Of a stretch of 64,000 nucleotides of DNA, positions 1 through 64,000 are shown in pieces. How positions within the stretch are numbered: position 1 is the first letter of the stretch; each line of letters starts with the position of its first letter. The notes below the pieces were generated by a model. It did not search any database. It saw nothing but the letters and a program-made list of their open reading frames with translations, and was not told where the DNA came from. Source of the DNA: Ancylobacter tetraedralis (lineage in GTDB: Bacteria; Pseudomonadota; Alphaproteobacteria; Rhizobiales; Xanthobacteraceae); the NCBI RefSeq assembly GCF_014195655.1, contig NZ_JACICD010000001.1, positions 782,682-846,681 of the forward strand, read 5' to 3'. Position numbers and translations under genes: made by a program.

Positions 1-173
1 ACCTCGTGCTCGCCGGCTGCGCGATCCTCGAAGCGGTGCGCCGGGCCTTCCCGTGCGACCGCCTGCGCGTGGCGGACCGCGGGTTGCGCGAGGGCATATT
101 GGTGGAACTGATGCGCGCGGACGGTGTCTGGCGCGAGGGCGTCGAGGCGCCCGTGGCGAGGACGAATACGTGA
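1..173 (+). CDS. C-terminal end of a Ppx/GppA-type phosphatase (partial)
   Basis: An open frame enters from the left edge (codons in phase with base 3) and stops at TGA 171-173. Its tail contains [14 protein letters not shown], which is the usual C-terminal signature of exopolyphosphatase/guanosine-pentaphosphate phosphatases (Ppx/GppA); most of the protein lies outside the window. The stop overlaps the GTG start of rlmE in a GTGA arrangement, so the two genes are translationally coupled, as ppx and rlmE often are in Hyphomicrobiales. Family assignment rests on about 56 residues only. Confidence 0.7.
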
Positions 174-898
174 TCGACAAGCCTGAGGCCCGCAAGGGCG
201 GCGAGGCGCGCCCGCTCAAGGTGCGCCTGAAGAAAGCCCGTTCGCTCTCCTCCTCCTCGCAGAAATGGCTGCAGCGCCAGCTGAACGACCCCTATGTCGC
301 CCGCGCCAAGCGGGAAGGCTGGCGCTCGCGCGCGGCGTTCAAGCTGATCGAGATCGACGACAAGATGAAGCTGCTCAAGCCCGGCGCGCGGGTGGTCGAT
401 CTCGGCGCGGCGCCCGGTGGCTGGAGCCAGGTTGCCGCCCAGCGCGTGAAGGCGGAGGAGGGGCGCGGCAAGATCGTCGCCATCGATCTTCTGGAGATCG
501 ACCCCGTCCCCGGCGTCGAGTTCGCCCAGATGGACTTCCTCAAGGACGACGCGCCGGAGCGGCTGAAGGCCATGCTGGGCGGCGAGGCGGATGTCGTCAT
601 GTCCGACATGGCGGCAAACACCACCGGCCACCGGCCGACCGACCATCTGCGCATTGTCGGGCTGGTGGAACTGGCTATCGATTTCGCCCGGCAGGTGCTG
701 GCTCCGGGCGGCGCCTTCATCGCCAAGGTGTTCCAGGGCGGTACCGAGAACGCGCTGCTGGCCGAGCTGAAGCGCGACTTCACCACGGTGAAGCATGTGA
801 AGCCGCAGGCGAGCCGGGCGGATTCGGCCGAGCTCTATGTCGTCGCCACCGGCTTCCGCAGCCGCCAGGGTCGAGAGCCGGACACGGATCCGGACTGA
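170..898 (+). CDS. rlmE: 23S rRNA (uridine-2'-O)-methyltransferase RlmE
   Basis: This is an RrmJ/FtsJ-family methylase that 2'-O-methylates U2552 of 23S rRNA in the large subunit using S-adenosylmethionine. The protein (242 residues from GTG 170) has the SAM-binding motif [15 protein letters not shown] at about residues 75-89. The K-D-K-E tetrad can be followed as K58 (SRAAFKL), Asp in VMSDMAAN, Lys in FIAKVFQGG and Glu in DSAELYVV. An upstream in-frame ATG at 53 would read through the preceding gene, so GTG 170, overlapping the ppx stop, is preferred. A basic, serine-rich N-terminal extension (residues 1-35) is typical for alphaproteobacterial members. Confidence 0.95.
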
Positions 899-922
899 GA
901 GCGGGCGGGCGCGCGGCGCGGT

Positions 923-2401
923 TCAGGCCGCGCTGCCCATCTCGCCCGGCGCCTCGGCCGGCGTCACGGCGCGGCGCGGCCGGCCGGACAGCGCGGCGCC
1001 GGCATCCTTGGGCAGGCGGACGAAGAAGAACACCGAGCATACCGCGATCATCGCCACCACGACGAAGGCCACGCTGAAGTCGAACAGGTGGATCGTCCCG
1101 TCGCCGCGCAGGCTGCGCATGCTGTCCAGCACCAGTGCCGCCACCGCGACGCCGGTCGAGATCGACACCTGTTGCGCGACGCTGGCGAAGCTGGTGGCCC
1201 GGCTCATCGCCTCGCTGGAAATGTCGGCATAAGACAGCGCGTTGGTGCTGGTGAACTGCAGCGAGCGGAAATAGCCGCCGACCAGCAGCGCGATGATCAG
1301 CGCCAGATGCGACATGTCCGGCCGGAACACGGCAATGACCGCGATGCAGGCCGAGGCGATGAAGCAGTTCACGATCAGCACGCGGCGGAAGCCGAAGGCG
1401 CGGATGATCGGGGCGGCGGTGAACTTCATGGTCATCGCCCCGGCGGCGGAGGCGAAGGTGATCATGCCCGAGGCGAAGGGCGAGAGGCCGAAGCCCAGCT
1501 GCAGCATGAGCGGCAGCAGGAAGGGCAGGGCGCCGATGCCGACGCGGAACAGCGAGGCGCCCACCACGCCGGCGAAGAAGGTGGGGATGCGCAGCAGCGT
1601 CAGGTCGAGGATCGGCCGGTCGGTGTGCCGGGCATGGCGCACATAGAAGAACATCGCCACCGCGCCCACCACGACCACCACCAGCGCGATCCACGGCTGC
1701 ACCGCGTGCTGGCCCAGCAGCGCGAAACCGAAGACCAGGCCGGCGAGGCCGATGCCGGACAGCACCATGCCATGCAGGTCGAACGGCGGCAGGTCGTCCT
1801 CGCGGATATCGGGAATGAAGCGGCTGGCCAGCAGCACGCCGATCAGCCCGATCGGAATGTTGAGGAAGAAGATGTAGCGCCAGTCGAAATAGGTGGTGAT
1901 GAAACCGCCGAGCGGCGGGCCGAGCACGGGGCCGATCAGCGCTGGCACGGTGAGCCAGGCCAGCGCCGAGACGAGGTCCTGCTTGGGCACGGTGCGAAGG
2001 ATCACCAGCCGGCCGACCGGCACCATCATCGCCCCGCCCATGCCCTGGATGATGCGGTAGATGACGAAGTCCGGCAGCGAGGAGGCCAGCCCGCAGAGCA
2101 GCGAGCCGAACGTGAAGATGACGATGGCCGCGCGGAACACGGTGCGCGAGCCGAACCGGTCGGCGAACCAGCCGCTGGCGGGGATGAACACCGCGAGGCT
2201 GAGCAGATAGGAGGTCAGCGCCAGCTTGAGCGCGATCGGGTCCTCGTGGAGATCGATGGCGATGGCGGGCAGCGAGGTGGCGATCACGGTCGAATCGAGC
2301 TGTTCCATGAACAGGGCGCAGGCGACGATGAGGGGAACGAGACGTTCAGGGCGCACTGGGCAAAACCGGCGGATCGCGGGAAAGGTCGAGTGACGTGGCA
2401 T
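923..2401 (-). CDS. MFS multidrug exporter, DHA2 (EmrB/QacA) family
   Basis: A major facilitator superfamily proton antiporter of the 14-helix DHA2 type, likely exporting drugs or toxic metabolites across the inner membrane. The early motif EQLDSTVIATSLPAIA in TM1 matches the DHA2 motif D1 (LDxTxVNVALP). Motif A follows as GWFADRFGSRTVF and motif C as PALIGPVLGPPLGGF. Length (492 residues) is normal. Start at ATG 2401 (MPRHSTF) is chosen over a TTG twelve bases upstream. No membrane-fusion partner lies next to it. Convergent with rlmE (24-bp gap) and divergent from guaB. Confidence 0.85.
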   Translation of the reverse strand: MPRHSTFPAIRRFCPVRPERLVPLIVACALFMEQLDSTVIATSLPAIAIDLHEDPIALKLALTSYLLSLAVFIPASGWFADRFGSRTVFRAAIVIFTFGSLLCGLASSLPDFVIYRIIQGMGGAMMVPVGRLVILRTVPKQDLVSALAWLTVPALIGPVLGPPLGGFITTYFDWRYIFFLNIPIGLIGVLLASRFIPDIREDDLPPFDLHGMVLSGIGLAGLVFGFALLGQHAVQPWIALVVVVVGAVAMFFYVRHARHTDRPILDLTLLRIPTFFAGVVGASLFRVGIGALPFLLPLMLQLGFGLSPFASGMITFASAAGAMTMKFTAAPIIRAFGFRRVLIVNCFIASACIAVIAVFRPDMSHLALIIALLVGGYFRSLQFTSTNALSYADISSEAMSRATSFASVAQQVSISTGVAVAALVLDSMRSLRGDGTIHLFDFSVAFVVVAMIAVCSVFFFVRLPKDAGAALSGRPRRAVTPAEAPGEMGSAA

Positions 2402-2548
2402 ATAGCTCGCCAATGCCGGCTCGGCGAGGCCTGACGCCGGGAGAGCGGGCTTTCACGATAGGGTGAGCGGGGCCTTTTGCGGACGCGCATCCGCATTGCG
2501 TCACAGGCAGAGCAAGCGCCTAGGAAAGCGTCCCGCGCCATGGTATGA

Positions 2549-4153
<1,605 letters not shown>

Positions 4154-4203
4154 GCCCCCGCCCGTCGTCCTGATCCGTCCGCGCGACAAGGAGGCCCGGC
4201 GCC

Positions 4204-4635
4204 GTGACCGTCACCGCCATTCTGCTTCCCGTCCTCATTCAGGTCGCGCTCACCTTCGTGGTGCTGGCGCGGCTCGGATTCGTGCGCTTTGCCGTTATCC
4301 GCGCCGGCCAGCTGGACCGGGAGCGGGCGGTGCTGGACGACACCGCGTGGCCGGACCGCGTGCGGCAGGCGGGCAACTGCTTCCGCAACCAGTTCGAGCT
4401 GCCGGTGCTGTTCTATGTCGTCATGGCGCTGGCGCTGGTGACGCGGCAGGCGGACGGGCTGATGGTGCTGCTCGCCTGGCTGTTCGTCATCAGCCGAGCC
4501 GTCCACGCGCTGGTGCATGTGACCAGCAACGACATCCGCCTGCGCTTTCCTGCCTTCGCCGCCGGCGTGGTGCTGCTGCTGATCCTGTGGATCCGCTTCG
4601 GCTTCGGCATTCTCCTATCGCCGGCGCTGCCGTGA
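4204..4635 (+). CDS. MAPEG-family membrane protein
   Basis: A 143-residue protein with about four hydrophobic segments and the MAPEG signature region FRNQFELPVLFYVVMALAL, related to microsomal glutathione transferase-like proteins. MAPEG proteins conjugate or isomerise lipophilic substrates with glutathione in membranes; the substrate here is unknown. Translation starts at GTG 4204 with an AAGGAG site about 10 bases upstream. It lies 50 bp after guaB and 10 bp before the RsmB-like gene, so co-transcription within the gua region is likely. Confidence 0.8.
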   Translation: MTVTAILLPVLIQVALTFVVLARLGFVRFAVIRAGQLDRERAVLDDTAWPDRVRQAGNCFRNQFELPVLFYVVMALALVTRQADGLMVLLAWLFVISRAVHALVHVTSNDIRLRFPAFAAGVVLLLILWIRFGFGILLSPALP

Positions 4636-4645
4636 CGAGGACCCC

Positions 4646-5971
4646 ATGATACCTTCCGCCCGCATATCCGCTGCCATCGAGGTGCTCGGCACCGTTCTCG
4701 CCGAGCGCCGTCCCGCGGCCGACGTGCTGAAGGACTGGGGGCGCGCGCACCGCTTCGCCGGCTCCGGCGACAGGGCCGCCTTGTCCTCGCTGGTCTATGA
4801 CACGCTGCGCCACCGCGCTTCCGCCGGCTGGATCATGGGCGCCACGGAAGGCGAGGAAAGCCCGCGCGCGCTGCTGCTCGGCATGCTGCGGCGCGGGCGC
4901 GGCCTGGAGGTGGATGCCATCGCCGCCCTGTGCGACGGCGGGCGTTTCGCCCCCGAGCCGCTGAGCGAGGAAGAGCGGGCGCACCTTGTCGCGGCCTCGC
5001 TCGACGACGCCCCCGCCCATGTGCGCGGCGATTATCCGCAATGGCTCGATGCCGCGCTGGCCGCCGTGTTCGGCGAGGCGCGGGTCGCGGAGGGCGAGGC
5101 GCTGGCCGAGCGCGCCCCGCTCGATTTGCGCGTCAACACGCTGAAAGGCGCGCTCGACAAGGCGCTGCCGCAGCTCTCCCACCTCTCGCCCTCGGTCGGC
5201 GAGTGGTCGCCGCTCGCGCTGCGCCTCGAGCTGGAGGCGGATGGCAAGGCGCCCCCGCTCACGGTCGAGCCGGCCTATATCAAGGGGCTGGTGGAAATCC
5301 AGGACGAGGGCTCGCAGCTCGCCGCCATCCTCGCCGCTCCGCCGCGCGGCGGGCAGGTTCTGGACCTGTGCGCCGGGGGCGGGGGCAAGACGCTCGCGCT
5401 TGCCGCGCTGATGGACGGCGTCGGCCAGCTCTATGCCTATGACGACGACCTGCGCCGCCTCGCGCCGATCCACGAGCGGGTGCAGCGGGCCGGCGCGCAT
5501 AATGTGCAGGTGCGCTCGCCCAAGGGGCGGGGCCCCGGCCGCGTCGACGTGCTCAAGGACCTCGAATCCCGCATGGACCTCGTGCTGGTCGATGCGCCCT
5601 GCACCGGCACCGGCACCTGGCGGCGCAACCCGGATGCGAAATGGCGCATGCGCCCCGGCGCGCTGGCCGAGCGGGTGAAGGAACAGGTGGAGATTCTCGA
5701 CGAGGCCGCCCGTTTCGTGAAGCCGGGCGGGCGCCTCGCCTACATCACCTGCTCGCTGCTCGACGCGGAGAATGTCGACCAGATCCGCGCCTTCACCGCC
5801 CGCCACCCCGCCTTCCGCGCGATCCCGCCGGCCGAGGCCGTGCTGGCGCTGGGCGAACGTGGAATCGCGCTGCGCGAGGCTTCGCTGGAGCGCCCGGAAG
5901 GGCTTCTGCTGACGCCGCGCCGCACCCGCACCGATGGCTTCTTCATCGCCCTGTTGGTGCGCGAGGCCTGA
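4646..5971 (+). CDS. RsmB/NOP-family rRNA cytosine-C5 methyltransferase
   Basis: SAM-dependent RNA m5C methyltransferase of the RsmB/Nop2 family, expected to modify 16S rRNA. The 441-residue protein has an N-terminal NusB-like region (to about residue 140), the SAM-binding motif [17 protein letters not shown] near 235, motif [21 protein letters not shown] with the Cys that releases product, and motif [12 protein letters not shown] with the nucleophilic Cys. It sits in the common guaB-rsmB-like-guaA arrangement of Rhizobiales. The exact target base (C967 as in E. coli RsmB, or another) cannot be read from sequence, so no symbol is assigned. Confidence 0.9.
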
Positions 5972-5979
5972 TCCCTGAT

Positions 5980-7596
5980 ATGAACGAACCCGAGAACGCC
6001 GCCCGCGAGACGATAGAGCCGATCATGACCGAGACCGACGCCCCCGCCCATCACGACACCATCCTCATCATCGATTTCGGCTCGCAGGTGACGCAGCTCA
6101 TCGCTCGCCGCGTTCGCGAGGAAGGCGTCTATTCGGAAATCGTGCCCTACCAGAGCGCGGCCGAGGCGGTGCGCCGGCTCCATCCCGTCGGCATCATCTT
6201 CTCCGGCGGCCCGGCCTCTGTCATCGACGAGGGCAGCCCGCGCGCGCCGCAGGAGGCGTTCGACGCCGGCGTGCCGATCTTCGCCATCTGCTATGGCCAG
6301 CAGACCTGCGCGCTGCAACTCGGCGGCGATGTCGAAGGCGGGCATGCCGCCGAATTCGGCCGCGCCGAAGTCACCGTCAACAAGCCGAGCGCGCTGTATG
6401 AAGGCGTGTGGGAGGTCGGCAGCCGCTATCCCGTGTGGATGAGCCATGGCGACCGCGTCACCCGCCTGCCGGACGGCTTCGAGGTGGTGGCGACCTCCGA
6501 GAACGCGCCCTTCGCCATCGCGGTGAACGAGGCGCGGCGCATCTATACCACCATGTTCCACCCCGAAGTGGTGCACACGCCCCATGGCGCCGCGCTGATC
6601 CGCAATTTCGTGCGCACCATTTCCGGCGCGCGCGGCGACTGGGGCATGAAGGCCTATCGCGAGGAATCGATCCGCCGCATCCGCGAGCAGGTCGGTGATG
6701 GAAAGGTGATCTGCGGCCTGTCGGGCGGGGTCGATTCTTCTGTGGCGGCGGTGCTGATCCATGAGGCGATCGGCGACCAGCTGACCTGTGTGTTCGTCGA
6801 CCACGGGCTGTTGCGGCTCGGCGAGGCGGAGAAGGTCGTCACCCTGTTCCGCGACTATTACAACATCCCGCTGGTGCATGTGGATGCCTCCGAGATGTTC
6901 CTCGGCGCGCTGGAAGGCGTCACCGACCCCGAGGTGAAGCGCAAGACCATCGGCAAGCTGTTCATCGACGTGTTCGAGGAAGAAGCCCGCAAGATCGGCG
7001 GCGCGCAGTTCCTCGCCCAAGGCACGCTCTACCCCGATGTGATCGAGAGCGTGAGCTTCACGGGCGGTCCCTCGGTGACGATCAAGAGCCACCACAATGT
7101 CGGCGGCCTGCCCGCGCGCATGAACATGAAGCTGGTCGAGCCGCTGCGCGAACTGTTCAAGGACGAGGTGCGCGCGCTCGGCCGCGAACTCGGCCTGCCG
7201 GACATCTTCGTCGGCCGCCACCCCTTCCCGGGGCCGGGCCTCGCCATCCGCTGCCCCGGCGAGATCACCCGCGAGAAGCTCGACATCCTGCGCCTCGCCG
7301 ACGAGATCTATCTCGAGGAAATCCGCCGCGGTGGTCTCTATGACGAGATCTGGCAGGCCTTCGCGGTGATCCTGCCGGTGAAGACCGTGGGCGTGATGGG
7401 CGATTACCGCACCTATGACTATGTGGTCGGCCTGCGCGCCGTGACGTCGGTGGATGGCATGACGGCGGATTTCTACCCCTTCGACATGGCCTTCCTCGGC
7501 CGCGTCGCCACCCGCATCGTCAATGAGGTAAAGGGCGTCAACCGGGTGGTCTACGACATAACGTCGAAGCCGCCGGGGACCATCGAGTGGGAGTGA
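5980..7596 (+). CDS. guaA: GMP synthase (glutamine-hydrolysing)
   Basis: Converts XMP to GMP using ATP and glutamine. The N-terminal class I amidotransferase has the nucleophile in FAICYGQQ (Cys at about residue 104) and the HPE triad motif in MFHPEVVH. The ATP-pyrophosphatase P-loop is [14 protein letters not shown], and the C-terminal dimerisation domain ends KPPGTIEWE. Either ATG 5980 (538 residues) or ATG 6025 ([11 protein letters not shown], 523 residues) could be the start; 6025 matches the usual family length better. The last codons and stop (about 7570-7600) abut a recombinase pseudogene, and the 3' end of guaA is a known insertion site for genomic islands. Confidence 0.97.
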
Positions 7597-7816
7597 ACTA
7601 GGGTGGTTTCAGACCGTCCCGCGCCGTGCCGAAAATCGCACCAACACTCTGGCTAACAACGATTTTTCTACCTACCCCGCATCACTGCATGTCACCCCAG
7701 CCGGACCACTTTGTTGGTGCCGAGGTTTGTATGGCGCAGAATGGTCGAGAAACGGGCTTCCGGTACCAACAGGCCTGTTGATGGTATCCGTTGGCCCCCC
7801 GACCGGATGCGGATTT
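7597..7816. other. guaA 3' junction: probable attachment region of the island
   Basis: This 220-bp gap between the guaA stop and the integrase pseudogene start should contain the attL core and arm sites. I see no gene in it. An identical copy of the last 20 bases of guaA was not found by eye elsewhere in the window, so the far attachment site may be outside the window or lost. Confidence 0.4.
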
Positions 7817-9116
7817 ATGGGCGAACTCACTGATAAAGAACTGAAAAATCTGAAGCCGAAGGCCAAGCTCTACAAGGTGACGGACCGCGACGGGATGCAC
7901 GCGGCCGTCACGCCGACCGGGGTCATTTCGTTCCGGTGTCAGTACAGGGTGAATGGGCGGCAGGAGGTGTTGACCATCGGCCGCTTTGGCGCCGAGGCGG
8001 CGCGCAAACTGACACGGGCGCCCGATGCGCTGGAATTCGGAATGGAGGTGTCGCTTGCGGAGGCGAGCGAGGTCGCTGCTGGCGCGGGCTCGGCGTCAGG
8101 TCGAGCGGGGCGAGTCGCCGTCGAAGGCCAAGGTCGAAAAGCGCACAGCGTCAGCGGAAGCCTTCACGTTCGGCGGGTGGGCGGAAGCCTATTTCAAGCA
8201 CACAGCTGATCCCAAGTCGGGGGCCGAGAAACTGGCTGACAGCACCCTGTCGATGCGTCGATCCGTCTATGATCGCGCCATCGCTGGAGAGTTGTCGAAG
8301 CTCAAGCTCGGGGAGGTGACGCCGCAACGCCTCAAACATCTGTGCGACGAGGTCAAGGAGAAGCGCGGGCCGGCCGTCGCCGTGCATGTCCGCGAGGTCG
8401 TGTTGCTGGTGTTCCGCCATGCTCAGGGAAGCCGGCTGGACATGAGCAATCCGGCCGAGTCGATCCGCACCAGCGCCATCGCCACCTTCGAGCCGCGCGA
8501 GCGTGCGCTGTCGCCGTCCGAGGTCCGCGCGGTCCTGACGGCCCTGGATCATGTGGCAGCGGCGCCCACGCTGCGCTCAGCAGTGAAGTTCGTCCTGCTG
8601 ACCGGCGTTTGCAAGTCGGAGTTTATCGACCCCACCTGGAAGGAAATCGACTTCGCCGCCGCGCGCTGGACGATCCCGGCCGAGCGCATGAAGACCGGCA
8701 AGGCGCATATCGTCCCGCTGAGCGATCAGGCGCTCGATATTCCGACGGCGTTCCGCACCATGTTCGGCGTCAGCCGATACCTGCATCCCGGCCGTTAAGA
8801 TGGCGACACGCCGATCAGCAACGCCACGCTCAACCGTGTGATCGATACGGTCGTGGAGCGCATCCGTGAGGAACATCCGGATTTTCGGGCCTTTGGTGTT
8901 CACGACCTGCGCCGCACATTCTCGACGGGCCTGAATCGCGCCAAGTTCGATGATCGCTGGATCGAGATGAGTCTGGCCCATGCGCCCCGGAACCGGATCG
9001 CCGCTGTCTACAACGTGAACCGCTACCTCGCCGAGCGGAAGATCATGCTTCAGTGCTGGGCCGATGTGCTCGACGCTTGGGTGCGCGGCGAATCCGCTAA
9101 AGACTTAATCGCCTAA
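7817..9116 (+). pseudogene. Tyrosine recombinase (P4-type integrase) pseudogene
   Basis: The reading frame begins MGELTDKELKNLKPKAKLYKVTDRDGMH, typical of the arm-binding DUF4102 domain of P4-like integrases. It shifts frame between about 8000 and 8080, continues through the core-binding and catalytic domains (EAFTFGGWAEAYFKHTAD onward), meets an in-frame TAA at 8797-8799 where a Tyr codon is expected (LHPGR-stop-DGDTPISNATLNR), and ends at 9116. The first catalytic Arg is also lost: LLTGVCKSEFI replaces the expected TGVRKSE. The later HDLRRTF box, LAH box and AVYNVNRY tyrosine remain. With three lesions the enzyme is almost certainly dead. It lies immediately after guaA in the same direction, as expected for an island integrated there. 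Confidence 0.88.
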
Positions 9117-9391
9117 GCAAAGCAGCGCGCCGCCGAGGTCCACGATGACGCATTGGATGATGATCTCTGAACGAGGTGCTTCCCACTCGTCGATGGACAT
9201 GCAACGTAAGCTGTTGAAATAAATGAGATTTTTATACCTCAGAAGGGCCAAGCCCGCTTTCGAGATCGTCAAAATGCAACGTATTGATTCAAAAGGAAAA
9301 TTGGCTCGAAAAATATTTCGATCCATCGCGGACTATCGAGGTCAATCGACCCTTTTCCGCGGAGACGCGCCGTCATCTGGTTCAGGAGGCG
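9117..9391. other. Gene-free AT-richer stretch after the integrase
   Basis: No credible coding region. Bases 9215-9330 are clearly richer in A and T than the surroundings, which suits recently acquired DNA. The convergent operon ends at 9392. Confidence 0.4.
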
Positions 9392-10186
9392 CTAAGCGGG
9401 CACAAGAAAACCCACGACCTGCTGGGCGAAGAGGTCTGCCCGCGTGCGCGGGTAGAAATGTCCCCCATCGAACGCGGCGAGCATCGCGCCCGGGATGAAG
9501 CGGGCGATGCGCTCGGACTGGGCGAAGAGGATCATCTCGTCGTCGCGCGCGCCCAGGATCAGCGTTGGCGCCCGTATGCCGCCGAGTTCCGCCACCCGGT
9601 CGAAGGCCAGCAGCATGCGTATGCGGGCGATCGCGACCGAAAGCGGCGCCAGTGTCTGCCCCGCCCGCCGAACTGCCGCGTCGAGCTCCGCCCCATGGGC
9701 GGCGATCCATTCCGCATCATAGCCCAGAACATGGGTGAGGGCCTGATAAATGTCCGGCCGGCCGGCCTCCAGAAGGGCGAGCCGCGCCTCAAACAGGGTT
9801 CGGAACCGTGCATCCGGGCCCGGCCAGCTGCCCGAGATGACGAGGCGGTCCGCTCTCTCGGGGCTGTCGATGGCAAGAGTCTGGACGACGGCGCCGCCGG
9901 TGGAATGGCCGACAAGATGCGCCCGCGCGCAGCGCTCTTCATCCATGATCTCCAGCACGTCGCGGGCGATACGCCCGATCGTATACGGCCCCTCCGGCCG
10001 GTCGCTGCGCCCGGCACCGCGATGATCGACAATCAGGAGCCGGAAGCGGGCTTCCAGCCGCTCTGCGACCGGGTCCCAGAAGTGCCCGTCACCGCCGAGA
10101 CCCGGGATCAACACCACGGCGGGGCCGCCCGTGCCACGCACCTCGTAATGCACGCGGCAGCCGTCCGAAGTCGTCAGCAGCGGCAT
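9392..10186 (-). CDS. Alpha/beta hydrolase, 3-oxoadipate enol-lactonase-like
   Basis: A 264-residue alpha/beta-hydrolase-fold protein. The oxyanion segment is LIPGLGGDGHFWD, the nucleophile elbow GHSTGGAV, the acid ILGARDDEM and the catalytic His DGGHFYP. The overall layout is closest to enol-lactonase (PcaD-like) or small-molecule esterase members. It is the last gene of the ten-gene minus-strand operon, 9 bp after the racemase-like gene, so it presumably opens a lactone, ester or amide at the end (or entry) of that pathway. The substrate is unknown. Confidence 0.8.
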   Translation of the reverse strand: MPLLTTSDGCRVHYEVRGTGGPAVVLIPGLGGDGHFWDPVAERLEARFRLLIVDHRGAGRSDRPEGPYTIGRIARDVLEIMDEERCARAHLVGHSTGGAVVQTLAIDSPERADRLVISGSWPGPDARFRTLFEARLALLEAGRPDIYQALTHVLGYDAEWIAAHGAELDAAVRRAGQTLAPLSVAIARIRMLLAFDRVAELGGIRAPTLILGARDDEMILFAQSERIARFIPGAMLAAFDGGHFYPRTRADLFAQQVVGFLVPA

Positions 10187-10195
10187 GGCCCGTCC

Positions 10196-11245
10196 TCAGA
10201 TCGGCTGCTCGCCGGTATACCCCGGCCAGGTATCGCCCAGCCGGAAGCCGTCCGGAAACGGGTCCGTCGGGTCGAGCACATATTGGTGGAAGGCGGTGAT
10301 CCAGCCCGGCCCGGTGATCGTCGGCAGCACGGCCGGCAGGTCGCCGAGCTCAGTGGTGCCGCGCAACCGTCCGACGAACTCCGTGCCGATGAGCGAGCGA
10401 TGCAGAAAGCGCTCTCCCACCTGTAGCTGTCCCTTGGCGTGCAGCACCGCCATCCGCGCGCAGGTGCCGGTCCCGCAAGGTGAGCGATCGTGCCGGCCCG
10501 GCGAGACAATGACCGTATTCTTCGAGACGAGACCTTGGTCATCTCGCTCCAGCGGCCCGGCGAACAGGGTCTGGTTGATGGTGTGGATATCTGGGTTTTC
10601 CGGGTGCACGCAGGGAATCTGCTCGGCAGCCGCCGCCTTGATGCGCTCGCCCACTTCGACGAGTTGCGCCGCCTCCCTCAGTTCAAGCCGGAAGCCGAGC
10701 GCGGCCGCGTCGACGATGGCGTAGATCATGCCGCCATAGCCGACATCTACAGTGATGCGGCCGAGCCCAGGCACGTCGACCTCGCGGTCCAGCGCGAAGG
10801 CAAAGCCGGGAACGTTGTCGAATGTCACGTTCACGCACTTGCCGTCACGACACTCCGCCGAGACTTTCACCAGCCCGGCGGGCGCTTCCAGCACCAGATT
10901 GGTGACCGGTTCCTGCATCGGAATGATACCCGTCTCCAGCAGCACGGTGACGGTGCAGATGGTGTTGGTGCCGGACATCGGCACATAATAGTCGGATTCA
11001 ATGATGACGAAGCCGGCATCGGCTTCTGGCGTCGTCGGCGGCAGAACCAGATTGACGCATTGCGAGACCCGCCCGCGCGGCTCGTTCAGTAGAAACCGGC
11101 GCAACTCGTCGCGATGCGTCTGCACATATTGCATCTTCTCGAACATGGTCTTGCCGGGCACGTCGCGCACGCCCCCGGTGATGACCTCGTTGAGTTCGCC
11201 GGCAGCGTGCGCCCCGACAACGGTGATCATCCGGCTGAAACGCAT
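10196..11245 (-). CDS. Proline racemase-family protein with Ser/Cys active-site pair
   Basis: Member of the proline racemase/hydroxyproline epimerase/trans-3-hydroxyproline dehydratase superfamily, 349 residues from the ATG at 11245, which is preceded by a GAGGAG site; an upstream in-frame start at 11305 would overlap the DapA-family gene. The two catalytic positions are Ser91 (VPMSGTNTIC, where racemases have MCGH) and Cys257 (DRSPCGTGT). A Ser-Cys pair differs from Cys-Cys racemases/epimerases and from Cys-Thr dehydratases; some 4-hydroxyproline epimerases are reported with Ser-Cys. It is about 10 bp after the DapA-family gene. A second, Cys-Cys member lies in the same operon, so the two probably act on different intermediates. 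Confidence 0.85.
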   Translation of the reverse strand: MRFSRMITVVGAHAAGELNEVITGGVRDVPGKTMFEKMQYVQTHRDELRRFLLNEPRGRVSQCVNLVLPPTTPEADAGFVIIESDYYVPMSGTNTICTVTVLLETGIIPMQEPVTNLVLEAPAGLVKVSAECRDGKCVNVTFDNVPGFAFALDREVDVPGLGRITVDVGYGGMIYAIVDAAALGFRLELREAAQLVEVGERIKAAAAEQIPCVHPENPDIHTINQTLFAGPLERDDQGLVSKNTVIVSPGRHDRSPCGTGTCARMAVLHAKGQLQVGERFLHRSLIGTEFVGRLRGTTELGDLPAVLPTITGPGWITAFHQYVLDPTDPFPDGFRLGDTWPGYTGEQPI

Positions 11246-11255
11246 CGGGCTCTCC

Positions 11256-12164
11256 TCAGCTTGCCGAACGTGGGGTAGCGGCGAGTGCGCTGACCGTCGC
11301 CTCAAGCACGCCGAGCACCCGCTCGCGCTCCGTGCCGATCAGCGGCAGGCGCGGCGCGCGCACCCATTCCGGCGCGCCGTAGACGACCTTCTCCGCCATC
11401 TTGATGTACTGCACCAGCTTGACGTCGGTATCGAGATGGAAGGCGGGGGTGAGGATGCGGTAGAGCCTGCGCGCCTCGTCGTAGCGGCCGGCCATGCACA
11501 GTTCGAATAGCTCGACGCACTCCGCCGGCCAGGCATTCGTCATGCCCGACACCCAGCCGGTGACGCCGAGTGCCGCGCTCTCCAGCAGCAGGTCGTCGAC
11601 GCCGCAGAACACCGAGAAGCGGTCGCCGCATTCATTATAGAGGTCAGTCACGCGGCGGATATTACCGGTCTCCTCCTTCACGCAGACGATGTTCTTCACA
11701 TCGGCGAGGTCGTTGAGGATGGCCGGCGTGACGTCGACACCGTAGGCGATCGGGTTGTTATAGATCATGATTGGCAGGCCGCAGCCCGTGCCGAGCGTGC
11801 GGTACCAGGCCGCCGTCTCGCGCGGATCGCTCTTGTAGGCGATAGACGGGAAGGCCATCAGCCCCTGCGCCCCCAGTTTCTCATAATGGCGAGCGGAGGC
11901 CAGAGCCTCCGTCATGCCGACATGGGCGAGCCCCGAGAGCAGCGGCACCCGGCCCGCTACCACTTCCTTGGCGGCGAGTATGACGCTTTCGCGCTCCGCG
12001 GCGGTGAGCGAAGCGTTTTCTCCCAGCATCGGCAGCACGATGACACCGGACACGCCGTTTTTGATCAGGCGGTCGATGCTGGCCTGAGTGGCCGCGAGAT
12101 CAAGGCTTTCGTCCTCCTTGAGCTTGGTGGTGACGGCAGGAAAGACTCCGGTCCAGCGGGTCAT
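11256..12164 (-). CDS. DapA/N-acetylneuraminate lyase-family aldolase or deaminase
   Basis: TIM-barrel class I aldolase-family protein (302 residues) with the Schiff-base lysine in NIVCVKEETGN (K163) and the conserved tyrosine in IMIYNNPIAYG (Y135). Family members include dihydrodipicolinate synthase and 1-pyrroline-4-hydroxy-2-carboxylate deaminase, which handles the product of D-hydroxyproline oxidation. Given the neighbouring epimerase and D-amino-acid oxidase genes, a deaminase role in an imino-acid pathway is the leading inference; biosynthetic DapA is unlikely in this setting. Its ATG overlaps the stop of the cobalamin enzyme by 4 bp. Confidence 0.87.
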   Translation of the reverse strand: MTRWTGVFPAVTTKLKEDESLDLAATQASIDRLIKNGVSGVIVLPMLGENASLTAAERESVILAAKEVVAGRVPLLSGLAHVGMTEALASARHYEKLGAQGLMAFPSIAYKSDPRETAAWYRTLGTGCGLPIMIYNNPIAYGVDVTPAILNDLADVKNIVCVKEETGNIRRVTDLYNECGDRFSVFCGVDDLLLESAALGVTGWVSGMTNAWPAECVELFELCMAGRYDEARRLYRILTPAFHLDTDVKLVQYIKMAEKVVYGAPEWVRAPRLPLIGTERERVLGVLEATVSALAATPRSAS

Positions 12165-13963
12165 CGCGTGTCCTTTCGGAAGACAGAACGGGTAGCGGCG
12201 GGTTGGTCGATGAGTGCAGTGAGGTGATCGATCAGTGCGATGGGGGTGAGGCAGGGCACGACCCCAAGAGCGGCGATGTCGGCGGTGACGTCGATCGGCA
12301 GACCCGAATTCGAGTCCTCGGGAACCTGGTTGAGCCGCCCGCCGATGCAGACCGGGATGCTGGCTCCGGCGCGAGTGAGCGCTTGGGTCACCTCGCGGGC
12401 GTAGCGCAGTGCGATACCATTATAGGTGCTGATGGCAATGATGTCCGCGCCGGCGGCCAGCGCGGCCGCGACGAGGTCGTCGGCATCGACCGAGGTGCCG
12501 CCGTCGACCGTCGCGATGCCCAGATGGCCGAGGGTGCGCTCAACGAGGTTCTTGCCGTGCTCATGCACGTCGCTGGAAGCGACGCAGGCGGTGAAGCCGC
12601 GCGCGGCGATGCGCGAGGCGGCTTCAACGGGCACCCGGCCGGCCCAGTTACGGGCGGCGTGCTCCAGTTCGTCCACCCATTCGGCCTGCACCACCGGGCG
12701 GCGCCCGCTCCACGCCGTCGCCTCCGGCACGCCGGCGCCGAAGGCGGCTTCCAGCCGCTTAGGGCCGATGCGGCGCAGGGCGAGCATCATCTGCGCTGGA
12801 TCGACGGTGTCGATGCCGGCTTCCGCGAGGCCAGCCAGCACCCGCGAGGCGAACAGCCGTCCGCCCTCCACCAGCCGATCGGCCAGCGCGTCGATCGGGG
12901 CGCGGTCGATCAGCGACGCAGAACCGGCGGCGTGCGCGGCGAGGCGATGGGCGAAGAGCTGCGCGTCGATGATCTCGTCAATATCGGGGATGCGCTCATT
13001 CTCGGTCACCGGCACCGGATTGACCGCGTGGCCTGTCGGCCGGCGTCCGAGCGCCCAGATGTCGGCCTGAAGGTAGCTCGCCAGGCTGGCATAATTGCCG
13101 GCGGGCGTGGATTTGTAGCTCACCGTGTTGCCGAAGATCATGGTGCCCGGCGTGTCGGTCACCTGTGCCAGCGCGGCATGGAACGCCATGCGCACAAGCG
13201 GCGCGGTGAAGTGGTGGCCGAAGCAGTGCGACAGCCGAGCGCCGATCAGCGTCTCGACGATGTGCTTTTCCACCAGCACCATGCCCAGCGCCGAACTCAT
13301 ATCGGCGAACAGTCCTGCGAATCCATCGTCGAGATTGGAATGCACCAGCACCTCGACCGGCTGCACGGCGATAAGGCCAAGCGCGGTGACGGTGGCGTGG
13401 GTGGTGGCAACATCGTCGTCCCAATCCGGGAGGCGGAAGGTAAAGTACTGGCCGAGATTGCCGATGGCGGTGGCGCCGGCGGCCAGAGCGCCCTTGGTGT
13501 TTTCCAGTGCCCCCGGCAGACCCAGCATGAAGTCGCCGAAATGCGCGGCGGCGGGCGCGGCGTTGGTGATGCAGGCGAAGCTCTCTGCCCCTTCCAGCAC
13601 GATGCCGGTGCCGCGTCGGCTGCCCTTCCGCATGTGCGGCGGGTAGCCCATCGACATATCGAGGGTGATGCCGAAGCGGTCCACCCGAGCGCCGTGCCGG
13701 GCGCAGGCGGCGTGAACTTCGGCGATCGCGGCGACGGTGCGCTCCACGCTGCGGAAGCCGATATGGGCGTGCTGCATGACGCGTCCGGCTAGTGCCTCGC
13801 GACGCTTGTATTCGGCTTCGCTGGCGACGCCCTGCGCGTTGAGGAAGGCGTTACGGCCGACCGTCCAGTCCCGTGCCAGCGCGCGCCCCGCGGCAACGAG
13901 TTCCCCGCCCGGCTGAAGCGTCGGTGGAACCAGTTGGTCGTGGGAGGGGAGCGGCGCGGTCAT
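12161..13963 (-). CDS. Cobalamin-binding enzyme (B12 domain fused to large catalytic region), substrate unknown
   Basis: A 600-residue protein. A C-terminal domain carries the base-off/His-on cobalamin signature DVHEHGKN (D465-x-H467-x-x-G470), followed by TVDGGTSVDADDLVAAALAA and AISTYNGIALRY, matching Rossmann-type B12 domains of mutases and methyltransferases. The N-terminal 430 residues have LDMSMGYPPHMRKGS, GNLGQYFTFRLPDWDDD, LVHSNLDDGFAGLFADMS and LSHCFGHHFTAPL. They look like a catalytic barrel and recall glutamate-mutase-type large subunits only loosely. Domain order (catalytic then B12) resembles single-chain mutases. It sits mid-operon between NIPSNAP and DapA-family genes. No known hydroxyproline pathway needs B12, which makes this the most unusual member of the cluster. 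Confidence 0.78.
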   Translation of the reverse strand: MTAPLPSHDQLVPPTLQPGGELVAAGRALARDWTVGRNAFLNAQGVASEAEYKRREALAGRVMQHAHIGFRSVERTVAAIAEVHAACARHGARVDRFGITLDMSMGYPPHMRKGSRRGTGIVLEGAESFACITNAAPAAAHFGDFMLGLPGALENTKGALAAGATAIGNLGQYFTFRLPDWDDDVATTHATVTALGLIAVQPVEVLVHSNLDDGFAGLFADMSSALGMVLVEKHIVETLIGARLSHCFGHHFTAPLVRMAFHAALAQVTDTPGTMIFGNTVSYKSTPAGNYASLASYLQADIWALGRRPTGHAVNPVPVTENERIPDIDEIIDAQLFAHRLAAHAAGSASLIDRAPIDALADRLVEGGRLFASRVLAGLAEAGIDTVDPAQMMLALRRIGPKRLEAAFGAGVPEATAWSGRRPVVQAEWVDELEHAARNWAGRVPVEAASRIAARGFTACVASSDVHEHGKNLVERTLGHLGIATVDGGTSVDADDLVAAALAAGADIIAISTYNGIALRYAREVTQALTRAGASIPVCIGGRLNQVPEDSNSGLPIDVTADIAALGVVPCLTPIALIDHLTALIDQPAATRSVFRKDTR

Positions 13964-13975
13964 CAGCGGCCTCGG

Positions 13976-14290
13976 TCAGCGCATAGGCGAGAGCGCGGTG
14001 GGGGCGAGTATGCGCGTCTGCTGGCTCTGGATCATGCCCTTGATGGCAGCGAGATAGTCCAGCCATGGGGGATGGGCGAGCATCAGCGCCCGGCGCGCCT
14101 CGCGATCAGCCATGCTGTCATAGCGCCACAGCGCGACAACATGGTTCAGTTCGCCGATCTCGGTGACGAAATGGCCAATGAACGTGCCGAGAAAACGCTT
14201 CTGGATGTCGAGGCCGAGCGTCTCATAGGCATTGAGGAAATCGCCCATCCGGCCCGGCACGATGTGGTAGTCGCGCTCTTCGAGGATCAT
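13976..14290 (-). CDS. NIPSNAP-family small protein
   Basis: A 104-residue ferredoxin-like-fold protein. It reads ILEERDYHIVPGRMGDFLNAYE and later HVVALWRYDSMADREARRALMLAHPPW, the typical pattern of NIPSNAP/dimeric alpha-beta-barrel proteins (RxYxxxPGxxxxFL, then WxYxSxxxRxxxR). Function in such operons is usually unknown; some members are monooxygenases or binding proteins. The ATG at 14290 is chosen because it falls 7 bp after the epimerase stop; the frame extends upstream only into that gene. It is 12 bp before the cobalamin enzyme. Confidence 0.8.
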   Translation of the reverse strand: MILEERDYHIVPGRMGDFLNAYETLGLDIQKRFLGTFIGHFVTEIGELNHVVALWRYDSMADREARRALMLAHPPWLDYLAAIKGMIQSQQTRILAPTALSPMR

Positions 14291-14297
14291 CGCTGCC

Positions 14298-15299
14298 TCA
14301 CGCCAACTGGAAGCCGAAAGCCAGCGGGTCGCGCTCGTCCACGGTGATGGTGTTGTGGCCGTAGACGCGGGCCCAGCCGCCAATGCTGGGGCGGATGGCC
14401 GGACGGCCTGCGACCTCGGCGGCGCTCTCCACCCGCCCATGGAACAGCGTACCGATGACGCTCTCATGCACGAACGAGTCACCAACATTCAAAAGGCCCT
14501 TCGCCACACGCTGGGCCATGCGCGAGGAGGTACCGGTGCCGCAGGGCGAGCGGTCGATGCCCTTGTCGCCATAGAACACCGCGTTGCGGCCGTCAGCCTC
14601 GGCGTGCCTGGGCCCGTCCGCCCACATGACGTGGCTGACGCCATTGATGCGCGGGTCCTCCGGATGCACCGGGGCCACCGCTGCCTGCACAGCCGCGCGG
14701 ACCGCCGGGCTCAATCTGAGGATGTCCTCGGCCTTCATGCCGTCGAGACCGGCCCAGTTCTTCTGGGGCTCGACGATGGCGTAGAAATTGCCGCCATAGG
14801 ACACATCAACGACGAGTTCGCCGATTCCCGGAACGTCGACCTTCACCCCCTCGGCATGCAGGTAGCTAGCAATGTTGAACAGCCGGACCTGATCGATAAA
14901 ACGGCCGTTGCGTGTGTATTCGACCTCCACCCGCCCGGCGGGTACTTCCAGCGCCAGCCGGCCCTCTACCTTCGGCACCACGAAGCCCTGTTCGAGCGCG
15001 ACGGTGACGGTGCCGATGGTGCCGTGACCGCACATCGGCAGGCAGCCCGAGACCTCGATGAACAGTACGCCCAGGTCGCAATCGTCCCGCGAGGGCGGAT
15101 AGAGGATCGAGCCGGACATCACGTCGTGGCCGCGCGGCTCAAACATCAGCGCCCTGCGCACCCAATCATGGTCACGCAGGAAGATCTGCCGTTTCTCCGC
15201 CATTGACACGTTGGGCAGCAGCGGCGCGCCGCCGGCCACCACGCGCACCGGGTTGCCGCAGGTATGGGCGTCGACGCAGAGAAAGGTGTGCGGGTTCAT
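14298..15299 (-). CDS. 4-hydroxyproline 2-epimerase-like (proline racemase family)
   Basis: A 333-residue proline-racemase-family enzyme with both catalytic cysteines, Cys90 in CLPMCGHGTIG and Cys253 in GIDRSPCGTGTSSR. Cys-Cys members of this length mostly interconvert trans-4-hydroxy-L-proline and cis-4-hydroxy-D-proline, and its partner downstream (FAD oxidase) is the enzyme that would oxidise the D-epimer. Whether the true substrate is hydroxyproline, its betaine or another cyclic amino acid cannot be settled from sequence. Located 15 bp after the FAD oxidase gene in the operon. Confidence 0.87.
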   Translation of the reverse strand: MNPHTFLCVDAHTCGNPVRVVAGGAPLLPNVSMAEKRQIFLRDHDWVRRALMFEPRGHDVMSGSILYPPSRDDCDLGVLFIEVSGCLPMCGHGTIGTVTVALEQGFVVPKVEGRLALEVPAGRVEVEYTRNGRFIDQVRLFNIASYLHAEGVKVDVPGIGELVVDVSYGGNFYAIVEPQKNWAGLDGMKAEDILRLSPAVRAAVQAAVAPVHPEDPRINGVSHVMWADGPRHAEADGRNAVFYGDKGIDRSPCGTGTSSRMAQRVAKGLLNVGDSFVHESVIGTLFHGRVESAAEVAGRPAIRPSIGGWARVYGHNTITVDERDPLAFGFQLA

Positions 15300-15314
15300 C
15301 GCGGGCTCCGCGTT

Positions 15315-16541
15315 TCAGTTGAAGCGTTGGATGGCAAAGGGAGCGACGTCCACGGCGGGCGGACGGCCGCCAACCAATTCAGCGATCAGCCGCCCCGTCG
15401 TCGGACCGAAGGTGAGCCCGGTATGGCCGTGGCCGAAGGCATAGAAAACATCGTCACGCCGCGGCGAGCGGCCGATGACCGGCAGCGAATCCGCCGTGGT
15501 CGGGCGATGCCCCATCCAGCGCGTGCCGCCCTCGATGTTCAGTCCCGGCAGGAAGCGGCGGCCCAGCTGAGCGAGCGCGTCGGAGCGCGCATAGTTCGGC
15601 GCGGCCTCCAGTCCGGCGAATTCCGCCGCGCCGCCAATGCGCAGCCCCGCCTCGATCGGCGTGGCGACGAAGGCACGCTCGGCGAAGATCACCTCGCGCG
15701 TGAGGGATACGCCCGGGGTAGGAAGCGTAGTGTTGTAGCCGCGCTCGCTCTCGATCAGCGCCCGGTCGCCGATCTGCCGGGCGAGTCGGCCGGACCAGGC
15801 ACCGGCGGCGATCACCAGCCGCTCGAAGGCGAGGCGCCGGCCGTCCTGTGTTTGCACGTCGCGCCCGGCGATACCGGCAACCTCGCCCTGGAGCATCGCT
15901 ACGCCGCGCGCCTCAAGATGGGTGCGCAGGCGATCGACGATGCGTTTGGGATCGGCGACATGTGACCATTGCGGGGTCATGATGGCGTGGCGGATCGTGC
16001 TCGCCAGCGCCGGCTCCAGAGCTTGTGCGGCGGCGCCGTCCATCTCGTCGCAAACGAGGCCGTGCCGGCGGCGCAGGTCATGGAAGCGTCTGTCCGCCTC
16101 AAAACCCGCGCGCGTCTCGTACACCCACAGCGCGCCGACGCGGTGCAGGTCGCCCATGAGGTCAAGCTCGACGAGCAACGGCAGAAGATCGTCATAGGTG
16201 CGGGCCGACAAGGTGGCGAGCGAGGCGGCAATCGCCTCCACGCGATCCCAACGCCCCTCCTTCAGGAAGCGCAGCAGCCAGGGCACCAGCTTGGGGAAGT
16301 GGCCGGGGCGCATCGATAGCGGACCCAGCGGATCGGCCAGCCAGCCGGGCACCTTCCGGGCGAGGCCAGGAACGGAAGCAGGAATTATCTCGGTGACCCC
16401 GATGCCGGCGGCGTTCCCGAATGAGCACTTGTCCCCTGCCGGATCGCGGTCCAGCACGCTCACCTCGTGGCCCTCCGCGCGTAGCGCCCGGGCACAGGAG
16501 AGGCCGACAATGCCGGCGCCGATGACGAGAATGCGCGACAT
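15315..16541 (-). CDS. FAD-dependent D-amino-acid oxidase/dehydrogenase (DadA-like)
   Basis: A 408-residue DAO-family flavoprotein with the dinucleotide motif ILVIGAGIVGLSCARAL at residues 4-20 and the C-terminal FAD motif GHGHTGLTFGPTTGRLI. The GTRWMGHRPTTADSLPVIG stretch is typical of DadA and D-hydroxyproline dehydrogenases. Expected reaction: oxidation of a D-amino or imino acid to the imine or ketone with electrons to the respiratory chain. Its place between an epimerase and an aspartate-dehydrogenase-like gene supports a D-imino-acid route. Confidence 0.87.
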   Translation of the reverse strand: MSRILVIGAGIVGLSCARALRAEGHEVSVLDRDPAGDKCSFGNAAGIGVTEIIPASVPGLARKVPGWLADPLGPLSMRPGHFPKLVPWLLRFLKEGRWDRVEAIAASLATLSARTYDDLLPLLVELDLMGDLHRVGALWVYETRAGFEADRRFHDLRRRHGLVCDEMDGAAAQALEPALASTIRHAIMTPQWSHVADPKRIVDRLRTHLEARGVAMLQGEVAGIAGRDVQTQDGRRLAFERLVIAAGAWSGRLARQIGDRALIESERGYNTTLPTPGVSLTREVIFAERAFVATPIEAGLRIGGAAEFAGLEAAPNYARSDALAQLGRRFLPGLNIEGGTRWMGHRPTTADSLPVIGRSPRRDDVFYAFGHGHTGLTFGPTTGRLIAELVGGRPPAVDVAPFAIQRFN

Positions 16542-16555
16542 GGCGGGCGGCTCTC

Positions 16556-17341
16556 TCAGATGACCAGGGAAGCGAAGTGGCGCCGCACCGCCTGGGCGAG
16601 GCTCAGCGCGGTGACGGCGGAGGTCTTGGGATTGTCGGGTGAGGGCCGATTGGAAAAGCTCAGCGTGGCGCTGCCCGCCGGGCTCTTGACCTCGATCTCG
16701 TGCGTGTTGGCGCTGACGGCCGGGTCGGCGATCACCTGCACGCTCACCCGTGCCGGGCCGGCGGCCAGCGCCACCGCGAGCCCGGCATTGAGGTTACGCG
16801 GGTAGCGGCGCGCCGCTTCCCCCGCGGTTCCCTCGAACAGGACGACCGCCGAGGCAAGGCGCTCCGGCGCGTGGCCGAGCGCCGCGAGCTCGGTGCTCCA
16901 CGCTGCCGGCGGCTTGCGGGAGATATAGCGCACCGTCGTGCCCTTGACGCCCGCCACCGCGGTTAGATAGTCGAGCCCGCCAATGGCGCCGGCCGGGACG
17001 ATGAGCCGGGCGCCGCTTGCCTGCGCGGCGCCGACAAGCCGCTGCAGCAACGCATCATCGGCCAGCGCGCCGGTGGAGGCGATGACGAGGCTGATGCCGG
17101 CGCTCAGCAGCTGGGGGCCATATTGCGCTACGGCGCCCTGGCCGGCCGCCTCGACGACCAGCGCCGGCCGGGCGGCGATCAGCGCCTCGACATCGGACAA
17201 GGCGCAGATGGGGGAGGAAACCTTCGTTCCGTCATGCGTCAGCACCGAAAGGCGATAGGCTGGGTCGCGGCCTAGGTCGGCGGCCAGCGCCTGGCCGATG
17301 GCACCGAAACCGATGAGAGCGATGTCCCGCGCCGCGCCCAT
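16556..17341 (-). CDS. Aspartate dehydrogenase-like NAD(P)-dependent protein
   Basis: A 261-residue protein with an N-terminal Rossmann motif DIALIGFGAIGQALAADL and the DUF108/aspartate-dehydrogenase core, including IVPAGAIGGLDYLTA, KPPAAW, and RRYPRNLNAGLAVALAA. Family members deaminate L-aspartate to oxaloacetate/iminoaspartate or run in reverse. In this operon it may release ammonia from, or reduce, a four- to six-carbon intermediate. The ATG at 17341, 4 bp downstream of the SDR stop, is preferred; a longer frame would run back into the SDR gene. Confidence 0.8.
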   Translation of the reverse strand: MGAARDIALIGFGAIGQALAADLGRDPAYRLSVLTHDGTKVSSPICALSDVEALIAARPALVVEAAGQGAVAQYGPQLLSAGISLVIASTGALADDALLQRLVGAAQASGARLIVPAGAIGGLDYLTAVAGVKGTTVRYISRKPPAAWSTELAALGHAPERLASAVVLFEGTAGEAARRYPRNLNAGLAVALAAGPARVSVQVIADPAVSANTHEIEVKSPAGSATLSFSNRPSPDNPKTSAVTALSLAQAVRRHFASLVI

Positions 17342-17345
17342 CACC

Positions 17346-18098
17346 TCACCAGGCCGACATGCCGCCATCGACGGTGAACATGGCACCGGTGGCGAAGGAG
17401 GCTTCATCCGAGGCGAGCCAGAGGATGGCGTTGGCAATCTCCACCGGCTGCGCCCAGCGATTGATCGGCGAGCGCGCCTTGAGCTTGGCCTTGAAGCTCT
17501 CGGGGTCGGGATGGCCGGCGACCATCCTGTCGAAATAGCTCGACCAGGTGACGCCGGGCGCCACGCAGTTCACCCGGATGTTCTGCTCGGCATGGTCGAG
17601 CGCCATTGCCTTGGTGAGCGCGGCGACGCCGCCCTTGGAGGCGACATAGGCCGCGCGGTCGAAGATGCCGACGGTGGCGACGTTGGAAGCGGTGTTGACG
17701 ATAGTGCCGCCGCCCTGCGCCGCCATGACAGGGATCGCATGCTTGCAGCACAGGAAGACGCCCTTGAGGTTGACCGCCATAAGTGCATCCCAGGCGTCCT
17801 CCTCGGTATTTACAACCGTACCGGGGATGCCGTAGCCAGCATTGTTGGCGAGGATGTCGAGCCGGCCGAATCGCTCCACGGCGCACTCCACCATGCGCTT
17901 CACCTCGTCACTGCGGCTGACGTCGACGGCGATGGCGGCGGCATTGGGACCGAGGCGTTCGGCGACCTGCGCGACCCCCTCGCCGTTACGGTCCGCCAGG
18001 AGGACGCGGGCACCTTCCCGCACGAACAGTTCTGCCGCCGATTCACCGATGCCGGCGGCAGAGCCAGTGATGATGGCGACCTTGTCTTTGAGACGCAT
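17346..18098 (-). CDS. Short-chain dehydrogenase/reductase
   Basis: Classical SDR of 250 residues: NAD(P) motif TGSAAGIGESAA near residues 11-22, NNAGYG, catalytic Ser in NTASNVATVG, and the YVASKGG (YxxxK) pair, ending FTVDGGMSAW. Start at ATG 18098 has a GAGGAA site; the alternative at 18125 lacks one. Likely oxidises a hydroxyl group of a pathway intermediate. It lies between the cupin and the aspartate-dehydrogenase-like gene. The Asp at the end of beta-2 (LLADRNG) suggests preference for NAD over NADP. Confidence 0.88.
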   Translation of the reverse strand: MRLKDKVAIITGSAAGIGESAAELFVREGARVLLADRNGEGVAQVAERLGPNAAAIAVDVSRSDEVKRMVECAVERFGRLDILANNAGYGIPGTVVNTEEDAWDALMAVNLKGVFLCCKHAIPVMAAQGGGTIVNTASNVATVGIFDRAAYVASKGGVAALTKAMALDHAEQNIRVNCVAPGVTWSSYFDRMVAGHPDPESFKAKLKARSPINRWAQPVEIANAILWLASDEASFATGAMFTVDGGMSAW

Positions 18099-18144
18099 GG
18101 ATTCCTCGATCGTCGGGAAGGGCACGAGCGCACGCGGCGCCGGC

Positions 18145-18687
18145 TCAAGGCTGGCGCTGGTCGTCCGGCTGCGCTGCGAACACGGTGTCGCGCTCGATCT
18201 GCAGCACGTTTTCAGGCCGCGGAAACGGCTCGGGCGTCGGTTCGCCCGGCTGGCGGGGACGGCCGATCAGGCGGAAGAAGTCCTCCAGCCCGTTCGGCAC
18301 GATCAGCCAGGTCCAGAGGATGTCCTCGGTACCTTCGTTGATAAACATGTGGCGCCGGTTGCGGCCGATGAAGAAGGCGGAGCCCGGCTGCATCACATGG
18401 CTCTCGCCGTCGACCACGGCACGACCCTTGCCACGGATCACGAAGATCACTTCCTCATTCCGGTCATGGGCATGCTCGCGCACATAGCCACCCGGCGGGA
18501 CGGTCTGGGTTCCGAAACCTATGGGAAATTCCATCGGTACGAGATGCGGGGCGAAGATCACGTCGATATGGCCATTGGCCGGTACTGGCTGCCAGTAGCT
18601 GACTTCCTCGCCCGGCTGTTTCACGAGCACATCGCCGAGATGAGAGGTCGCGTCTGCCTGAGCTGATTGGCCCGCCTGTTCCGACAT
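18145..18687 (-). CDS. Cupin-domain protein
   Basis: A 180-residue single-domain cupin. Motif 1 is seen as YVREHAHDRNEEVIFVIRGKGRAVVDG (metal-ligand pattern HxH-x4-E) and motif 2 near GSAFFIGRNRRHMFIN, together suggesting a mononuclear metal site. Such proteins may be small oxygenases, isomerases or ligand sensors. It is the first gene of the minus-strand operon and starts about 26 bp from the first palindrome upstream of it, so it is the gene most directly placed under the GntR-type control proposed here. Confidence 0.8.
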   Translation of the reverse strand: MSEQAGQSAQADATSHLGDVLVKQPGEEVSYWQPVPANGHIDVIFAPHLVPMEFPIGFGTQTVPPGGYVREHAHDRNEEVIFVIRGKGRAVVDGESHVMQPGSAFFIGRNRRHMFINEGTEDILWTWLIVPNGLEDFFRLIGRPRQPGEPTPEPFPRPENVLQIERDTVFAAQPDDQRQP

Positions 18688-18715
18688 GTGACTGCTCCGC
18701 TCGCCGGGTTATGAT

Positions 18716-18730
18716 TGAATACAATATTCA
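18716..18730. promoter_or_regulatory. Palindromic operator upstream of the cupin operon
   Basis: Perfect inverted repeat TGAATA-CAA-TATTCA. It lies 29 bp from the cupin start codon in the divergent cupin/GntR intergenic region. The arms match the core of the second palindrome at 18822-18840, so both are probably sites for the neighbouring GntR regulator. Confidence 0.65.
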
Positions 18731-18821
18731 GCCTAGGCACTCAGAAAGGAGAATAAAAGATGAAAAAATAGGCATGTTTGCTGCATTAGTGCCTACTAAA
18801 TGTTCTTGTTGATCCAGATCA

Positions 18822-18840
18822 ATTGAATATCGTATTCAAT
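18822..18840. promoter_or_regulatory. Palindromic operator upstream of the GntR gene
   Basis: Perfect 8+3+8 inverted repeat ATTGAATA-TCG-TATTCAAT ending 14 bp before the GntR start codon. The placement suggests autoregulation. The sequence contains the same TGAATA/TATTCA half-sites and 3-bp spacer as the other site 91 bp away. Confidence 0.7.
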
Positions 18841-18854
18841 GTGGAGCCAGTCGG

Positions 18855-19529
18855 ATGGTTGTGAAAATAGGTCGCCAGTCGTTGACGGACCAAATCGTCA
18901 CCGAATTGCGACGACAGATCATTGTCGGCCAGCTGCCCGAAGGCGCACCCCTGCGCCAGGAGAAGCTAGCCAGTGAGCTGGGGGTTTCCCGCGTTCCGCT
19001 GCGGGAGGCGATCCGCCAGCTGGAGGCGGAGGGCCTCGTCGTATCGGAACTGCACAAGGGGACGGTCGTGTCCTCGCTGTCGCTGGAGGAGATCGAGGAA
19101 CTGTTCGAAATCCGCATGCGCATGGAAACCTGGCTGTTCGAGGTGGCCATCCCGCGGTTGACGGAAGAGGATTTCGCCCTTGCCGAGGCCGTCACCGACG
19201 AGGCCATGGCGAGCGGCAGCGTGGAAAACTGGGGCGAACTGAACTGGCGCTTCCACGAAACACTCTATCGCCCCAGCGGCCATCTGATCGCGCTGAAGCT
19301 GCTGCGGACCGTGCATGACAACGCCAACCGTTACGTGAACCTGCAGATCGCGGTTGCGGAAGACGTGGAACGCGAGCTGTCCGACCACCGCGCTCTCATC
19401 GCCTTCGCCCGGCTCGGCGACATCCGCCGGGCCGTCGACACGCTACGGGCGCACATCCAGCGCGTCTCGCGCAACCTCATCATGTCGCTGGCCGAAGGCC
19501 GGCTCGGAAAGGCGCGCGACATCGCTTAA
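18855..19529 (+). CDS. GntR-family regulator, FCD (FadR-like) subfamily
   Basis: A 224-residue transcription factor with an N-terminal winged helix (LPEGAPLRQEKLASELGVSRVPLREAIRQLEAEGLV, residues about 26-62) and an all-helical FCD effector domain from about residue 80, where the metal-binding residues appear as FHETLY and the later DHRALIAFARLGD. FCD members bind carboxylate or amino-acid effectors. It is divergent from the cupin operon and 73 bp upstream of the ABC importer, so it probably controls both through the two palindromes. Confidence 0.9.
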   Translation: MVVKIGRQSLTDQIVTELRRQIIVGQLPEGAPLRQEKLASELGVSRVPLREAIRQLEAEGLVVSELHKGTVVSSLSLEEIEELFEIRMRMETWLFEVAIPRLTEEDFALAEAVTDEAMASGSVENWGELNWRFHETLYRPSGHLIALKLLRTVHDNANRYVNLQIAVAEDVERELSDHRALIAFARLGDIRRAVDTLRAHIQRVSRNLIMSLAEGRLGKARDIA

Positions 19530-19567
19530 CGACCAGGCTGCCGGCCCATGTTGGCACCCTGCGCAAC

Positions 19568-19582
19568 GGTCCGGAACGGACC
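19568..19582. repeat. Short palindrome before the ABC binding-protein gene
   Basis: Perfect GGTCCG-GAA-CGGACC inverted repeat, 20 bp upstream of the binding-protein ATG. It could be an mRNA hairpin near the ribosome site or a protein site; its arms do not resemble the GntR palindromes. Confidence 0.4.
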
Positions 19583-19602
19583 CCAGAGAGAAGGGAACTG
19601 AC

Positions 19603-20709
19603 ATGCGTATCAAGAGCATACTCTACGCTGCCGTTGCCGTGGCCGCGCTGACGGGAGCCGCCCGGGCCGATATTCTCATCGGCACGGCGGGGCCGACCAC
19701 CAACGCCGAGGCGCTTTTCGGCACCACCTGGCAGAACGGCATGGAACTCGCCGTTCGGCAAGCCAATGCGGCGGGCGGCGTGCACGGCCAGAAGCTGGTC
19801 CTGGTGCGCGATGACGATGGCGGCGATCCTAAGCAGGGCACGCTGATCGCGCAGAAGCATTGCGACGAGGCCGGCATGCTCGCCGTGGTCGCCAATTTCA
19901 ACAGCGGCGTGACCATCCCGTCATCCGATGTCTACAATCGCTGCGGCATGCCGCAGGTGACCAACGCCTCGAACCCTAAGGTCACCAAGGCCGGCTACAA
20001 GAACCTTTTCCGGCCCATCGCCAACGACCTGTCGCAGGGCGCGGCCCCGGCCGACTACGCTCTGGCCAAGCTCGGCGCCAAGAAGGCCGCCGTGGTTCAC
20101 GACAAGCAGGCCTTCGGCCAGGGCGTCGCCGAAGTGTTTCGCGAGAACTTCACCAAGGGAGGCGGCACGATCACGTCCTTCTCCGGCATCGCTCAGACCG
20201 ACGTCGATTTCAGTGCCCTGCTTTCCTCCATCCGCGCCGAGAATCCGGACGTGGTCTATTTCGGCGGCGTGATGCCGGCGGTCGGCCTGTTCGTTAAGCA
20301 GGCTCGCGAGCTCGGCATCAAAGCGACCTTCTTCGCCGCCGACAGCGCCTTCACCCCGGACTTCATCGCGGGCGCCGGGCCCGCTTCGGAAGGCACCGTC
20401 GTCTCCTTCCAGGCCCCGCCCTACGATTCCTCTCCCGCCCTGCAGAAGTTCGCAACTGACTACAAGGCCGCCTTCGGCGAGGATCCCGGCCCGTACTCGG
20501 CCTATGGCTATGTCGAGGCCACCATCATTATCGAGGCGATGAAGAAGGCGCCGACCCCGCTCACCCGCGCCGGTATCGTCACCGAGATCGCCAAGAGCGA
20601 CTTTGACGGCCTCGTCGGTCACGTCGCCTTCACGCCGGCAGGCGAACTGCAGAAGCCCTTCTTGTTCCTCTACGCGGTCAAGGGCGGCAAGTTCGCGCTG
20701 GTCCAGTAA
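19603..20709 (+). CDS. Branched-chain-type ABC transporter substrate-binding protein
   Basis: Periplasmic binding protein of the LivK/type 1 fold (368 residues) with a Sec signal peptide MRIKSILYAAVAVAALTGAA cut after ARA. The mature start DILIGTAGPTTNAEALFGT and VYNRCGMPQVTNASNP are typical of this family. It should capture the substrate for the LivHMGF-type importer encoded next. Given the catabolic operon divergent from it, an amino- or imino-acid related compound is likely rather than branched-chain amino acids as such. The start at 19603 follows an AAGGGA site. Confidence 0.92.
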   Translation: MRIKSILYAAVAVAALTGAARADILIGTAGPTTNAEALFGTTWQNGMELAVRQANAAGGVHGQKLVLVRDDDGGDPKQGTLIAQKHCDEAGMLAVVANFNSGVTIPSSDVYNRCGMPQVTNASNPKVTKAGYKNLFRPIANDLSQGAAPADYALAKLGAKKAAVVHDKQAFGQGVAEVFRENFTKGGGTITSFSGIAQTDVDFSALLSSIRAENPDVVYFGGVMPAVGLFVKQARELGIKATFFAADSAFTPDFIAGAGPASEGTVVSFQAPPYDSSPALQKFATDYKAAFGEDPGPYSAYGYVEATIIIEAMKKAPTPLTRAGIVTEIAKSDFDGLVGHVAFTPAGELQKPFLFLYAVKGGKFALVQ

Positions 20710-20775
20710 CGCACCATCCACCCAGAACGGAGCTAGCTTCATCGAACGGCCCCCTCCCGTATCGAGAAGCCTCCT

Positions 20776-20814
20776 GGTCCGGCGTCTGCGCCCCCTCGCG
20801 CGCTGCGCCGGACC
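20776..20814 (+). terminator. Intergenic hairpin between binding protein and permease genes
   Basis: Inverted repeat GGTCCGGCG ... CGCCGGACC (9-bp perfect stem, 21-base loop) in the 147-bp gap. There is no U-tract, so it may act as a partial terminator or mRNA stabiliser giving more binding protein than membrane subunits. Confidence 0.45.
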
Positions 20815-20856
20815 TCTTTCCGCCCGCTACCGCAAGCAACGGACCGAAAGGCTGAC

Positions 20857-21798
20857 ATGGGCGCCCTCATTCTCCAGCAGACGATCAACGCCCTCACCGT
20901 CGGGTCGATCTACGCGCTCATCGCGCTCGGATACACCATGGTCTATGGCGTGCTGCGCCTCATCAACTTCGCCCATAGCGAGCTGTTCACCGCTGGCGCC
21001 TTCATCGGCCTCGCCCTTGCCGGCGCGCTCGGCATTGCCGGTCACCCAACGGGCGGTCTGCTCGTGGGCCTCATTACCTTCGTGCTCGTCGGCCTTGCCG
21101 GCGTCAGCGTCGAGATCGTCGCATACCGCCCGCTGCGCGGCACCTCGCGCCTCGCGCCGATGCTCTCGGCCCTCGGCATGGCAGTGGTGATCCAGAACGC
21201 GGTGATGCTGATCGGCGGCCGGCGGCCGATGATCTACCCCTCCTTCCTGCCGTCGGGGGTGATCGACGTCTTCGGCGCCGTCGTCAGTTACAAGCAGATC
21301 ACCATCTTCCTCGTCGCCGTGGTGCTGATGATTGGGCTGGAGCTGTTCGTGAACCGCACCAATCTCGGCGTTCGCATTCGGGCGGTGGCCGAGAACGCGG
21401 AGACCGCCTCGCTGGTCGGCATCAACCCGAACATGGCGATCTCGCTGATCTTCTTCATAGGCCCCGGCCTGGGCGCCGTTGCCGGTATCCTTTATTCCTC
21501 CTTCTATGGCGTGGCGACCTTCACCATGGGCTTCGTCATCGGGATGAAGGCGTTCACCGCCGCCATTCTCGGGGGCATCGGCTCCATTCCCGGCGCGGTG
21601 CTGGGCGGGTTCCTGCTCGGCGCCATCGAGACCTTCGGCACCGCCTGGATGCCGGTGCTGACCGGCGGCGTCATCGGCACGGAATACCGCGACATCTTCG
21701 CCTTCTCCGTCCTTGTCCTGATCCTGCTATTTCGCCCCGCCGGCCTGCTCGGCGAGCATGTCAGCGAAGAAACCAGAGTGTACAAGAGTGACTTCTGA
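20857..21798 (+). CDS. ABC transporter permease, LivH type
   Basis: Inner-membrane permease (313 residues, about eight hydrophobic segments) of the branched-chain amino-acid transporter family. Signature segments include NALTVGSIYALIALGYTMVYGVLRLINFAHSE near the N-terminus and the cytoplasmic loop GIRIRAVAENAETASLVGIN-like sequence that contacts the ATPases. It overlaps the LivM-type gene by 11 bp. Confidence 0.93.
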   Translation: MGALILQQTINALTVGSIYALIALGYTMVYGVLRLINFAHSELFTAGAFIGLALAGALGIAGHPTGGLLVGLITFVLVGLAGVSVEIVAYRPLRGTSRLAPMLSALGMAVVIQNAVMLIGGRRPMIYPSFLPSGVIDVFGAVVSYKQITIFLVAVVLMIGLELFVNRTNLGVRIRAVAENAETASLVGINPNMAISLIFFIGPGLGAVAGILYSSFYGVATFTMGFVIGMKAFTAAILGGIGSIPGAVLGGFLLGAIETFGTAWMPVLTGGVIGTEYRDIFAFSVLVLILLFRPAGLLGEHVSEETRVYKSDF

Positions 21799-22822
21799 CG
21801 CACCGAACACAGGCGGAGCGGCGGCCGGCGCGCTGGGCCCGGCCCCTGTCCGCACGATGCGGGTCTGGCCGGGGGCGCTCGCCATGGCGCTGGTGCCGGT
21901 GCTGGCACTGATCGCCGGCCAATTCCTGCCGGCCTATCCGCTGCGCATCCTCGACATGATCCTGCTCTATGCCATCCTCGGCCTGGGGCTGAACATCATC
22001 GTCGGCTATGCCGGGCTGCTCGACCTCGGCTACGTCGCCTTCTACGCCATCGGCGCCTACTCCTGGGCGCTGCTCGCCTCCGGCCAGTTCGACATCCACC
22101 TGCCTTTCGCGCTGGTGCTGCTGATCGGCGCGAGCCTCGCCGGCCTTGCCGGCATATTGCTCGGCATTCCGGTGCTGCGGCTGCGCGGCGACTATCTCGC
22201 CATCGTTACGCTCGGCTTCGGCGAGATCATCCGCGTGCTGATGAACAATCTCGATGGGGTGACCAACGGCCCGCAGGGGATCGCCCGCATCGATGAGGCG
22301 CATCTGTTCGGCTGGACGCTGAGCACGCCGGAGGATTTCCTCTATCTGCTCGTGGCGATGCTGGTGGTGGTGTTCTTGTTCGTCTGGCGTATCCAGGAGA
22401 GCGCGCTCGGCACGGCGCTGTCGGCCGTGCGCGAGGATCAGGACGCGGCGCGCGGCTGCGGCATCGACACGACGCGGGTGAAGCTGGTGGCCTTCGCGCT
22501 CAGCGCATTCATCGGCGGGGGCTGCGGCGTCGTCTTCGCCGCCATGCAGCGCTTCGTCAGCCCGGAGAGCTTCACCTTCTGGGAATCTCTCATCATCGTG
22601 CTGGTGATCGTGATCGGCGGCCTCGGCAACCCGTTTGGCGCGCTGCTGGGCGCGACCCTTTTGATCCTCATCCCGGAACTTCTGCGCGCTTATGCCGACT
22701 ACCGGCTGCTGCTCTACGGCATGGCGCTCGTCATCATCATCCTCGCCCGGCCGCGCGGCATCATCAGCCGCGCCTTCGGACCAAGCTGGCTGATGCGCCG
22801 GCTGGGAGGCGGCAAATGCTGA
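21788..22822 (+). CDS. ABC transporter permease, LivM type
   Basis: Second membrane subunit (344 residues from GTG 21788). The family segments GLGLNIIVGYAGLLDLGYVAFYAIGAY and LRLRGDYLAIVTLGFGEIIR are present, as is the ATPase-contact loop ALSAVREDQDAARGCGID. The GTG inside the end of livH is preferred to an ATG at 21758, which would add a ten-residue extension encoded within livH. Its stop overlaps the ATPase ATG by 7 bp. Confidence 0.92.
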   Translation: MTSDAPNTGGAAAGALGPAPVRTMRVWPGALAMALVPVLALIAGQFLPAYPLRILDMILLYAILGLGLNIIVGYAGLLDLGYVAFYAIGAYSWALLASGQFDIHLPFALVLLIGASLAGLAGILLGIPVLRLRGDYLAIVTLGFGEIIRVLMNNLDGVTNGPQGIARIDEAHLFGWTLSTPEDFLYLLVAMLVVVFLFVWRIQESALGTALSAVREDQDAARGCGIDTTRVKLVAFALSAFIGGGCGVVFAAMQRFVSPESFTFWESLIIVLVIVIGGLGNPFGALLGATLLILIPELLRAYADYRLLLYGMALVIIILARPRGIISRAFGPSWLMRRLGGGKC

Positions 22823-23655
22823 CCTTCGACCACGTCACCAAGCAGTTCGGCGCGCTCAAGGCGATCGACGATGTGTCCTTCAAGGTGAAGCCGGGCATCA
22901 TCACCGCGGTGATAGGGCCGAACGGGGCCGGCAAGTCGACCCTCGTCAACATGGCGGCCGGCTCCTATGGCGTCAGTTCCGGCCGCATTCTGGTCGACGG
23001 CGTCGAGCTGCAGCGACTTCCCAAGCACCGCATCGCCCATGCCGGGCTGGCGCGAACCTACCAGAACATCCGCCTGTTCGACGGCATGAGCGTGGTGAAG
23101 AACCTCGAAGTGGCGCTGGTGCCGCCGAAGGTGGGGCGGCTCGTCGCCGACACGTTCGGCCTCACTGGCCGGGCGGCGGCCGAGGAACGGCGCGCGCGTT
23201 GCCACGCGGTGCTGGAGCGCCTCGGCCTCGCCGCCCATGCCGAGCAGCAGGCGGGAAGCCTTGCCTATGGCCAGCAGAAGCTGGTCGAACTCGCCCGCGC
23301 CGTGGTCGCCGGGCCCCGCGTGCTGCTGCTCGACGAGCCGGCCGCCGGGCTCAATCATGGCGAGACCGAGCTGCTCAAGCAGCACATCCTCGCTTTGCGC
23401 GCCCCCGACCTCGCCATGGTGCTGATCGAGCACGACATGAAGCTCATCATGTCCATCTCCGACACCATCGTGGTGATGAATCGCGGGCAGGTGCTCGCGC
23501 AGGGAAATGCCGCCGAAATCCGGGCCAACACCGAAGTGCAGGAGGCGTATCTTGGCCAGCCAGGAGCCATCAGGGACATCGAGGCCGCTGCTCGCGGTCG
23601 ACGCAATCGAGTCCGGATACGGGAGGGTGAAGGTCTTACATGGCATCAGCCTTAA
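22816..23655 (+). CDS. ABC transporter ATPase, LivG type
   Basis: Nucleotide-binding subunit (279 residues) with Walker A GPNGAGKST, Q-loop LARTYQNIRLF, Walker B VLLLDEPAAGL and switch His in VLIEHDMKLIM. The ABC signature is unusual: the stretch before Walker B reads AGSLAYGQQKLVE, that is LAYGQQ rather than LSGGQ, which is common in LivG proteins. The last 35 codons overlap the next gene. Confidence 0.92.
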   Translation: MLTFDHVTKQFGALKAIDDVSFKVKPGIITAVIGPNGAGKSTLVNMAAGSYGVSSGRILVDGVELQRLPKHRIAHAGLARTYQNIRLFDGMSVVKNLEVALVPPKVGRLVADTFGLTGRAAAEERRARCHAVLERLGLAAHAEQQAGSLAYGQQKLVELARAVVAGPRVLLLDEPAAGLNHGETELLKQHILALRAPDLAMVLIEHDMKLIMSISDTIVVMNRGQVLAQGNAAEIRANTEVQEAYLGQPGAIRDIEAAARGRRNRVRIREGEGLTWHQP

Positions 23656-24307
23656 GGTGATGCCGGGCGAGATCGTCTGCCTCATCGGCCCCAATGGCGC
23701 GGGCAAGACCACGCTGCTGCGCACCATCAGCGGGCTGAACCGCGCCACAAGCGGGACCATCCGCTTCAAGGGCGAGGATGTCGTCGGGCTCAAGCCGCAC
23801 CAGATGGTCCGGCGCGGCGTCGGCCATTGCCCGGAAGGGCGGCGGGTCTTTCAGCTCTCGGTCGAGGAGAACCTCGTCACCGGCTACATCGCCGGCCGCG
23901 GCAAGAGCTTCGCCGAGCTGCGCGACCAGGTCTACCGGCTGTTCCCGATCCTCGGCGAGCGGCGCCACCAGTCGGCCGGGCGGCTCTCGGGCGGCCAGCA
24001 GCAGATGGTGGCGATCGGCCGCGCGCTGATGGGCAGCCCGGAGCTTCTGCTGCTCGACGAGCCCTCGCTCGGCCTCGCGCCGATCATCATCCACCAGATC
24101 TTCGAGATCGTGCTCAAGCTGGCCGAGAGCGGGGTGTCGATCATTCTCGTCGAGCAGAACATCGACCTGTCCTTCGAGGTAGCCGATTTCGTCTACGCGC
24201 TGGAGCATGGTGCGCTGCAATGCTCGGGCCCCGCCGCGAAGATCGCGGCAGACCCCCGTATCAAGGACATCTATCTGCCGGGCCTCGACAGCCACGGCGC
24301 ACAGTAA
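23552..24307 (+). CDS. ABC transporter ATPase, LivF type
   Basis: Second nucleotide-binding subunit, about 251 residues from TTG 23552, with Walker A GPNGAGKTT, signature LSGGQQQM, Walker B LLLLDEPSLGLAP and His in ILVEQNIDL. TTG 23552 is chosen because a GGAGG site lies 6-7 bases upstream and the product starts at the usual point; this produces a 104-bp overlap with livG. An in-frame ATG at 23507 would lengthen the overlap to 149 bp. Confidence 0.9.
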   Translation: MASQEPSGTSRPLLAVDAIESGYGRVKVLHGISLKVMPGEIVCLIGPNGAGKTTLLRTISGLNRATSGTIRFKGEDVVGLKPHQMVRRGVGHCPEGRRVFQLSVEENLVTGYIAGRGKSFAELRDQVYRLFPILGERRHQSAGRLSGGQQQMVAIGRALMGSPELLLLDEPSLGLAPIIIHQIFEIVLKLAESGVSIILVEQNIDLSFEVADFVYALEHGALQCSGPAAKIAADPRIKDIYLPGLDSHGAQ

Positions 24308-24320
24308 GGCGGTCAGCATC

Positions 24321-25091
24321 ATGTACAAGCTCGACGGGCGTATCGCCCTCGTCACCGGCGGGGCGGTCGGCATCGGCCGCGGCATCGCCACCCGCCTTGC
24401 GCAGGAGGGATGCGACGTCGCCATTCTCGACCTCGACCTGGCCGGGGCCGAGGAAACGGCGGCGATGGTTCGGGCGGCCGGGCGCCGGGCGCTGGTGCGC
24501 GGCGTAGATGTGGCCGATGCCGACGCGGTGGCGGCGGCGGTCGAGGAGATCAAGACCGCGCTCGGGCCTATCGACATCGCAATCAACAACGCCGCCATCA
24601 CCGGCGTCGGCAAGGTGGTGGACATCGAGCCCGCCGCCTGGCGGCGCATGTTCGCCATCAACACCGACAGCGTCTTCCATGTCGCGCGGTCGGTGCTGCC
24701 GGACATGATCGCCCGCCGAAACGGGCGGATCGTCAACATCGCCTCGTGGTTCGGCAAGATTGGCAAGCCCAATTATGCTGCCTATTCCGCCTCGAAGGCG
24801 GCGGTGATCGTGTTCACCCAGGCGCTGGCCGCCGAGGTCGCGCCGCTTGGCATCAACGTGAACGCCGTCTGCCCTGGCTCCATCGTCGGCACGAAGATGC
24901 GCGACGACGCCGACCGGTTGTCGCGCGAACAGGGCCTGCCCACCGCCAAGGAACGCGAGCACCTGATACCGCTCGGCCGCGTCGGCGCGCCCGACGACAT
25001 TGCCCGCGTCGTCGCCTTCCTCGCCTCGGATGAATCCTCGTACATGACCGGGCAGGCGATCAATGTCACTGGCGGCTTGTGGATGAACTGA
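24321..25091 (+). CDS. Short-chain dehydrogenase/reductase
   Basis: A 256-residue classical SDR: VTGGAVGIGRGIATR (cofactor motif, residues about 10-24), NNAAIT, catalytic Ser in NIASWFGKIG, YSASKAAV (YxxxK), and a C-terminal INVTGGLWMN. The ATG 13 bp after the livF stop places it in the transporter operon, so it probably oxidises an alcohol intermediate of the imported compound. The tail resembles 3-oxoacyl-reductase/2-dehydro-3-deoxygluconate-type SDRs, but the substrate is not predictable. Confidence 0.88.
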   Translation: MYKLDGRIALVTGGAVGIGRGIATRLAQEGCDVAILDLDLAGAEETAAMVRAAGRRALVRGVDVADADAVAAAVEEIKTALGPIDIAINNAAITGVGKVVDIEPAAWRRMFAINTDSVFHVARSVLPDMIARRNGRIVNIASWFGKIGKPNYAAYSASKAAVIVFTQALAAEVAPLGINVNAVCPGSIVGTKMRDDADRLSREQGLPTAKEREHLIPLGRVGAPDDIARVVAFLASDESSYMTGQAINVTGGLWMN

Positions 25092-25097
25092 CCCCCC

Positions 25098-25757
25098 TCA
25101 TCGGGCGACGAGAGCGGGAAAGCCCGAAAGATCGGCGAGCCGTGGCACGTCGGGCGGAAAGAAGTCCGGGGCGCCCTCCGCAACGATGGCGACGAATGGA
25201 ATGCCGAGGTGGCGCGCGGCCTCGAACTCGGTGGTGGAATCGCCTACCGCCAGCGCTTCTTCCGGTGCGAGGCCCTCCACATCGAGGATTCGGCGGAACT
25301 CTTCCTGCTTGTGTTTGGGCGCGCCGGCGACCGACACGAAGAACGGCGTGAGCCCGCGCTGCGCCAGCACCGCGATCAGTTCGTCCTCCGGCATTCCGGA
25401 GACGAGATGAAGTGGAACCCGGCCGTGCAGCGCCCGCAAGGTTTCCCGCGCTCCCGGAATGAACGGCACCTCCAGCATGGCGGTCTCGATGAAAGCGGCG
25501 AACCGTTTGCACAACGCATCCAGCGAGTCCGGGTCGGCCGGCCGGCCGAAGAGGCTGCGCTCGAAATGGACGAACTTTTCGCGTCGCCCAATGCCTCCGT
25601 GCCGCTGCTGATAGTCGACGACTGCGGCGATCTTGCCGGCGCCTTCGCCCACATAGCAGTGGGCGAAAGCTTGTGTCTTGACGCCAGCTGAATCGAGGAT
25701 GACCCCATCAAAATCTAAAATAAGCGCTTTGACATGCGGTGAGGGATTTGAGTCCAT
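25098..25757 (-). CDS. HAD-superfamily hydrolase
   Basis: A 219-residue phosphatase-like HAD protein with motif I LILDFDGVILDS (nucleophile Asp), motif II LVSGMPEDEL, the lysine in APKHKQEEF, and motif IV VGDSTTEFEAA. The cap inserted after motif I suggests subclass I, phosphoglycolate-phosphatase-like or phosphonatase-like. It converges on the SDR with a 6-bp gap. Only the phosphate-transfer chemistry can be inferred. Confidence 0.82.
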   Translation of the reverse strand: MDSNPSPHVKALILDFDGVILDSAGVKTQAFAHCYVGEGAGKIAAVVDYQQRHGGIGRREKFVHFERSLFGRPADPDSLDALCKRFAAFIETAMLEVPFIPGARETLRALHGRVPLHLVSGMPEDELIAVLAQRGLTPFFVSVAGAPKHKQEEFRRILDVEGLAPEEALAVGDSTTEFEAARHLGIPFVAIVAEGAPDFFPPDVPRLADLSGFPALVAR

Positions 25758-26332
25758 AAAACGTCTCCCTGCCTCAGATCATCGTTGGCCGGCGTCGGTC
25801 GCGATGCTGGCAAGCTCTGCCCTGTTCGCCCGGAATTGATCCTCACAGGAACGCATTGATCCCGCGCTCGCACAGGCTACGGCCTCCGAGCACCCGGGTC
25901 CGCTAACGGGACTGTCGAAACGGCCGCTAAGCTCTATAGCTGCCTGGACCGCAGCAAAAGCCGCCCAGGCGACCCAGAGTTCCAATACATCTAGAGTTGG
26001 CGCCAGGAGCGCTCGTGCGTCCCCTATATCGCCTCCCCCACGCTGCGAGCCGGTCGGAAGAGCTTCGCGGGTATGAATTGCCGCGCGGCACCTCTTTAGC
26101 CACGAGGGCCAGGTCAACGTATGGCGTCCTGGCGAAGGCTCGCTGGATGTCAGCATAACCTGATCCGTCAATCCGGCCGCCTGATACAGAACCACGGCTT
26201 TCGGCCATCAGAGTTCGAGGGGTTGTATCAAGGCGAAGACGCGCGAGGGTTTGCCACAGGCGGACTTTGCCAACCTAACGGACGCGGATCCGCATAACTT
26301 TAAACCGCCCCCCGCTGGGAGATTGGCCGAGG
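25758..26332. other. 575-bp stretch without a recognisable gene
   Basis: Frames on the minus strand (for example a stretch containing ADIQRAFARTPYVDLALVAKEVPRGN at about 26070-26160) look like scraps of coding sequence but fit no family I recognise and are broken by stops. Probably decayed island DNA. Confidence 0.4.
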
Positions 26333-27210
26333 TCATGTCTCATTCCCGTTTTTCGCAACAATCCGCGCGCATGACGAACCGACCAAATCCCAAATGCCTT
26401 CGATGATCGATTCCAGGGTAACACCGTCGAGTTCGAGCGACGCAGCGTAAGCGCGCCATTGCCGCTGCTTGCCTTCGTCGCCGAACATCTCGGCCGAGAG
26501 GCCGGGTGGGCGCCCTCTCGGGATCGGCGTCCGCCGGCGCTCGAACGTCGCGCGAATGGCCGCATCCAGATCGTCATCGGCGATGTTGATCACACGCGGG
26601 ATCGCTCACAGGTCGTAATAGTCCTTCATGCGTCCGTTGAGGACGCCAAGTGCCACCATAGCCTGGAACTTCTCCGCGATCACCCTGGCGGGCGGATAAG
26701 AACGAACAGCGGAGCGGGGAAATCCAACAGAGTCGGATAGTTGAGGCGCTACGTCGCATCGGCCATGGCGTCTCCAAAGCCGATATCAATGGTGACAGGG
26801 ATACGCGTTCTTTCGAGATAAGCAGCGGCCTTGAGCCGAATACCGCCGTACTCCATCTCTTCTCGAATGACCGTTGCAGCGAGCGTATCGATATCGAAGC
26901 GGAGTCCATCGTCGCTCTCGATCGTCATGATCTGCCGGAAATCGGCAATCAGGCGGTTCGGATCGGCGTCCCCGTGTCCGAGAAAGTCCGCGTCGCGCGT
27001 CCCCCGATTGTCGTCGGTCACCCAGACCGTGACCAGCATGCCGCCTTTCAGGACGAAACGGTCGCGATGCGCCGAGATCGACAGGCGGTAGAGCAGCCGT
27101 TCAAGCGCAAACCGCACCAGCAGGATATCGAATGCACGGCCTTCCTTGCGGGCGATATCGAGCAGCCGGTCCTTCACCGATTTCGCCATATTCGTCGGTG
27201 CTTTAGCCAT
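26333..27210 (-). pseudogene. AbiEii-type nucleotidyltransferase toxin, frameshifted
   Basis: The 5' part (from ATG 27210) reads SVKDRLLDIARKEGRAFDILLVRFALERLLYRLSIS, RFVLKGGML, and RDADFLGHGDAD, the nucleotidyltransferase core of AbiEii toxins (type IV TA). After DIGFGDAMADAT a stop intervenes. The expected continuation appears in pieces: NYPTLLDFPAP in the first frame after the stop, VIAEKFQAMVALG-like sequence with RMKDYYDL in another frame at about 26620-26690, and AAIRATFERRRTPIP through IIEGIWDL in a third frame down to 26333. At least one nonsense and two frameshift lesions mean no intact toxin. Confidence 0.8.
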
Positions 27211-27823
27211 TGGAAGTGAGCGCCTCGAGATAGGGTTGCATCACCTTCCATGCACCGCCGGCCTGCGCGGCCTGGGCGATTGCGCTCGGAGTTACCTTTC
27301 GTTGCTGGATGGCGACGCGCAGGCCTTCGACGGCGACCGATCGGTCGACCAGTCTCGGGTTTCGGAATAGATCGGCGAGAGTCTTCAAGATGGAATACAC
27401 CGGGACGTCTAGGCCAGCGATTGCATGATGTTCGATGCCCTGTCGTAGATAGGGTTCCGTAAAGCGAACCATGCGCAGTGGGGGATAGGACTGGACGGGC
27501 GCCCAATCGCTCGTCCCGATCGCCATCCAGATGCGCCGTGGCATTTGATCGGTCAGTCCATAAAAGGCGAGCGCCGACACCAGAGCGACCACGCCTTTGG
27601 GGACGCGCATGGCGGCTTCAGCGAGGATCTGGTTCTCTTCGACCTCCGCGCCACGCTTTTGATAAACTCCGCGCGAGATGCGCTCGATGTCACCTTGCTC
27701 GACAGCGCGTGAGATCGTCTGTGCGCTGATGCCGGCCTCGCGCAGTTCATGCGCATGCATCATGCTGCGCGCATTGAGCAGGTTTCTGAGCTTCACCTTT
27801 TGCGTTTCTTGGGCCGAGGGCAT
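27203..27823 (-). CDS. abiEi: AbiEi-type antitoxin (type IV toxin-antitoxin)
   Basis: A 206-residue protein with an N-terminal winged helix (ARSMMHAHELREAGISAQTISRAVEQGDIERISRGVYQ) and a C-terminal effector domain (LPRR-like MPRRIWMAIG; MVRFTEPYLRQGIEHH; PVYSILKTLADLFRNP) typical of AbiEi antitoxins, which repress their own operon through inverted repeats and counteract AbiEii by an indirect mechanism. The frame is intact although its toxin partner is broken; the two overlap by 8 bp. The start at 27823 (MPSAQETQ) is a best guess; MHAHEL further in is possible. Confidence 0.82.
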   Translation of the reverse strand: MPSAQETQKVKLRNLLNARSMMHAHELREAGISAQTISRAVEQGDIERISRGVYQKRGAEVEENQILAEAAMRVPKGVVALVSALAFYGLTDQMPRRIWMAIGTSDWAPVQSYPPLRMVRFTEPYLRQGIEHHAIAGLDVPVYSILKTLADLFRNPRLVDRSVAVEGLRVAIQQRKVTPSAIAQAAQAGGAWKVMQPYLEALTSNG

Positions 27824-27873
27824 GTGACAAATCCTCCAACCAGTCCCAGTTTTATCAGAGGTTTTGTCACAAA

Positions 27874-28076
27874 TCATCCCATCTCCCCCACCCGCCACCG
27901 GGGCGGATCCGCGATCCAGCGGTTGATTTCGGACTCGCGCCAGCCTGCACCGTTGGTGCTGATCCTGAGCTGGGCGGGGAAGGTACCCTCGGCGATCTTG
28001 CGGTAGATGGTGGAGCGGGACAGGCCGGTGCGGGCGAGGACGTTTTCAGGCGGATGATACGCTCTGGTGTCTGCAT
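27874..28076 (-). pseudogene. AlpA-like excisionase/regulator with one-base frameshift
   Basis: The ATG at 28076 begins MQTPERIIRLKT, the normal N-terminus of AlpA-type MerR-like HTH proteins. The helix-turn-helix VLARTGLSRSTIYRKIAEG and the tail WRESEINRWIADPP continue only in the neighbouring frame, so one base is missing near 28040. AlpA proteins control integrase or excision functions of islands, which fits the surrounding mobile-element debris. Confidence 0.8.
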
Positions 28077-28205
28077 GGCGATGGTGCCTGCTGCTGGATG
28101 CGCCTGAGGGCGCCTGCGCAAGACGAGGCACGGAGCCGCCTGCCGGCAAGAGGATGAAGGGCGCCGGTGTGGCGTGGCGAACCGGCGGCGGCACATCGGA
28201 CGGAT

Positions 28206-30545
28206 CTAGAGACCAAGGCTACGGCTCCGGTCGAAGTCGATGCCGTGGCTGTGGGCCAGTTCACGGCCAAGACTGCGGCCTGTGTTGAGGCTGATGCCGA
28301 GTTCCTTCTTGCGAGCGGCGAGCAGGGATTCGAGTTGGGGATCGCGCTCCAGGCTCCGCGCCATGTCGCCCATCTGGGCTCGAGCGCTATGGTAACCCGA
28401 GTAGTCACCGTCCCTGTATCTGCGCTCGCTGGCGCGGCTGAGCTTCTGCCAGCGCTCAACGAAGCGATCGGCACGGCGCTCCGGGCCGGTGCGGATTTCC
28501 GTTTCAAGCTGGAGGGCGCGGACGGCGCGGCCGATACTGCCGGAGCCTGCTTCGCGCGCGAGGCTGTTATCCTTGCTGTAGGCGGCTTCCGCATCCTGCC
28601 AACCGTAGGGCCGCACCTCATTGAAGGCGCGCCTTGCCGCGCCAAGCTCGCGCCGTTGCTCGACGGAAGGCGCAAGGCCCTGTCGTTTGGCTTCAATGAC
28701 GGCATCGGACGCGCGGGCGTGGCGGACAAGCGCCCGTCTGCGGGCACCGCGCAACGCGTCCTCTGGGTCTTCCGCCACCTTCCTGTCCGGTGCTGCCCGC
28801 TCAAGCGCCTGTGTACATCTGCGGGTGAGCGCACGGCCTCTATCATGTCGCCAATGCGCTCACGGACATGCTCGGGCACGATCGTCGTGAGGATCTCCAT
28901 TACACGCTGGCGGAAGGTGATGCCGCGGCGCTCGGCATAGGCCTGCGCCGGATCGGAGCGCGCATAGTCCGACACCATGTCCTTGGCCCGGTCACGCGAC
29001 AGGGCGCGCACCAGCCGGTCCCCATCCGCGAAGTCGTCGCGGCCATAGTGCAGCTCCATCCCGTCGCGGTGGCGCGACAGCGCGACATAGCTGGAATGAG
29101 CATCCAGGCCCGGCGTCGCCAGCACATGGGTGCGGTCGACCGTCATGCCCTGCGCCTTGTGGATGGTGGCGGCATAGCCATGATCGATACGGTCGTAGTC
29201 CTTCAAGTCGAAGGCAACGGAGCGGCCATCATCCGTACGCACCGACATGGACTGCGCGCTGACCTCCTCGAGGGTGCCGAGCGTGCCATTCTTCACCCCG
29301 AGCCCGCGCTCGTTCTGTAGGAACATCACGCGATCGCCGCGAGCGAAGGAGCGCGCCCCGCGCTCCACGGTGACGCGAACCTCCTCACTGAGCCCGCCGG
29401 CCTCCCGCATGCGCTCGCGGGCGGCCTGGTTGAGCGCGCGCACCTCGTCATTGGTGTGGGTGAGGATGATACGGCTGCGGTCCGGCGCGGTCTGGCGGTC
29501 GCGGTCCCAGCGGTCGATCAGTTCGCCGCGGGCCTGTTCCCGTGTCACAGCGGCATGCACCATCTCCTTGGTCTCATTGGCCTGGATGGCCTCGCCGATC
29601 CGGCCGGTCGCCAGATCGCGCGTGGCGTCGCGCTGCCAGTCCGCGCGCTGGCGGCGCACCTCGCTGATCTCGGCGCCGCCATGGCGCTCGACGAGCGAGC
29701 GGAAGGCGGCGCCCGCCTCGATCGATTGCAGCTGCTGCGGGTCGCCGACCAGCACGACCTTGGCGCCAACATCGGCGGCATGGGACAGCACGCGCTCCAG
29801 CTGGCGCGTGCCGACCATGCCGGCCTCGTCGATCACCAGAACATCGCGTGAGGTGAGCCGATCCCGGCCTTGCCCCCAGCCATGTTCCAGGCTGGCGATG
29901 GTGCGCGACGCAATGCCCGATCCGCTCTCCAGATTCTCCGCCGCGATGCCGGACAGGGCAACGCCGCGAACCTCCAGGCCCGCCGCCTCCCAGGCCTCGC
30001 GCGCGACGCCCAGCATGGCGCTCTTCCCCGTCCCGGCATAACCGACGACGATACCGAGATCGCCGGTGCCGGTGATGTGCGACAGCGCGTCAGCCTGCTC
30101 GCCGGAGAGAACAAGCCCGCGCTCCTCGGCGCGCGCCAGCGCCGCGTTCCTGTCGGCATCCTTCACCGCATGGCGCTCGCGCTCCGCCATGAGCCCGGCA
30201 GCCCTGTGCAGGCGCTGCTCGGCCTCGATCATCTGATGCGTGGTGAAGCGATCCTCGCCGCGGCCGTCCTTGCCGAGCTCGACGAGATCGGGTGCGCGGC
30301 CCATCGCGCCCATCACCTCGTGGAACTGCTCGATGCCGTCGCTGTGGCGGTGTGCAAACCGCGCTATGTCGCGCCGGGTAAAGGTCGATTGCTGGTGGGT
30401 GATGGCGTCCAGTGCCAGTGCCGGATCGGCGAGGATGCGCGCACCATTGCCGTGCGCGATCTCCCGGTGAAGCTCCGCCCGATCGGCTGTCTCGATCCCT
30501 TCCGCTTCGATCCGCTGCGCGGGCGCGCCGATCTGGCTCTGCGGA
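28206..30545 (-). pseudogene. traA: TraA conjugative relaxase/helicase, 5'-truncated and frameshifted
   Basis: The RecD-like helicase part of a TraA (MobF/Ti-type) protein is present: ALDAITHQQSTFTRRDIARF, Walker A GYAGTGKSAM, Walker B VLVIDEAGM, VLVGDPQQLQ and YAATIHKAQGMT. The N-terminal relaxase domain is missing and replaced in frame by an IS3 transposase fragment at about 30545. Around 28795-28815 the frame shifts (DVHRRLSG in one frame, ALERAAPDRKVAEDPEDALRGARRRA in the next) and the remaining C-terminus runs to a stop at 28206. Without the relaxase domain it cannot initiate transfer. Confidence 0.85.
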
Positions 30546-30990
30546 TCGACCAACGGTGAAAAGCGCGAGAAGGTGTCGACGACCGTCAGCACGCGGATCT
30601 TGCGGCCGGTGGCGAGCTGGTCGTGGACGAAGTCCATTGCCCAGACATCGTTCGGCCGAGTGGCAGGCGCCCGATCCTCCCGCAACTTCGCCTTCACCCG
30701 ACGCTTCGGTGTCTTATTGCGCAGCTGGAGGCCTAACTCGTTGTAAATCCGCCGGGTTCGCCTCTGGTTGACCGCCCGACCCTCCCGACGCAGCAGCACC
30801 TGCACGCGTCTGTAGCCATAGCGGACACGGGTTTCACAGATCGTCTTGATGCGGGCCGCCAACGGGGCCTGGTCGGGTCGGCAGGATATGTAGTGGTAGG
30901 TGGACCGATCGAACTCCAGGGCCGCACAGGCCCGGCGGATCGACACCTGCCACTCGCCACACATCCTGCCGACGAGCTCGCGCTTGCGAC
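30545..30990 (-). pseudogene. IS3-family OrfB, 3'-truncated
   Basis: The N-terminal half of the transposase is recognisable: VSIRRACAALEFDRSTYHY, RYGYRRVQVLLRREG and RPNDVWAMDFVHDQLATGRKIRVLTVVDTFSRFSP, which includes the first catalytic Asp (WAMDF). The second Asp and the Glu (DNGxEF ... E) are absent because the frame runs straight into TraA, forming one uninterrupted open frame of 972 codons (to 28046) that is a chance fusion. Confidence 0.85.
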
Positions 30991-30996
30991 CAGGCC

Positions 30997-31263
30997 TCAG
31001 ATTTTTCGGCGAATGACGTCCTGCAGCATCTCACGGTCGAGCGAGAGGTCCGCGACGAGCTTTCTCAGCTTCGTGTTCTCGTCCTCGAGCTGCTTCAGCC
31101 GCCTCATCTCGAGCGGGGCGAGCCCCTCATACTTCTTCTTCCAGCTGAAGTAGGGCGCCGGGCTGATCCCGGCCCGCCGGCAGATGTCCGCCACCGGCAC
31201 GCCGTCCGCACCCTGCTTCCGGATGAACGCCTTCTGCGCGTCCGAAAATTTCGATGCCTTCAT
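30997..31263 (-). CDS. IS3-family OrfA (DNA-binding subunit)
   Basis: An 88-residue helix-turn-helix protein (KASKFSDAQKAFIRKQGADGVPVADICRRAGISPAPYFSWKKKY) with a leucine-zipper-like C-terminus (EMRRLKQLEDENTKLRKLVADLSLD). The ATG at 31263 has a GGAGCGGAAGACG leader with a GGAG site. It ends VIRRKI; a -1 slip on the A-run just before the stop gives RRKNLRPGRKRELVGRM, joining it to the orfB frame, the usual mechanism for OrfAB in this family. Confidence 0.85.
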   Translation of the reverse strand: MKASKFSDAQKAFIRKQGADGVPVADICRRAGISPAPYFSWKKKYEGLAPLEMRRLKQLEDENTKLRKLVADLSLDREMLQDVIRRKI

Positions 31264-31344
31264 CGTCTTCCGCTCCTCCCAGCCAAGGGATTTTGGCGCG
31301 AAAAACTCCAGCTTCAAACGGTCCAGTTTTCGGGCATCGGATCA

Positions 31345-31769
31345 AGATCACAGCACATGCTCCGTCCGTCGTGGCGTCGATAGTCGCGATCGCCGGCCGA
31401 GCGGCCCGGCTGCCTTCACCTCTTCGGGCGAAGCCCAGCGCAGCGAGCCGTAGGTGGCGACACTCTTCGCCTCGCGCGCTCGTCAGACCGAGAGGCTGAT
31501 GGCCACGGCGATGGAGAGGAAACCGCCCGAAGCGGCGATGAACGCCCCCTGAATGAAGATCGACGGCACATAGGCGTCGTAGGCATACCACCACCAGAAG
31601 AAGATCGGCGGATAGTCGATAGGCCAGCCGTCAAGCTCGAACCACGGCGCGCCTAACTGTGCCTGAAACCCGAGCCGCCACGCCATCCACTCTGTCGCGC
31701 CCCATATCGCAGCCAGCACGATGGCGACGACGATGGGATCTGGCCCCAGAGGACACGGCTTCCCGACAT
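31345..31769 (-). pseudogene. traG: TraG/VirD4-type coupling protein, N-terminal remnant
   Basis: From ATG 31769 the product begins MSGSRVLWGQI, shifts frame near 31735, then continues LAAIWGATEWMAWRLGFQAQLGAPWFELDGWPIDYPP with the paired membrane segments typical of TraG N-termini. A TGA replaces the expected Trp codon after AISLSV; beyond it the same frame still reads RAREAKSVATYGSLRW before ending at the IS3 terminus near 31345. The ATPase part of the coupling protein is missing. Confidence 0.75.
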
Positions 31770-31915
31770 AGAGGCTCCAATCGGCAAAAAAAGACGGAGC
31801 CGATCAGAGAACAGGCGGTTTGCCGATTGCCGATAGGCAACAGGAAAGAACAGCGAGCGTGCTGCCGGATACCATGGCGTGGAAATCGAACGGGTCAGTG
31901 CCGTGTGCCGCGGAT

Positions 31916-32380
31916 TTACAGATCGCGCTTCATGATCGTGATCGCACCGCACCGCCATGCAACCGTTTCGACAGCAATCCAACCTGCTTTGGCATAGAGC
32001 ATGGCCGCGTTGGTTGTGAACAGCCATAGCCGGGCAATCCCCGTCTCCCTGGCTTCGGCTTCCAATCCCTGAACGAGGCGCAAACCGTGCCCGCGTCCTC
32101 GGAACGGCTCGGCAACATATAAATCGGCCAACCAGGGATTTAGGTTTGGTCTGATATCCAGATCGTCCTGCGCCAGCGTGACCATTCCAAGAGGTTGGCG
32201 ATCCTCCAAAAGAACAAAGGTGCGAGGAAGGCCCCCGCGATTGGACGCACGCACGCGCTCGTAACGGAGCACCTCCTGCAAATCGACGCCCTGTTCTTCG
32301 AAAAAGCCTTGCCAGCGCCAGTGACCGGTCACTGGCACGAGTTCGGGATGGTCATGCGTCGATACGATGTAATAAGCCAA
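31916..32380 (-). CDS. GNAT-family N-acetyltransferase
   Basis: A 154-residue acetyl-CoA-dependent acyltransferase. Motif A is LADLYVAEPFRGRGHGLRLVQGLEAEA (acetyl-CoA pyrophosphate loop RGRGHG), followed by RLWLFTTNAAMLYAKAGWI. The substrate is unknown. It appears intact, in contrast to the surrounding conjugation remnants, so it may be a cargo gene of the island. Confidence 0.85.
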   Translation of the reverse strand: MAYYIVSTHDHPELVPVTGHWRWQGFFEEQGVDLQEVLRYERVRASNRGGLPRTFVLLEDRQPLGMVTLAQDDLDIRPNLNPWLADLYVAEPFRGRGHGLRLVQGLEAEARETGIARLWLFTTNAAMLYAKAGWIAVETVAWRCGAITIMKRDL

Positions 32381-32437
32381 TTAAGGCGCCTCTCGAATTG
32401 TAACCGCGCCATGAATATAAATCTATTCCGTCAGTGC

Positions 32438-32459
32438 GGGGGGGGGGGCTGTTTTTTTT
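32438..32459. repeat. Homopolymer tracts (11 G, then 8 T)
   Basis: A run of 11 G at 32438-32448 is followed after CTG by a run of 8 T at 32452-32459, upstream of the acetyltransferase and downstream of the DUF2285-like gene. Such tracts can slip during replication or be miscalled. Confidence 0.8.
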
Positions 32460-32493
32460 GGCCGCGACATAACGAACAAATCTTTCTCGGCAA

Positions 32494-32787
32494 TTAAGAC
32501 AGTGTAGATCGCGCCTCTTCCGCAAACTGTTCCAGTATCATTCGATAGCCGATCTTGTTCATCCACTGCGCGCGTGCGAGATGACTTTCCCAGTACGTTC
32601 GAGTCCGGCCCGCTTCCGCGACCGGATCGCGATGCAACACGATCCGCGCCATCTCCGTCCAATCAGCGCCGTCCGTCTCGGCATCCAGCAGGCGCAGATA
32701 GGTGACGAAATGCGCCTCGTCATAGAGGGGCACGTCCGGCTCCATGGGAGCCAGGTCATCGACATCGGGATCGAGTTTGACGCGCAT
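32494..32787 (-). CDS. DUF2285-like small island protein
   Basis: A 97-residue acidic protein beginning MRVKLDPDVDDLAPMEPDVPLYDEAHFVTYLRLLDAE and containing TEMARIVLHRDPVAEAGRTRTYWESHLARAQWM. I recognise this as the small protein commonly annotated DUF2285 that occurs near conjugation and replication genes of alphaproteobacterial islands. Function is unknown. A strong GGAGG site 7 bp upstream fixes the ATG at 32787. Upstream it abuts a broken IS3 element. Confidence 0.7.
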   Translation of the reverse strand: MRVKLDPDVDDLAPMEPDVPLYDEAHFVTYLRLLDAETDGADWTEMARIVLHRDPVAEAGRTRTYWESHLARAQWMNKIGYRMILEQFAEEARSTLS

Positions 32788-32857
32788 GTCCGTCCTCCTT
32801 CCGCCATCCCGGTTCGGGATCTTGAATACCTCACTTTGCTTCCTTCGTGATGCAGTC

Positions 32858-33530
32858 GCTTGTCGGAAGCGACGTTCTACCGCTGGAAGCAATTGTACGG
32901 CGGCCTCGGGCCATCGGAGCTGCGCAATCGACTGGACGGATTGAATTTGCGGGCGAAACGCCCGCTCCAGCACGTCATGGCGGCGCGCCGGGCGGAACGG
33001 CCCTTGGCCTCTCGGCCGAACGAGATCTGGGCGATGGACTTCGTGTCCGACGCGCTGCTCAACGGAAAGCGCTTTCGCGCCCGGACCGTGGTTGATGCCT
33101 ATACACGCGAATGCTTGGCGATCCATGTCGACCAGGGCATCCGGGGCGAGCAGGTCGTCGACGTGCTCGATCGTGTGCTGTTCCTACGCGGATCACCGCG
33201 GGCCAAGATCCGGGTGGACAATGGGCCGGAATTCATTGCCCGAGCGTTCGGCCATTGGGCGTATATCAACCGGGTGATGCTGGACTTCAGCAGGCCCGGC
33301 AAGCCGACCGACAATGCCTTTGTGGAATCGTTCAACGGCCGGCTGCGCGATGAATGCCTCAAAACCCACTGGCTCTTGTCATTGGACGACACCAGGGCCA
33401 AGATCGACGCCGTGGCGCTGGGACTTCCACGAGAGCCGACCTCACACATCCCAGAGGGGCCTGACCCCGGCCGAATTTGCTTCATCGGCCGGGTTAACCC
33501 CTGAGGATGACGCGCCGGATCTCTCGTTCT
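32858..33530 (+). pseudogene. Second IS3-family transposase remnant with internal deletion and frameshift
   Basis: The first codons resemble an OrfA helix-turn-helix (SEATFYRWKQLYGGLGPSELR) and are joined abruptly to the OrfB catalytic region: RPNEIWAMDFVSDAL, VVDAYTRECLAI, VDNGPEFIARAF and TDNAFVESFNGRLRDECL, carrying the D-D-E residues. Near 33410 the frame shifts and the C-terminus (DFHESRPHTSQRGLTPAEFA) continues in another frame. The missing middle of OrfA/OrfB and the frameshift make it non-functional. It belongs to a different IS3 subgroup from the copy at 30.5-31.3 kb. Confidence 0.82.
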
Positions 33531-33932
33531 GGCCAGAGGTCTTTCCGGGACAGGGTCAGTCAAAAGTCGTAGGTCATCCCCTTCGCAATGCCCCATCAGA
33601 ACTGTTGGAGTTCAGCTCGTCCAGCCTCCGGCGGCCGCCCCGGCGATGGCAACGGGCGTCTTCCAGGCCGATCGGATCGTCGCCTTCCAATGCCCATCGC
33701 AACCTCCCTGGTTTCGGTGTTGCGACGACCGATTGAATCCGCCGTTCAGGCAAACCCACGTGCTTGGTAGATTGCTGCGATCCTGCGACCGGGCGCCGTA
33801 GAACAGGTCTGGCTCTGCCACGCTATCCGCTGGTGGGTGGAGACTTGTCGACCATTTCCGCCTGCGGGGTGCATGGAATGACGTCCGCGTGCCCGGCCGT
33901 TCGCCGCCGCCTGGCCCGCCTTCCCGCTTGCC
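33531..33932. other. Gap after the IS remnant, no gene seen
   Basis: About 400 bp with no convincing coding region. It probably contains the right side of the island or IS debris; the next genes (transglutaminase-like onward) look like ordinary chromosome. Confidence 0.4.
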
Positions 33933-34751
33933 CTACATCGGCGGCACGCCCTGCACCTCGTAGGTCCACACCCGGAACGACTTCAGCACATGGGGGCCGA
34001 ACGAGTTGACCAGCGGGATGTCGGCGGCATCGCGGCCGCGGGCGACGACGATGCGGCCGATCCGCCGCACGTTGTTGCGCGGGTCGAACGTGTGCCAGGC
34101 GCCGTCGAGGAACACCTCGATCCAGGCGCTGAAATCCATCGGGTCGACCACCGGCACGCCGATATCGCCGAGATGGCCGTTGACGTAGCGCGCGGGAATG
34201 TTGAGGCAGCGGCAGAAGGTGACGGCGAGATGGGCGAAGTCGCGGCAGACGCCGACGCGCTCGTGATAGGTCTCGAAGGCCGAGCGCGTGGAACGCGCCT
34301 GCATGTAGTCGAAGCGGATGTGGTTATGGACGAAATCGCAGATCGCCTGTACCCGTCCCCAGCCCGGCGCCAGCGTGCCGAACAGGTCCCACGCCGTCTG
34401 GCTGAGGCGGTCGGTTTCGCAATAGCGGCTGCCCATGAGATAGGTCAGGCAGGCATCGGGTAGTTCCGGCACCGGCATTTCCCGCGCATCGGGAAACACC
34501 CCGTCCAGCCGGCCGTCATCCTCGATGGTGGCATCGCCCCAGATCGTCAGGTCGCCCGCCGGCGCCACCAGCCGCAGGCAGCGGTTGCCGAACAGGTCGA
34601 GATAGGTCGATGTGGCGACCTGCGGGGTGGTGAGAACGGTTTCGGGCGCCCGGATATCGGCGGCGCGATCCTCATGCACGGACAGAAGGCAGACGAGCGC
34701 TGTGGGCTGCTGGCAGTTCAGCGTGATCTCGTAACCGTAGCGAATGAGCAT
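33933..34751 (-). CDS. Transglutaminase-like cysteine protease-fold protein
   Basis: A 272-residue protein with an N-terminal beta-region (MLIRYGYEITLNCQQPTALVCLLSVHE) and a transglutaminase-like core carrying the nucleophile in ERVGVCRDFAHLAVTFCRCLNIPARYVNGHLGDIGVP. The following strand reads MDFSAWIEVFLDGAWHTFDPRNN: the Asp is in FDPRNN, and the position where many relatives have His (FHAW) is Ser here, so catalytic activity is uncertain. Often linked to peptidase or amidase functions. The ATG at 34751 is preferred; a longer upstream frame has no family similarity. Confidence 0.82.
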   Translation of the reverse strand: MLIRYGYEITLNCQQPTALVCLLSVHEDRAADIRAPETVLTTPQVATSTYLDLFGNRCLRLVAPAGDLTIWGDATIEDDGRLDGVFPDAREMPVPELPDACLTYLMGSRYCETDRLSQTAWDLFGTLAPGWGRVQAICDFVHNHIRFDYMQARSTRSAFETYHERVGVCRDFAHLAVTFCRCLNIPARYVNGHLGDIGVPVVDPMDFSAWIEVFLDGAWHTFDPRNNVRRIGRIVVARGRDAADIPLVNSFGPHVLKSFRVWTYEVQGVPPM

Positions 34752-35063
34752 GAAGGGTTCCTGGAGCGTCGATCGGTTTGCCGGACATCGGCTTGTGTCA
34801 CGATACAGACACAGGTGCCGGCCGTCTGGATAAACCCGAGGCGGGCCATCGAAAACTGCATCCCGCGCGCCTTTATCGGTAACGACGTAGCTGGAACGGC
34901 CCTCCGCAGCTTCCACGCGGCCGTCCTGCTCTGTCCGCGGCGCGGAAGGTGAGGAACGGGGCCCCGCAACAACAGGTGAATGCCGGGCTCGGAACGCGAC
35001 GACACGGGCACGAGTACGGCCATATTGGCAGGATCGAGCGCGGCCCGAAACGTGCGCAAGGCC

Positions 35064-36296
35064 CTACGTGGAGAGAGACCCCGCCCGCGGCCGGCGGCGG
35101 ATCACATATTCCAGCATGCCATCCGCGAGGATCGCCAGCACCAGCGCGAGGGCGCCATAGCCGAAGAGCAGCCGGTAGCTGCCGCCGGATGAGGCGAAGA
35201 GATAGGAATAGCCATAGCCCGCCAGTGCCTGGAAGCTGGCGAAGATGATGGTTGCCCGGCTCCAGGCGCTCGCCTGGGCGGCGTGATCGCCGGGCAGCAG
35301 GTGATGCATCTTGTGCAGCACTAGCGGCACGATGCCGGGCGGAAAGGTGCCGATCACCAGCGTGGCGATGGCGACAGCCGCCAGATGCTGGTCGAATAGC
35401 AGGGTGCCGAGCGCGAGGGCCTGCACACCCAGCAGAAGGCGCAGCGCCCGCGCCGAGCCAAGCTTGTCGCCCATCTGGCCATAGACCACCGGTCCAAGAA
35501 TGGCGCCGATGCCATAGACCACCCAGATCAGCGCGCCGACATGCGCGCCCTGTCCCAGCCCACGCGCCACATAATCCGCCAGAAACACCATGGTCGGCAC
35601 CAGCCCCACCGCCATGAGCCCGTATTGGCCATAGAGCACCTTCAGCGCCAGGGCGGGGCGGGGCTCCGCCGTCGCGGGGCTGGGGAGTCCAGGCGCCGGA
35701 CTGTTGCGGGGCCAGCCGGCCCAGCTCAGGGCGATGAGGGCGAATGACAGGGCGGCGAGGCCCAGCCAGGTCGCCCGGAGGCCCCAGTGCAGCAGCAAGG
35801 GAACGACGGTTCCCGAGGTGGCAATGCCGAGGCCGATGCCGAGAAAGATCGCCCCGCCGGCCAGCCCGCGCCGTGCGGGCGGAACGTGCGGCAGGAGCGC
35901 CGCCGCCACCAGCACCATGATCGTGCCGCCCGTCACGCCCGAGATGAGCCGCCAGCCGAAGAACCATGCCTCGGAGAGCGGGAAGGCGCAGGCGAGGAAG
36001 GACAGCGCGGTGAGCAGCATCATCACCTTGAGCACCGCGACATTGCCGAAGCGGTGGCCGAGCGCGCGGGCGATGATGGCGCCGATCAGATAGCCCGCCA
36101 GATTGGCGGCGCCGAGATAGATCACCCGGTCCGCGGTGAACCAGCCGGCCTCGATGAGCGGGGGAATGAGCGGGGTATAGGCGAAGCGGGCGAGGCCGAT
36201 GCCGATCATGCTGGCGCAGAAGCCGGCCAGCACGGCGGCCCAGGGCAAGGGTTCCTTGGCGGGCCGGGGCTCCCCGGAGGCGGTGCGGGTGGTCAT
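35064..36296 (-). CDS. MFS transporter, YbfB/YjiJ family
   Basis: A 410-residue, 12-segment MFS protein beginning (from ATG 36296) MTTRTASGEPRPAKEPLPWAAVLAG, with GIGLARFAYTPLIPPLIEAGWF in the first hairpin, the characteristic YbfB/YjiJ start. Substrate unknown. It is divergent from a TetR gene and the three tandem operator repeats lie 52 bp upstream of its start, so it is very probably repressed by that TetR. Confidence 0.85.
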   Translation of the reverse strand: MTTRTASGEPRPAKEPLPWAAVLAGFCASMIGIGLARFAYTPLIPPLIEAGWFTADRVIYLGAANLAGYLIGAIIARALGHRFGNVAVLKVMMLLTALSFLACAFPLSEAWFFGWRLISGVTGGTIMVLVAAALLPHVPPARRGLAGGAIFLGIGLGIATSGTVVPLLLHWGLRATWLGLAALSFALIALSWAGWPRNSPAPGLPSPATAEPRPALALKVLYGQYGLMAVGLVPTMVFLADYVARGLGQGAHVGALIWVVYGIGAILGPVVYGQMGDKLGSARALRLLLGVQALALGTLLFDQHLAAVAIATLVIGTFPPGIVPLVLHKMHHLLPGDHAAQASAWSRATIIFASFQALAGYGYSYLFASSGGSYRLLFGYGALALVLAILADGMLEYVIRRRPRAGSLST

Positions 36297-36347
36297 GGGG
36301 ACGTCTCTCGCAGATGCCGGCGGAGCGCCCCTGTGGGCGGCGCCATC

Positions 36348-36401
36348 TTTGACACCATTGTCATATTTGACGGTATTGTTAAATTTGACATGAGTGTCAA
36401 T
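36348..36401. promoter_or_regulatory. Three abutting 18-bp palindromic operators
   Basis: Sites at 36348-36365 (TTTGACACCATTGTCATA), 36366-36383 (TTTGACGGTATTGTTAAA) and 36384-36401 (TTTGACATGAGTGTCAAT) follow consensus TTTGACA-N4-TGTCAAA with no bases between them. They lie between the divergent MFS and TetR genes. The 18-bp repeat spacing would put successive dimers on nearly opposite faces of the helix. Confidence 0.75.
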
Positions 36402-36478
36402 CATGCGATGGTGTTAGTGGCTCGCACGAGGCGTCCGGGCGTCCGGGCGTGTGGAATTTCGGAGGAGGGGAGGCGCGC

Positions 36479-37054
36479 ATGGCCGGGGTCCGGCAATTCG
36501 ACGAGGAGCGCCTGCTGGCGGATGCGCTCGCCCAGTTCTGGCGCAAGGGCTTCGCGGCCACCTCCATGCAGGAGCTGGCGCAGGCGAGCGGCGTGCAGCG
36601 CGGCTCGCTCTACAATGCCTATGGCGGCAAGGAAGCGCTGTTCATCGCCGCCTATCGCCGCTATCAGGCGCGCTATATCGAGGGCGTGCAGCGTGCCCTC
36701 GCGCCGCCGGACCTGCGCGTGGCGCTGAGCGGACTGTTCGCGTTCAGCATCGGCTATATCCGCACGGACCGCCGGGGCTGCCTCACCACCAAGACGGCGA
36801 TCGACGAGGAAGCCGGCAGCCCGGCCATCCGCGCGGCGCTGCGCCAGCAGATGAGCGATCTCCAGGCCTTGCTGGTCGAGCGGCTCGCCCCCGCCGCCTC
36901 GGAACTGCGCCTGCCGGTGGAGATGGCGGCGGACCTCATCGTCACCCACACACGCGGGCTCGTGGTGATGGAGCGGATCCAGGACGATCCCGCCCGGCTG
37001 CAAGCCGGCGCCGACGCGCTGGTCGGCCTGCTGCTGAAGGAGGCGCAGGTCTGA
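36479..37054 (+). CDS. TetR-family repressor
   Basis: A 191-residue TetR/AcrR regulator. The N-terminal helix-turn-helix FAATSMQELAQASGVQRGSLYNAYGGKEALFIAAYRRY spans residues about 25-62, followed by a helical ligand domain with GCLTTKTAIDEEAG. The ATG at 36479 follows a GGAGGAGGGGAGG ribosome-binding stretch. It should bind the palindromes between it and the divergent MFS gene. Confidence 0.9.
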   Translation: MAGVRQFDEERLLADALAQFWRKGFAATSMQELAQASGVQRGSLYNAYGGKEALFIAAYRRYQARYIEGVQRALAPPDLRVALSGLFAFSIGYIRTDRRGCLTTKTAIDEEAGSPAIRAALRQQMSDLQALLVERLAPAASELRLPVEMAADLIVTHTRGLVVMERIQDDPARLQAGADALVGLLLKEAQV

Positions 37055-37110
37055 TCCCGCGACCGGGCAGGCAAGCCCGGTCGCCTGGCCGCGGGTGGTG
37101 GGTCGTGGGT

Positions 37111-39150
37111 TCAGAGGTCCTTGACGAGCCGCAGCGCGTCGTAGATCGCCGCGTGGGTATTTCGCGAGGATACCGCGTCGCCGATGCGGAAAAGCTGGAA
37201 GGCGCCGTCGGGATTGTCGTCGCGGGTCTGCGGGCGCCCCTCGATCAGCGCGTCGTAATCCACCGCGCCCTTGTTGCGCGAGAGCGGCTTCAACTCGAAA
37301 TACAGGTCGTCGAGCGGCACGATGCCGTGATTGATGACGATCTGGTCGACGATCCGCTCCTGCCGTACCCCGCCATAATCCGAGCCGACGATGGCCTTGA
37401 TGGCATTGCCCGCCCGCTCCGCCGCTTCCAGCCGCCAGGTGACGGTGAAGGTCACATCGTGCTTCTGCAGCGCGCGCATATAGGGCACGAGGTTCATGCC
37501 CATCACCTCGGGGGCGAAGGTGCGGTCGGGCGTCATGATCTCCACCTTGCCGCCGGCTGCGGCGATCACCTCGGCCGCCTGCAGGCCGACATTGTCGCCG
37601 GCATCGTCGAACACCAGCACGTTGCGCCCGGGCTTCACGTCGCCGGAGATGATGTCCCAGGCGGAGACGACGAGGTCGTTGCCGGCGGAGAGCACATCGG
37701 TGTGCGGCAGCCCGCCGGTGGCGATGATGACGACGTCCGGCTTCTGCGCCAGCACCGTGTCGGCCTCCGCCCAGGTGTTGAAGTTGAGCGACACGCCGCC
37801 CGCCTCGCACTGGGCGAGGCGCCAGTCGATGATCGAGATCATCTCGCGCCGGCGCTTGTTCTGCGCGGTGAGGCGCACCTGCCCGCCGGCGGTCGACGCG
37901 GCCTCGAACACCACCACCTCATGCCCGCGCGCCGCGCCCACGCGCGCCGCCTCCAGCCCGCCCGGGCCGGCCCCGACCACGACGATCCTGCGCGGCGTAT
38001 CCGCGCGCGGAATGTCGTGCGGCATCGTCTCCTCGCGCCCGCTGGCGCCGTTATGGATGCAGAAGGCGGCGCCGCCCTGGTATATGCGGTCGAGGCAGTA
38101 ATTGGCGCCGACGCAGGGGCGGATGTCGTCCTCCCGCCCGGCGATGATCTTGCGCACGATATGCGGGTCGGTGAGGTGGGCGCGGGTCATGCCGATCATG
38201 TCCACCTTGCCGGCCGCGATGGCGTGGCGGGCGGTGGGCACATCCGGCACGCGCGCGGCGTGGAAGATCGGCCAGCGCGTCTCGGCGCGGATCTCGCCGG
38301 CGAAATCGAGATGCGGCGCGCTGGGCATGCCCTGGATCGGGATGACGTCGGTGAGGGCGGCATCGGTGTCGATATGGCCGCGGATGATGTTGAGGAAGTC
38401 GACCAGCCCGCTCGCCTTCAGACGGCGCGAGACCTCCATGCCTTCCTCGCGGCCCATGCCCTCCTTCATGTCGCCCTCGTCGGCCGTGTAGCGCACGCCG
38501 ACGATGAAATTCGGGCCGACCCGGTCGCGGATGGCCTGCAGCGTCTCCAGGGTGAAGCGCAGCCGGTTGTCGAGCGAGCCGCCATAGGGGGCGTCGAGGT
38601 CATTGGTCGCCGGCGACCAGAATTGCTGCGCGAGGTGGCCATAGGCCTCGATCTCGATGCCATCGAGCCCCGCCACCTTCATGCGCTCCGCCGCGTCGGC
38701 GAAATCCTTGATGACGCGCTCGATGTCCCAGTCCTCGATGCGCTTGGGGAAGGCGCGGTGCGCGGGTTCGCGGGCCCGCGAGGGGGCGATGACCGGCAGC
38801 CAGTCGCCCTTGTCCCAGCGCGTGCGACGGCCCAGATGCGTGATCTGGATCATCACCGCCGTGCCGTGCTCGTGGCAGGCATCGGCGAGGTCGCGCATCC
38901 ACGGCACCACCTCGTCCTTGTAGACCAGCACATTGCCGAAGGCGGGCGGGCTGTCCTTCGACACAGAGGCGGAACCCGCCGTCATGGTGAGCGCGATGCC
39001 GCCCTTGGCCCGCTCGACATGATAGGCGCGGTAGCGCTCCTTCGGCATGCCGTCCTCGGCATAGGCCGGTTCATGCGAGGTCGTCATGATCCGGTTGCGA
39101 AGCGTCAGGTGCTTGAGCTGGAAGGGTTGGAGCAGCGGATCGTTGGACAT
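37111..39150 (-). CDS. TMADH/DgcA-like flavoprotein (OYE barrel plus FAD/NAD domain)
   Basis: A 679-residue two-part enzyme: an N-terminal old-yellow-enzyme FMN barrel (LKHLTLRNRIMTTSHEPAY; GLDGIEIEAYGHLAQQFWSPATND; GGSLDNRLRF) and a C-terminal dinucleotide-binding half (IVVVGAGPGGLEAARVGAARGHEVVVFEA). It belongs with trimethylamine/dimethylglycine/N-methylproline demethylases and 2,4-dienoyl-CoA reductases. The Fe-S motif is C346-x2-A-x2-C352-x11-C: the second of the four usual cysteines is Ala. Demethylation of an N-methyl amino acid is the leading inference from neighbours. Confidence 0.85.
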   Translation of the reverse strand: MSNDPLLQPFQLKHLTLRNRIMTTSHEPAYAEDGMPKERYRAYHVERAKGGIALTMTAGSASVSKDSPPAFGNVLVYKDEVVPWMRDLADACHEHGTAVMIQITHLGRRTRWDKGDWLPVIAPSRAREPAHRAFPKRIEDWDIERVIKDFADAAERMKVAGLDGIEIEAYGHLAQQFWSPATNDLDAPYGGSLDNRLRFTLETLQAIRDRVGPNFIVGVRYTADEGDMKEGMGREEGMEVSRRLKASGLVDFLNIIRGHIDTDAALTDVIPIQGMPSAPHLDFAGEIRAETRWPIFHAARVPDVPTARHAIAAGKVDMIGMTRAHLTDPHIVRKIIAGREDDIRPCVGANYCLDRIYQGGAAFCIHNGASGREETMPHDIPRADTPRRIVVVGAGPGGLEAARVGAARGHEVVVFEAASTAGGQVRLTAQNKRRREMISIIDWRLAQCEAGGVSLNFNTWAEADTVLAQKPDVVIIATGGLPHTDVLSAGNDLVVSAWDIISGDVKPGRNVLVFDDAGDNVGLQAAEVIAAAGGKVEIMTPDRTFAPEVMGMNLVPYMRALQKHDVTFTVTWRLEAAERAGNAIKAIVGSDYGGVRQERIVDQIVINHGIVPLDDLYFELKPLSRNKGAVDYDALIEGRPQTRDDNPDGAFQLFRIGDAVSSRNTHAAIYDALRLVKDL

Positions 39151-39193
39151 GCATGCCTGCCTGGAAAGGTAACAGACTGAAAGCTTAGCCGCC

Positions 39194-39232
39194 TGTACAC
39201 CCGTGTCAATATTTCAAACAGGAGCGTACATT
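39194..39232. promoter_or_regulatory. 39-bp shared element, copy 1 (between flavoprotein and ProC-like genes)
   Basis: TGTACA, 3 bp, GTGTC, 18 bp, GTACATT. The same blocks with identical spacing occur at 43197-43235. The outer TGTAC/GTACA arms form an inverted repeat, and on the minus strand TTGACA inside it could be the -35 box of the flavoprotein promoter, with TAAGCT 16 bp further. Likely an operator for a common regulator. Confidence 0.65.
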
Positions 39233-39305
39233 TCGCGGCGGTGCGAACGTGGCTTCAATCGGGGCTGCGCGAGTGCGCGCGATTGAGCGAGCAGGGGAGA
39301 GAGTG

Positions 39306-40124
39306 ATGGAAGATGGGCAGGCGCCGACCGACAGGCGGGTCGGGATCATCGGTGGCAGCGGCTGGCTCGGGGCGGCCTTCGCGCGCGGATTTCTCGCGAA
39401 GGGCGTGGTCCGGCCGGAAAACCTCATCCTGTCCAACCGCGCCGGGGCGGGGCCTATCCCGGAGGCGGTGTGGACGGCGGACAATCAGGCGCTGGTCGAG
39501 GGCTGCGACATCGTCCTCCTGTCGGTGCGGCTGGAGCATCTGCCCCATGTCGCCATCGCGGTCGGCGACAAGCCTCTGGTCTCGCTCATGGCGGGGGTGG
39601 ATGTCGCGACGCTGATGCGCCACACCGGTGCGCGCAAGGTGGTGCGCACCATGCCCAATGCGGCCGCCACGATCGGGCAATGCTACACGCCGTGGTACGC
39701 GACGGCGGAGGTGAGCGCGGATGACAGGGCGCTGGTGCAGCGCCTGTTCGCGTGCTGCGGCGCGGCCGACGAGGTGCCGTCGGAAGACCAGATCGACTAT
39801 TTCTGCGGCTTCACCGGGGCCGGCGCGGGCTATCCCGCCCTGCTCGCCCGCGCGATGATCGCTCATGCCGAGGCTCGTGGCATCGACCCCGCCGTCGCCC
39901 GCCGCGCCGCCACCTCCGTCGTGGCGGGCGCGAGCCGGCTGCTGGCGGCGCCGGGCGCGGCGCCGGGTGACATCATCGAGGCGCTGGCCGGCTATCGCGG
40001 CACCACCGCCGCGCTGATCGAGACCGCCGGAGCGGAGGGCTTCGACCACGCGGTGGCGGCCGGCCTCGCGGCGGCCGAGGCGCGGGCGCGTGAGTTGAGT
40101 GCGCTCACCGCCCGCGCGCTCTGA
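39306..40124 (+). CDS. Pyrroline-5-carboxylate reductase-like protein (ProC family)
   Basis: A 272-residue NAD(P)-dependent imine reductase-like protein with Rossmann motif RVGIIGGSGWLGAAFARGF, NADP-loop region LILSNRAGAG, VVRTMPNAAATIGQ and the C-terminal dimer region (FTGAGAGYPALLARAMIAHAEARGIDP). Family members reduce cyclic imines. The start at ATG 39306 has a GGGGAGAGA leader; upstream ATG 39249 is rejected. Being next to demethylase-like flavoproteins, it may act on a pyrroline or related imine rather than in proline synthesis. Confidence 0.82.
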   Translation: MEDGQAPTDRRVGIIGGSGWLGAAFARGFLAKGVVRPENLILSNRAGAGPIPEAVWTADNQALVEGCDIVLLSVRLEHLPHVAIAVGDKPLVSLMAGVDVATLMRHTGARKVVRTMPNAAATIGQCYTPWYATAEVSADDRALVQRLFACCGAADEVPSEDQIDYFCGFTGAGAGYPALLARAMIAHAEARGIDPAVARRAATSVVAGASRLLAAPGAAPGDIIEALAGYRGTTAALIETAGAEGFDHAVAAGLAAAEARARELSALTARAL

Positions 40125-40130
40125 CGCCGC

Positions 40131-41138
40131 TCAGGACGGGGCGGCGATGCCCGCCAGCGCGGCGATCCGCCCCAGCACCTCGGCGCGCAGGCGCAGCCGC
40201 TCCGGCGGCGCCTGTCGGGCCAGCTTGGCCTGGCCGGGTATATGCACCCCGAGCCCGGCCAGCCGCTCCATCTGCTGCGTCAGCCGGCCGGCGAGGTCGG
40301 TGGCGGCCCCGCGCGGGGCGATGGCCAGCACGAACAGGCCGACGCCCGGGCTACGCGCACCATCCACGAAGCTCGGCGCATCGAGCGACCAGTTGGCCCC
40401 CGTCAGCCCCGCCGCGAGGATCTCCACGATCAACGCGATATTGGCGCCGCGCGCGCCGCCGAAGGGCAGAAGATGGCCGCCGAGCGCCGCCGTGGCATCC
40501 TGCGTCGGCGCGCCGTCGCCATCCACCGCCCAGCCGGCGGGAATCGCCTCGCCGCGCGCGGCCGCCTCGCGGATATTCACGAAGGCGGTGGCGCTGGAGG
40601 CCTGGTCGACCAGCAGCGCCGGCCCTTGCGCGCCCGGCGCGGCGAAGGCGATCGGGTTGGTGCAATAGACCGCCCGGGCGACGCCGGGCGGGCTCATCAG
40701 CGGCGGCCCGTTGGTGGCGGCGAGCGCGACAAGGCCCGTCTCCGCGAGCCGTAGCGCATAGTCGCCGAGCTCGCCGGTGGTGAAGCTGCCGCGCAGCGCC
40801 AGGCTGGCGGCGCCGAGATCCTTCGCCCGCTGGGAGAGTTCACGGAACGCGCGGTCGAAACCGAGCTGGGCGATACCGCCCGCGACGTCCACCTCGATCA
40901 GCGCCGGCGCAGGGAAGGAGATGACGGGTTCGGCGGTGCCGATAATGCGCGCCGCCTTCAGGCTCTCCACGTAATCGGTGAGGTGGGCGAAGCCGACCGA
41001 GGCGCGTCCGCGCTCCTCGGCCCGCACGGTGGCGGCGGCGAGTGCCTCCGCCATGGCCGGGCTGGCGCCGACGGCCTCAAGGGCGGCACGGGCGAAAGCG
41101 GCGGCGGCGTCGGGGGTGAGGCTGAGGAGCGCGGTCAT
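40131..41138 (-). CDS. LDH2/malate dehydrogenase-like (Pyr2C/piperideine-2-carboxylate reductase-like) oxidoreductase
   Basis: A 335-residue member of the type-2 malate/L-lactate dehydrogenase (YlbC/DpkA) fold, recognisable by RAEERGRASVGFAHLTDYVE, YCTNPIAFAAPG and LPFGGARGANIALIVEIL. Members reduce 2-keto acids or cyclic imino acids such as 1-pyrroline-2-carboxylate with NADPH. Together with the ProC-like gene divergent from it, this points to an imino-acid pathway. It lies 2 bp after the next flavoprotein gene's stop, in the same transcript. Confidence 0.82.
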   Translation of the reverse strand: MTALLSLTPDAAAAFARAALEAVGASPAMAEALAAATVRAEERGRASVGFAHLTDYVESLKAARIIGTAEPVISFPAPALIEVDVAGGIAQLGFDRAFRELSQRAKDLGAASLALRGSFTTGELGDYALRLAETGLVALAATNGPPLMSPPGVARAVYCTNPIAFAAPGAQGPALLVDQASSATAFVNIREAAARGEAIPAGWAVDGDGAPTQDATAALGGHLLPFGGARGANIALIVEILAAGLTGANWSLDAPSFVDGARSPGVGLFVLAIAPRGAATDLAGRLTQQMERLAGLGVHIPGQAKLARQAPPERLRLRAEVLGRIAALAGIAAPS

Positions 41139-41140
41139 CG

Positions 41141-43126
41141 CTAGATCGCCAGCGCGGCCTTGCGGCCCTCATAAATGGCATAGGGCGCCTGCCGGGGGGC
41201 GGCGCCGTCGCCGATCTCGACGAAGGGCAGCCCCACCTCGCGCAGCTCGCGCGCCAGCCAGTCGGCGGCCATGTTGGTGGTCGCCGTCACCAGCGTGTCC
41301 GCCTCGATGAAGCGCCGGCTGCCGTCGAGGTGGGAAATCACCGTTGCGCCGTTGCCGTGCCATTCGAGGATCGAGGATTCCAGCACGAAGGTCACGCCGA
41401 GCTTGGCCAGCGTGCGGCGCAGCGGCCCGTCGGCGGCGGTGCGCTGCAATTCGCGCCCCACCATCGGGTCGGGAGTGAGCAGCGTCACCTCGTGGCCGTC
41501 CTCGGCGAGCTTCCAGGCCGTGCCGCAGCCGCGCCAGCCGCCCGCCTCGTCGAGCAGAAGCACGCGCTTGCCGGGCCGTGCCTGGCGCGCCATCACTGCC
41601 TCGATCGAGACGGCATTGCCGCGCTCCCAGCCGGGCATGGTGTCGAGTTGCGGGAACGCCTTCTGGAAGCCGGTATCGGGCGCGACCGAACCGGTGGCGA
41701 GGATGACGACGTCGGCCTGCTCCGCGGTGATGTCGGCCGCTTCGACATAGGTGTTGAGGCGCACTTCCACCTGCAGCTTGGTGAGCTGGCGCTCGTACCA
41801 GTCGATCAGGTCGGTGATCTGCGCGCGGCGCGGCTGCAGGCCCGCGAGGCGGAAATTGCCGCCCAGCTTGTCGGAGGCTTCCGCCAGCACCACGCGATGG
41901 CCGCGCTCGGCCGCCGCGCGGGCGGCCTCCAGCCCGGCCGGCCCGCCACCGACCACGAATACCCGGCGCGGCCGCGCGGCGGGGGTGAAGCGGTCGCCGC
42001 CCCACTCGAATTCGCGCCCGGCCGAGGGGTTGATCAGGCAGCTGATCCAGTAGTCGCGCGAGCGCCGGCCCCAGCACATCTGGTTGCAGGACAGGCAGCC
42101 GCGCACATCCTCCGGCCGGCCCTCCGCCGCCTTGTTGACGAGGTGCGGATCGGCGATCTGTCCGCGCACGATGGAAACCAGATCGGCCGAGCCCTCGCCG
42201 ATCACCGTCTCGGCATTGTCGGGGGTGCGGATATGGCTCTCGGCGGTGACGAGGGCGTGCTTCACCACCTTCTTCAGCGTGCTGGCGAGATCGACGCCCA
42301 GCTTTTCCGGATACTGGAAGGTCGGGATGATCTTGTAGAAGTCGAAATAGGAGCCGCTGCCGCAGGTCACATAATCCATCAGCTGCTGCTCGTCGTGCAG
42401 GCGGATGATCTCGGCGAGGTCGCGCTTCTGCAGCGCCACCTCGACATCCGGCTCGTCATTGACCGCGAGGCCGATGATGAAATCGTCGCCGCACAGCGCG
42501 CGGATGCGGGTGAGGATCTCGCGCGAGACGCGGGTGCGGTTCTCCAGCGAGCCGCCCCACTTGTCCTCGCGCCGGTTGGACCAGGGCGTCCAGAACTGGT
42601 CGACGAAGCCGTGATAGGCGGCCCAGACCTCCACGCCGTCGAAGCCGGAGGCCTGCGCGCGGCGGGCGGCCTGCACGAAGCCGTCGATCGTCTCCTCGAT
42701 CTCCGCCTCGCTCATCGCGTGGGAGCCATCGCTGTCATGGTAGCTCGGCATGCCCGAGGGCGACCAGTGCGGATGATAGGACAGGTCGGAATCGCCGTGG
42801 CTGCCGATATGGTAGAGTTGCTGGATGGCGAGCGCGCCATGGCGCTGGATGGCCTGCGTCACCGCCTTGAAAGGCTCGATGATGGCGTCGTCGCCGGGGC
42901 GGAAATTGCCCCGCGTCAGAACCGCCGCTTGATGCACGGGCACCGGCTCCACCACGATCATCGCCGCGCCGCCGCGCGCGCGTTCCTCGTAATAGCCGAC
43001 ATGGCGCGGCCCCGGCAGGCCGTCCTCCGCCATATTGGCCGTATGCGCCCCGAACACCACCCGGTTCCGCAGCATTCTGCCGCGAAGTCGGATTGGTGCA
43101 AGCATTTTGGGGAAGTGGCTTGCCAT
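41141..43126 (-). CDS. Second TMADH/DgcA-like flavoprotein
   Basis: A 661-residue paralogue-like enzyme of the same two-part plan: FMN barrel (LRNRVVFGAHTANMAEDGLPG; GFDGVEVWAAYHGFVDQFWTPWSN; GGSLENRTRVS) and FAD/NAD domain (VFVVGGGPAGLEAARAAAERGHRVVLAEA). The Fe-S motif is complete, C344-x2-C347-x3-C351-x11-C, unlike the first copy. It presumably oxidises an N-methylated amine or amino acid, passing electrons through the 4Fe-4S cluster. Upstream it carries the shared 39-bp element. Confidence 0.85.
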   Translation of the reverse strand: MASHFPKMLAPIRLRGRMLRNRVVFGAHTANMAEDGLPGPRHVGYYEERARGGAAMIVVEPVPVHQAAVLTRGNFRPGDDAIIEPFKAVTQAIQRHGALAIQQLYHIGSHGDSDLSYHPHWSPSGMPSYHDSDGSHAMSEAEIEETIDGFVQAARRAQASGFDGVEVWAAYHGFVDQFWTPWSNRREDKWGGSLENRTRVSREILTRIRALCGDDFIIGLAVNDEPDVEVALQKRDLAEIIRLHDEQQLMDYVTCGSGSYFDFYKIIPTFQYPEKLGVDLASTLKKVVKHALVTAESHIRTPDNAETVIGEGSADLVSIVRGQIADPHLVNKAAEGRPEDVRGCLSCNQMCWGRRSRDYWISCLINPSAGREFEWGGDRFTPAARPRRVFVVGGGPAGLEAARAAAERGHRVVLAEASDKLGGNFRLAGLQPRRAQITDLIDWYERQLTKLQVEVRLNTYVEAADITAEQADVVILATGSVAPDTGFQKAFPQLDTMPGWERGNAVSIEAVMARQARPGKRVLLLDEAGGWRGCGTAWKLAEDGHEVTLLTPDPMVGRELQRTAADGPLRRTLAKLGVTFVLESSILEWHGNGATVISHLDGSRRFIEADTLVTATTNMAADWLARELREVGLPFVEIGDGAAPRQAPYAIYEGRKAALAI

Positions 43127-43196
43127 CGTGAACTGACCCTCTGTTCGTCACGGCGTGGAGCGATGCGGACAGTCGGGAACGGCAGCCGATCGCGAG

Positions 43197-43235
43197 TATA
43201 CATTGGTGTCGAGTTTTTCAACTGTCACGTACATT
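43197..43235. promoter_or_regulatory. 39-bp shared element, copy 2
   Basis: TATACA, 3 bp, GTGTC, 18 bp, GTACATT, in the gap between the second flavoprotein gene and the divergent ABC importer, aligned block by block with copy 1 at 39194. The outer arms form an imperfect TGTAC/GTACA inverted repeat here (TATAC on the left). Confidence 0.65.
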
Positions 43236-43427
43236 CTACGCTTGCGCGATGTCGGGAAGTTCGCCTAGCCTGCTGGGAATTGCCGCTTGGACGGGCATGC
43301 CTCGAAAGAGGCATGAGTGCTCGGGCGGTGCCTGTCGCCGCGCCGCGACGGGCGGGCATGAGAGGCACGATTCATGCTGGTGAGCCGAACTCAGCCGCAT
43401 CGGGCGGTGTCGTATCCGGGAGAGCCG

Positions 43428-44222
43428 ATGAGCCTCAATTCTTCCTCGATCACACAGGCGGACGTCGCGCCGAAGCAGCCGCTGCTGCGCCTCGACGCGG
43501 TCGGCAAGACCTTCGGCACCCATGTCGTTCTCGAAGACATCGATCTCAGTCTCGCCGCCGGCGAGGTCGTGGCCATTATCGGCCCCAGCGGATCGGGCAA
43601 GAGCACGCTGCTGCGCTGCATCAACCAGCTGGAGCCGCCGACCACCGGCCGGGTGACGATCGGCGACACCACCATCGAGGCCGGCCACACGCCGACCCGA
43701 CGCGAGCTCATGGTGCTGCGCCGCAGCATCGGCATGGTCTTCCAGTCCTTCAACCTGTTTCCGCACCTCACCGTGCTGCGCAATGTCAGCCTCGCGCAGG
43801 AGAGGGTGATGGGCCGCACGCGCGAGCAGGCGGACGCGGTGTCCATGCAGTTGCTGGCGCGCGTCGGCCTTGCCGACAAGGCGCAGCAATTTCCCAGCCG
43901 CTGCTCGGGCGGACAGCAGCAGCGCATCGCCATCGCGCGGGCGCTGGCGCTCGATCCGCAGATCATGCTGTTCGACGAGCCGACCTCGGCGCTCGATCCC
44001 GAACTTGGCCTCGAGGTGCTGTCGGTCATGCGCGAGCTGGCCGAGGGCGGCATGACGATGATCGTCGTCACCCACGAGATGCGCTTCGCCGAGAACGTCT
44101 CGGACCGCGTCATCATCATGGCCGACGGGCGTATCGTCGAGCAGGGCCCGAGCGGCACGGTGATGCGCAATCCCCAGACCGAACGCGCCCAGCGCTTCCT
44201 GCATGCGGTGAAAGATCGATGA
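43428..44222 (+). CDS. Polar amino-acid ABC transporter ATPase (GlnQ/HisP type)
   Basis: A 264-residue nucleotide-binding subunit with Walker A GPSGSGKST, Q-loop FQSFNLFPHLTVLRNV, signature CSGGQQQR, Walker B IMLFDEPTSALDPE and His in VVTHEMRF. Typical for polar amino-acid importers. ATG 43428 is preferred, preceded by GGGAGAG. It overlaps the first permease by 3 bp (ATGA). The operon lies downstream of the divergent 39-bp element. Confidence 0.93.
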   Translation: MSLNSSSITQADVAPKQPLLRLDAVGKTFGTHVVLEDIDLSLAAGEVVAIIGPSGSGKSTLLRCINQLEPPTTGRVTIGDTTIEAGHTPTRRELMVLRRSIGMVFQSFNLFPHLTVLRNVSLAQERVMGRTREQADAVSMQLLARVGLADKAQQFPSRCSGGQQQRIAIARALALDPQIMLFDEPTSALDPELGLEVLSVMRELAEGGMTMIVVTHEMRFAENVSDRVIIMADGRIVEQGPSGTVMRNPQTERAQRFLHAVKDR

Positions 44223-44863
44223 CGCAGGACATGCTCCTTACCATGGTATCGGGCGTGCCATGGACCATCGCGCTCACGGCCGTGGCGCTGCTGATCGGCG
44301 TCGTGCTGGGCATTCCGCTCTGCGCGATGCGCATGTCGAAGCTGGTCGTGCTGCGCATGGTGGCGAACACGCTGATCCTGACGCTGCGCGCCATCCCGCC
44401 GATCGTCTGGCTGTTCTTCATCTTTTTCGGCCTCGACACCGGCTATGTCTCGCTCAACCCGTTCCAGGCGGCGGCGATCGGCCTCGGCCTGATCACGGCG
44501 GCCAACATGGCGGAGATCTATCGCGGCGCCATGTCGGCCATTCACTCGGGCCAGTCGGAAGCCTCCATGGCGCTGGGGCTCTCCACCTATCACCGCTTCT
44601 TCGATGTCCTCGGGCCGCAACTTTTCCGGGTGGCGCTGCCTTCGGCGGCGAGCTACGCGATCGGGTTGCTGAAGGATTCCGCCATCGCCTCCACCATCGG
44701 CGTGCATGAAATCGCCTTCGAGGCTTCGCATGTCTCGCAGCGCACGTTCCGCGGGCTCGATGTCTACGCCGTGGCCGGCCTGCTCTACATCCTGCTCAGC
44801 CTGCCCATAGCCTGGGCCTCGCGCTGGGCGGACCTGCACCTGCGCGCGAGGGTTGCCCGATGA
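44219..44863 (+). CDS. Amino-acid ABC transporter permease (HisM/GlnP family)
   Basis: A 214-residue membrane subunit (five hydrophobic segments) with the family EAA-like loop EIYRGAMSAIHSGQSEASMALGLS and IPPIVWLFFIFFGL. The ATG overlaps the ATPase stop (ATGA) and its own stop overlaps the next permease ATG by 4 bp, so the three are translationally coupled. It also appears in a long spurious frame upstream, which is ignored. Confidence 0.92.
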   Translation: MTQDMLLTMVSGVPWTIALTAVALLIGVVLGIPLCAMRMSKLVVLRMVANTLILTLRAIPPIVWLFFIFFGLDTGYVSLNPFQAAAIGLGLITAANMAEIYRGAMSAIHSGQSEASMALGLSTYHRFFDVLGPQLFRVALPSAASYAIGLLKDSAIASTIGVHEIAFEASHVSQRTFRGLDVYAVAGLLYILLSLPIAWASRWADLHLRARVAR

Positions 44864-45516
44864 ACGATCTGGTCGACTTCTGGCTCGAACACCTGCCGGC
44901 CATGCTGGACGGCCTCATGGTCAGCGTGCAGGTGACGGGCGTCTCGCTCGCCATCGGTGTTCCGCTCGGCCTCCTGCTGGCGCTGGCGGTGCAGTCCCGG
45001 TCGAAGCCCATGCGCGGCATCGCCATCGTGGTGGTGGAGGTGGGGCGCGGCGCGCCGGCGCTCATCCTCTTGCAGTTCACCTATTTCGGCCTGCCCAATG
45101 CGGGGCTGTCCCTCGACAGCTTCTCCTCGGCGGTGATCGCGCTGGCCTGGTGCACCGGCGCCTATACCAGCGAGATCATCCGTGCCGGGCTGGAAGCGGT
45201 GCCGCACGGCCAGAAGGAGGCGGCGGAGGCGATCGGCCTCAACCATCTCGACGCGCTGCGCTACGTGATCCTGCCGCAGGCGCTGCGGGTCTCGGTGCCC
45301 GCGCTGCTCGGCTTTTCGATCCTGATGCTGCAAGCCTCCTCGCTGTGCTTCGCCATCGCGCTGCCGGAGCTTGTCAGCCAGGCCTATCTGATCGGCTCCA
45401 CGACTTTCCGCTACATGCCGATCCTGGTCCTGGCGGGCCTGCTCTACGCCGCCATCTGCATTCCCGCGACCATCGCAGTCAGCGCTCTCGAGCGCAAACT
45501 GGGTGCCCATGCCTGA
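44860..45516 (+). CDS. Amino-acid ABC transporter permease
   Basis: A 218-residue partner permease with the matching loop TSEIIRAGLEAVPHGQKEAAEAIGLNHLDALRYVILPQALRVSVPAL and GRGAPALILLQFTYFGL. Forms the heterodimeric channel with the preceding subunit. Starts in an ATGA overlap. Confidence 0.92.
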   Translation: MNDLVDFWLEHLPAMLDGLMVSVQVTGVSLAIGVPLGLLLALAVQSRSKPMRGIAIVVVEVGRGAPALILLQFTYFGLPNAGLSLDSFSSAVIALAWCTGAYTSEIIRAGLEAVPHGQKEAAEAIGLNHLDALRYVILPQALRVSVPALLGFSILMLQASSLCFAIALPELVSQAYLIGSTTFRYMPILVLAGLLYAAICIPATIAVSALERKLGAHA

Positions 45517-45555
45517 ACCGCGTTCCCAAACTACGTTCCAGAGGGATAACAAGAA

Positions 45556-46392
45556 ATGACGACTCTCCGCATCCGCAGCATCGTTGGGCTGGCCGCCCTG
45601 ACCGTCGCCCTCACGGCGTCGGCCGTCGCCGCGCAGGCCTGCACGCCCGCGCACACGTTCAAGACCGTCGCCGATGGCAAGCTGACGGTGGCGATCTATG
45701 AATATCCGCCCTTCTCGACCGCGTCCTCGGACGGCAAGATCGGCGGCGTCGATGGCGAAATCGCCAAGAAGTTCGCCGAGAAGAACTGCCTGACGGTCGT
45801 TGCCGCGGTGGTCGATCCCGCCGCCACCATCCAGTACGTGCTCTCGGGCAAGGCGGACCTTGCCGCGGGCGACTGGTACCGCACCGCCGAGCGCGCCAAG
45901 GTGCTGGGCCTGTCCTGGCCGACCTATCTCGACCAGATGGGCATCTATTCCAAGACCGGCTATTCCAAGGTCGAGGATCTGGTCGGCAAGAAGGTCGGCA
46001 CCGTCTCCGGCTTCCTCTGGGTCGCGGATCTGCAGAAGCTGCTCGGCTCGAACCTCAAGCTCTACCAGAACCCCGTCGCCCTGGCGCAGGACCTTGAGGC
46101 CGGCCGCATCGATGTGGCCGTCGACAGCTTCGGCACCGGTGCCTACGCCCAGAAGAAGGGCGGCTATGCCGGCATCATCATCAAGGTGGCCGAGCCCGAC
46201 CCGCGCGTGCAGTCCTCGATCCAGGCCGCGCAGGCGAATCTTCTCTACACCAAGGCCAATGCCGATCTCGGCAAGGCGCTCGACGCGTCCATTCAGGAAC
46301 TGCACAAGAGCGGCGAGCTCAAGGAGATTCTCAAGGCCAACGGCCTTGATCCGTCGGGCACCGACGTGGGCGAGCCGCGCGTCGTGAATTGA
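45556..46392 (+). CDS. Amino-acid ABC transporter substrate-binding protein (SBP_bac_3)
   Basis: A 278-residue periplasmic protein with signal peptide (MTTLRIRSIVGLAALTVALTASAVAAQA). The mature sequence DGKLTVAIYEYPPFSTASSDGKIGGVDGEIAKKFAEKNCL matches type 2 polar amino-acid binding proteins, and a CTPA at the mature start leaves one unpaired Cys. Encodes the capture component of the adjacent importer. The usual ligand-contact Arg after the PPF motif is not obvious, so the ligand may not be a common amino acid. Confidence 0.9.
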   Translation: MTTLRIRSIVGLAALTVALTASAVAAQACTPAHTFKTVADGKLTVAIYEYPPFSTASSDGKIGGVDGEIAKKFAEKNCLTVVAAVVDPAATIQYVLSGKADLAAGDWYRTAERAKVLGLSWPTYLDQMGIYSKTGYSKVEDLVGKKVGTVSGFLWVADLQKLLGSNLKLYQNPVALAQDLEAGRIDVAVDSFGTGAYAQKKGGYAGIIIKVAEPDPRVQSSIQAAQANLLYTKANADLGKALDASIQELHKSGELKEILKANGLDPSGTDVGEPRVVN

Positions 46393-46519
46393 ACGATTCC
46401 GATCGGGGCCGCCGCTACTTGCGGCCTCGATCGGCTGGGAATAGCCGTACGCATACCGCGTCGGCCCTGCCGGCGGGCAAACGAAACGGACGCTCTGCCG
46501 GCCCTCGCCGGGCCGGCAG

Positions 46520-47209
46520 ATGTCGAGGTGCGGAGTGCCCATTTTGAACGAAACGGGTTGGAGAGGCTCACCGGAAGTCTGGCTGGAAACCGCCTATGCC
46601 AGCCTGGTGGAGGGCGGCGTCGAGGCTGTGCGCATCCAGCCCCTGGCTCGTAAGCTCAAGCTCTCGCGGACCAGCTTCTACTGGTTCTTCAAGGACCGCG
46701 AGCAACTGCTCGATGCGCTGGTCGACCGGTGGCGGGCCAAGAATACCGACAATCTGGTCGCCCGCTCGCGCGCCTATGCCGAGACCCTCGTCGAGGCGGT
46801 GCTCAACGTGTTCGACTGCTGGCTCGACCGTGAGCTGTTCGATTCGCAGTTTGAATTCGCCATCCGCAGCTGGGCCCTGCAATCCCCCGAAATCGCCGTC
46901 GAGGTACGCCGGGCGGACGAGGCACGGATCGCCGCGCTGGCCGAGATGTTCATGCGCTTCGGCCTCGAACCACTGCCGGCCGATGTGCACGCACGCACCA
47001 TTTACCTCGTCCAGATCGGCTATATCTCGATGAAGTCGGACGAGGACATCAGCACCCGCGTGCGCCGAATTCCCGATTATGTCGCGATCTATACCGGCCA
47101 GACGCCGGAGACGCGCGAACTCGACCGTTTCTTCGCGCGGCACAATCTCCTTGCCGACGCGCCGGCCGTCGAATCGGCCGGCATGCGGGTTTTGCCCGGC
47201 GCCCGCTGA
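46520..47209 (+). CDS. TetR-family regulator
   Basis: A 229-residue regulator with an N-terminal helix-turn-helix IQPLARKLKLSRTSFYWFFKDREQLLDALVDRW (residues about 35-67) and a C-terminal helical domain. It follows the ABC operon and is the natural candidate to bind the 39-bp elements, though that is inference. The ATG at 46520 has a weak ribosome site; TTG 46543 is an alternative start. Confidence 0.85.
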   Translation: MSRCGVPILNETGWRGSPEVWLETAYASLVEGGVEAVRIQPLARKLKLSRTSFYWFFKDREQLLDALVDRWRAKNTDNLVARSRAYAETLVEAVLNVFDCWLDRELFDSQFEFAIRSWALQSPEIAVEVRRADEARIAALAEMFMRFGLEPLPADVHARTIYLVQIGYISMKSDEDISTRVRRIPDYVAIYTGQTPETRELDRFFARHNLLADAPAVESAGMRVLPGAR

Positions 47210-47594
47210 GCGCCCTCCGCCGCGACCGGCGGGCATCGCTGTGCCGGCGGGCGGGAGACCCTTGGGAGCGCTCCGCTCGCCGGACGATCCGATGCCCGCG
47301 CGATCATCGGCCGAGGGGTGGGATATTTCGCCGCAAGCACTGCCTGGCGATGCCGCCCGTCGCGCTCTCCGGTCTATGCCCGATAGGATCCACGCCAAAA
47401 TCCACGCCGCTTTGCCGGCGGCGGACCCGTGGCGCCGCGACGAAGTGCGTGGGTCAAATCGGCGCGGCGGACTGGACCTTTCTGGCCCTAGGATCATTCT
47501 AACGAGCGCGCTATGCTCGCGACTGAGGATTAAGCCACTTGCCAAGCGCCGCGTGTGACGGCGCGTTCAAACGATCTCTGCCTGGAAGGACGCC
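47210..47594. other. Intergenic region before cytochrome c
   Basis: About 385 bp with no convincing gene. A purine-rich segment CTGGAAGGACG just before the cytochrome ATG is its ribosome-binding site (GGAAGGA). Promoter elements of the C1 gene block are probably here; none was assigned with confidence. Confidence 0.5.
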
Positions 47595-47999
47595 ATGAAT
47601 CGCTTCGCCATTTCCGCCGCCCTCATTGTGCTCGGCACCACGGCCGCCCTTGCCCAGAGCCCGGCGGGCGACCCTGCAAAGGGTGCCAACGTCTTCAAGA
47701 AGTGCATGGCGTGCCACGCCATCGGCGAGGGCGCCAAGAACAAGGTCGGTCCCGAGCTGAACGGCATCGTCGATCGCAAGATGGGCGCGATCGAAGGGTT
47801 CAACTATTCCGACACGCTCAAGGAGCACAACGCCAAGGGCGATACGTGGACCGTTGAGGTTCTCGATAAATACCTGGAAAACCCGAAGGCTTACCTGCCG
47901 GGCATCAAGATGGTGTTCGCCGGTCTGCCCAAGGAGACCGATCGCCTCGACCTGATCGCCTATCTCAGCACCTTCAACGCCGACGGCACCAAGAAGTAG
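47595..47999 (+). CDS. Class I cytochrome c (c2/c550-like)
   Basis: A 134-residue periplasmic electron carrier: signal peptide MNRFAISAALIVLGTTAALAQ, haem motif C37-MA-C40-H41, and Met ligand in LPGIKMVFAGL, with the class I fold ending DLIAYLSTF. Likely accepts electrons from XoxG or feeds an oxidase in the methanol-oxidation chain. A hairpin (GCTTCCC ... GGGAAGC) follows at 48009-48028. Confidence 0.92.
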   Translation: MNRFAISAALIVLGTTAALAQSPAGDPAKGANVFKKCMACHAIGEGAKNKVGPELNGIVDRKMGAIEGFNYSDTLKEHNAKGDTWTVEVLDKYLENPKAYLPGIKMVFAGLPKETDRLDLIAYLSTFNADGTKK

Positions 48000-48008
48000 C
48001 CGGAGGCT

Positions 48009-48028
48009 GCTTCCCCCTTGAGGGAAGC
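48009..48028 (+). terminator. Hairpin after the cytochrome c gene
   Basis: GCTTCCC-6-GGGAAGC, 7-bp perfect stem, 10 bp after the stop. No U-tract follows, and it overlaps the leader of the next gene, so it may be a weak terminator or mRNA end stabiliser. Confidence 0.45.
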
Positions 48029-48040
48029 GGAGGCCCGACC

Positions 48041-49015
48041 ATGTCGGTCGAAGACGTGCCGGATCGTCGTCGCGTTCTCCTCCTCGGCGCCGCCTTGGCG
48101 TCGGGGGCGGTGATGGATGCGCGCGCGCCCGTTGCGGCGGGCGCCGCGCCGGGGGAGGCCGAGCCCCTGCCGCTCGAGGAAGTGGCGCCCGGCATTCTCG
48201 TCTACCGGGCGCCTTATGCGCTGGTGGCGCCGGAAAACCAGGGCGCGATCGCCAACATGACGCTGGTCGTCGGCCGTGACGCGGCGGCGATCATCGACAC
48301 CGGCAACAGCCGGCTGGCCGGCGCGCGCATGCTCGCCGCGGCCCGTGCGGCGACGGATCGGCCGATCCGCTACGTCATCAACACCCACATGCACCCCGAC
48401 CACACGCTGGGCAATGCCGCTTTCGAGGGCGAGGGGGTGCGTTTCGTCGGCCATTACAAGCTGCCGCGAGCGCTCTCGGTGCGCACCGACACCTATCTCG
48501 ACCAGGCCCGCCGGCTGCTTGGGGACATGGCGGCAGGCACGCGAATCGTCCTGCCCGACCTCCTCGTCACCGAAAGGATGGAACTCGACCTCGGCGACCG
48601 GGTGCTGCTTCTGGAGGCCCGCCCGACCGCCCATACCGACAATGACCTGACGATTCGCGACAAGACGACGGACACCTGGGTGATGGGTGATCTGCTGTTC
48701 ATCGGCCATGTTCCGACTCTCGACGGCAGCCTCAAGGGATGGCTCGCCCTGCTGCAACAGCTTGACGGCGAAGCGGCGGCGCGCGCCGTGCCCGGCCATG
48801 GGCCCGCGCAGGTGCCGTGGCCGCAGGCCAGCATCGACGAGCGGCGCTACCTTGGCCGGCTCCTCGCCGACGCGCGCGCCCTCATCGCCCGTGGCGGGGC
48901 GATGAGCGAAGCGCCGCAGGCGGTGGCGCAGGAGGAGAGCGGAGGCTGGGCGCTGTTCGACGAATTCAACCCGCGCAACGCGATCGCCGCCTATCACGAG
49001 CTGGAATGGGAGTGA
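48041..49015 (+). CDS. Quinoprotein-relay metallo-beta-lactamase-fold protein
   Basis: A 324-residue MBL-fold protein, with a Tat-like signal (DRRRVLLLGAALASG) and zinc motif H116-x-H118-x-D120-H121 (HMHPDH), then GDLLFIGHVP and AVPGHGPAQ for the remaining ligands. It belongs to the set called quinoprotein relay system zinc metallohydrolases, which occur beside PQQ-alcohol dehydrogenases; biochemical role is unproven. Location between cytochrome c and xoxF fits. Confidence 0.82.
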   Translation: MSVEDVPDRRRVLLLGAALASGAVMDARAPVAAGAAPGEAEPLPLEEVAPGILVYRAPYALVAPENQGAIANMTLVVGRDAAAIIDTGNSRLAGARMLAAARAATDRPIRYVINTHMHPDHTLGNAAFEGEGVRFVGHYKLPRALSVRTDTYLDQARRLLGDMAAGTRIVLPDLLVTERMELDLGDRVLLLEARPTAHTDNDLTIRDKTTDTWVMGDLLFIGHVPTLDGSLKGWLALLQQLDGEAAARAVPGHGPAQVPWPQASIDERRYLGRLLADARALIARGGAMSEAPQAVAQEESGGWALFDEFNPRNAIAAYHELEWE

Positions 49016-49419
49016 ATGCTGCGCTGCCGCATGGTTCACTCCGCCGGATAGGCACAAAGATCACTGCTTTTTCTTGGCTCCATCATATGCTGCACTGCGA
49101 AAAATAATCTGGTATATTTTATACCTGACCGCAATTGCGAGAAGATCATAATAAGACTTCCTTCTCATAAGAGTTCTTATTGCGCGTTGCTGCAATTCGG
49201 ATTAGCCTTCGTTATGTTTTCGGCTTCAACGGCTTTCAAGGGGAAATCCCTTGATCCGGTTCGTAGGCCAGCTTGGGGCGAGGGCCCCCGTGAAGATCCG
49301 GCTGCCTCTCCCCCAGCCGGTCGTGACACGCTGCCGAAAACATAAGCTCAGAACGGCAACAAGCCGCGAGGGGGCCGCCCGTAGGGTGGTTCCGGAGGAT
49401 CGTTCAGGAGGAGAAAGGC
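49016..49419 (+). promoter_or_regulatory. xoxF upstream region with palindromes
   Basis: A 404-bp AT-rich gap. It holds the perfect palindrome GGTATA-TTT-TATACC (49111-49125), an inverted repeat AATAAGA ... TCTTATT (49150-49181) and a GC hairpin CCGGCTG ... CAGCCGG (49298-49320) that could be in the xoxF leader. These are good candidates for regulator sites and a 5' UTR structure; none was tied to a known consensus. Confidence 0.6.
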
Positions 49420-51225
49420 ATGCGCAAGGTTCTTGCAGCAGCATTCGTTACGGCTGCGGCCGCCTATGCTTGGCCCGCCATGGCCAATGATGGGCTGATG
49501 AACATTATCAAGGACCCCAAACAATGGGGCATCCAGACTGGTGACTACGCCAATACCCGTTATTCGAAGCTCGACGAAGTCAATGCTGGCAATGTCGGCA
49601 AGCTCCAGGTCGCGTGGACGTTCTCGACCGGTGTTTTGCGCGGCCATGAAGGTGGCCCGCTGATCATCGGCGACGTGATGTACGTGCATACGCCGTTCCC
49701 CAACATCGTCTATGCGCTCGACCTGAACAATGACGGCCGTATCCTCTGGAAATACGAGCCGAAGCAGGACCCGAACGTCATTCCGGTTATGTGCTGCGAT
49801 ACCGTGAACCGCGGCCTTGCCTATTCCGACGGCACGATCTTCCTGCATCAGGCCGACACCACGCTCGTCGCGCTCGACGCCAAGACCGGCGCCAAGAAGT
49901 GGTCGGTGGTCAACGGCGATCCGAAGAAGGGCGAGACCAACACCGCGACCGTCATGCCGGTCAAGGACAAGGTCATCGTCGGCATCTCGGGCGGCGAATT
50001 CGGCGTGCGTTGCCACGTCACCGCCTATGATACCAAGACCGGCAAGCAGGTCTGGCGCGGCTATTCCATCGGCCCCGACAGCGACATCCTGGTCGATCCC
50101 GAGAAGACTACTGATCTCGGCAAGCCGGTCGGCAAGGATTCCTCGCTGAAGAGCTGGGAAGGCGATCAGTGGAAGATCGGCGGCGGCTGTACCTGGGGCT
50201 GGTATTCCTACGATCCCGAGACCAACCTCGTCTATTACGGCTCCGGCAACCCCTCCACCTGGAACCCGTCGCAGCGTCCCGGCGACAACAAGTGGTCGAT
50301 GACCATCTGGGCGCGTGACGCCGATACCGGCGTCGCCAAGTGGGTCTACCAGATGACCCCCCACGACGAGTGGGACTATGACGGCGTCAACGAGATGATC
50401 CTCACGGATCAGAAGATGGACGGCAAGGATCGCAAGCTCCTCACCCATTTCGACCGCAACGGCTTCGGCTATACGCTGGACCGCGTGACGGGCGACCTGC
50501 TGGTGGCCGAGAAATACGACCCCGCCGTCAACTGGGCGACCAAGGTCGATATGGACCGCAGCAGCCCGACCTTCGGTCGTCCGCAGGTTGTGTCCAAGTA
50601 CTCGACGGCCCAGCAGGGCGAGGACGTGAACACCAAGGGCATCTGCCCGGCGGCTCTGGGTACCAAGGACCAGCAGCCGGCGGCCTTCTCGCCCAAGACC
50701 GGCCTGTTCTACGTGCCGACCAACCATGTCTGCATGGACTACGAGCCGTTCCGCGTCAGCTATACGGCCGGTCAGCCCTATGTCGGTGCGACCCTGTCGA
50801 TGTATCCTGCCCCCAACAGCCATGGCGGCATGGGCAACTTCATCGCCTGGGACAACACCAAGGGCAAGATCGTGTGGTCGCTCCCCGAGCCGTTCTCGGT
50901 GTGGTCGGGCGCTCTCGCCACGGCTGGCGACGTCGTGTTCTACGGCACGCTGGAAGGCTACCTGAAGGCGGTCGACAGCAAGACGGGCAAGGAACTCTAC
51001 AAGTTCAAGACCCCGTCGGGCATCATCGGCAACGTCACCACCTATGAGCACAAGGGCAAGCAGTACATCGCCATCCTGTCGGGTGTCGGTGGCTGGGCAG
51101 GCATCGGCCTTGCGGCCGGTCTGACCGACCCGAATGCGGGCCTTGGCGCGGTGGGCGGCTATGCGGCGCTGTCCAGCTACACCAACCTGGGTGGCCAGCT
51201 GACGGTGTTCGCGCTGCCGAACTGA
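49420..51225 (+). CDS. xoxF: Lanthanide-dependent PQQ methanol dehydrogenase XoxF
   Basis: Periplasmic PQQ quinoprotein oxidising methanol to formaldehyde or formate, using a lanthanide ion with PQQ. The 601-residue precursor has a signal peptide (cut near AMA-ND), the adjacent disulfide cysteines C125-C126 (VMCCDTVN), repeated Trp propeller motifs, and the catalytic WDYDGVNE where the second Asp (D321, two residues after D319) marks the lanthanide-type enzyme; MxaF proteins have Ala there. Closest to the XoxF5 type by eye. Followed by xoxG and xoxJ after a 216-bp gap holding a hairpin. Confidence 0.96.
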
Positions 51226-51282
51226 GCGGATGACGGAGGGCGGGTCCGGCGTCACCGGTCCCGCATCTTCCCTGACGACGAG

Positions 51283-51318
51283 GGGCCTGGCTGCCGGTTT
51301 GTCCGGTACGCCAGGCCC
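51283..51318 (+). terminator. xoxF-xoxG intergenic hairpin
   Basis: GGGCCTGGC ... GCCAGGCCC with an inner CCGG/CCGG pair, 57 bp after the xoxF stop. There is no U-tract; probably an attenuator or 3' stabiliser giving more XoxF than the downstream products. Confidence 0.55.
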
Positions 51319-51441
51319 AGCCGTCTCGGGATACCTGTCTTTATGAGAATCTTAGAAAAATTCTTGGTCCCGACTTCGCGTCTCTCCGGGGCGCGGAATC
51401 CGGATTATCGCCCCGCCGGGGGGCTTCAGGAGACTGATTTC

Positions 51442-52044
51442 ATGACGAATTCCGCTCGCGGATGGCTTGTTTCCGGCATCCTGCCGGCATCCGCCCGCCT
51501 GTCCGCCCTGGTGCTCGGCGCCGTGGTGTCCGCCGCCCTCGTCCTGCCGGCCCCCTCGCACGCGCAGGATGCCGGCGCCACCGCCGCCAAGCCGGCCACC
51601 GAGGCGAAGGAGAAGGACGATCTGGGCAAGTACACGCTGCCGGACGGCGATCCGACCTACAATATCGCCCCCGACGGCACGCTGGACTGGTACACCTATA
51701 GCGGCTATCGCCGCTACCATGCCGAGTGCCATGTCTGCCATGGCCCCGACGGCATGGGCTCCTCCTACGCTCCCGCGCTCGCGGATTCGCTGAAGACCCT
51801 GACCTACGCCCAGTTCATGGAAACCGTGGTCAACGGCAAGAAAAACATCGGCGTCGGCACGGCGGACCAGGTGATGCCTGCCTTCGGCGAGAACAAGAAC
51901 GTGATGTGCTACCTCGACGACATCTACGTCTATCTCAAGGCCCGTGCCGACGGCACGCTGGGCCGCGAGCGGCCGAGCAAGCGCGAGGACAAGACGAAGG
52001 CATATACCGCCAATGAGAACCAGTGCTTCGGACGTCCGGGCTGA
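51442..52044 (+). CDS. xoxG: Cytochrome c XoxG-like electron acceptor
   Basis: A 200-residue periplasmic c-type cytochrome with signal peptide (residues about 1-42, PAPSHAQ), haem motif C96-HV-C99-H100, and a probable Met ligand in VMPAFGE. It matches the methanol-metabolism-related cytochromes encoded next to xoxF and should take electrons directly from XoxF. The ATG at 51442 has an AGGAG site; the 51343 start is rejected. It is 1 bp before xoxJ. Confidence 0.9.
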   Translation: MTNSARGWLVSGILPASARLSALVLGAVVSAALVLPAPSHAQDAGATAAKPATEAKEKDDLGKYTLPDGDPTYNIAPDGTLDWYTYSGYRRYHAECHVCHGPDGMGSSYAPALADSLKTLTYAQFMETVVNGKKNIGVGTADQVMPAFGENKNVMCYLDDIYVYLKARADGTLGRERPSKREDKTKAYTANENQCFGRPG

Positions 52045-52045
52045 C

Positions 52046-52903
52046 ATGATGGGTCGGCTCGCGGGTTTCGCCGTTCGAGGGCTTGCGGGCCTCGCCGCCG
52101 TCGCGGGCCTCGGCCTCGGCGGCCTGTCCGCGGCCCGGGCACAGGTCTCCGACCTTGTGGACCGCTCGACGCTGCGGGTCTGTGCCGATCCCGCCAACCT
52201 GCCTTTCACCAACGAGAAGGGCGAGGGCTTCGAGAACAAGATCGCCGAGCTGCTCGCGCAGAAGCTCGGCCTCACACTCGACTACACTTGGTTTCCGCAG
52301 GCGACCGGCTTCTATCGCATGACGCTCGGCTCCAAGCGCTGCGATCTGGTGATGGGCTATGTCGCTGGCGGCGATCCGGTGCTGAACACCAACCCCTACT
52401 ACCGCTCGGCCTGGGTGCTCGTCACGCCCCGAGACGGCGACCTCGCGGGCGTCGACACGCTGGAGGATCCCCGGCTCAAGGGCCGGCGGATCGGTGTCGT
52501 GGCCGGCACCCCGCCGGGCGACCTCTTGGCTCGCAACGGGCTGATGGGCGCGGCACGGCCCTATTCGCTGATGGTCGACCGGCGCTTCGAAAGCCCGGCC
52601 GAGGCGATGATCGCCGACATCAATGATGGCTCGATCGATGCCGGTATCCTGTGGGGACCCATTGGCGGCTACTACGCGCGCGCGTCGGCGAAGCCGCTGA
52701 GCGTCATGCCGCTGGTGAAGGAGAAGGGCGATCCCTCGCTGGTCTATCGCATAACGCTGGGGATCCGGCCCGGGGAGCTGAACTGGAAGCACCAGCTCAA
52801 CACCTTCATCCAGAACGAGCAGGACGCGATTGACCGCATCCTGCTGGACTATGGCGTGCCGCTGCTCGATTCCCGCAATCGGCCCCTTGAGCGGGCCCCT
52901 TGA
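52046..52903 (+). CDS. xoxJ: XoxJ-like periplasmic binding protein
   Basis: A 285-residue protein with a long signal peptide and a SBP_bac_3-like fold (TLRVCADPANLPFTNEKGEGFENKIAELLAQKLGL; TLGSKRCDLVMGYV). XoxJ/MxaJ proteins are needed for methanol dehydrogenase maturation or interaction with XoxG; exact role is not settled. The ATG 52046 or 52049 lies directly after the xoxG stop. Not a transporter subunit, as no permease is present. Confidence 0.9.
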   Translation: MMGRLAGFAVRGLAGLAAVAGLGLGGLSAARAQVSDLVDRSTLRVCADPANLPFTNEKGEGFENKIAELLAQKLGLTLDYTWFPQATGFYRMTLGSKRCDLVMGYVAGGDPVLNTNPYYRSAWVLVTPRDGDLAGVDTLEDPRLKGRRIGVVAGTPPGDLLARNGLMGAARPYSLMVDRRFESPAEAMIADINDGSIDAGILWGPIGGYYARASAKPLSVMPLVKEKGDPSLVYRITLGIRPGELNWKHQLNTFIQNEQDAIDRILLDYGVPLLDSRNRPLERAP

Positions 52904-52935
52904 GGGCAGGGGGCGGCAGACAGAGCGAGGACGCG

Positions 52936-53553
52936 ATGAGCACCCGCCCCGAACCGCCTCTGGCACGGCTCGCCTGGCTCGGCATGGCCGGGCTCGCCCT
53001 GGCGCTGCTGTTTCTCTCCCCCGCCGTCGGCCAGCAGCCGAGCCCGGCACCCCTTGCCGGCCCGGCGGCTCCGCCGCCGATCGCCGAGCCGGGTGATTAC
53101 CGGATGGACGCTTACCGCGCTCCCACCCCGGCGACGCTCAAGGGCGCCGTCGTGCTCGACACGCCCGCCGCGCAGGCATTGTGGCGCGACAAGGCCGCGT
53201 TGTTTGTCGATGTGATGCCGCGCGACGTGAAGCCGGCGAACCTTCCCGCCGGCACGATCTGGCGCGACAAGAAGCGCGATCACCTGCCGGGCAGTGTTTG
53301 GCTACCCAATGTTGGCTATGGTGCCCTCAGCCCGGAAATGGATGCCTATTTCCGCCGTAGCCTCACGGAACTCAGCGCCGACCGCAAGGACGCCGTGCTG
53401 GTGTTCTATTGCATGACCGATTGCTGGATGTCGTGGAACGCCGCCCGGCGGGCGCTGGCCTATGGCTATACCGGTGTCGCCTGGTATCCGGCCGGCGCCG
53501 ATGGCTGGGCCAAGGCGGGCCTGCCGCTGGAGCCGGCCACGCCGCGCGAGTGA
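52936..53553 (+). CDS. PQQ-catabolism-associated CXXCW-type protein
   Basis: A 205-residue exported protein with an N-terminal membrane or signal segment (LARLAWLGMAGLALALLFL) and a rhodanese-like fold that has FYCMTDCWMSWNAARRALAYGYTGVAWYPAGADGW. The active region reads Cys-x3-Cys-Trp. This family (TIGR03865-like) is found with PQQ-dependent alcohol oxidation clusters; biochemical function unknown. Starts with ATG 52936, 32 bp after xoxJ. Confidence 0.82.
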   Translation: MSTRPEPPLARLAWLGMAGLALALLFLSPAVGQQPSPAPLAGPAAPPPIAEPGDYRMDAYRAPTPATLKGAVVLDTPAAQALWRDKAALFVDVMPRDVKPANLPAGTIWRDKKRDHLPGSVWLPNVGYGALSPEMDAYFRRSLTELSADRKDAVLVFYCMTDCWMSWNAARRALAYGYTGVAWYPAGADGWAKAGLPLEPATPRE

Positions 53554-53638
53554 GGGTAGGCGGTGGGCTCCCCGAATAGGCGTCCGTCACGACGAACCGG
53601 GCGAGGGCGCTGGAAAGACGCCCCCGCGCTGGCGGATA

Positions 53639-54259
53639 TCACTCCATCGCGCCCTGGATGGTGCGCGCGAGGGCGAAGGCGCGCTGTTCGAGGATCACCG
53701 GGCTTTCGCACACGGCGGTCACGGCCTGCGCCCGCGTGTCATAGATGCGCGTGTCCCACAGAACCTGCTTTTCCATGTCGGCGGCCTTGGCCTTCTCGTC
53801 GTCGGTCGTGGCGGCCTTCTTCGCCTTGGCCAGCGCCAGGCTCTCATCCTTGATCCGGTCGGATAGCGCGATCTGGTGCTTCGAATAGCGCTCGATGCCG
53901 GTGAGGATGCGCGTGCGCAGCGCGTTGATCTCGTCGAACACGCCGGCGAAGAGCAGCGTCAGGCGCTCCTTCTTCTGCGCGCCGGCCTGCTGGGCGAAGT
54001 CGCCGATCAGCGCATCCGCCTGCTCCAGCGGCACGCGGCGGGCGATCAACAGAGGCACCACATCGGCCACCTGGCGATCCTCGCGCCATTTGAGGTTCTC
54101 GATCGGCGGGCCGGCCCACATCTGCCCGGCCGCAAGAGTCGCCACCTTCGGCTGGATGCACGGCCAGAGCGGGTCCGCCGAGGAGGCGGCAAAGGCCGGC
54201 GAGGCCGCGAGGAGGAGGGCGATCGGCGCACCGAAACGGAGCGTGCGGGGCATCGGCAT
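53639..54259 (-). CDS. Conserved exported protein of the PQQ-ABC cluster
   Basis: A 206-residue protein with a signal peptide (LRFGAPIALLLAASPAFA) followed by a mostly helical domain: DPLWPCIQPKVATLAAGQMWAGPPIE, RREDRQ-like regions and a Lys/Ala-rich coiled section (SLALAKAKKAATTDDEKAKAADMEKQ). I do not recognise a catalytic motif. It is the last gene of the minus-strand PQQ-linked ABC operon, 84 bp after the permease. ATG 54259 has an AAGGA site. Confidence 0.7.
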   Translation of the reverse strand: MPMPRTLRFGAPIALLLAASPAFAASSADPLWPCIQPKVATLAAGQMWAGPPIENLKWREDRQVADVVPLLIARRVPLEQADALIGDFAQQAGAQKKERLTLLFAGVFDEINALRTRILTGIERYSKHQIALSDRIKDESLALAKAKKAATTDDEKAKAADMEKQVLWDTRIYDTRAQAVTAVCESPVILEQRAFALARTIQGAME

Positions 54260-54343
54260 GGAACGTGTCCTTGAAATCACGGCGGGAATACGGGACGTGG
54301 GGCTCATCGTGCAGGCGTCATGTCGGGCCATGTCGAGCGCATG

Positions 54344-55186
54344 TCATCGGGCATCCTCGGGCCCGCCGCGCCGCGCCATCATGCCGGCGGACGGATCATA
54401 GGCGAGGATGGCGGCGGCGAGAAACACCAGCGCACATAGGGCAACAACCAGTGCGGCAAACGGCTCGAACTGGCCATAGAGCGCGAAGCGAATGAGTTCC
54501 ACCGCATAGGTGAACGGGTTGAGGGTGCAGATCCACCAGAGCACGAGGCTACTCTCCTGAACGCGCCAGAGCGGATAGAGCGCGGAGGAGGCAAAGAACA
54601 TCGGGAAGATGACGAAATTCATCACGCTCGCGAAATTCTCCATCTGCCGGAACACCGAGGACATCACCAGCCCCATGGCGCCGAGCATGAAGCCGCTGAG
54701 CAGCAGCGCCGGCAGCACCGCGACATAGCCGACCGGCGGCAGTTCCACCTCCCAGAACCACGCCACGGCGAGGAAAGTATAGACCTGCAGCACCGACACC
54801 AGGATGCCCGCCAGCAGCTTGGAGACGAGCAGGAACCAGCGCGGGTAGGGGCTCACCAGCAGGATGCGCATCGCGCCCACTTCCCGGTCATAGACCATGG
54901 AAAGGGAGGATTGCAGCCCGTTGAACAGCTGGATCATCGCCACGAGGCCCGGCGTCACATAAACCTCGTAGAGCACATAGGTCTCATACGGCGGAATGAT
55001 GGAAACGCCGAGCACGGAGCGAAATCCGGCCGCGAAGATGAACAGCCACACCAGCGGGCGCACCAAGGCCGAGAGAAAGCGCCCGCGTTGGTTGAGAAAG
55101 CGCAGTCCCTCGCGCCAGCAGATGCCGGCCATGCACACGAGATAGCCGGACAGGGAGAGCCGGAATCCGCCGGGCGGGGTGTTCAT
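54344..55186 (-). CDS. ABC-2 type permease of the PQQ-linked exporter
   Basis: A 280-residue membrane subunit (about six segments) of the ABC-2 family with FRSVLGVSIIPPYETYVLYEVYVTPGLVAMIQLFNG, SMVYDREVGAMRILLVSPYPRWF and MFFASSALYPLWRV, the normal signatures. Exports an unknown substrate with the adjacent ATPase. Its ATG shares one base with the ATPase stop (TGATG), so ATG 55186 is certain; a longer upstream frame is an artefact. Confidence 0.85.
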   Translation of the reverse strand: MNTPPGGFRLSLSGYLVCMAGICWREGLRFLNQRGRFLSALVRPLVWLFIFAAGFRSVLGVSIIPPYETYVLYEVYVTPGLVAMIQLFNGLQSSLSMVYDREVGAMRILLVSPYPRWFLLVSKLLAGILVSVLQVYTFLAVAWFWEVELPPVGYVAVLPALLLSGFMLGAMGLVMSSVFRQMENFASVMNFVIFPMFFASSALYPLWRVQESSLVLWWICTLNPFTYAVELIRFALYGQFEPFAALVVALCALVFLAAAILAYDPSAGMMARRGGPEDAR

Positions 55187-55977
55187 CACGTGCTTACCCC
55201 GGGGATCGGCTCGGGCTCGCGCACGAGATGGAGGAACGCGTCGGCGATCGTGTGGGCGCCGGCCTGCGCCAGCACCTCGGCATGGCTGCCCTCGGCGCGG
55301 ATGCGCCCGCGATGGAGCACCACCACGCGGTCGTCGGGCGCGATCTCCTCGATGATATGGGTGGCCCACAACACGCCGATGCCCTCCTGCGCCACCAGTT
55401 CGCGCACCTGCGCGACCAGCGCGGCGCGGGAGGCGATATCGAGCCCCACGGTCGGCTCGTCGAGCAGCAGCAGATGCGGGCGATGCATCAGCGCGCGGGC
55501 GATCTCGACGCGGCGCATCTGCCCGCCGGAGAGGTTGCGCACCCGCTCGTCCGCCCGATCCGCGAGGCCGGCCCGCTGCAGCACCTCCAGGGCCCGCCGG
55601 CGACCGGCGCGAAAGCCGATGCCGTGCAGGGTGGCGTGATAGACGAGATTCTGCGCGACGGTGAGTTCGAGGTCGAGCGTGCGCGCCTGGAACACCACGC
55701 CAAGCTGGCTCAGCGCGGCAGCGGGGCGGCGGCGCACATCCTCGCCCAGCACCTCGATGCGGCCGGTGCGATTATCGTAGAGCCGGGTGATGAGGGAGAA
55801 AAGCGTGGTCTTGCCGGCGCCGTTCGGCCCGAGCAGGGCGGTGAAGCTGCCGGCGGGCACGGTGAGGCTCACATCGTCCAGCGCCTTGCGGGTGCCGAAG
55901 GCATGGGTGACATGGGTCACGGCGAGGGCCGGGAGAGCGGCGGGCGCGCGGGAAGCCGGGTTCGGCGGAGCCGTCAT
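55186..55977 (-). CDS. ABC transporter ATPase of the PQQ-linked exporter
   Basis: A 263-residue nucleotide-binding protein with Walker A GPNGAGKTT, signature LSGGQMRR, Walker B LLLLDEPTVGLD and switch His in WATHIIEE. The ABC-2-type partner permease follows. Annotated in relatives as part of a PQQ-dependent alcohol-oxidation ABC system, with no defined substrate. Confidence 0.9.
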   Translation of the reverse strand: MTAPPNPASRAPAALPALAVTHVTHAFGTRKALDDVSLTVPAGSFTALLGPNGAGKTTLFSLITRLYDNRTGRIEVLGEDVRRRPAAALSQLGVVFQARTLDLELTVAQNLVYHATLHGIGFRAGRRRALEVLQRAGLADRADERVRNLSGGQMRRVEIARALMHRPHLLLLDEPTVGLDIASRAALVAQVRELVAQEGIGVLWATHIIEEIAPDDRVVVLHRGRIRAEGSHAEVLAQAGAHTIADAFLHLVREPEPIPGVST

Positions 55978-56054
55978 CGATCATCCGGTCGGAAAAATAT
56001 CCCCGGCGGGGAGCCGGGGATAGTGGGATCATGAGGCGAAAGGGAACGCACGGC

Positions 56055-56492
56055 TCATTTGACGATGAATTCCCCGGACATGCCGCGCTCCTCCATGCCC
56101 TTGCAATACCAGGCAAAGGTACCGGGCTTGATCGGCACGAAGAAGATCTCGGCGTCGCCGGCTTCCTCGAATTCGATCTCGGTCAGCGCCAGAGCCTTCA
56201 CTTCCGCCTCGCCGGACTCGACCTTGCGCAGGAAGATGTTCTGGAACAGGCCGGGTGACTGGAAGGCGCATTCCTTCTTGCCGGTCGACTTGATGGAGAG
56301 CGAATAGGACTTGCCGGTCTCCAGCTCGTATTTCTTCTGCGACACCCCATAGCCGGAATCGCCGAGGCCGACGGTCAGTTCCGGCAGTTCGGTCGGCTTG
56401 ACGGTGAGGTCGCCCTTGGCGTGGGCAGCCCCGGCGAGGGTGAGCGTGGCGGCCAGCGTGGCGGCAAAGGCGGCGGCGAAAGGCAGCTTCAT
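56055..56492 (-). CDS. Cupredoxin-like copper-binding protein
   Basis: A 145-residue exported protein (signal MKLPFAAAFAATLAATLTLAGAAHA) with a cupredoxin fold. The C-terminal loop FAWYCKGMEERGMSGEFIV has Cys and Met ligand candidates; the expected upstream His ligand is not clear (the equivalent strand reads KECAFQSPG). It may carry or sense copper, or bind another ligand in the PQQ-linked cluster. Confidence 0.8.
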   Translation of the reverse strand: MKLPFAAAFAATLAATLTLAGAAHAKGDLTVKPTELPELTVGLGDSGYGVSQKKYELETGKSYSLSIKSTGKKECAFQSPGLFQNIFLRKVESGEAEVKALALTEIEFEEAGDAEIFFVPIKPGTFAWYCKGMEERGMSGEFIVK

Positions 56493-56540
56493 GGCGTATC
56501 CTCCAGATATCGTTGTGTTCGTCAGGTGGTGATGGCCGTC

Positions 56541-57527
56541 TCAGGGGACGATGACGACGCCCCACGGCGCGCGGCCGACCGGCACCGATTTGGTGACTTT
56601 CTCGCTGGCGACATCGATGATCGAGACGTCGTTGGAGTTGCCATTGGTCGACACCAGGAACTTCTCGTCCGGCGTGAAGCCGAGCTGCCAGACGCGCTGG
56701 CCGACCAGCAGATATTTCTCCACCTCGAGCGTCTTGGTGTTCACCACGGCGACCCGGTTGGCCGGGCCGAGGGCGATGAAGGCCTTGGAGCCGTCCTTGG
56801 TGATGCGCACGCCAACCGGCTGGATCGCATCATTGTTCACGCCGGGGATCTTGAAGGAGATCTTCTTGACGATCTTCCAGGTCGCCGGGTCGATCACCGC
56901 GACGGTGCCGCCGACCTCGGAGGAAACCCACAACTGCTTGCCGTCCTTGGAGAATTCGGCGATGCGCGGGCGTGAATCGACGAGGATGTTCTCGATGATC
57001 TCGTTGGTTGCCGTGTCCACCACATGGGCCATGTTGGTGGTCTCGGAGGTGTTGACCATGTACTTGCCGTCCGGGCTGATGCCCATGCCTTCCGGCTCGA
57101 CGCCGACCGGGATCTCGGCGATCAGGTCGTTATTCTCGACATTCACCACCGTGACCATATTGTCGTCTTCGTTGGCGATATAGAGCGGATTGCCCGAGGG
57201 GTGCAGCACGAACAGTTCCGGGTCCGGGCCCGAGCGCAGCGTCTTCACCAGCTTCAGCGTCGCGGCATCATAGACCTCGACGCGATTGTCGTCGGAGGCG
57301 CAGACATAGATCAGCTTGCCGTCCGGGCTGGCGGTGATGCCGCGCGGGCGGCGACCGGTCTTCACCGTCTGCAGGACCTTGAGGCTCTCCATGTCGACCA
57401 CGCTCATCGTGTGGTCGCGCTCGTTCGAGACAAAGGCCCGCGGGCTTGCCTGCGCCGGCAGTGCGTCTGCCACCGCCAGCCCGGCGAGGGCGGCAAGGCT
57501 GGCGGACAGCAAGGTCTGGCGTTTCAT
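56541..57527 (-). CDS. PQQ-associated YVTN beta-propeller protein
   Basis: A 328-residue exported beta-propeller (signal ending LPAQA) with about seven repeats of the type GKLIYVCASDDNRVEVYDAATLKLVKTLR and SPDGKYMVNTSETTNMAHVVDTATN. It matches the PQQ-dependent-catabolism-associated propeller family (TIGR03866-like). Probably a periplasmic binding or scaffold protein for the neighbouring ABC and quinoprotein system. It precedes the cupredoxin in the operon by 48 bp. Confidence 0.88.
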   Translation of the reverse strand: MKRQTLLSASLAALAGLAVADALPAQASPRAFVSNERDHTMSVVDMESLKVLQTVKTGRRPRGITASPDGKLIYVCASDDNRVEVYDAATLKLVKTLRSGPDPELFVLHPSGNPLYIANEDDNMVTVVNVENNDLIAEIPVGVEPEGMGISPDGKYMVNTSETTNMAHVVDTATNEIIENILVDSRPRIAEFSKDGKQLWVSSEVGGTVAVIDPATWKIVKKISFKIPGVNNDAIQPVGVRITKDGSKAFIALGPANRVAVVNTKTLEVEKYLLVGQRVWQLGFTPDEKFLVSTNGNSNDVSIIDVASEKVTKSVPVGRAPWGVVIVP

Positions 57528-57552
57528 CAGTTCCTCCTGGAAGCGTTTGATT

Positions 57553-58791
57553 TTATTGGAATTTGCAGAGCGTCTCGGGCTTGTCGACGCCCAGCGTGTC
57601 GAGCGGCGTGACCTGGTGCAGGAAGCCCTGCTGCGGCGAGAGCGTCACGGTATTGGTGGCGTGCGTGAGCAGGATCGGCTGGCGCAACTGGTGGTCCCAT
57701 GGGCGGAACGAGGCGGCGACGCCTTTGAATACCGGCAGGTCGTAATCGGGCGAGAGCATTTGCGCGCGCACCTTGGCGGGATCGCTGGAGCGCGTCTTCA
57801 GCCCGGCCGAGCCGATGGCGAACACGCCTTCCCACATCTGGAAATCGAGCGGCTGCATCAGCCGGCCGGACTGCTTGAAGAACCGGCTCTGCAACTGCGA
57901 GGCGCCCCAGTTTTCCATGGTCGGATGCCAGGACAGCGGCATCAGCCCCTGCGTGCCGGCGATGGGGCGCGAGAGCCAGGTATTATAGGGCAGGATATCG
58001 CCGAACTCGCCGAGTTCGTCGGCAACGATCAGCATGTCGTATTCGCCCACCTGCGTGCCGCGCGGCACTTCCGACTGCGCGGTGGCGCGCGCGTCCGGCC
58101 CGTAATCCCAGGTCTTCTCCGCGACGATCTTCGCCCCGAACTTGGTGGCGGAGTGGCGCACGGCGTCGGCATAGAGCTTGTCGTTATCGGTGCGCCCGAC
58201 CATCAGGAACCAGTTGCGCCAGCGCTTGCTGATGAGGAACTGCGCCAGCGCATCCGTCAGCATGGCCCGGCTCGGGGCGATGTGGAACACGTTGGCGCGG
58301 CAATCCTGCTGTCGCAGCCGATCGTCCGTGGCCCCGACATTGACGAGGATGGTGTCGGTGTCCTTCAGCGCGTCGGCGATGCGGAGCAACTGGTCGGGCG
58401 GCACGTCGAGCAGGATGAAGCGGTTGCCCGCCTCGACCAGCTTCTGCGCGGCGGCGAGGGGATCGCCCTCGGTCGGCACGGTCTCGCTGGTGAGCTTGTA
58501 GTCCAGCTTGAGGAAGCGCCCGCTGGTGAGGTTGTCGCGCAGGCCCAGCTGGGCGCCGGCAATGCCGAGATCGTCCGGCGGCATCTGCAGCGGCGCCACC
58601 CAGGGTGGCGGCTCGGGAAGCTGGCGGACCACGCCGATATTGAATGTCTGCCCGGGCGCAATCGGCGCCGCTGCCTTGGGGGCGGCGAGCGGCGGGGCAG
58701 CCTCCTGCGCGACGGCGGGAAGCGCGAGGCAAGCCATAGCCAGCAGCGCCGCGCCAGTCGCGCCTGCTTTCAATCTCATCGGCATTTCCAT
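57553..58791 (-). CDS. PQQ-linked ABC transporter substrate-binding protein
   Basis: A 412-residue periplasmic binding protein (signal peptide; mature part from about residue 30) of the type 1 fold, matching the branched-chain-like binding component recorded for PQQ-dependent alcohol systems (TIGR03863-like). Segments include FLKLDYKLTSETVPTEGDPLAAAQKLVEAGNRFILLDVPPDQL. First gene of the minus-strand operon: binding protein, propeller, cupredoxin, ATPase, permease, unknown. Whether it works with the ABC-2 exporter downstream or a separate importer is unresolved. Confidence 0.85.
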   Translation of the reverse strand: MEMPMRLKAGATGAALLAMACLALPAVAQEAAPPLAAPKAAAPIAPGQTFNIGVVRQLPEPPPWVAPLQMPPDDLGIAGAQLGLRDNLTSGRFLKLDYKLTSETVPTEGDPLAAAQKLVEAGNRFILLDVPPDQLLRIADALKDTDTILVNVGATDDRLRQQDCRANVFHIAPSRAMLTDALAQFLISKRWRNWFLMVGRTDNDKLYADAVRHSATKFGAKIVAEKTWDYGPDARATAQSEVPRGTQVGEYDMLIVADELGEFGDILPYNTWLSRPIAGTQGLMPLSWHPTMENWGASQLQSRFFKQSGRLMQPLDFQMWEGVFAIGSAGLKTRSSDPAKVRAQMLSPDYDLPVFKGVAASFRPWDHQLRQPILLTHATNTVTLSPQQGFLHQVTPLDTLGVDKPETLCKFQ

Positions 58792-58894
58792 CCCACGGCT
58801 CTATTTGTTGGAACTGTTGCCCGTCGCCGTACCGGAACACTAAGCAATGAGATCTAAGTATTCAACACAATAGAAAACATAAGAAACTAATAAG

Positions 58895-58918
58895 CTATAT
58901 TGGTCATGACTATATTGG
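58895..58918. promoter_or_regulatory. Direct repeats CTATATTGG in the divergent promoter region
   Basis: Two identical 9-mers, CTATATTGG at 58895-58903 and 58910-58918, spaced so that the period is 15 bp, with TCATGA between them. They lie between the divergent PQQ-ABC operon and the DUF2380 gene, consistent with a response-regulator-type site. Confidence 0.55.
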
Positions 58919-59033
58919 GCGGGCACACGATGTCTTGATATCGGGAACTTTTCCCCGGGCAGTTGCAGGTGCCATTGTTGCGCCTATGATCACGCCAGCG
59001 TGCCGCTGAGCGCGTCGTCCGGGAGAAACCGCC

Positions 59034-59555
59034 ATGTCCGCTCTTGCTCGTATCGGCGCCGTGCTGGGGGCCTTTCTCTGTCTCACCGGCGCCGGCGCGG
59101 CGGCGACCCGCGTGGCGGTGTTCGACTTTGAGCTGTTCGACACGAGCGGCGAGGCCAGCCTCAACGGCCCCAAGCCGGAGGAGGCGCACCGGCTCGCGTT
59201 GATTTCGGCCGATCTGCGCGAGCGGCTGACCAAAGCCGGCTATGAGCTGGTGGATCTCGCCTCGCGGAAGGCCGAAATCGAGGAGGCCTCTCCGCTGCGC
59301 AATTGCAATAGCTGCGAACTTGCCATCGCCCGCGCAGCGGGGGCGCAGATCGAGGTGATCGGCCTGGTGCAGAAGGTGTCGAACCTCATCCTCAACATCA
59401 ATTTCCAGCTGCGCGATGCCGAGAGCGGCGCCGTGCTGCGCGCCGGCAGCGTCGATATTCGCAACAACACCGATGAATCCTGGCTGCGCGGCGTCTCCTA
59501 TCTCGTGCGCAACCGCCTGCTGGATCCGCCGCTCACCGGAAAGGCCGCGCCATGA
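59034..59555 (+). CDS. DUF2380-like exported protein
   Basis: A 173-residue protein with a signal peptide (ALARIGAVLGAFLCLTGAGAAA) and a DUF2380/DUF3280-like core starting RVAVFDFELFDTSGE and including RNCNSCELAIARAAGAQ. Function unknown. It overlaps the binding-protein ATG by 4 bp and so belongs to the ABC importer operon to its right. The CNSC motif may hold a disulfide. Confidence 0.78.
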   Translation: MSALARIGAVLGAFLCLTGAGAAATRVAVFDFELFDTSGEASLNGPKPEEAHRLALISADLRERLTKAGYELVDLASRKAEIEEASPLRNCNSCELAIARAAGAQIEVIGLVQKVSNLILNINFQLRDAESGAVLRAGSVDIRNNTDESWLRGVSYLVRNRLLDPPLTGKAAP

Positions 59556-60574
59556 CGCCTCCCCCCGCTCTCTCGCGCCGCGCCCTGCTGGCGGCGGCCG
59601 CGGCGCTCCCTGTCGCGGCGAGCTTGCGCGCGCTCCCGGCAATGGCGCAGGCGCCGGCCCCCGCGAGCTTGCCCGCGCTGCGCATCGGCACGCTGAAATT
59701 CGGCACGCTCAACTGGCTCGTCGAGACCATCCGCGCCGATGGCTTCGACACGCGGGAGAACCTGCCGCTCACGAGTGTCGACTTCGCCGGCGGGCAGGCC
59801 ACCACGGTGGCTCTGCAGGCGGGCGACATCGACCTCATCGTGTCGGACTGGCTCTGGGCCATGCGCCGGCGAAATGACGGCGAGCCGCTGCGGTTCGCGC
59901 CGTTTTCCACCGCGCTCGGCGCGGTGATGGTGGCGACGGACGGGCCGGTGAAAAGCCTGGCGGACCTCAAGGGCCGCAAGCTTGGCGTGGCCAGCGGCGC
60001 GCTGGACAAGAGCTGGCTGCTGCTGCGCGCCTATGGCCGAAAGCTGTTCGGCGCCGATCTGGCCGAGGTTGCCGAGCCCGTCTATGGCGCGCCGCCGCTG
60101 GTCAGCGAACAGCTGGCGCTCGGGCGGGTGGATGCGGTGCTCACCTTCTGGCCCTATGCGGCGCGGCTCGACGCGCGCGGCTTCAAGCGGCTGATCGACA
60201 TGAAGGAGGTCGTTACCGGGCTCGGCATCGATCCGGTTCCCCCGCTGGTGGGCTATGTCTGGCGCAACGCCATCATGGCGGAGAAGGGCGCTTCGGTGGC
60301 CGCTTTCCTGCGCGCGGCCGCCGCTGCCAACCGGGTGCTGGCCAGCTCGGACGCCGCGTGGGTGCGCATCCGCCCGCTGATGCAGGCGAGCGACGACGCG
60401 GAATTCACGCGTCTGCGCGACTATTACCGCGCCGGCATTCCCGGCAGTTTCGGCGAGGCCGAGCGGCAATCCTGCGCCCGGCTGTTCCAGGTGCTGGCGG
60501 AACTCGGCGGGGCCGAGCTGGTGGGGCCAAATCCCAGCTTCGACCGGGCGCTGTTCGGCCCGATCGGGGAGTAG
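59552..60574 (+). CDS. ABC transporter substrate-binding protein, NitT/TauT-like
   Basis: A 340-residue periplasmic protein of the NMT1/SsuA fold with a signal segment (SRRALLAAAAALPVAAS; Tat-like RR motif) and LRIGTLKFGTLNWLVETIRADGF at the mature start, with GGQATTVALQAGDIDLIVSDWLWAMRR typical of the family. Relatives bind taurine, nitrate, aliphatic sulfonates, thiamine precursors or metals; the substrate here is unknown. Location beside xoxF makes a metal or cofactor-related substrate an open possibility. Confidence 0.87.
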   Translation: MTPPPALSRRALLAAAAALPVAASLRALPAMAQAPAPASLPALRIGTLKFGTLNWLVETIRADGFDTRENLPLTSVDFAGGQATTVALQAGDIDLIVSDWLWAMRRRNDGEPLRFAPFSTALGAVMVATDGPVKSLADLKGRKLGVASGALDKSWLLLRAYGRKLFGADLAEVAEPVYGAPPLVSEQLALGRVDAVLTFWPYAARLDARGFKRLIDMKEVVTGLGIDPVPPLVGYVWRNAIMAEKGASVAAFLRAAAAANRVLASSDAAWVRIRPLMQASDDAEFTRLRDYYRAGIPGSFGEAERQSCARLFQVLAELGGAELVGPNPSFDRALFGPIGE

Positions 60575-60581
60575 GGCCGGC

Positions 60582-61331
60582 GTGTCCACCGCCTCCCGCC
60601 TGATGATGTCCGCCCTCTCGCTGCTGGCGCTCGTGCTGGTGTGGCAGGTCGCTGCCTGGTGGGCGGCCTCGCCCCTGCTGCCGGGGCCGGCGGCGGTGCT
60701 GGCGGCGATGATGCGGGCGGCGGAAGGCGGCGCGCTCCAGCGCAATATCGCCATCACGCTGGCGCGGGTGGCGGCGAGCTTCGTCATCGCCATGCTGCTC
60801 GGCTCGGCCATCGGCATCGCGCTCGGCCGTTCGCCGCGCCTCAATGAGTTGTTCGGCCCGTGGGTGATCGTGCTGCTGAACCTGCCGGCGCTGGTGATCA
60901 TCATCCTGTGCTACGTGTGGTTCGGGCTCACCGAGGCGGCCGCCATCACGGCCGTGTCGATCAACAAGATCCCCAATGTGGCGGTGACGATGCGCGAGGG
61001 CGCCGCGGCCCTGTCGCGCGACCTCGACGAGATGGCGCGTGTGTATCGCCTCGGGCGCTGGAAGCTGCTGCGCCATGTCACGCTGCCGCAGCTGGTGCCG
61101 TTCTTCACGGCCAGCGCCCGCTCCGGGCTGGCGCTCACCTGGAAGATCGTGCTGGTGGTGGAACTGCTCGGTCGCTCCAACGGGGTCGGCTTCGAATTGC
61201 AGACCGCGTTCCAGATGTTCGATGTCGCGCTGGTGCTCGCCTATGCGCTGGCCTTCACCGCCGTGGTGCAGCTGATCGAGATCGGCCTGCTGCAGCCCTG
61301 GGAGCGGCGGGTCAACCGGTGGCGGCGATGA
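60582..61331 (+). CDS. ABC transporter permease, SsuC/TauC-like
   Basis: A 249-residue membrane subunit with the conserved loop NELFGPWVIVLLNLPALVIIILCYVWFGLTEAAAITAVSINKIPNVAVTMREGAAALSRDLDEMARVYR, matching the EAA loop of the NitT/TauT permeases. GTG start at 60582. It overlaps the ATPase by 4 bp. Confidence 0.88.
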   Translation: MSTASRLMMSALSLLALVLVWQVAAWWAASPLLPGPAAVLAAMMRAAEGGALQRNIAITLARVAASFVIAMLLGSAIGIALGRSPRLNELFGPWVIVLLNLPALVIIILCYVWFGLTEAAAITAVSINKIPNVAVTMREGAAALSRDLDEMARVYRLGRWKLLRHVTLPQLVPFFTASARSGLALTWKIVLVVELLGRSNGVGFELQTAFQMFDVALVLAYALAFTAVVQLIEIGLLQPWERRVNRWRR

Positions 61332-62068
61332 GCGCGATCGGCATCGACATCACGGGCAAGCAGTTTCCCGCCCGGGCGGGCGCGCCGGCGCGGGAAATCT
61401 TCCGCGATTTCCGTCTTGATGTCGCTGCCGGCGAGTTTCTCGTGCTGCTGGGAGCTTCGGGCCTTGGCAAGACGACGCTGCTCAACATCATCGCCGGGCT
61501 CGATACCGATTATCGCGGCGCGATCCGGTTCGAGGGCGCACCGCCGCGCATCGCCTATGCCTTCCAGAGCCCGCGCCTGCTGCCCTGGCGCACCGTGCTG
61601 GAAAATGTCGCGCTGGTGCTGCCCTCCGGCGCCGAGGGGCGGGAGGCGGCGCGGGCCATGCTGGCGGATGTCGGCCTTGCGGAACTGGCGGATGCCTATC
61701 CCGAGCGGCTCTCGCTCGGCCAGCAGCGGCGCGCGGCGCTGGCTCGCGCCTTCGTGCTGCGCCCGGATGTGTTGCTGATGGACGAGCCCTTTGTCTCGCT
61801 GGATGAGGCGAGTGCGCACCGGCTCAGGGATTTGCTGCGCCGGCTCATCATCCGCCATCCCGCCACGGTGCTTTTCGTCACCCATGACAGCCGCGAGGCG
61901 GCGGCGCTGGCCAGCCGCATCGTGCGGCTGGAGGGAACGCCGGTGCACATCGCGCGCGACATTCGGGTCGACCTCGGCGCCGCCGAGCGCGGCTCGCCCG
62001 CGCGCTTGCAGGCCTTTCTCGTGGCTGCCGGGCTGGCCGAGCCCGAGGCCTTGTCCGACGAAGTCTGA
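61328..62068 (+). CDS. ABC transporter ATPase, SsuB/TauB-like
   Basis: A 246-residue nucleotide-binding protein with Walker A GASGLGKTT, Q-loop FQSPRLLPW, signature LSLGQQRRAALARA, Walker B VLLMDEPFVSLDE and switch His in FVTHDSREA. The signature LSLGQ differs from LSGGQ but occurs in this subfamily. Completes the operon DUF2380, binding protein, permease, ATPase, all with short gaps or overlaps. Confidence 0.9.
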   Translation: MSAIGIDITGKQFPARAGAPAREIFRDFRLDVAAGEFLVLLGASGLGKTTLLNIIAGLDTDYRGAIRFEGAPPRIAYAFQSPRLLPWRTVLENVALVLPSGAEGREAARAMLADVGLAELADAYPERLSLGQQRRAALARAFVLRPDVLLMDEPFVSLDEASAHRLRDLLRRLIIRHPATVLFVTHDSREAAALASRIVRLEGTPVHIARDIRVDLGAAERGSPARLQAFLVAAGLAEPEALSDEV

Positions 62069-62367
62069 CCGCCGCACGCCGCCCGATATCACGCGATCCG
62101 AAATATCGCCGTCCGGCGCCTGCCGGCCGCGATGCCCCAAGGGTCAATGCATCGAGCGCGCCACATGAAAAAGCCCGGAGCACGAGGCTCCGGGCTTATG
62201 GTAAGTCGGCGTTTCGGGAGAGGGCGGAGGTCCGTCGTCTCCCTCACGAAAGCGAAAGCATCGCGCTCTCACTTATCGAGAAATATCGCCGCCAACCGCT
62301 GGAGCAGGCCCTTCGGATGAGATGGGGCCGCGGGCGGTGGTGTTGTCTGCCCAGGGTTGCTTCCGAT
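62069..62367. other. Intergenic region between ABC operon and fae
   Basis: About 300 bp with no convincing gene. It contains the fae terminator at 62168-62197 and nothing else I can assign. Confidence 0.6.
62168..62197 (-). terminator. Rho-independent terminator of fae
   Basis: Perfect 11-bp stem AAGCCCGGAGC/GCTCCGGGCTT with a 5-base loop (62171-62197). On the minus strand it is followed by a T-run (complement of the AAAAA at 62168-62172), as expected for terminating fae 170 bp downstream of its stop. Confidence 0.8.
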
Positions 62368-62874
62368 CTAAGCGGCGAACGGATGCTTGGCGGCGCCGGC
62401 CTTGGCGAGAACTTCGCCGATCTTCGGCTCGCCATTGACGGCGCGCTTGAGCGCCTCTTTGGTCGCCTCGTAGTTGAACTGCTGGATCTTGGCGTCGTCA
62501 GCCGCCTCCCAGTGGATGAACACGCCGACCGAGATGAACAGGTCGTCGGCTTCTTCTTCCGGGATCACGCCTTCGGCGACGCTGTCTACCACCGCCTTAG
62601 CGACGGCATACTGCGCGGGGCCGAACATCTGAACGGCCTGGCGGGCGTCCTTGATGGTGACCTTGTTGAACAGGATGGTGTTGGGCTTGGCGAGCAGGTT
62701 CGGGGTCACGACCGCGAGCAGCGAGGTGAAGCCGTCCTTGTTGTTGGTCAGCGCGTTAACGAAGGCGCTTTCCGCAGCCGAGCCGCGCGGCCCGATGATC
62801 AGGTCGATATGAGCAACTTCGTTGCCGTCGCCGACGAGCGACTCACCAATAAGTACCTTATTGATCTTGGCCAT
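62368..62874 (-). CDS. fae: Formaldehyde-activating enzyme
   Basis: Condenses formaldehyde with tetrahydromethanopterin, the first step of the H4MPT-linked formaldehyde oxidation pathway. The 168-residue protein is full length, with the catalytic His22 in [20 protein letters not shown]. The ATG follows a GGGAGG site (GGGAGGTAGTTTAG). Strong, typical ribosome site and terminator suggest high expression. Presence shows that this organism uses the H4MPT route for the formaldehyde from XoxF. Confidence 0.97.
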
Positions 62875-63368
62875 CTAAACTACCTCCCAAAGCAGGGTTT
62901 CACGAGCAAGGAACGGGGCGTCCCTCTCTAATGTCCCGGCTATCTTTGTTGCAGCGTTTGGGGACACCAAACCGGTTGGCCCGATAGCGCGACCGACACG
63001 TTACGGGCGAGAGACTAGGCCCGCTTCGCTTTTAACTGCAAGGGATTCTTCGTGCTTCCGCAGGATTGACAACGCTTTCCGGCCACACGCGCCAAAAGGT
63101 CGCCGTCGCCTACGTGCCGATGAGGAATAAGGCGGCATGATGAAGAGTTGTGCACCCCACGCATTCGCTGTCGGCCCGTCGCGCCGGCTGTGGCAGAATG
63201 TAGCTTGTGGTCATGGCGGGTCGTCGCGCACGGTTCTCTGGCATTCATCTTGCTTTGGCATACCAGCGCCGGAAGGCGCAGATCGGAGTGGCCTTTGGTG
63301 CCGCAAATACCGGTCTTGGGGGGAGATGATCGCGGGAGTGGCTTTGTCGCACGCCGAGGGAGCCGCTT
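62875..63368. other. fae promoter region, otherwise no gene seen
   Basis: 494 bp. The fae promoter lies here. Frames longer than 60 codons occur on both strands but none resembles a protein family. The next gene starts at 63369. Confidence 0.5.
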
Positions 63369-63578
63369 ATGGAACTGATACTTTCGATCTGCCTCGTGGC
63401 GAATCCGGGAACCTGCCGTGAAGAGGCACTCTCGGTCAGCGTCGAGCAGACCCAGATGCCGATGCAGTGCATGATCACCGCGATGCCGACCATTGCCGAA
63501 TGGAGCGGCACGCATCCCAAGTGGAAGGTGCAAAAGTGGCGCTGTGGCCGCCCCAGCGTGGGCGGCCGGGACATTTGA
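63369..63578 (+). CDS. Small conserved alphaproteobacterial protein
   Basis: A 69-residue cysteine-containing protein, beginning MELILSICLVANPGTCREEALSVS and ending PTIAEWSGTHPKWKVQKWRC. The pattern (N-terminal CLVANPGTC, C-terminal WKVxKWRC) is one I have seen repeatedly in small hypothetical proteins of this class; no function is known. A GAGGGAG site lies 7 bp upstream of the ATG. Confidence 0.65.
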   Translation: MELILSICLVANPGTCREEALSVSVEQTQMPMQCMITAMPTIAEWSGTHPKWKVQKWRCGRPSVGGRDI

Positions 63579-63748
63579 GCGCCGGCATCCTCGACGGGCG
63601 TCGTTACTAGGCGTCGTCGCGCGCGTCGCCGGGGCGGATCGGCGGCCGTTCGGGCTCACGCTCTGCTGCGGCGCAGCGTGCGCGAGCGCGCGGTCCATGA
63701 AATCATTCCCACCGGCGGCCTGTCGGCTGCCTTGTTCGGGAAGGCAGC

Positions 63749-64000
63749 ATGGGGCGCGGCAGTTTTTCATCTCTGAGGGCGCGAATGGCGTTGCTGCTCG
63801 CGGTGGCGGTTTTCGTCACCGCTGCGGCGGCCGTGCTGCTCGTGGTCGTGCTCGGTCGGGCCAATGTCGAACTGGACCGCCTTGTCTCCGCGCAGAGCCG
63901 GCTGGAACTCCTATCGTCCATATCCGGCCGCATCGGCGATTATGCGCTGGTCTCGCTGCAGTCGGCGCAGCAGCCGGGCGAGCGCAACCGCGACGCGCTG
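63749..64000 (+). CDS. N-terminus of a membrane protein, possibly a sensor histidine kinase (partial)
   Basis: From ATG 63749 (GGGAAGG site) to the window edge: a short N-tail, a strong hydrophobic segment (ALLLAVAVFVTAAAAVLLVVVLG) and then RANVELDRLVSAQSRLELLSSISGRIGDYALVSLQ, a helical periplasmic-sensor-like start. This matches the layout of two-component sensor kinases such as those controlling methanol and formaldehyde metabolism (FlhS/MxaY type), but no kinase motif is in view. Confidence 0.5.
   Translation, partial: MGRGSFSSLRARMALLLAVAVFVTAAAAVLLVVVLGRANVELDRLVSAQSRLELLSSISGRIGDYALVSLQSAQQPGERNRDAL

Follow-up and report, generated by a model that had tools for sequence, protein, structure and literature searches.

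A conserved operon in Ancylobacter tetraedralis combines hydroxyproline-type enzymes with a cobalamin protein of predicted glutamate-mutase fold

In a 64,000-nucleotide stretch of the Ancylobacter tetraedralis genome (the window), we found a conserved gene set that includes a cobalamin (B12) protein, a pair of palindromes in its control region, a predicted fold for the B12 protein, and a repeated association of this protein with ProC-like and hydroxyproline genes. Our favored reading, which we rate as somewhat probable, is that positions 9392-25091 form one locally regulated unit for the catabolism of a cyclic amino or imino acid of the proline type; its B12 protein would be an adenosylcobalamin enzyme with the glutamate-mutase fold in one chain.

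Results

The catabolic operon consists of ten open frames on the minus strand, running from 18687 down to 9392 as a sequence-only reading had placed them (Table 1). Pfam agrees with all of the families assigned there: Cupin_2, adh_short, Asp_DH_C with NAD_binding_3, DAO, Pro_racemase (twice), NIPSNAP, B12-binding, DHDPS, and Abhydrolase. With the chosen starts, the gaps from first gene to last are 46, 4, 14, 15, 7, 12, -4, 10, and 9 bases, the negative value being an overlap of the internal B12 gene with dapA; for the SDR we took the ATG at 18098, the other option being a GTG at 18125. That earlier reading stopped at the cupin gene; its span is a real operon but only one arm of a larger unit, which adds gntR, livKHMGF, and the shared control region. 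Judging by position only, the second SDR (35% against the operon SDR) probably belongs to the unit as well.

Table 1. Features of the proposed unit (positions in the window).
Feature	Position	Strand	Evidence or remark
Alpha/beta hydrolase, last gene of operon	9392..10186	-	PF00561 97.8 bits
Proline-racemase family PR2, Ser/Cys type	10196..11245	-	PF05544 431.7 bits
DapA-family lyase/deaminase	11256..12164	-	PF00701 161.2 bits
600-aa cobalamin protein, GlmE-like barrel and B12-binding domain	12161..13963	-	PF02310 and predicted fold
NIPSNAP protein	13976..14290	-	PF07978 95.1 bits
Proline-racemase family PR1, Cys/Cys type, 4-hydroxyproline epimerase by model	14298..15299	-	NF010578
DadA-like FAD oxidase/dehydrogenase	15315..16541	-	PF01266 195.6 bits
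Aspartate-dehydrogenase-like (AspDH-like) protein	16556..17341	-	PF01958, PF03447
Short-chain dehydrogenase (SDR)	17346..18098	-	PF13561 224.7 bits; NCBIfam PRK06138.1 340.6, cut-off 312
Cupin protein, first gene of operon	18145..18687	-	PF07883 63.8 bits
Divergent control region	18688..18854		between cupin and gntR
Operator-like palindrome, one mismatch (TTGAATACAATATTCAG)	18715..18731		site pair also in related loci
Operator-like palindrome, perfect (TTGAATATCGTATTCAA)	18823..18839		0 matches in 100 window shuffles
GntR-family regulator with FCD domain	18855..19529	+	PF00392 61.4, PF07729 69.5 bits
LivK-like substrate-binding protein	19594..20709	+	PF13458 195.1 bits
LivH-like permease	20857..21798	+	PF02653 135.2 bits
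LivM-like permease	21758..22822	+	PF02653 168.2 bits
LivG-like ATPase	22816..23655	+	PF00005, PF12399
LivF-like ATPase, start uncertain, overlaps livG as listed	23507..24307	+	PF00005 110.2 bits
Second SDR, start uncertain, 3' of livF	24207..25091	+	PF13561 208.5 bits

Across the genus, the GntR gene adjoins the operon in every one of the 12 type-A genomes, and we infer that the operon is regulated by this neighbor. No cobalamin riboswitch was found, as Rfam gave no match in the window at gathering scores; a tRNA search of the window found none.

A full-length homolog of the B12 protein is present in 13 of 29 other genomes placed in the same genus. In 12 of the 13, the genes for the cupin, SDR, AspDH-like protein, DadA, PR1, NIPSNAP, B12 protein, PR2, and hydrolase are clustered beside GntR and the liv transporter, so the operon is not a chance assembly; dapA is present in 11 of these 12 clusters, and gene order is slightly altered in two (L020 and L021). 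In the thirteenth genome (G014, L024), the cluster is a different one. The operon is also present on a contig of A. vacuolatus DSM 1277 (L029). The neighborhood search that the sequence-only reading had proposed also recovers the set at five named loci outside the genus, in Brucella/Ochrobactrum (L039, L040, L045), Lichenifustis (L049), and Methylocapsa (L050); in Lichenifustis and Methylocapsa, dapA is missing and NIPSNAP has shifted to the end. The B12 family is represented by 215 related stretches in a single collection of genomes at species level; viral contigs gave no relative. The named loci are the best 80 of the 215, including many rhizobia, and are not independent; at least 5 kb is available on both sides in only 64 of the 80, and in 12 of 19 distant loci. 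Neighbors were called from tblastn hits lying no more than 10 kb away, at E 1e-10 and with a minimum of 35% of the query covered; identity floors were 45% for SDR, SDR2, and ALDH and 35% for livK. The counts omit seven loci (L120-L123, L028, L140, L141).

The B12 protein carries, in one chain, a barrel (residues ~15-450) followed by a B12-binding domain (~455-590). In fold comparison the protein comes closest to glutamate mutase E; the confident prediction, a GlmE-like barrel with a GlmS-like B12 domain, is an adenosylcobalamin-mutase fold. Across the 108 rows of the main clade, D465 and H467 of the DxHxxG motif are retained throughout and G470 in 107; H65 and H312 of the barrel are each found in 108/108 rows, and the family alignment shows conserved His and acidic residues there (counts are for 37 chosen positions, with near-copies and rows with in-frame stops included). 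The DxHxxG motif also occurs in methyltransferases.

Sequence comparisons of the B12 protein gave few leads. Pfam reports PF02310 only, and PF06368 (Met_asp_mut_E) is absent from the protein and genome-wide. Among solved structures, the barrel profile produced only short matches, with adrenodoxins and with a designed bundle (lowest E 0.0045), which we ascribe to chance; its comparison with the glutamate mutase E profile yielded a probability of 2.2%, only a lead. PHROGs holds no family for it. We found no characterized member in models, solved structures, or plasmid annotation, and keyword searching of the open-library literature turned up no account of this family or of the pathway; characterized homologs from a known pathway with the same neighbors would have told against the idea of an undescribed B12-dependent amino/imino-acid pathway. 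That idea gains from this result, from the fitting neighbors, and from the predicted mutase fold. The carbon-skeleton rearrangement proposed with it is only one of the reactions open to such a fold.

Of the two proline-racemase-family proteins, PR1 scores 574 bits against the 4-hydroxyproline epimerase model NF010578 (cut-off 376) and its motifs PMCGHGT and SPCGTGT supply the Cys/Cys pair. PR2 has PMSGTNT and SPCGTGT. The rule for Ser/Cys 4-hydroxyproline epimerases is a catalytic Ser, an Asn three residues on, and an opposite Cys (PMC4113996); by its residues PR2 fits this rule, although it scores 267.7 against the 4HypE models, below the cut-off of 376. The earlier argument that a hydroxyproline route needs no second racemase-like protein is thus weakened, since Ser/Cys members of the proline-racemase family are already known among 4-hydroxyproline epimerases (PMC4113996). 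We rejected the assignment of PR2 as trans-3-hydroxyproline dehydratase: it scores 439.5 against NF047722 (cut-off 550) and has Cys at the second catalytic place, where the rule demands Thr (PMC4113996).

The AspDH-like protein has the Asp_DH_C domain (PF01958, 100.7) and exceeds the cut-offs of two subfamily models (NF009829, 194.5 against 184; NF009828, 193.5 against 177); against the NadX equivalog it scores 175.1, below the cut-off of 206.55. It aligns to 1j5p and 2dc1, including the conserved His, which is invariant in 13/13 rows.

Known trans-4-hydroxyproline catabolism comprises 4HypE, a D-Hyp oxidase, a DapA-type deaminase, and an aldehyde dehydrogenase (PMC4113996). The operon shares its 4HypE, DAO, and DapA-type genes, and the Ser/Cys epimerase type of PR2 is also found there. 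In contrast, the operon adds the B12 enzyme, AspDH, cupin, NIPSNAP, SDR, and hydrolase, and does not contain the alpha-ketoglutarate semialdehyde dehydrogenase of a canonical hydroxyproline operon; the aldehyde dehydrogenase of a Phyllobacterium hydroxyproline operon found no match in the window at 1e-10.

A second GntR/DapA/DadA/4HypE cassette lies on another contig of the same genome; an aldehyde-dehydrogenase relative with 30% identity is found on the opposite strand at a distance of ~3 kb. Because none of the genome's three PF02310 matches is on that contig, plain 4-hydroxyproline degradation may not need the B12 operon. Given this cassette and a genomic total of seven proline-racemase-family genes, of which the operon holds two, we rejected the view that the organism has no other hydroxyproline-type route. 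Genes for a CobN-family protein and a CobO-type adenosyltransferase lie within ~7 kb of each other in the genome, which probably makes its own B12 cofactor; the growth comparison with and without B12 proposed earlier would therefore probably be uninformative.

Discussion

The best-surviving alternative, which we consider unlikely, sees in the B12 protein an adenosylcobalamin-using analog of HypD, a glycyl-radical enzyme: it would dehydrate a hydroxylated proline, and a ProC-like neighbor would reduce the pyrroline carboxylate so formed. HypD has P5C reductase as its partner, encoded beside it in some clostridia (PMC9044972); relatives of the B12 protein likewise pair a presumed radical enzyme with a ProC-type reductase. 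ProC-like is the most frequent enzyme neighbor in our survey, adjoining the B12 gene on the same strand in 17 loci, and one ProC-like protein is from Tistlia (L107); the TPGG[ILV]T loop is kept in 56 of 66 ProC-like rows. Hydroxyproline operons or a PhyH-type gene adjoin the B12 gene in separate branches (PhyH-type nearby in 5 of the best 80 of 215, and in 4 of 19 distant loci), and the barrel's conserved His and acidic residues also suit a dehydratase. Yet the B12 protein differs in fold and cofactor from HypD (PMC9044972), the window lacks a ProC partner, and its genome offers only one 30% homolog. The ProC-like proteins are distant P5C reductase relatives (110.4 against a ProC equivalog cut-off of 196.75), and the operon's extra genes are left unexplained. 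To our knowledge, DxHxxG enzymes of the glutamate-mutase fold are mutases and none are dehydratases. If true, this would be an eliminating enzyme on a glutamate-mutase (His-on) fold that needs no glycyl radical, feeding a ProC-type imine reductase in many Alphaproteobacteria having the family and the epimerase-oxidase-deaminase set in the window.

It is quite unlikely that this is an ordinary hydroxyproline operon that acquired an unrelated B12 module by chance. Most loci with the B12-cupin-AspDH-hydrolase module do lack proline-racemase genes, but here the B12 gene is internal to the operon and overlaps dapA; it keeps its place in the 12 genus genomes and five named loci outside, and the association is seen in three branches (of a quick tree with open forks).

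A divergent true glutamate mutase, whose product 3-methylaspartate the AspDH-like protein would deaminate, is very unlikely. The fold match, the retained AspDH signature columns, and an AspDH-like gene beside the B12 gene in 46 of the best 80 of 215 loci favor this; however, an AspDH match is absent in the other 34 of these 80 and in 18 of 19 distant loci. Compared with GlmE/GlmS of Clostridium cochlearium, the B12 protein is a single chain with ~10% identity, no PF06368 match, and a His-rich site. Glutamate mutase binds its substrate with three arginines; the Arg motifs of GlmE relatives (QPR, TRNN, RH) face QHA, MGYP, and HFG in a hand alignment, which is weak, the profile alignment being unreliable here.

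In PLP aminomutases, a lysine in an insert after DxHxxG holds PLP; by eye, the B12 protein shows no counterpart of this insert (as seen in the L119 aminomutase beta ORF), and a relative of lysine 5,6- or ornithine 4,5-aminomutase is highly improbable. Least probable of all is a corrinoid methyltransferase such as a proline-betaine demethylase: the isolated B12 domain is closer in sequence to MtaC and MetH, but the whole-chain fold ranking speaks against this, and Pfam (E 0.001) finds no helical cap (B12-binding_2) before the domain.

Returning to the proline-type catabolic unit, we infer the following order of steps. The substrate would enter through the Liv-type transporter, and the GntR protein would probably sense the compound at the twin palindromes. 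The proline-racemase-family epimerase would carry out a hydroxyproline-type epimerization, the DadA-like oxidase would oxidize the product to an imine, and the DapA-like enzyme would deaminate it or open the ring. Going by its predicted fold, the B12 protein would use adenosylcobalamin for radical chemistry: the C-terminal domain, with its DxHxxG motif, would carry the cofactor, and the barrel would generate a 5'-deoxyadenosyl radical, rearranging an amino or imino acid or eliminating a group from it. For the AspDH-like protein, the substrate may be an amine or imine from this pathway.

Adenosylcobalamin isomerases form a small group of enzymes, each with distinctive radical chemistry. The B12 family, which seems to be unstudied, has a confidently predicted fold, no assigned reaction that we could find, and a place in a small regulated operon of culturable soil bacteria, so that its reaction is directly testable. 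The encoded neighbors point to amino/imino-acid catabolism, and the gene set apparently serves the breakdown of an unusual proline-like amino acid. If our reading is true, Alphaproteobacteria associated with soil and plants would gain a B12-dependent branch in the known catabolism of proline-type amino acids.

Operon architecture and control region

The ten-gene operon described in the sequence-only reading was confirmed, and the gene assignments made there agree with Pfam matches. Searching by genome neighbourhood recovered the same gene set elsewhere. A full-length homologue of the B12 protein, a GlmE-like barrel fused to a B12-binding domain, occurs in 13 of 29 other genomes of the genus; 12 of these 13 carry the whole operon type (one without dapA), and the thirteenth, G014, has a different cluster. 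Five loci outside the genus also share the type (L039, L040, L045, L049 and L050). In L049 (Lichenifustis) and L050 (Methylocapsa), the 3HCDH-like gene of rhizobial clusters follows NIPSNAP, mixing two cluster types.

Coordinates of the operon, its divergent arm and the control region between them
Feature	Position	Strand	Details
Catabolic operon, ten genes	18687 down to 9392	-	neighbouring genes separated by 4-46 bases, except one pair that overlaps by 4 bases
GntR/FCD regulator, livKHMGF, second SDR	18855-25091	opposite to operon	divergent arm
Divergent control region between cupin and gntR			167 bases; two palindromic sites
Palindrome TTGAATACAATATTCAG	18715		within the 167-base region
Palindrome TTGAATATCGTATTCAA	18823		within the 167-base region; 108 bases from TTGAATACAATATTCAG

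With at most one mismatch, the palindrome pattern occurs in the 5.03-Mb genome only at the two tabulated sites; a reversed control pattern gave zero places in the same scan, and zero matches were found in 100 shuffles of the window. The pair, each site with at most two mismatches, recurs in 13 of the 15 other loci with this operon type, one site in L045 being the symmetric variant TTGGATA-N3-TATCCAA; the best sites in the Lichenifustis and Methylocapsa loci have three and four mismatches, respectively. The operon and its divergent arm are read as one regulated unit, and we infer that the window's GntR protein binds the twin palindromes. A weak palindrome, TTGCAAATTGGATCCAA, lies in the divergent region of L145, a second DapA-DadA-4HypE set in the same genome (4HypE, 4-hydroxyproline epimerase).

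Between guaA and the operon there is a phage-type integrase fragment (8025-8798; PHROG 1, 100.5 bits), possibly the relic of an island. By eye, a 972-aa frame at 28046-30964 joins transposase-like to conjugative relaxase/helicase-like sequence, which suggests mobile-element debris.

Distribution and apparent novelty of the B12 family

When 84,980 species genomes were scanned once, relatives of the B12 protein were found in 215 stretches; at 1e-40, 17 of 385 genomes drawn from the class matched, the window genome among them. In the best 80 distinct loci of these stretches, the proteins most often encoded up to 10 kb from the B12 gene are GntR (54), ProC-like (52), cupin and AspDH (46 each), followed by hydrolase and livK (40 each), NIPSNAP (39), SDR2 (34), SDR (32), CL15 (30), E1b/E1a/E2 (29/28/27), ketosteroid-dehydrogenase-like (27), 3HCDH (26), DAO (17), proline-racemase family (16), DapA (14), PhyH (5) and ALDH (1). 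Cupin, AspDH, ProC and proline racemase are all absent within 10 kb in 8 of the 80. Nineteen distant loci have ProC-like (11), PhyH (4), GntR (2), AspDH, DAO and DapA (one each) neighbours and no proline racemase; cupin, AspDH, ProC and proline racemase are again all absent in seven.

In 17 loci, including those of Tistlia and Rhodovibrionaceae, the ProC-like and B12 genes share a strand and lie at most 300 bases apart. In L131 (contig C20, G638), five successive tblastn places of the B12 protein stand in tandem, one with an in-frame stop, before two ProC-like genes. PhyH-type dioxygenase genes lie near B12 and ProC-like genes in L125, L137, L082, L086, L076, L100 and L105 (Rhodobacter-type and other lineages), suggesting a hydroxylation step.

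CL15 is an unannotated 290-aa protein of rhizobial-type B12 clusters (L078:15539-16408 and 29 others of the 80 loci) with no Pfam match. Its AF2 model (pLDDT 89.9) resembles the Pictet-Spenglerase McbB over CL15's length (TM 0.79, 15% identity), a predicted likeness that would be unexpected in a catabolic-looking cluster.

Among nine plasmid records matching the B12 protein, three read 'cobalamin-dependent protein', one 'hypothetical protein' and, for a match that is only partial, one 'DUF1349 domain-containing protein'; four have no listed gene. Keyword searches of the open literature found no description of the family. The family is new to the searches made, inside an already known enzyme class; the earlier interpretation of the operon is partly supported.

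Conserved residues

Of the 37 positions chosen and compared across 108 main-clade rows and three distant outgroup rows, H65, R96, D102, R112, D144, N169, D212, D213, E232, R258, H312, E321, R324, E330, D465 and H467 are invariant in the main clade. The outgroup also keeps R96, D144, D213, E232, E321, R324, E330, D465 and H467; there R258 is Lys, and H65 and H312 are replaced. Because these two histidines are invariant in the main clade yet different in the outgroup, they are candidates for the family's substrate handling. In a hand alignment to GlmE relatives, the B12 protein shows no Arg at the places of glutamate mutase's three Arg-bearing motifs, a putative difference that the hhalign comparison is too weak to decide.

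A distant sister group (L028, L140 and L141; 32-34% identity) lacks H65, H141 and H312, the L140 member lying within a 1151-aa open frame. In L116 and L117, from two Pseudomonadota, glutamate-mutase-E ORFs have by eye a B12-domain-like part before the E part, the reverse of the arrangement in the window protein.

Cofactor supply and substrate

The window genome encodes a CobN-family protein, a family that also includes magnesium chelatases, and a CobO-type adenosyltransferase about 4 kb apart; the organism therefore probably makes adenosylcobalamin.

On a tree of 111 rows, built by a quick method and with some weak forks, proline-racemase genes accompany B12 in the window clade, Phyllobacterium zundukense and one Mesorhizobium bin. 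In P. zundukense, a hydroxyproline-type operon diverges from GntR-ProC-B12; the Mesorhizobium bin also has such an operon, 67-78% identical, and no ProC. Of the window operon's two proline-racemase-family proteins, PR1 scores as a 4HypE against the family model, and PR2 carries both the Ser/Cys pair and the Ser-x-x-Asn motif that mark a known 4HypE type (PMC4113996).

The boldest reading, a B12-dependent radical dehydratase of hydroxylated proline-type compounds, is inspired by HypD, the glycyl-radical hydroxyproline dehydratase, documented with an adjacent P5C reductase (PMC9044972); the probability of this reading is low. The window genome has seven proline-racemase-family genes, two within the operon. 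Elsewhere in it lies a GntR/DapA/DadA/4HypE cassette that includes a GntR gene of its own (L145; G000 contig C2, 60000-79900). The window operon therefore probably handles a compound related to, but different from, hydroxyproline.
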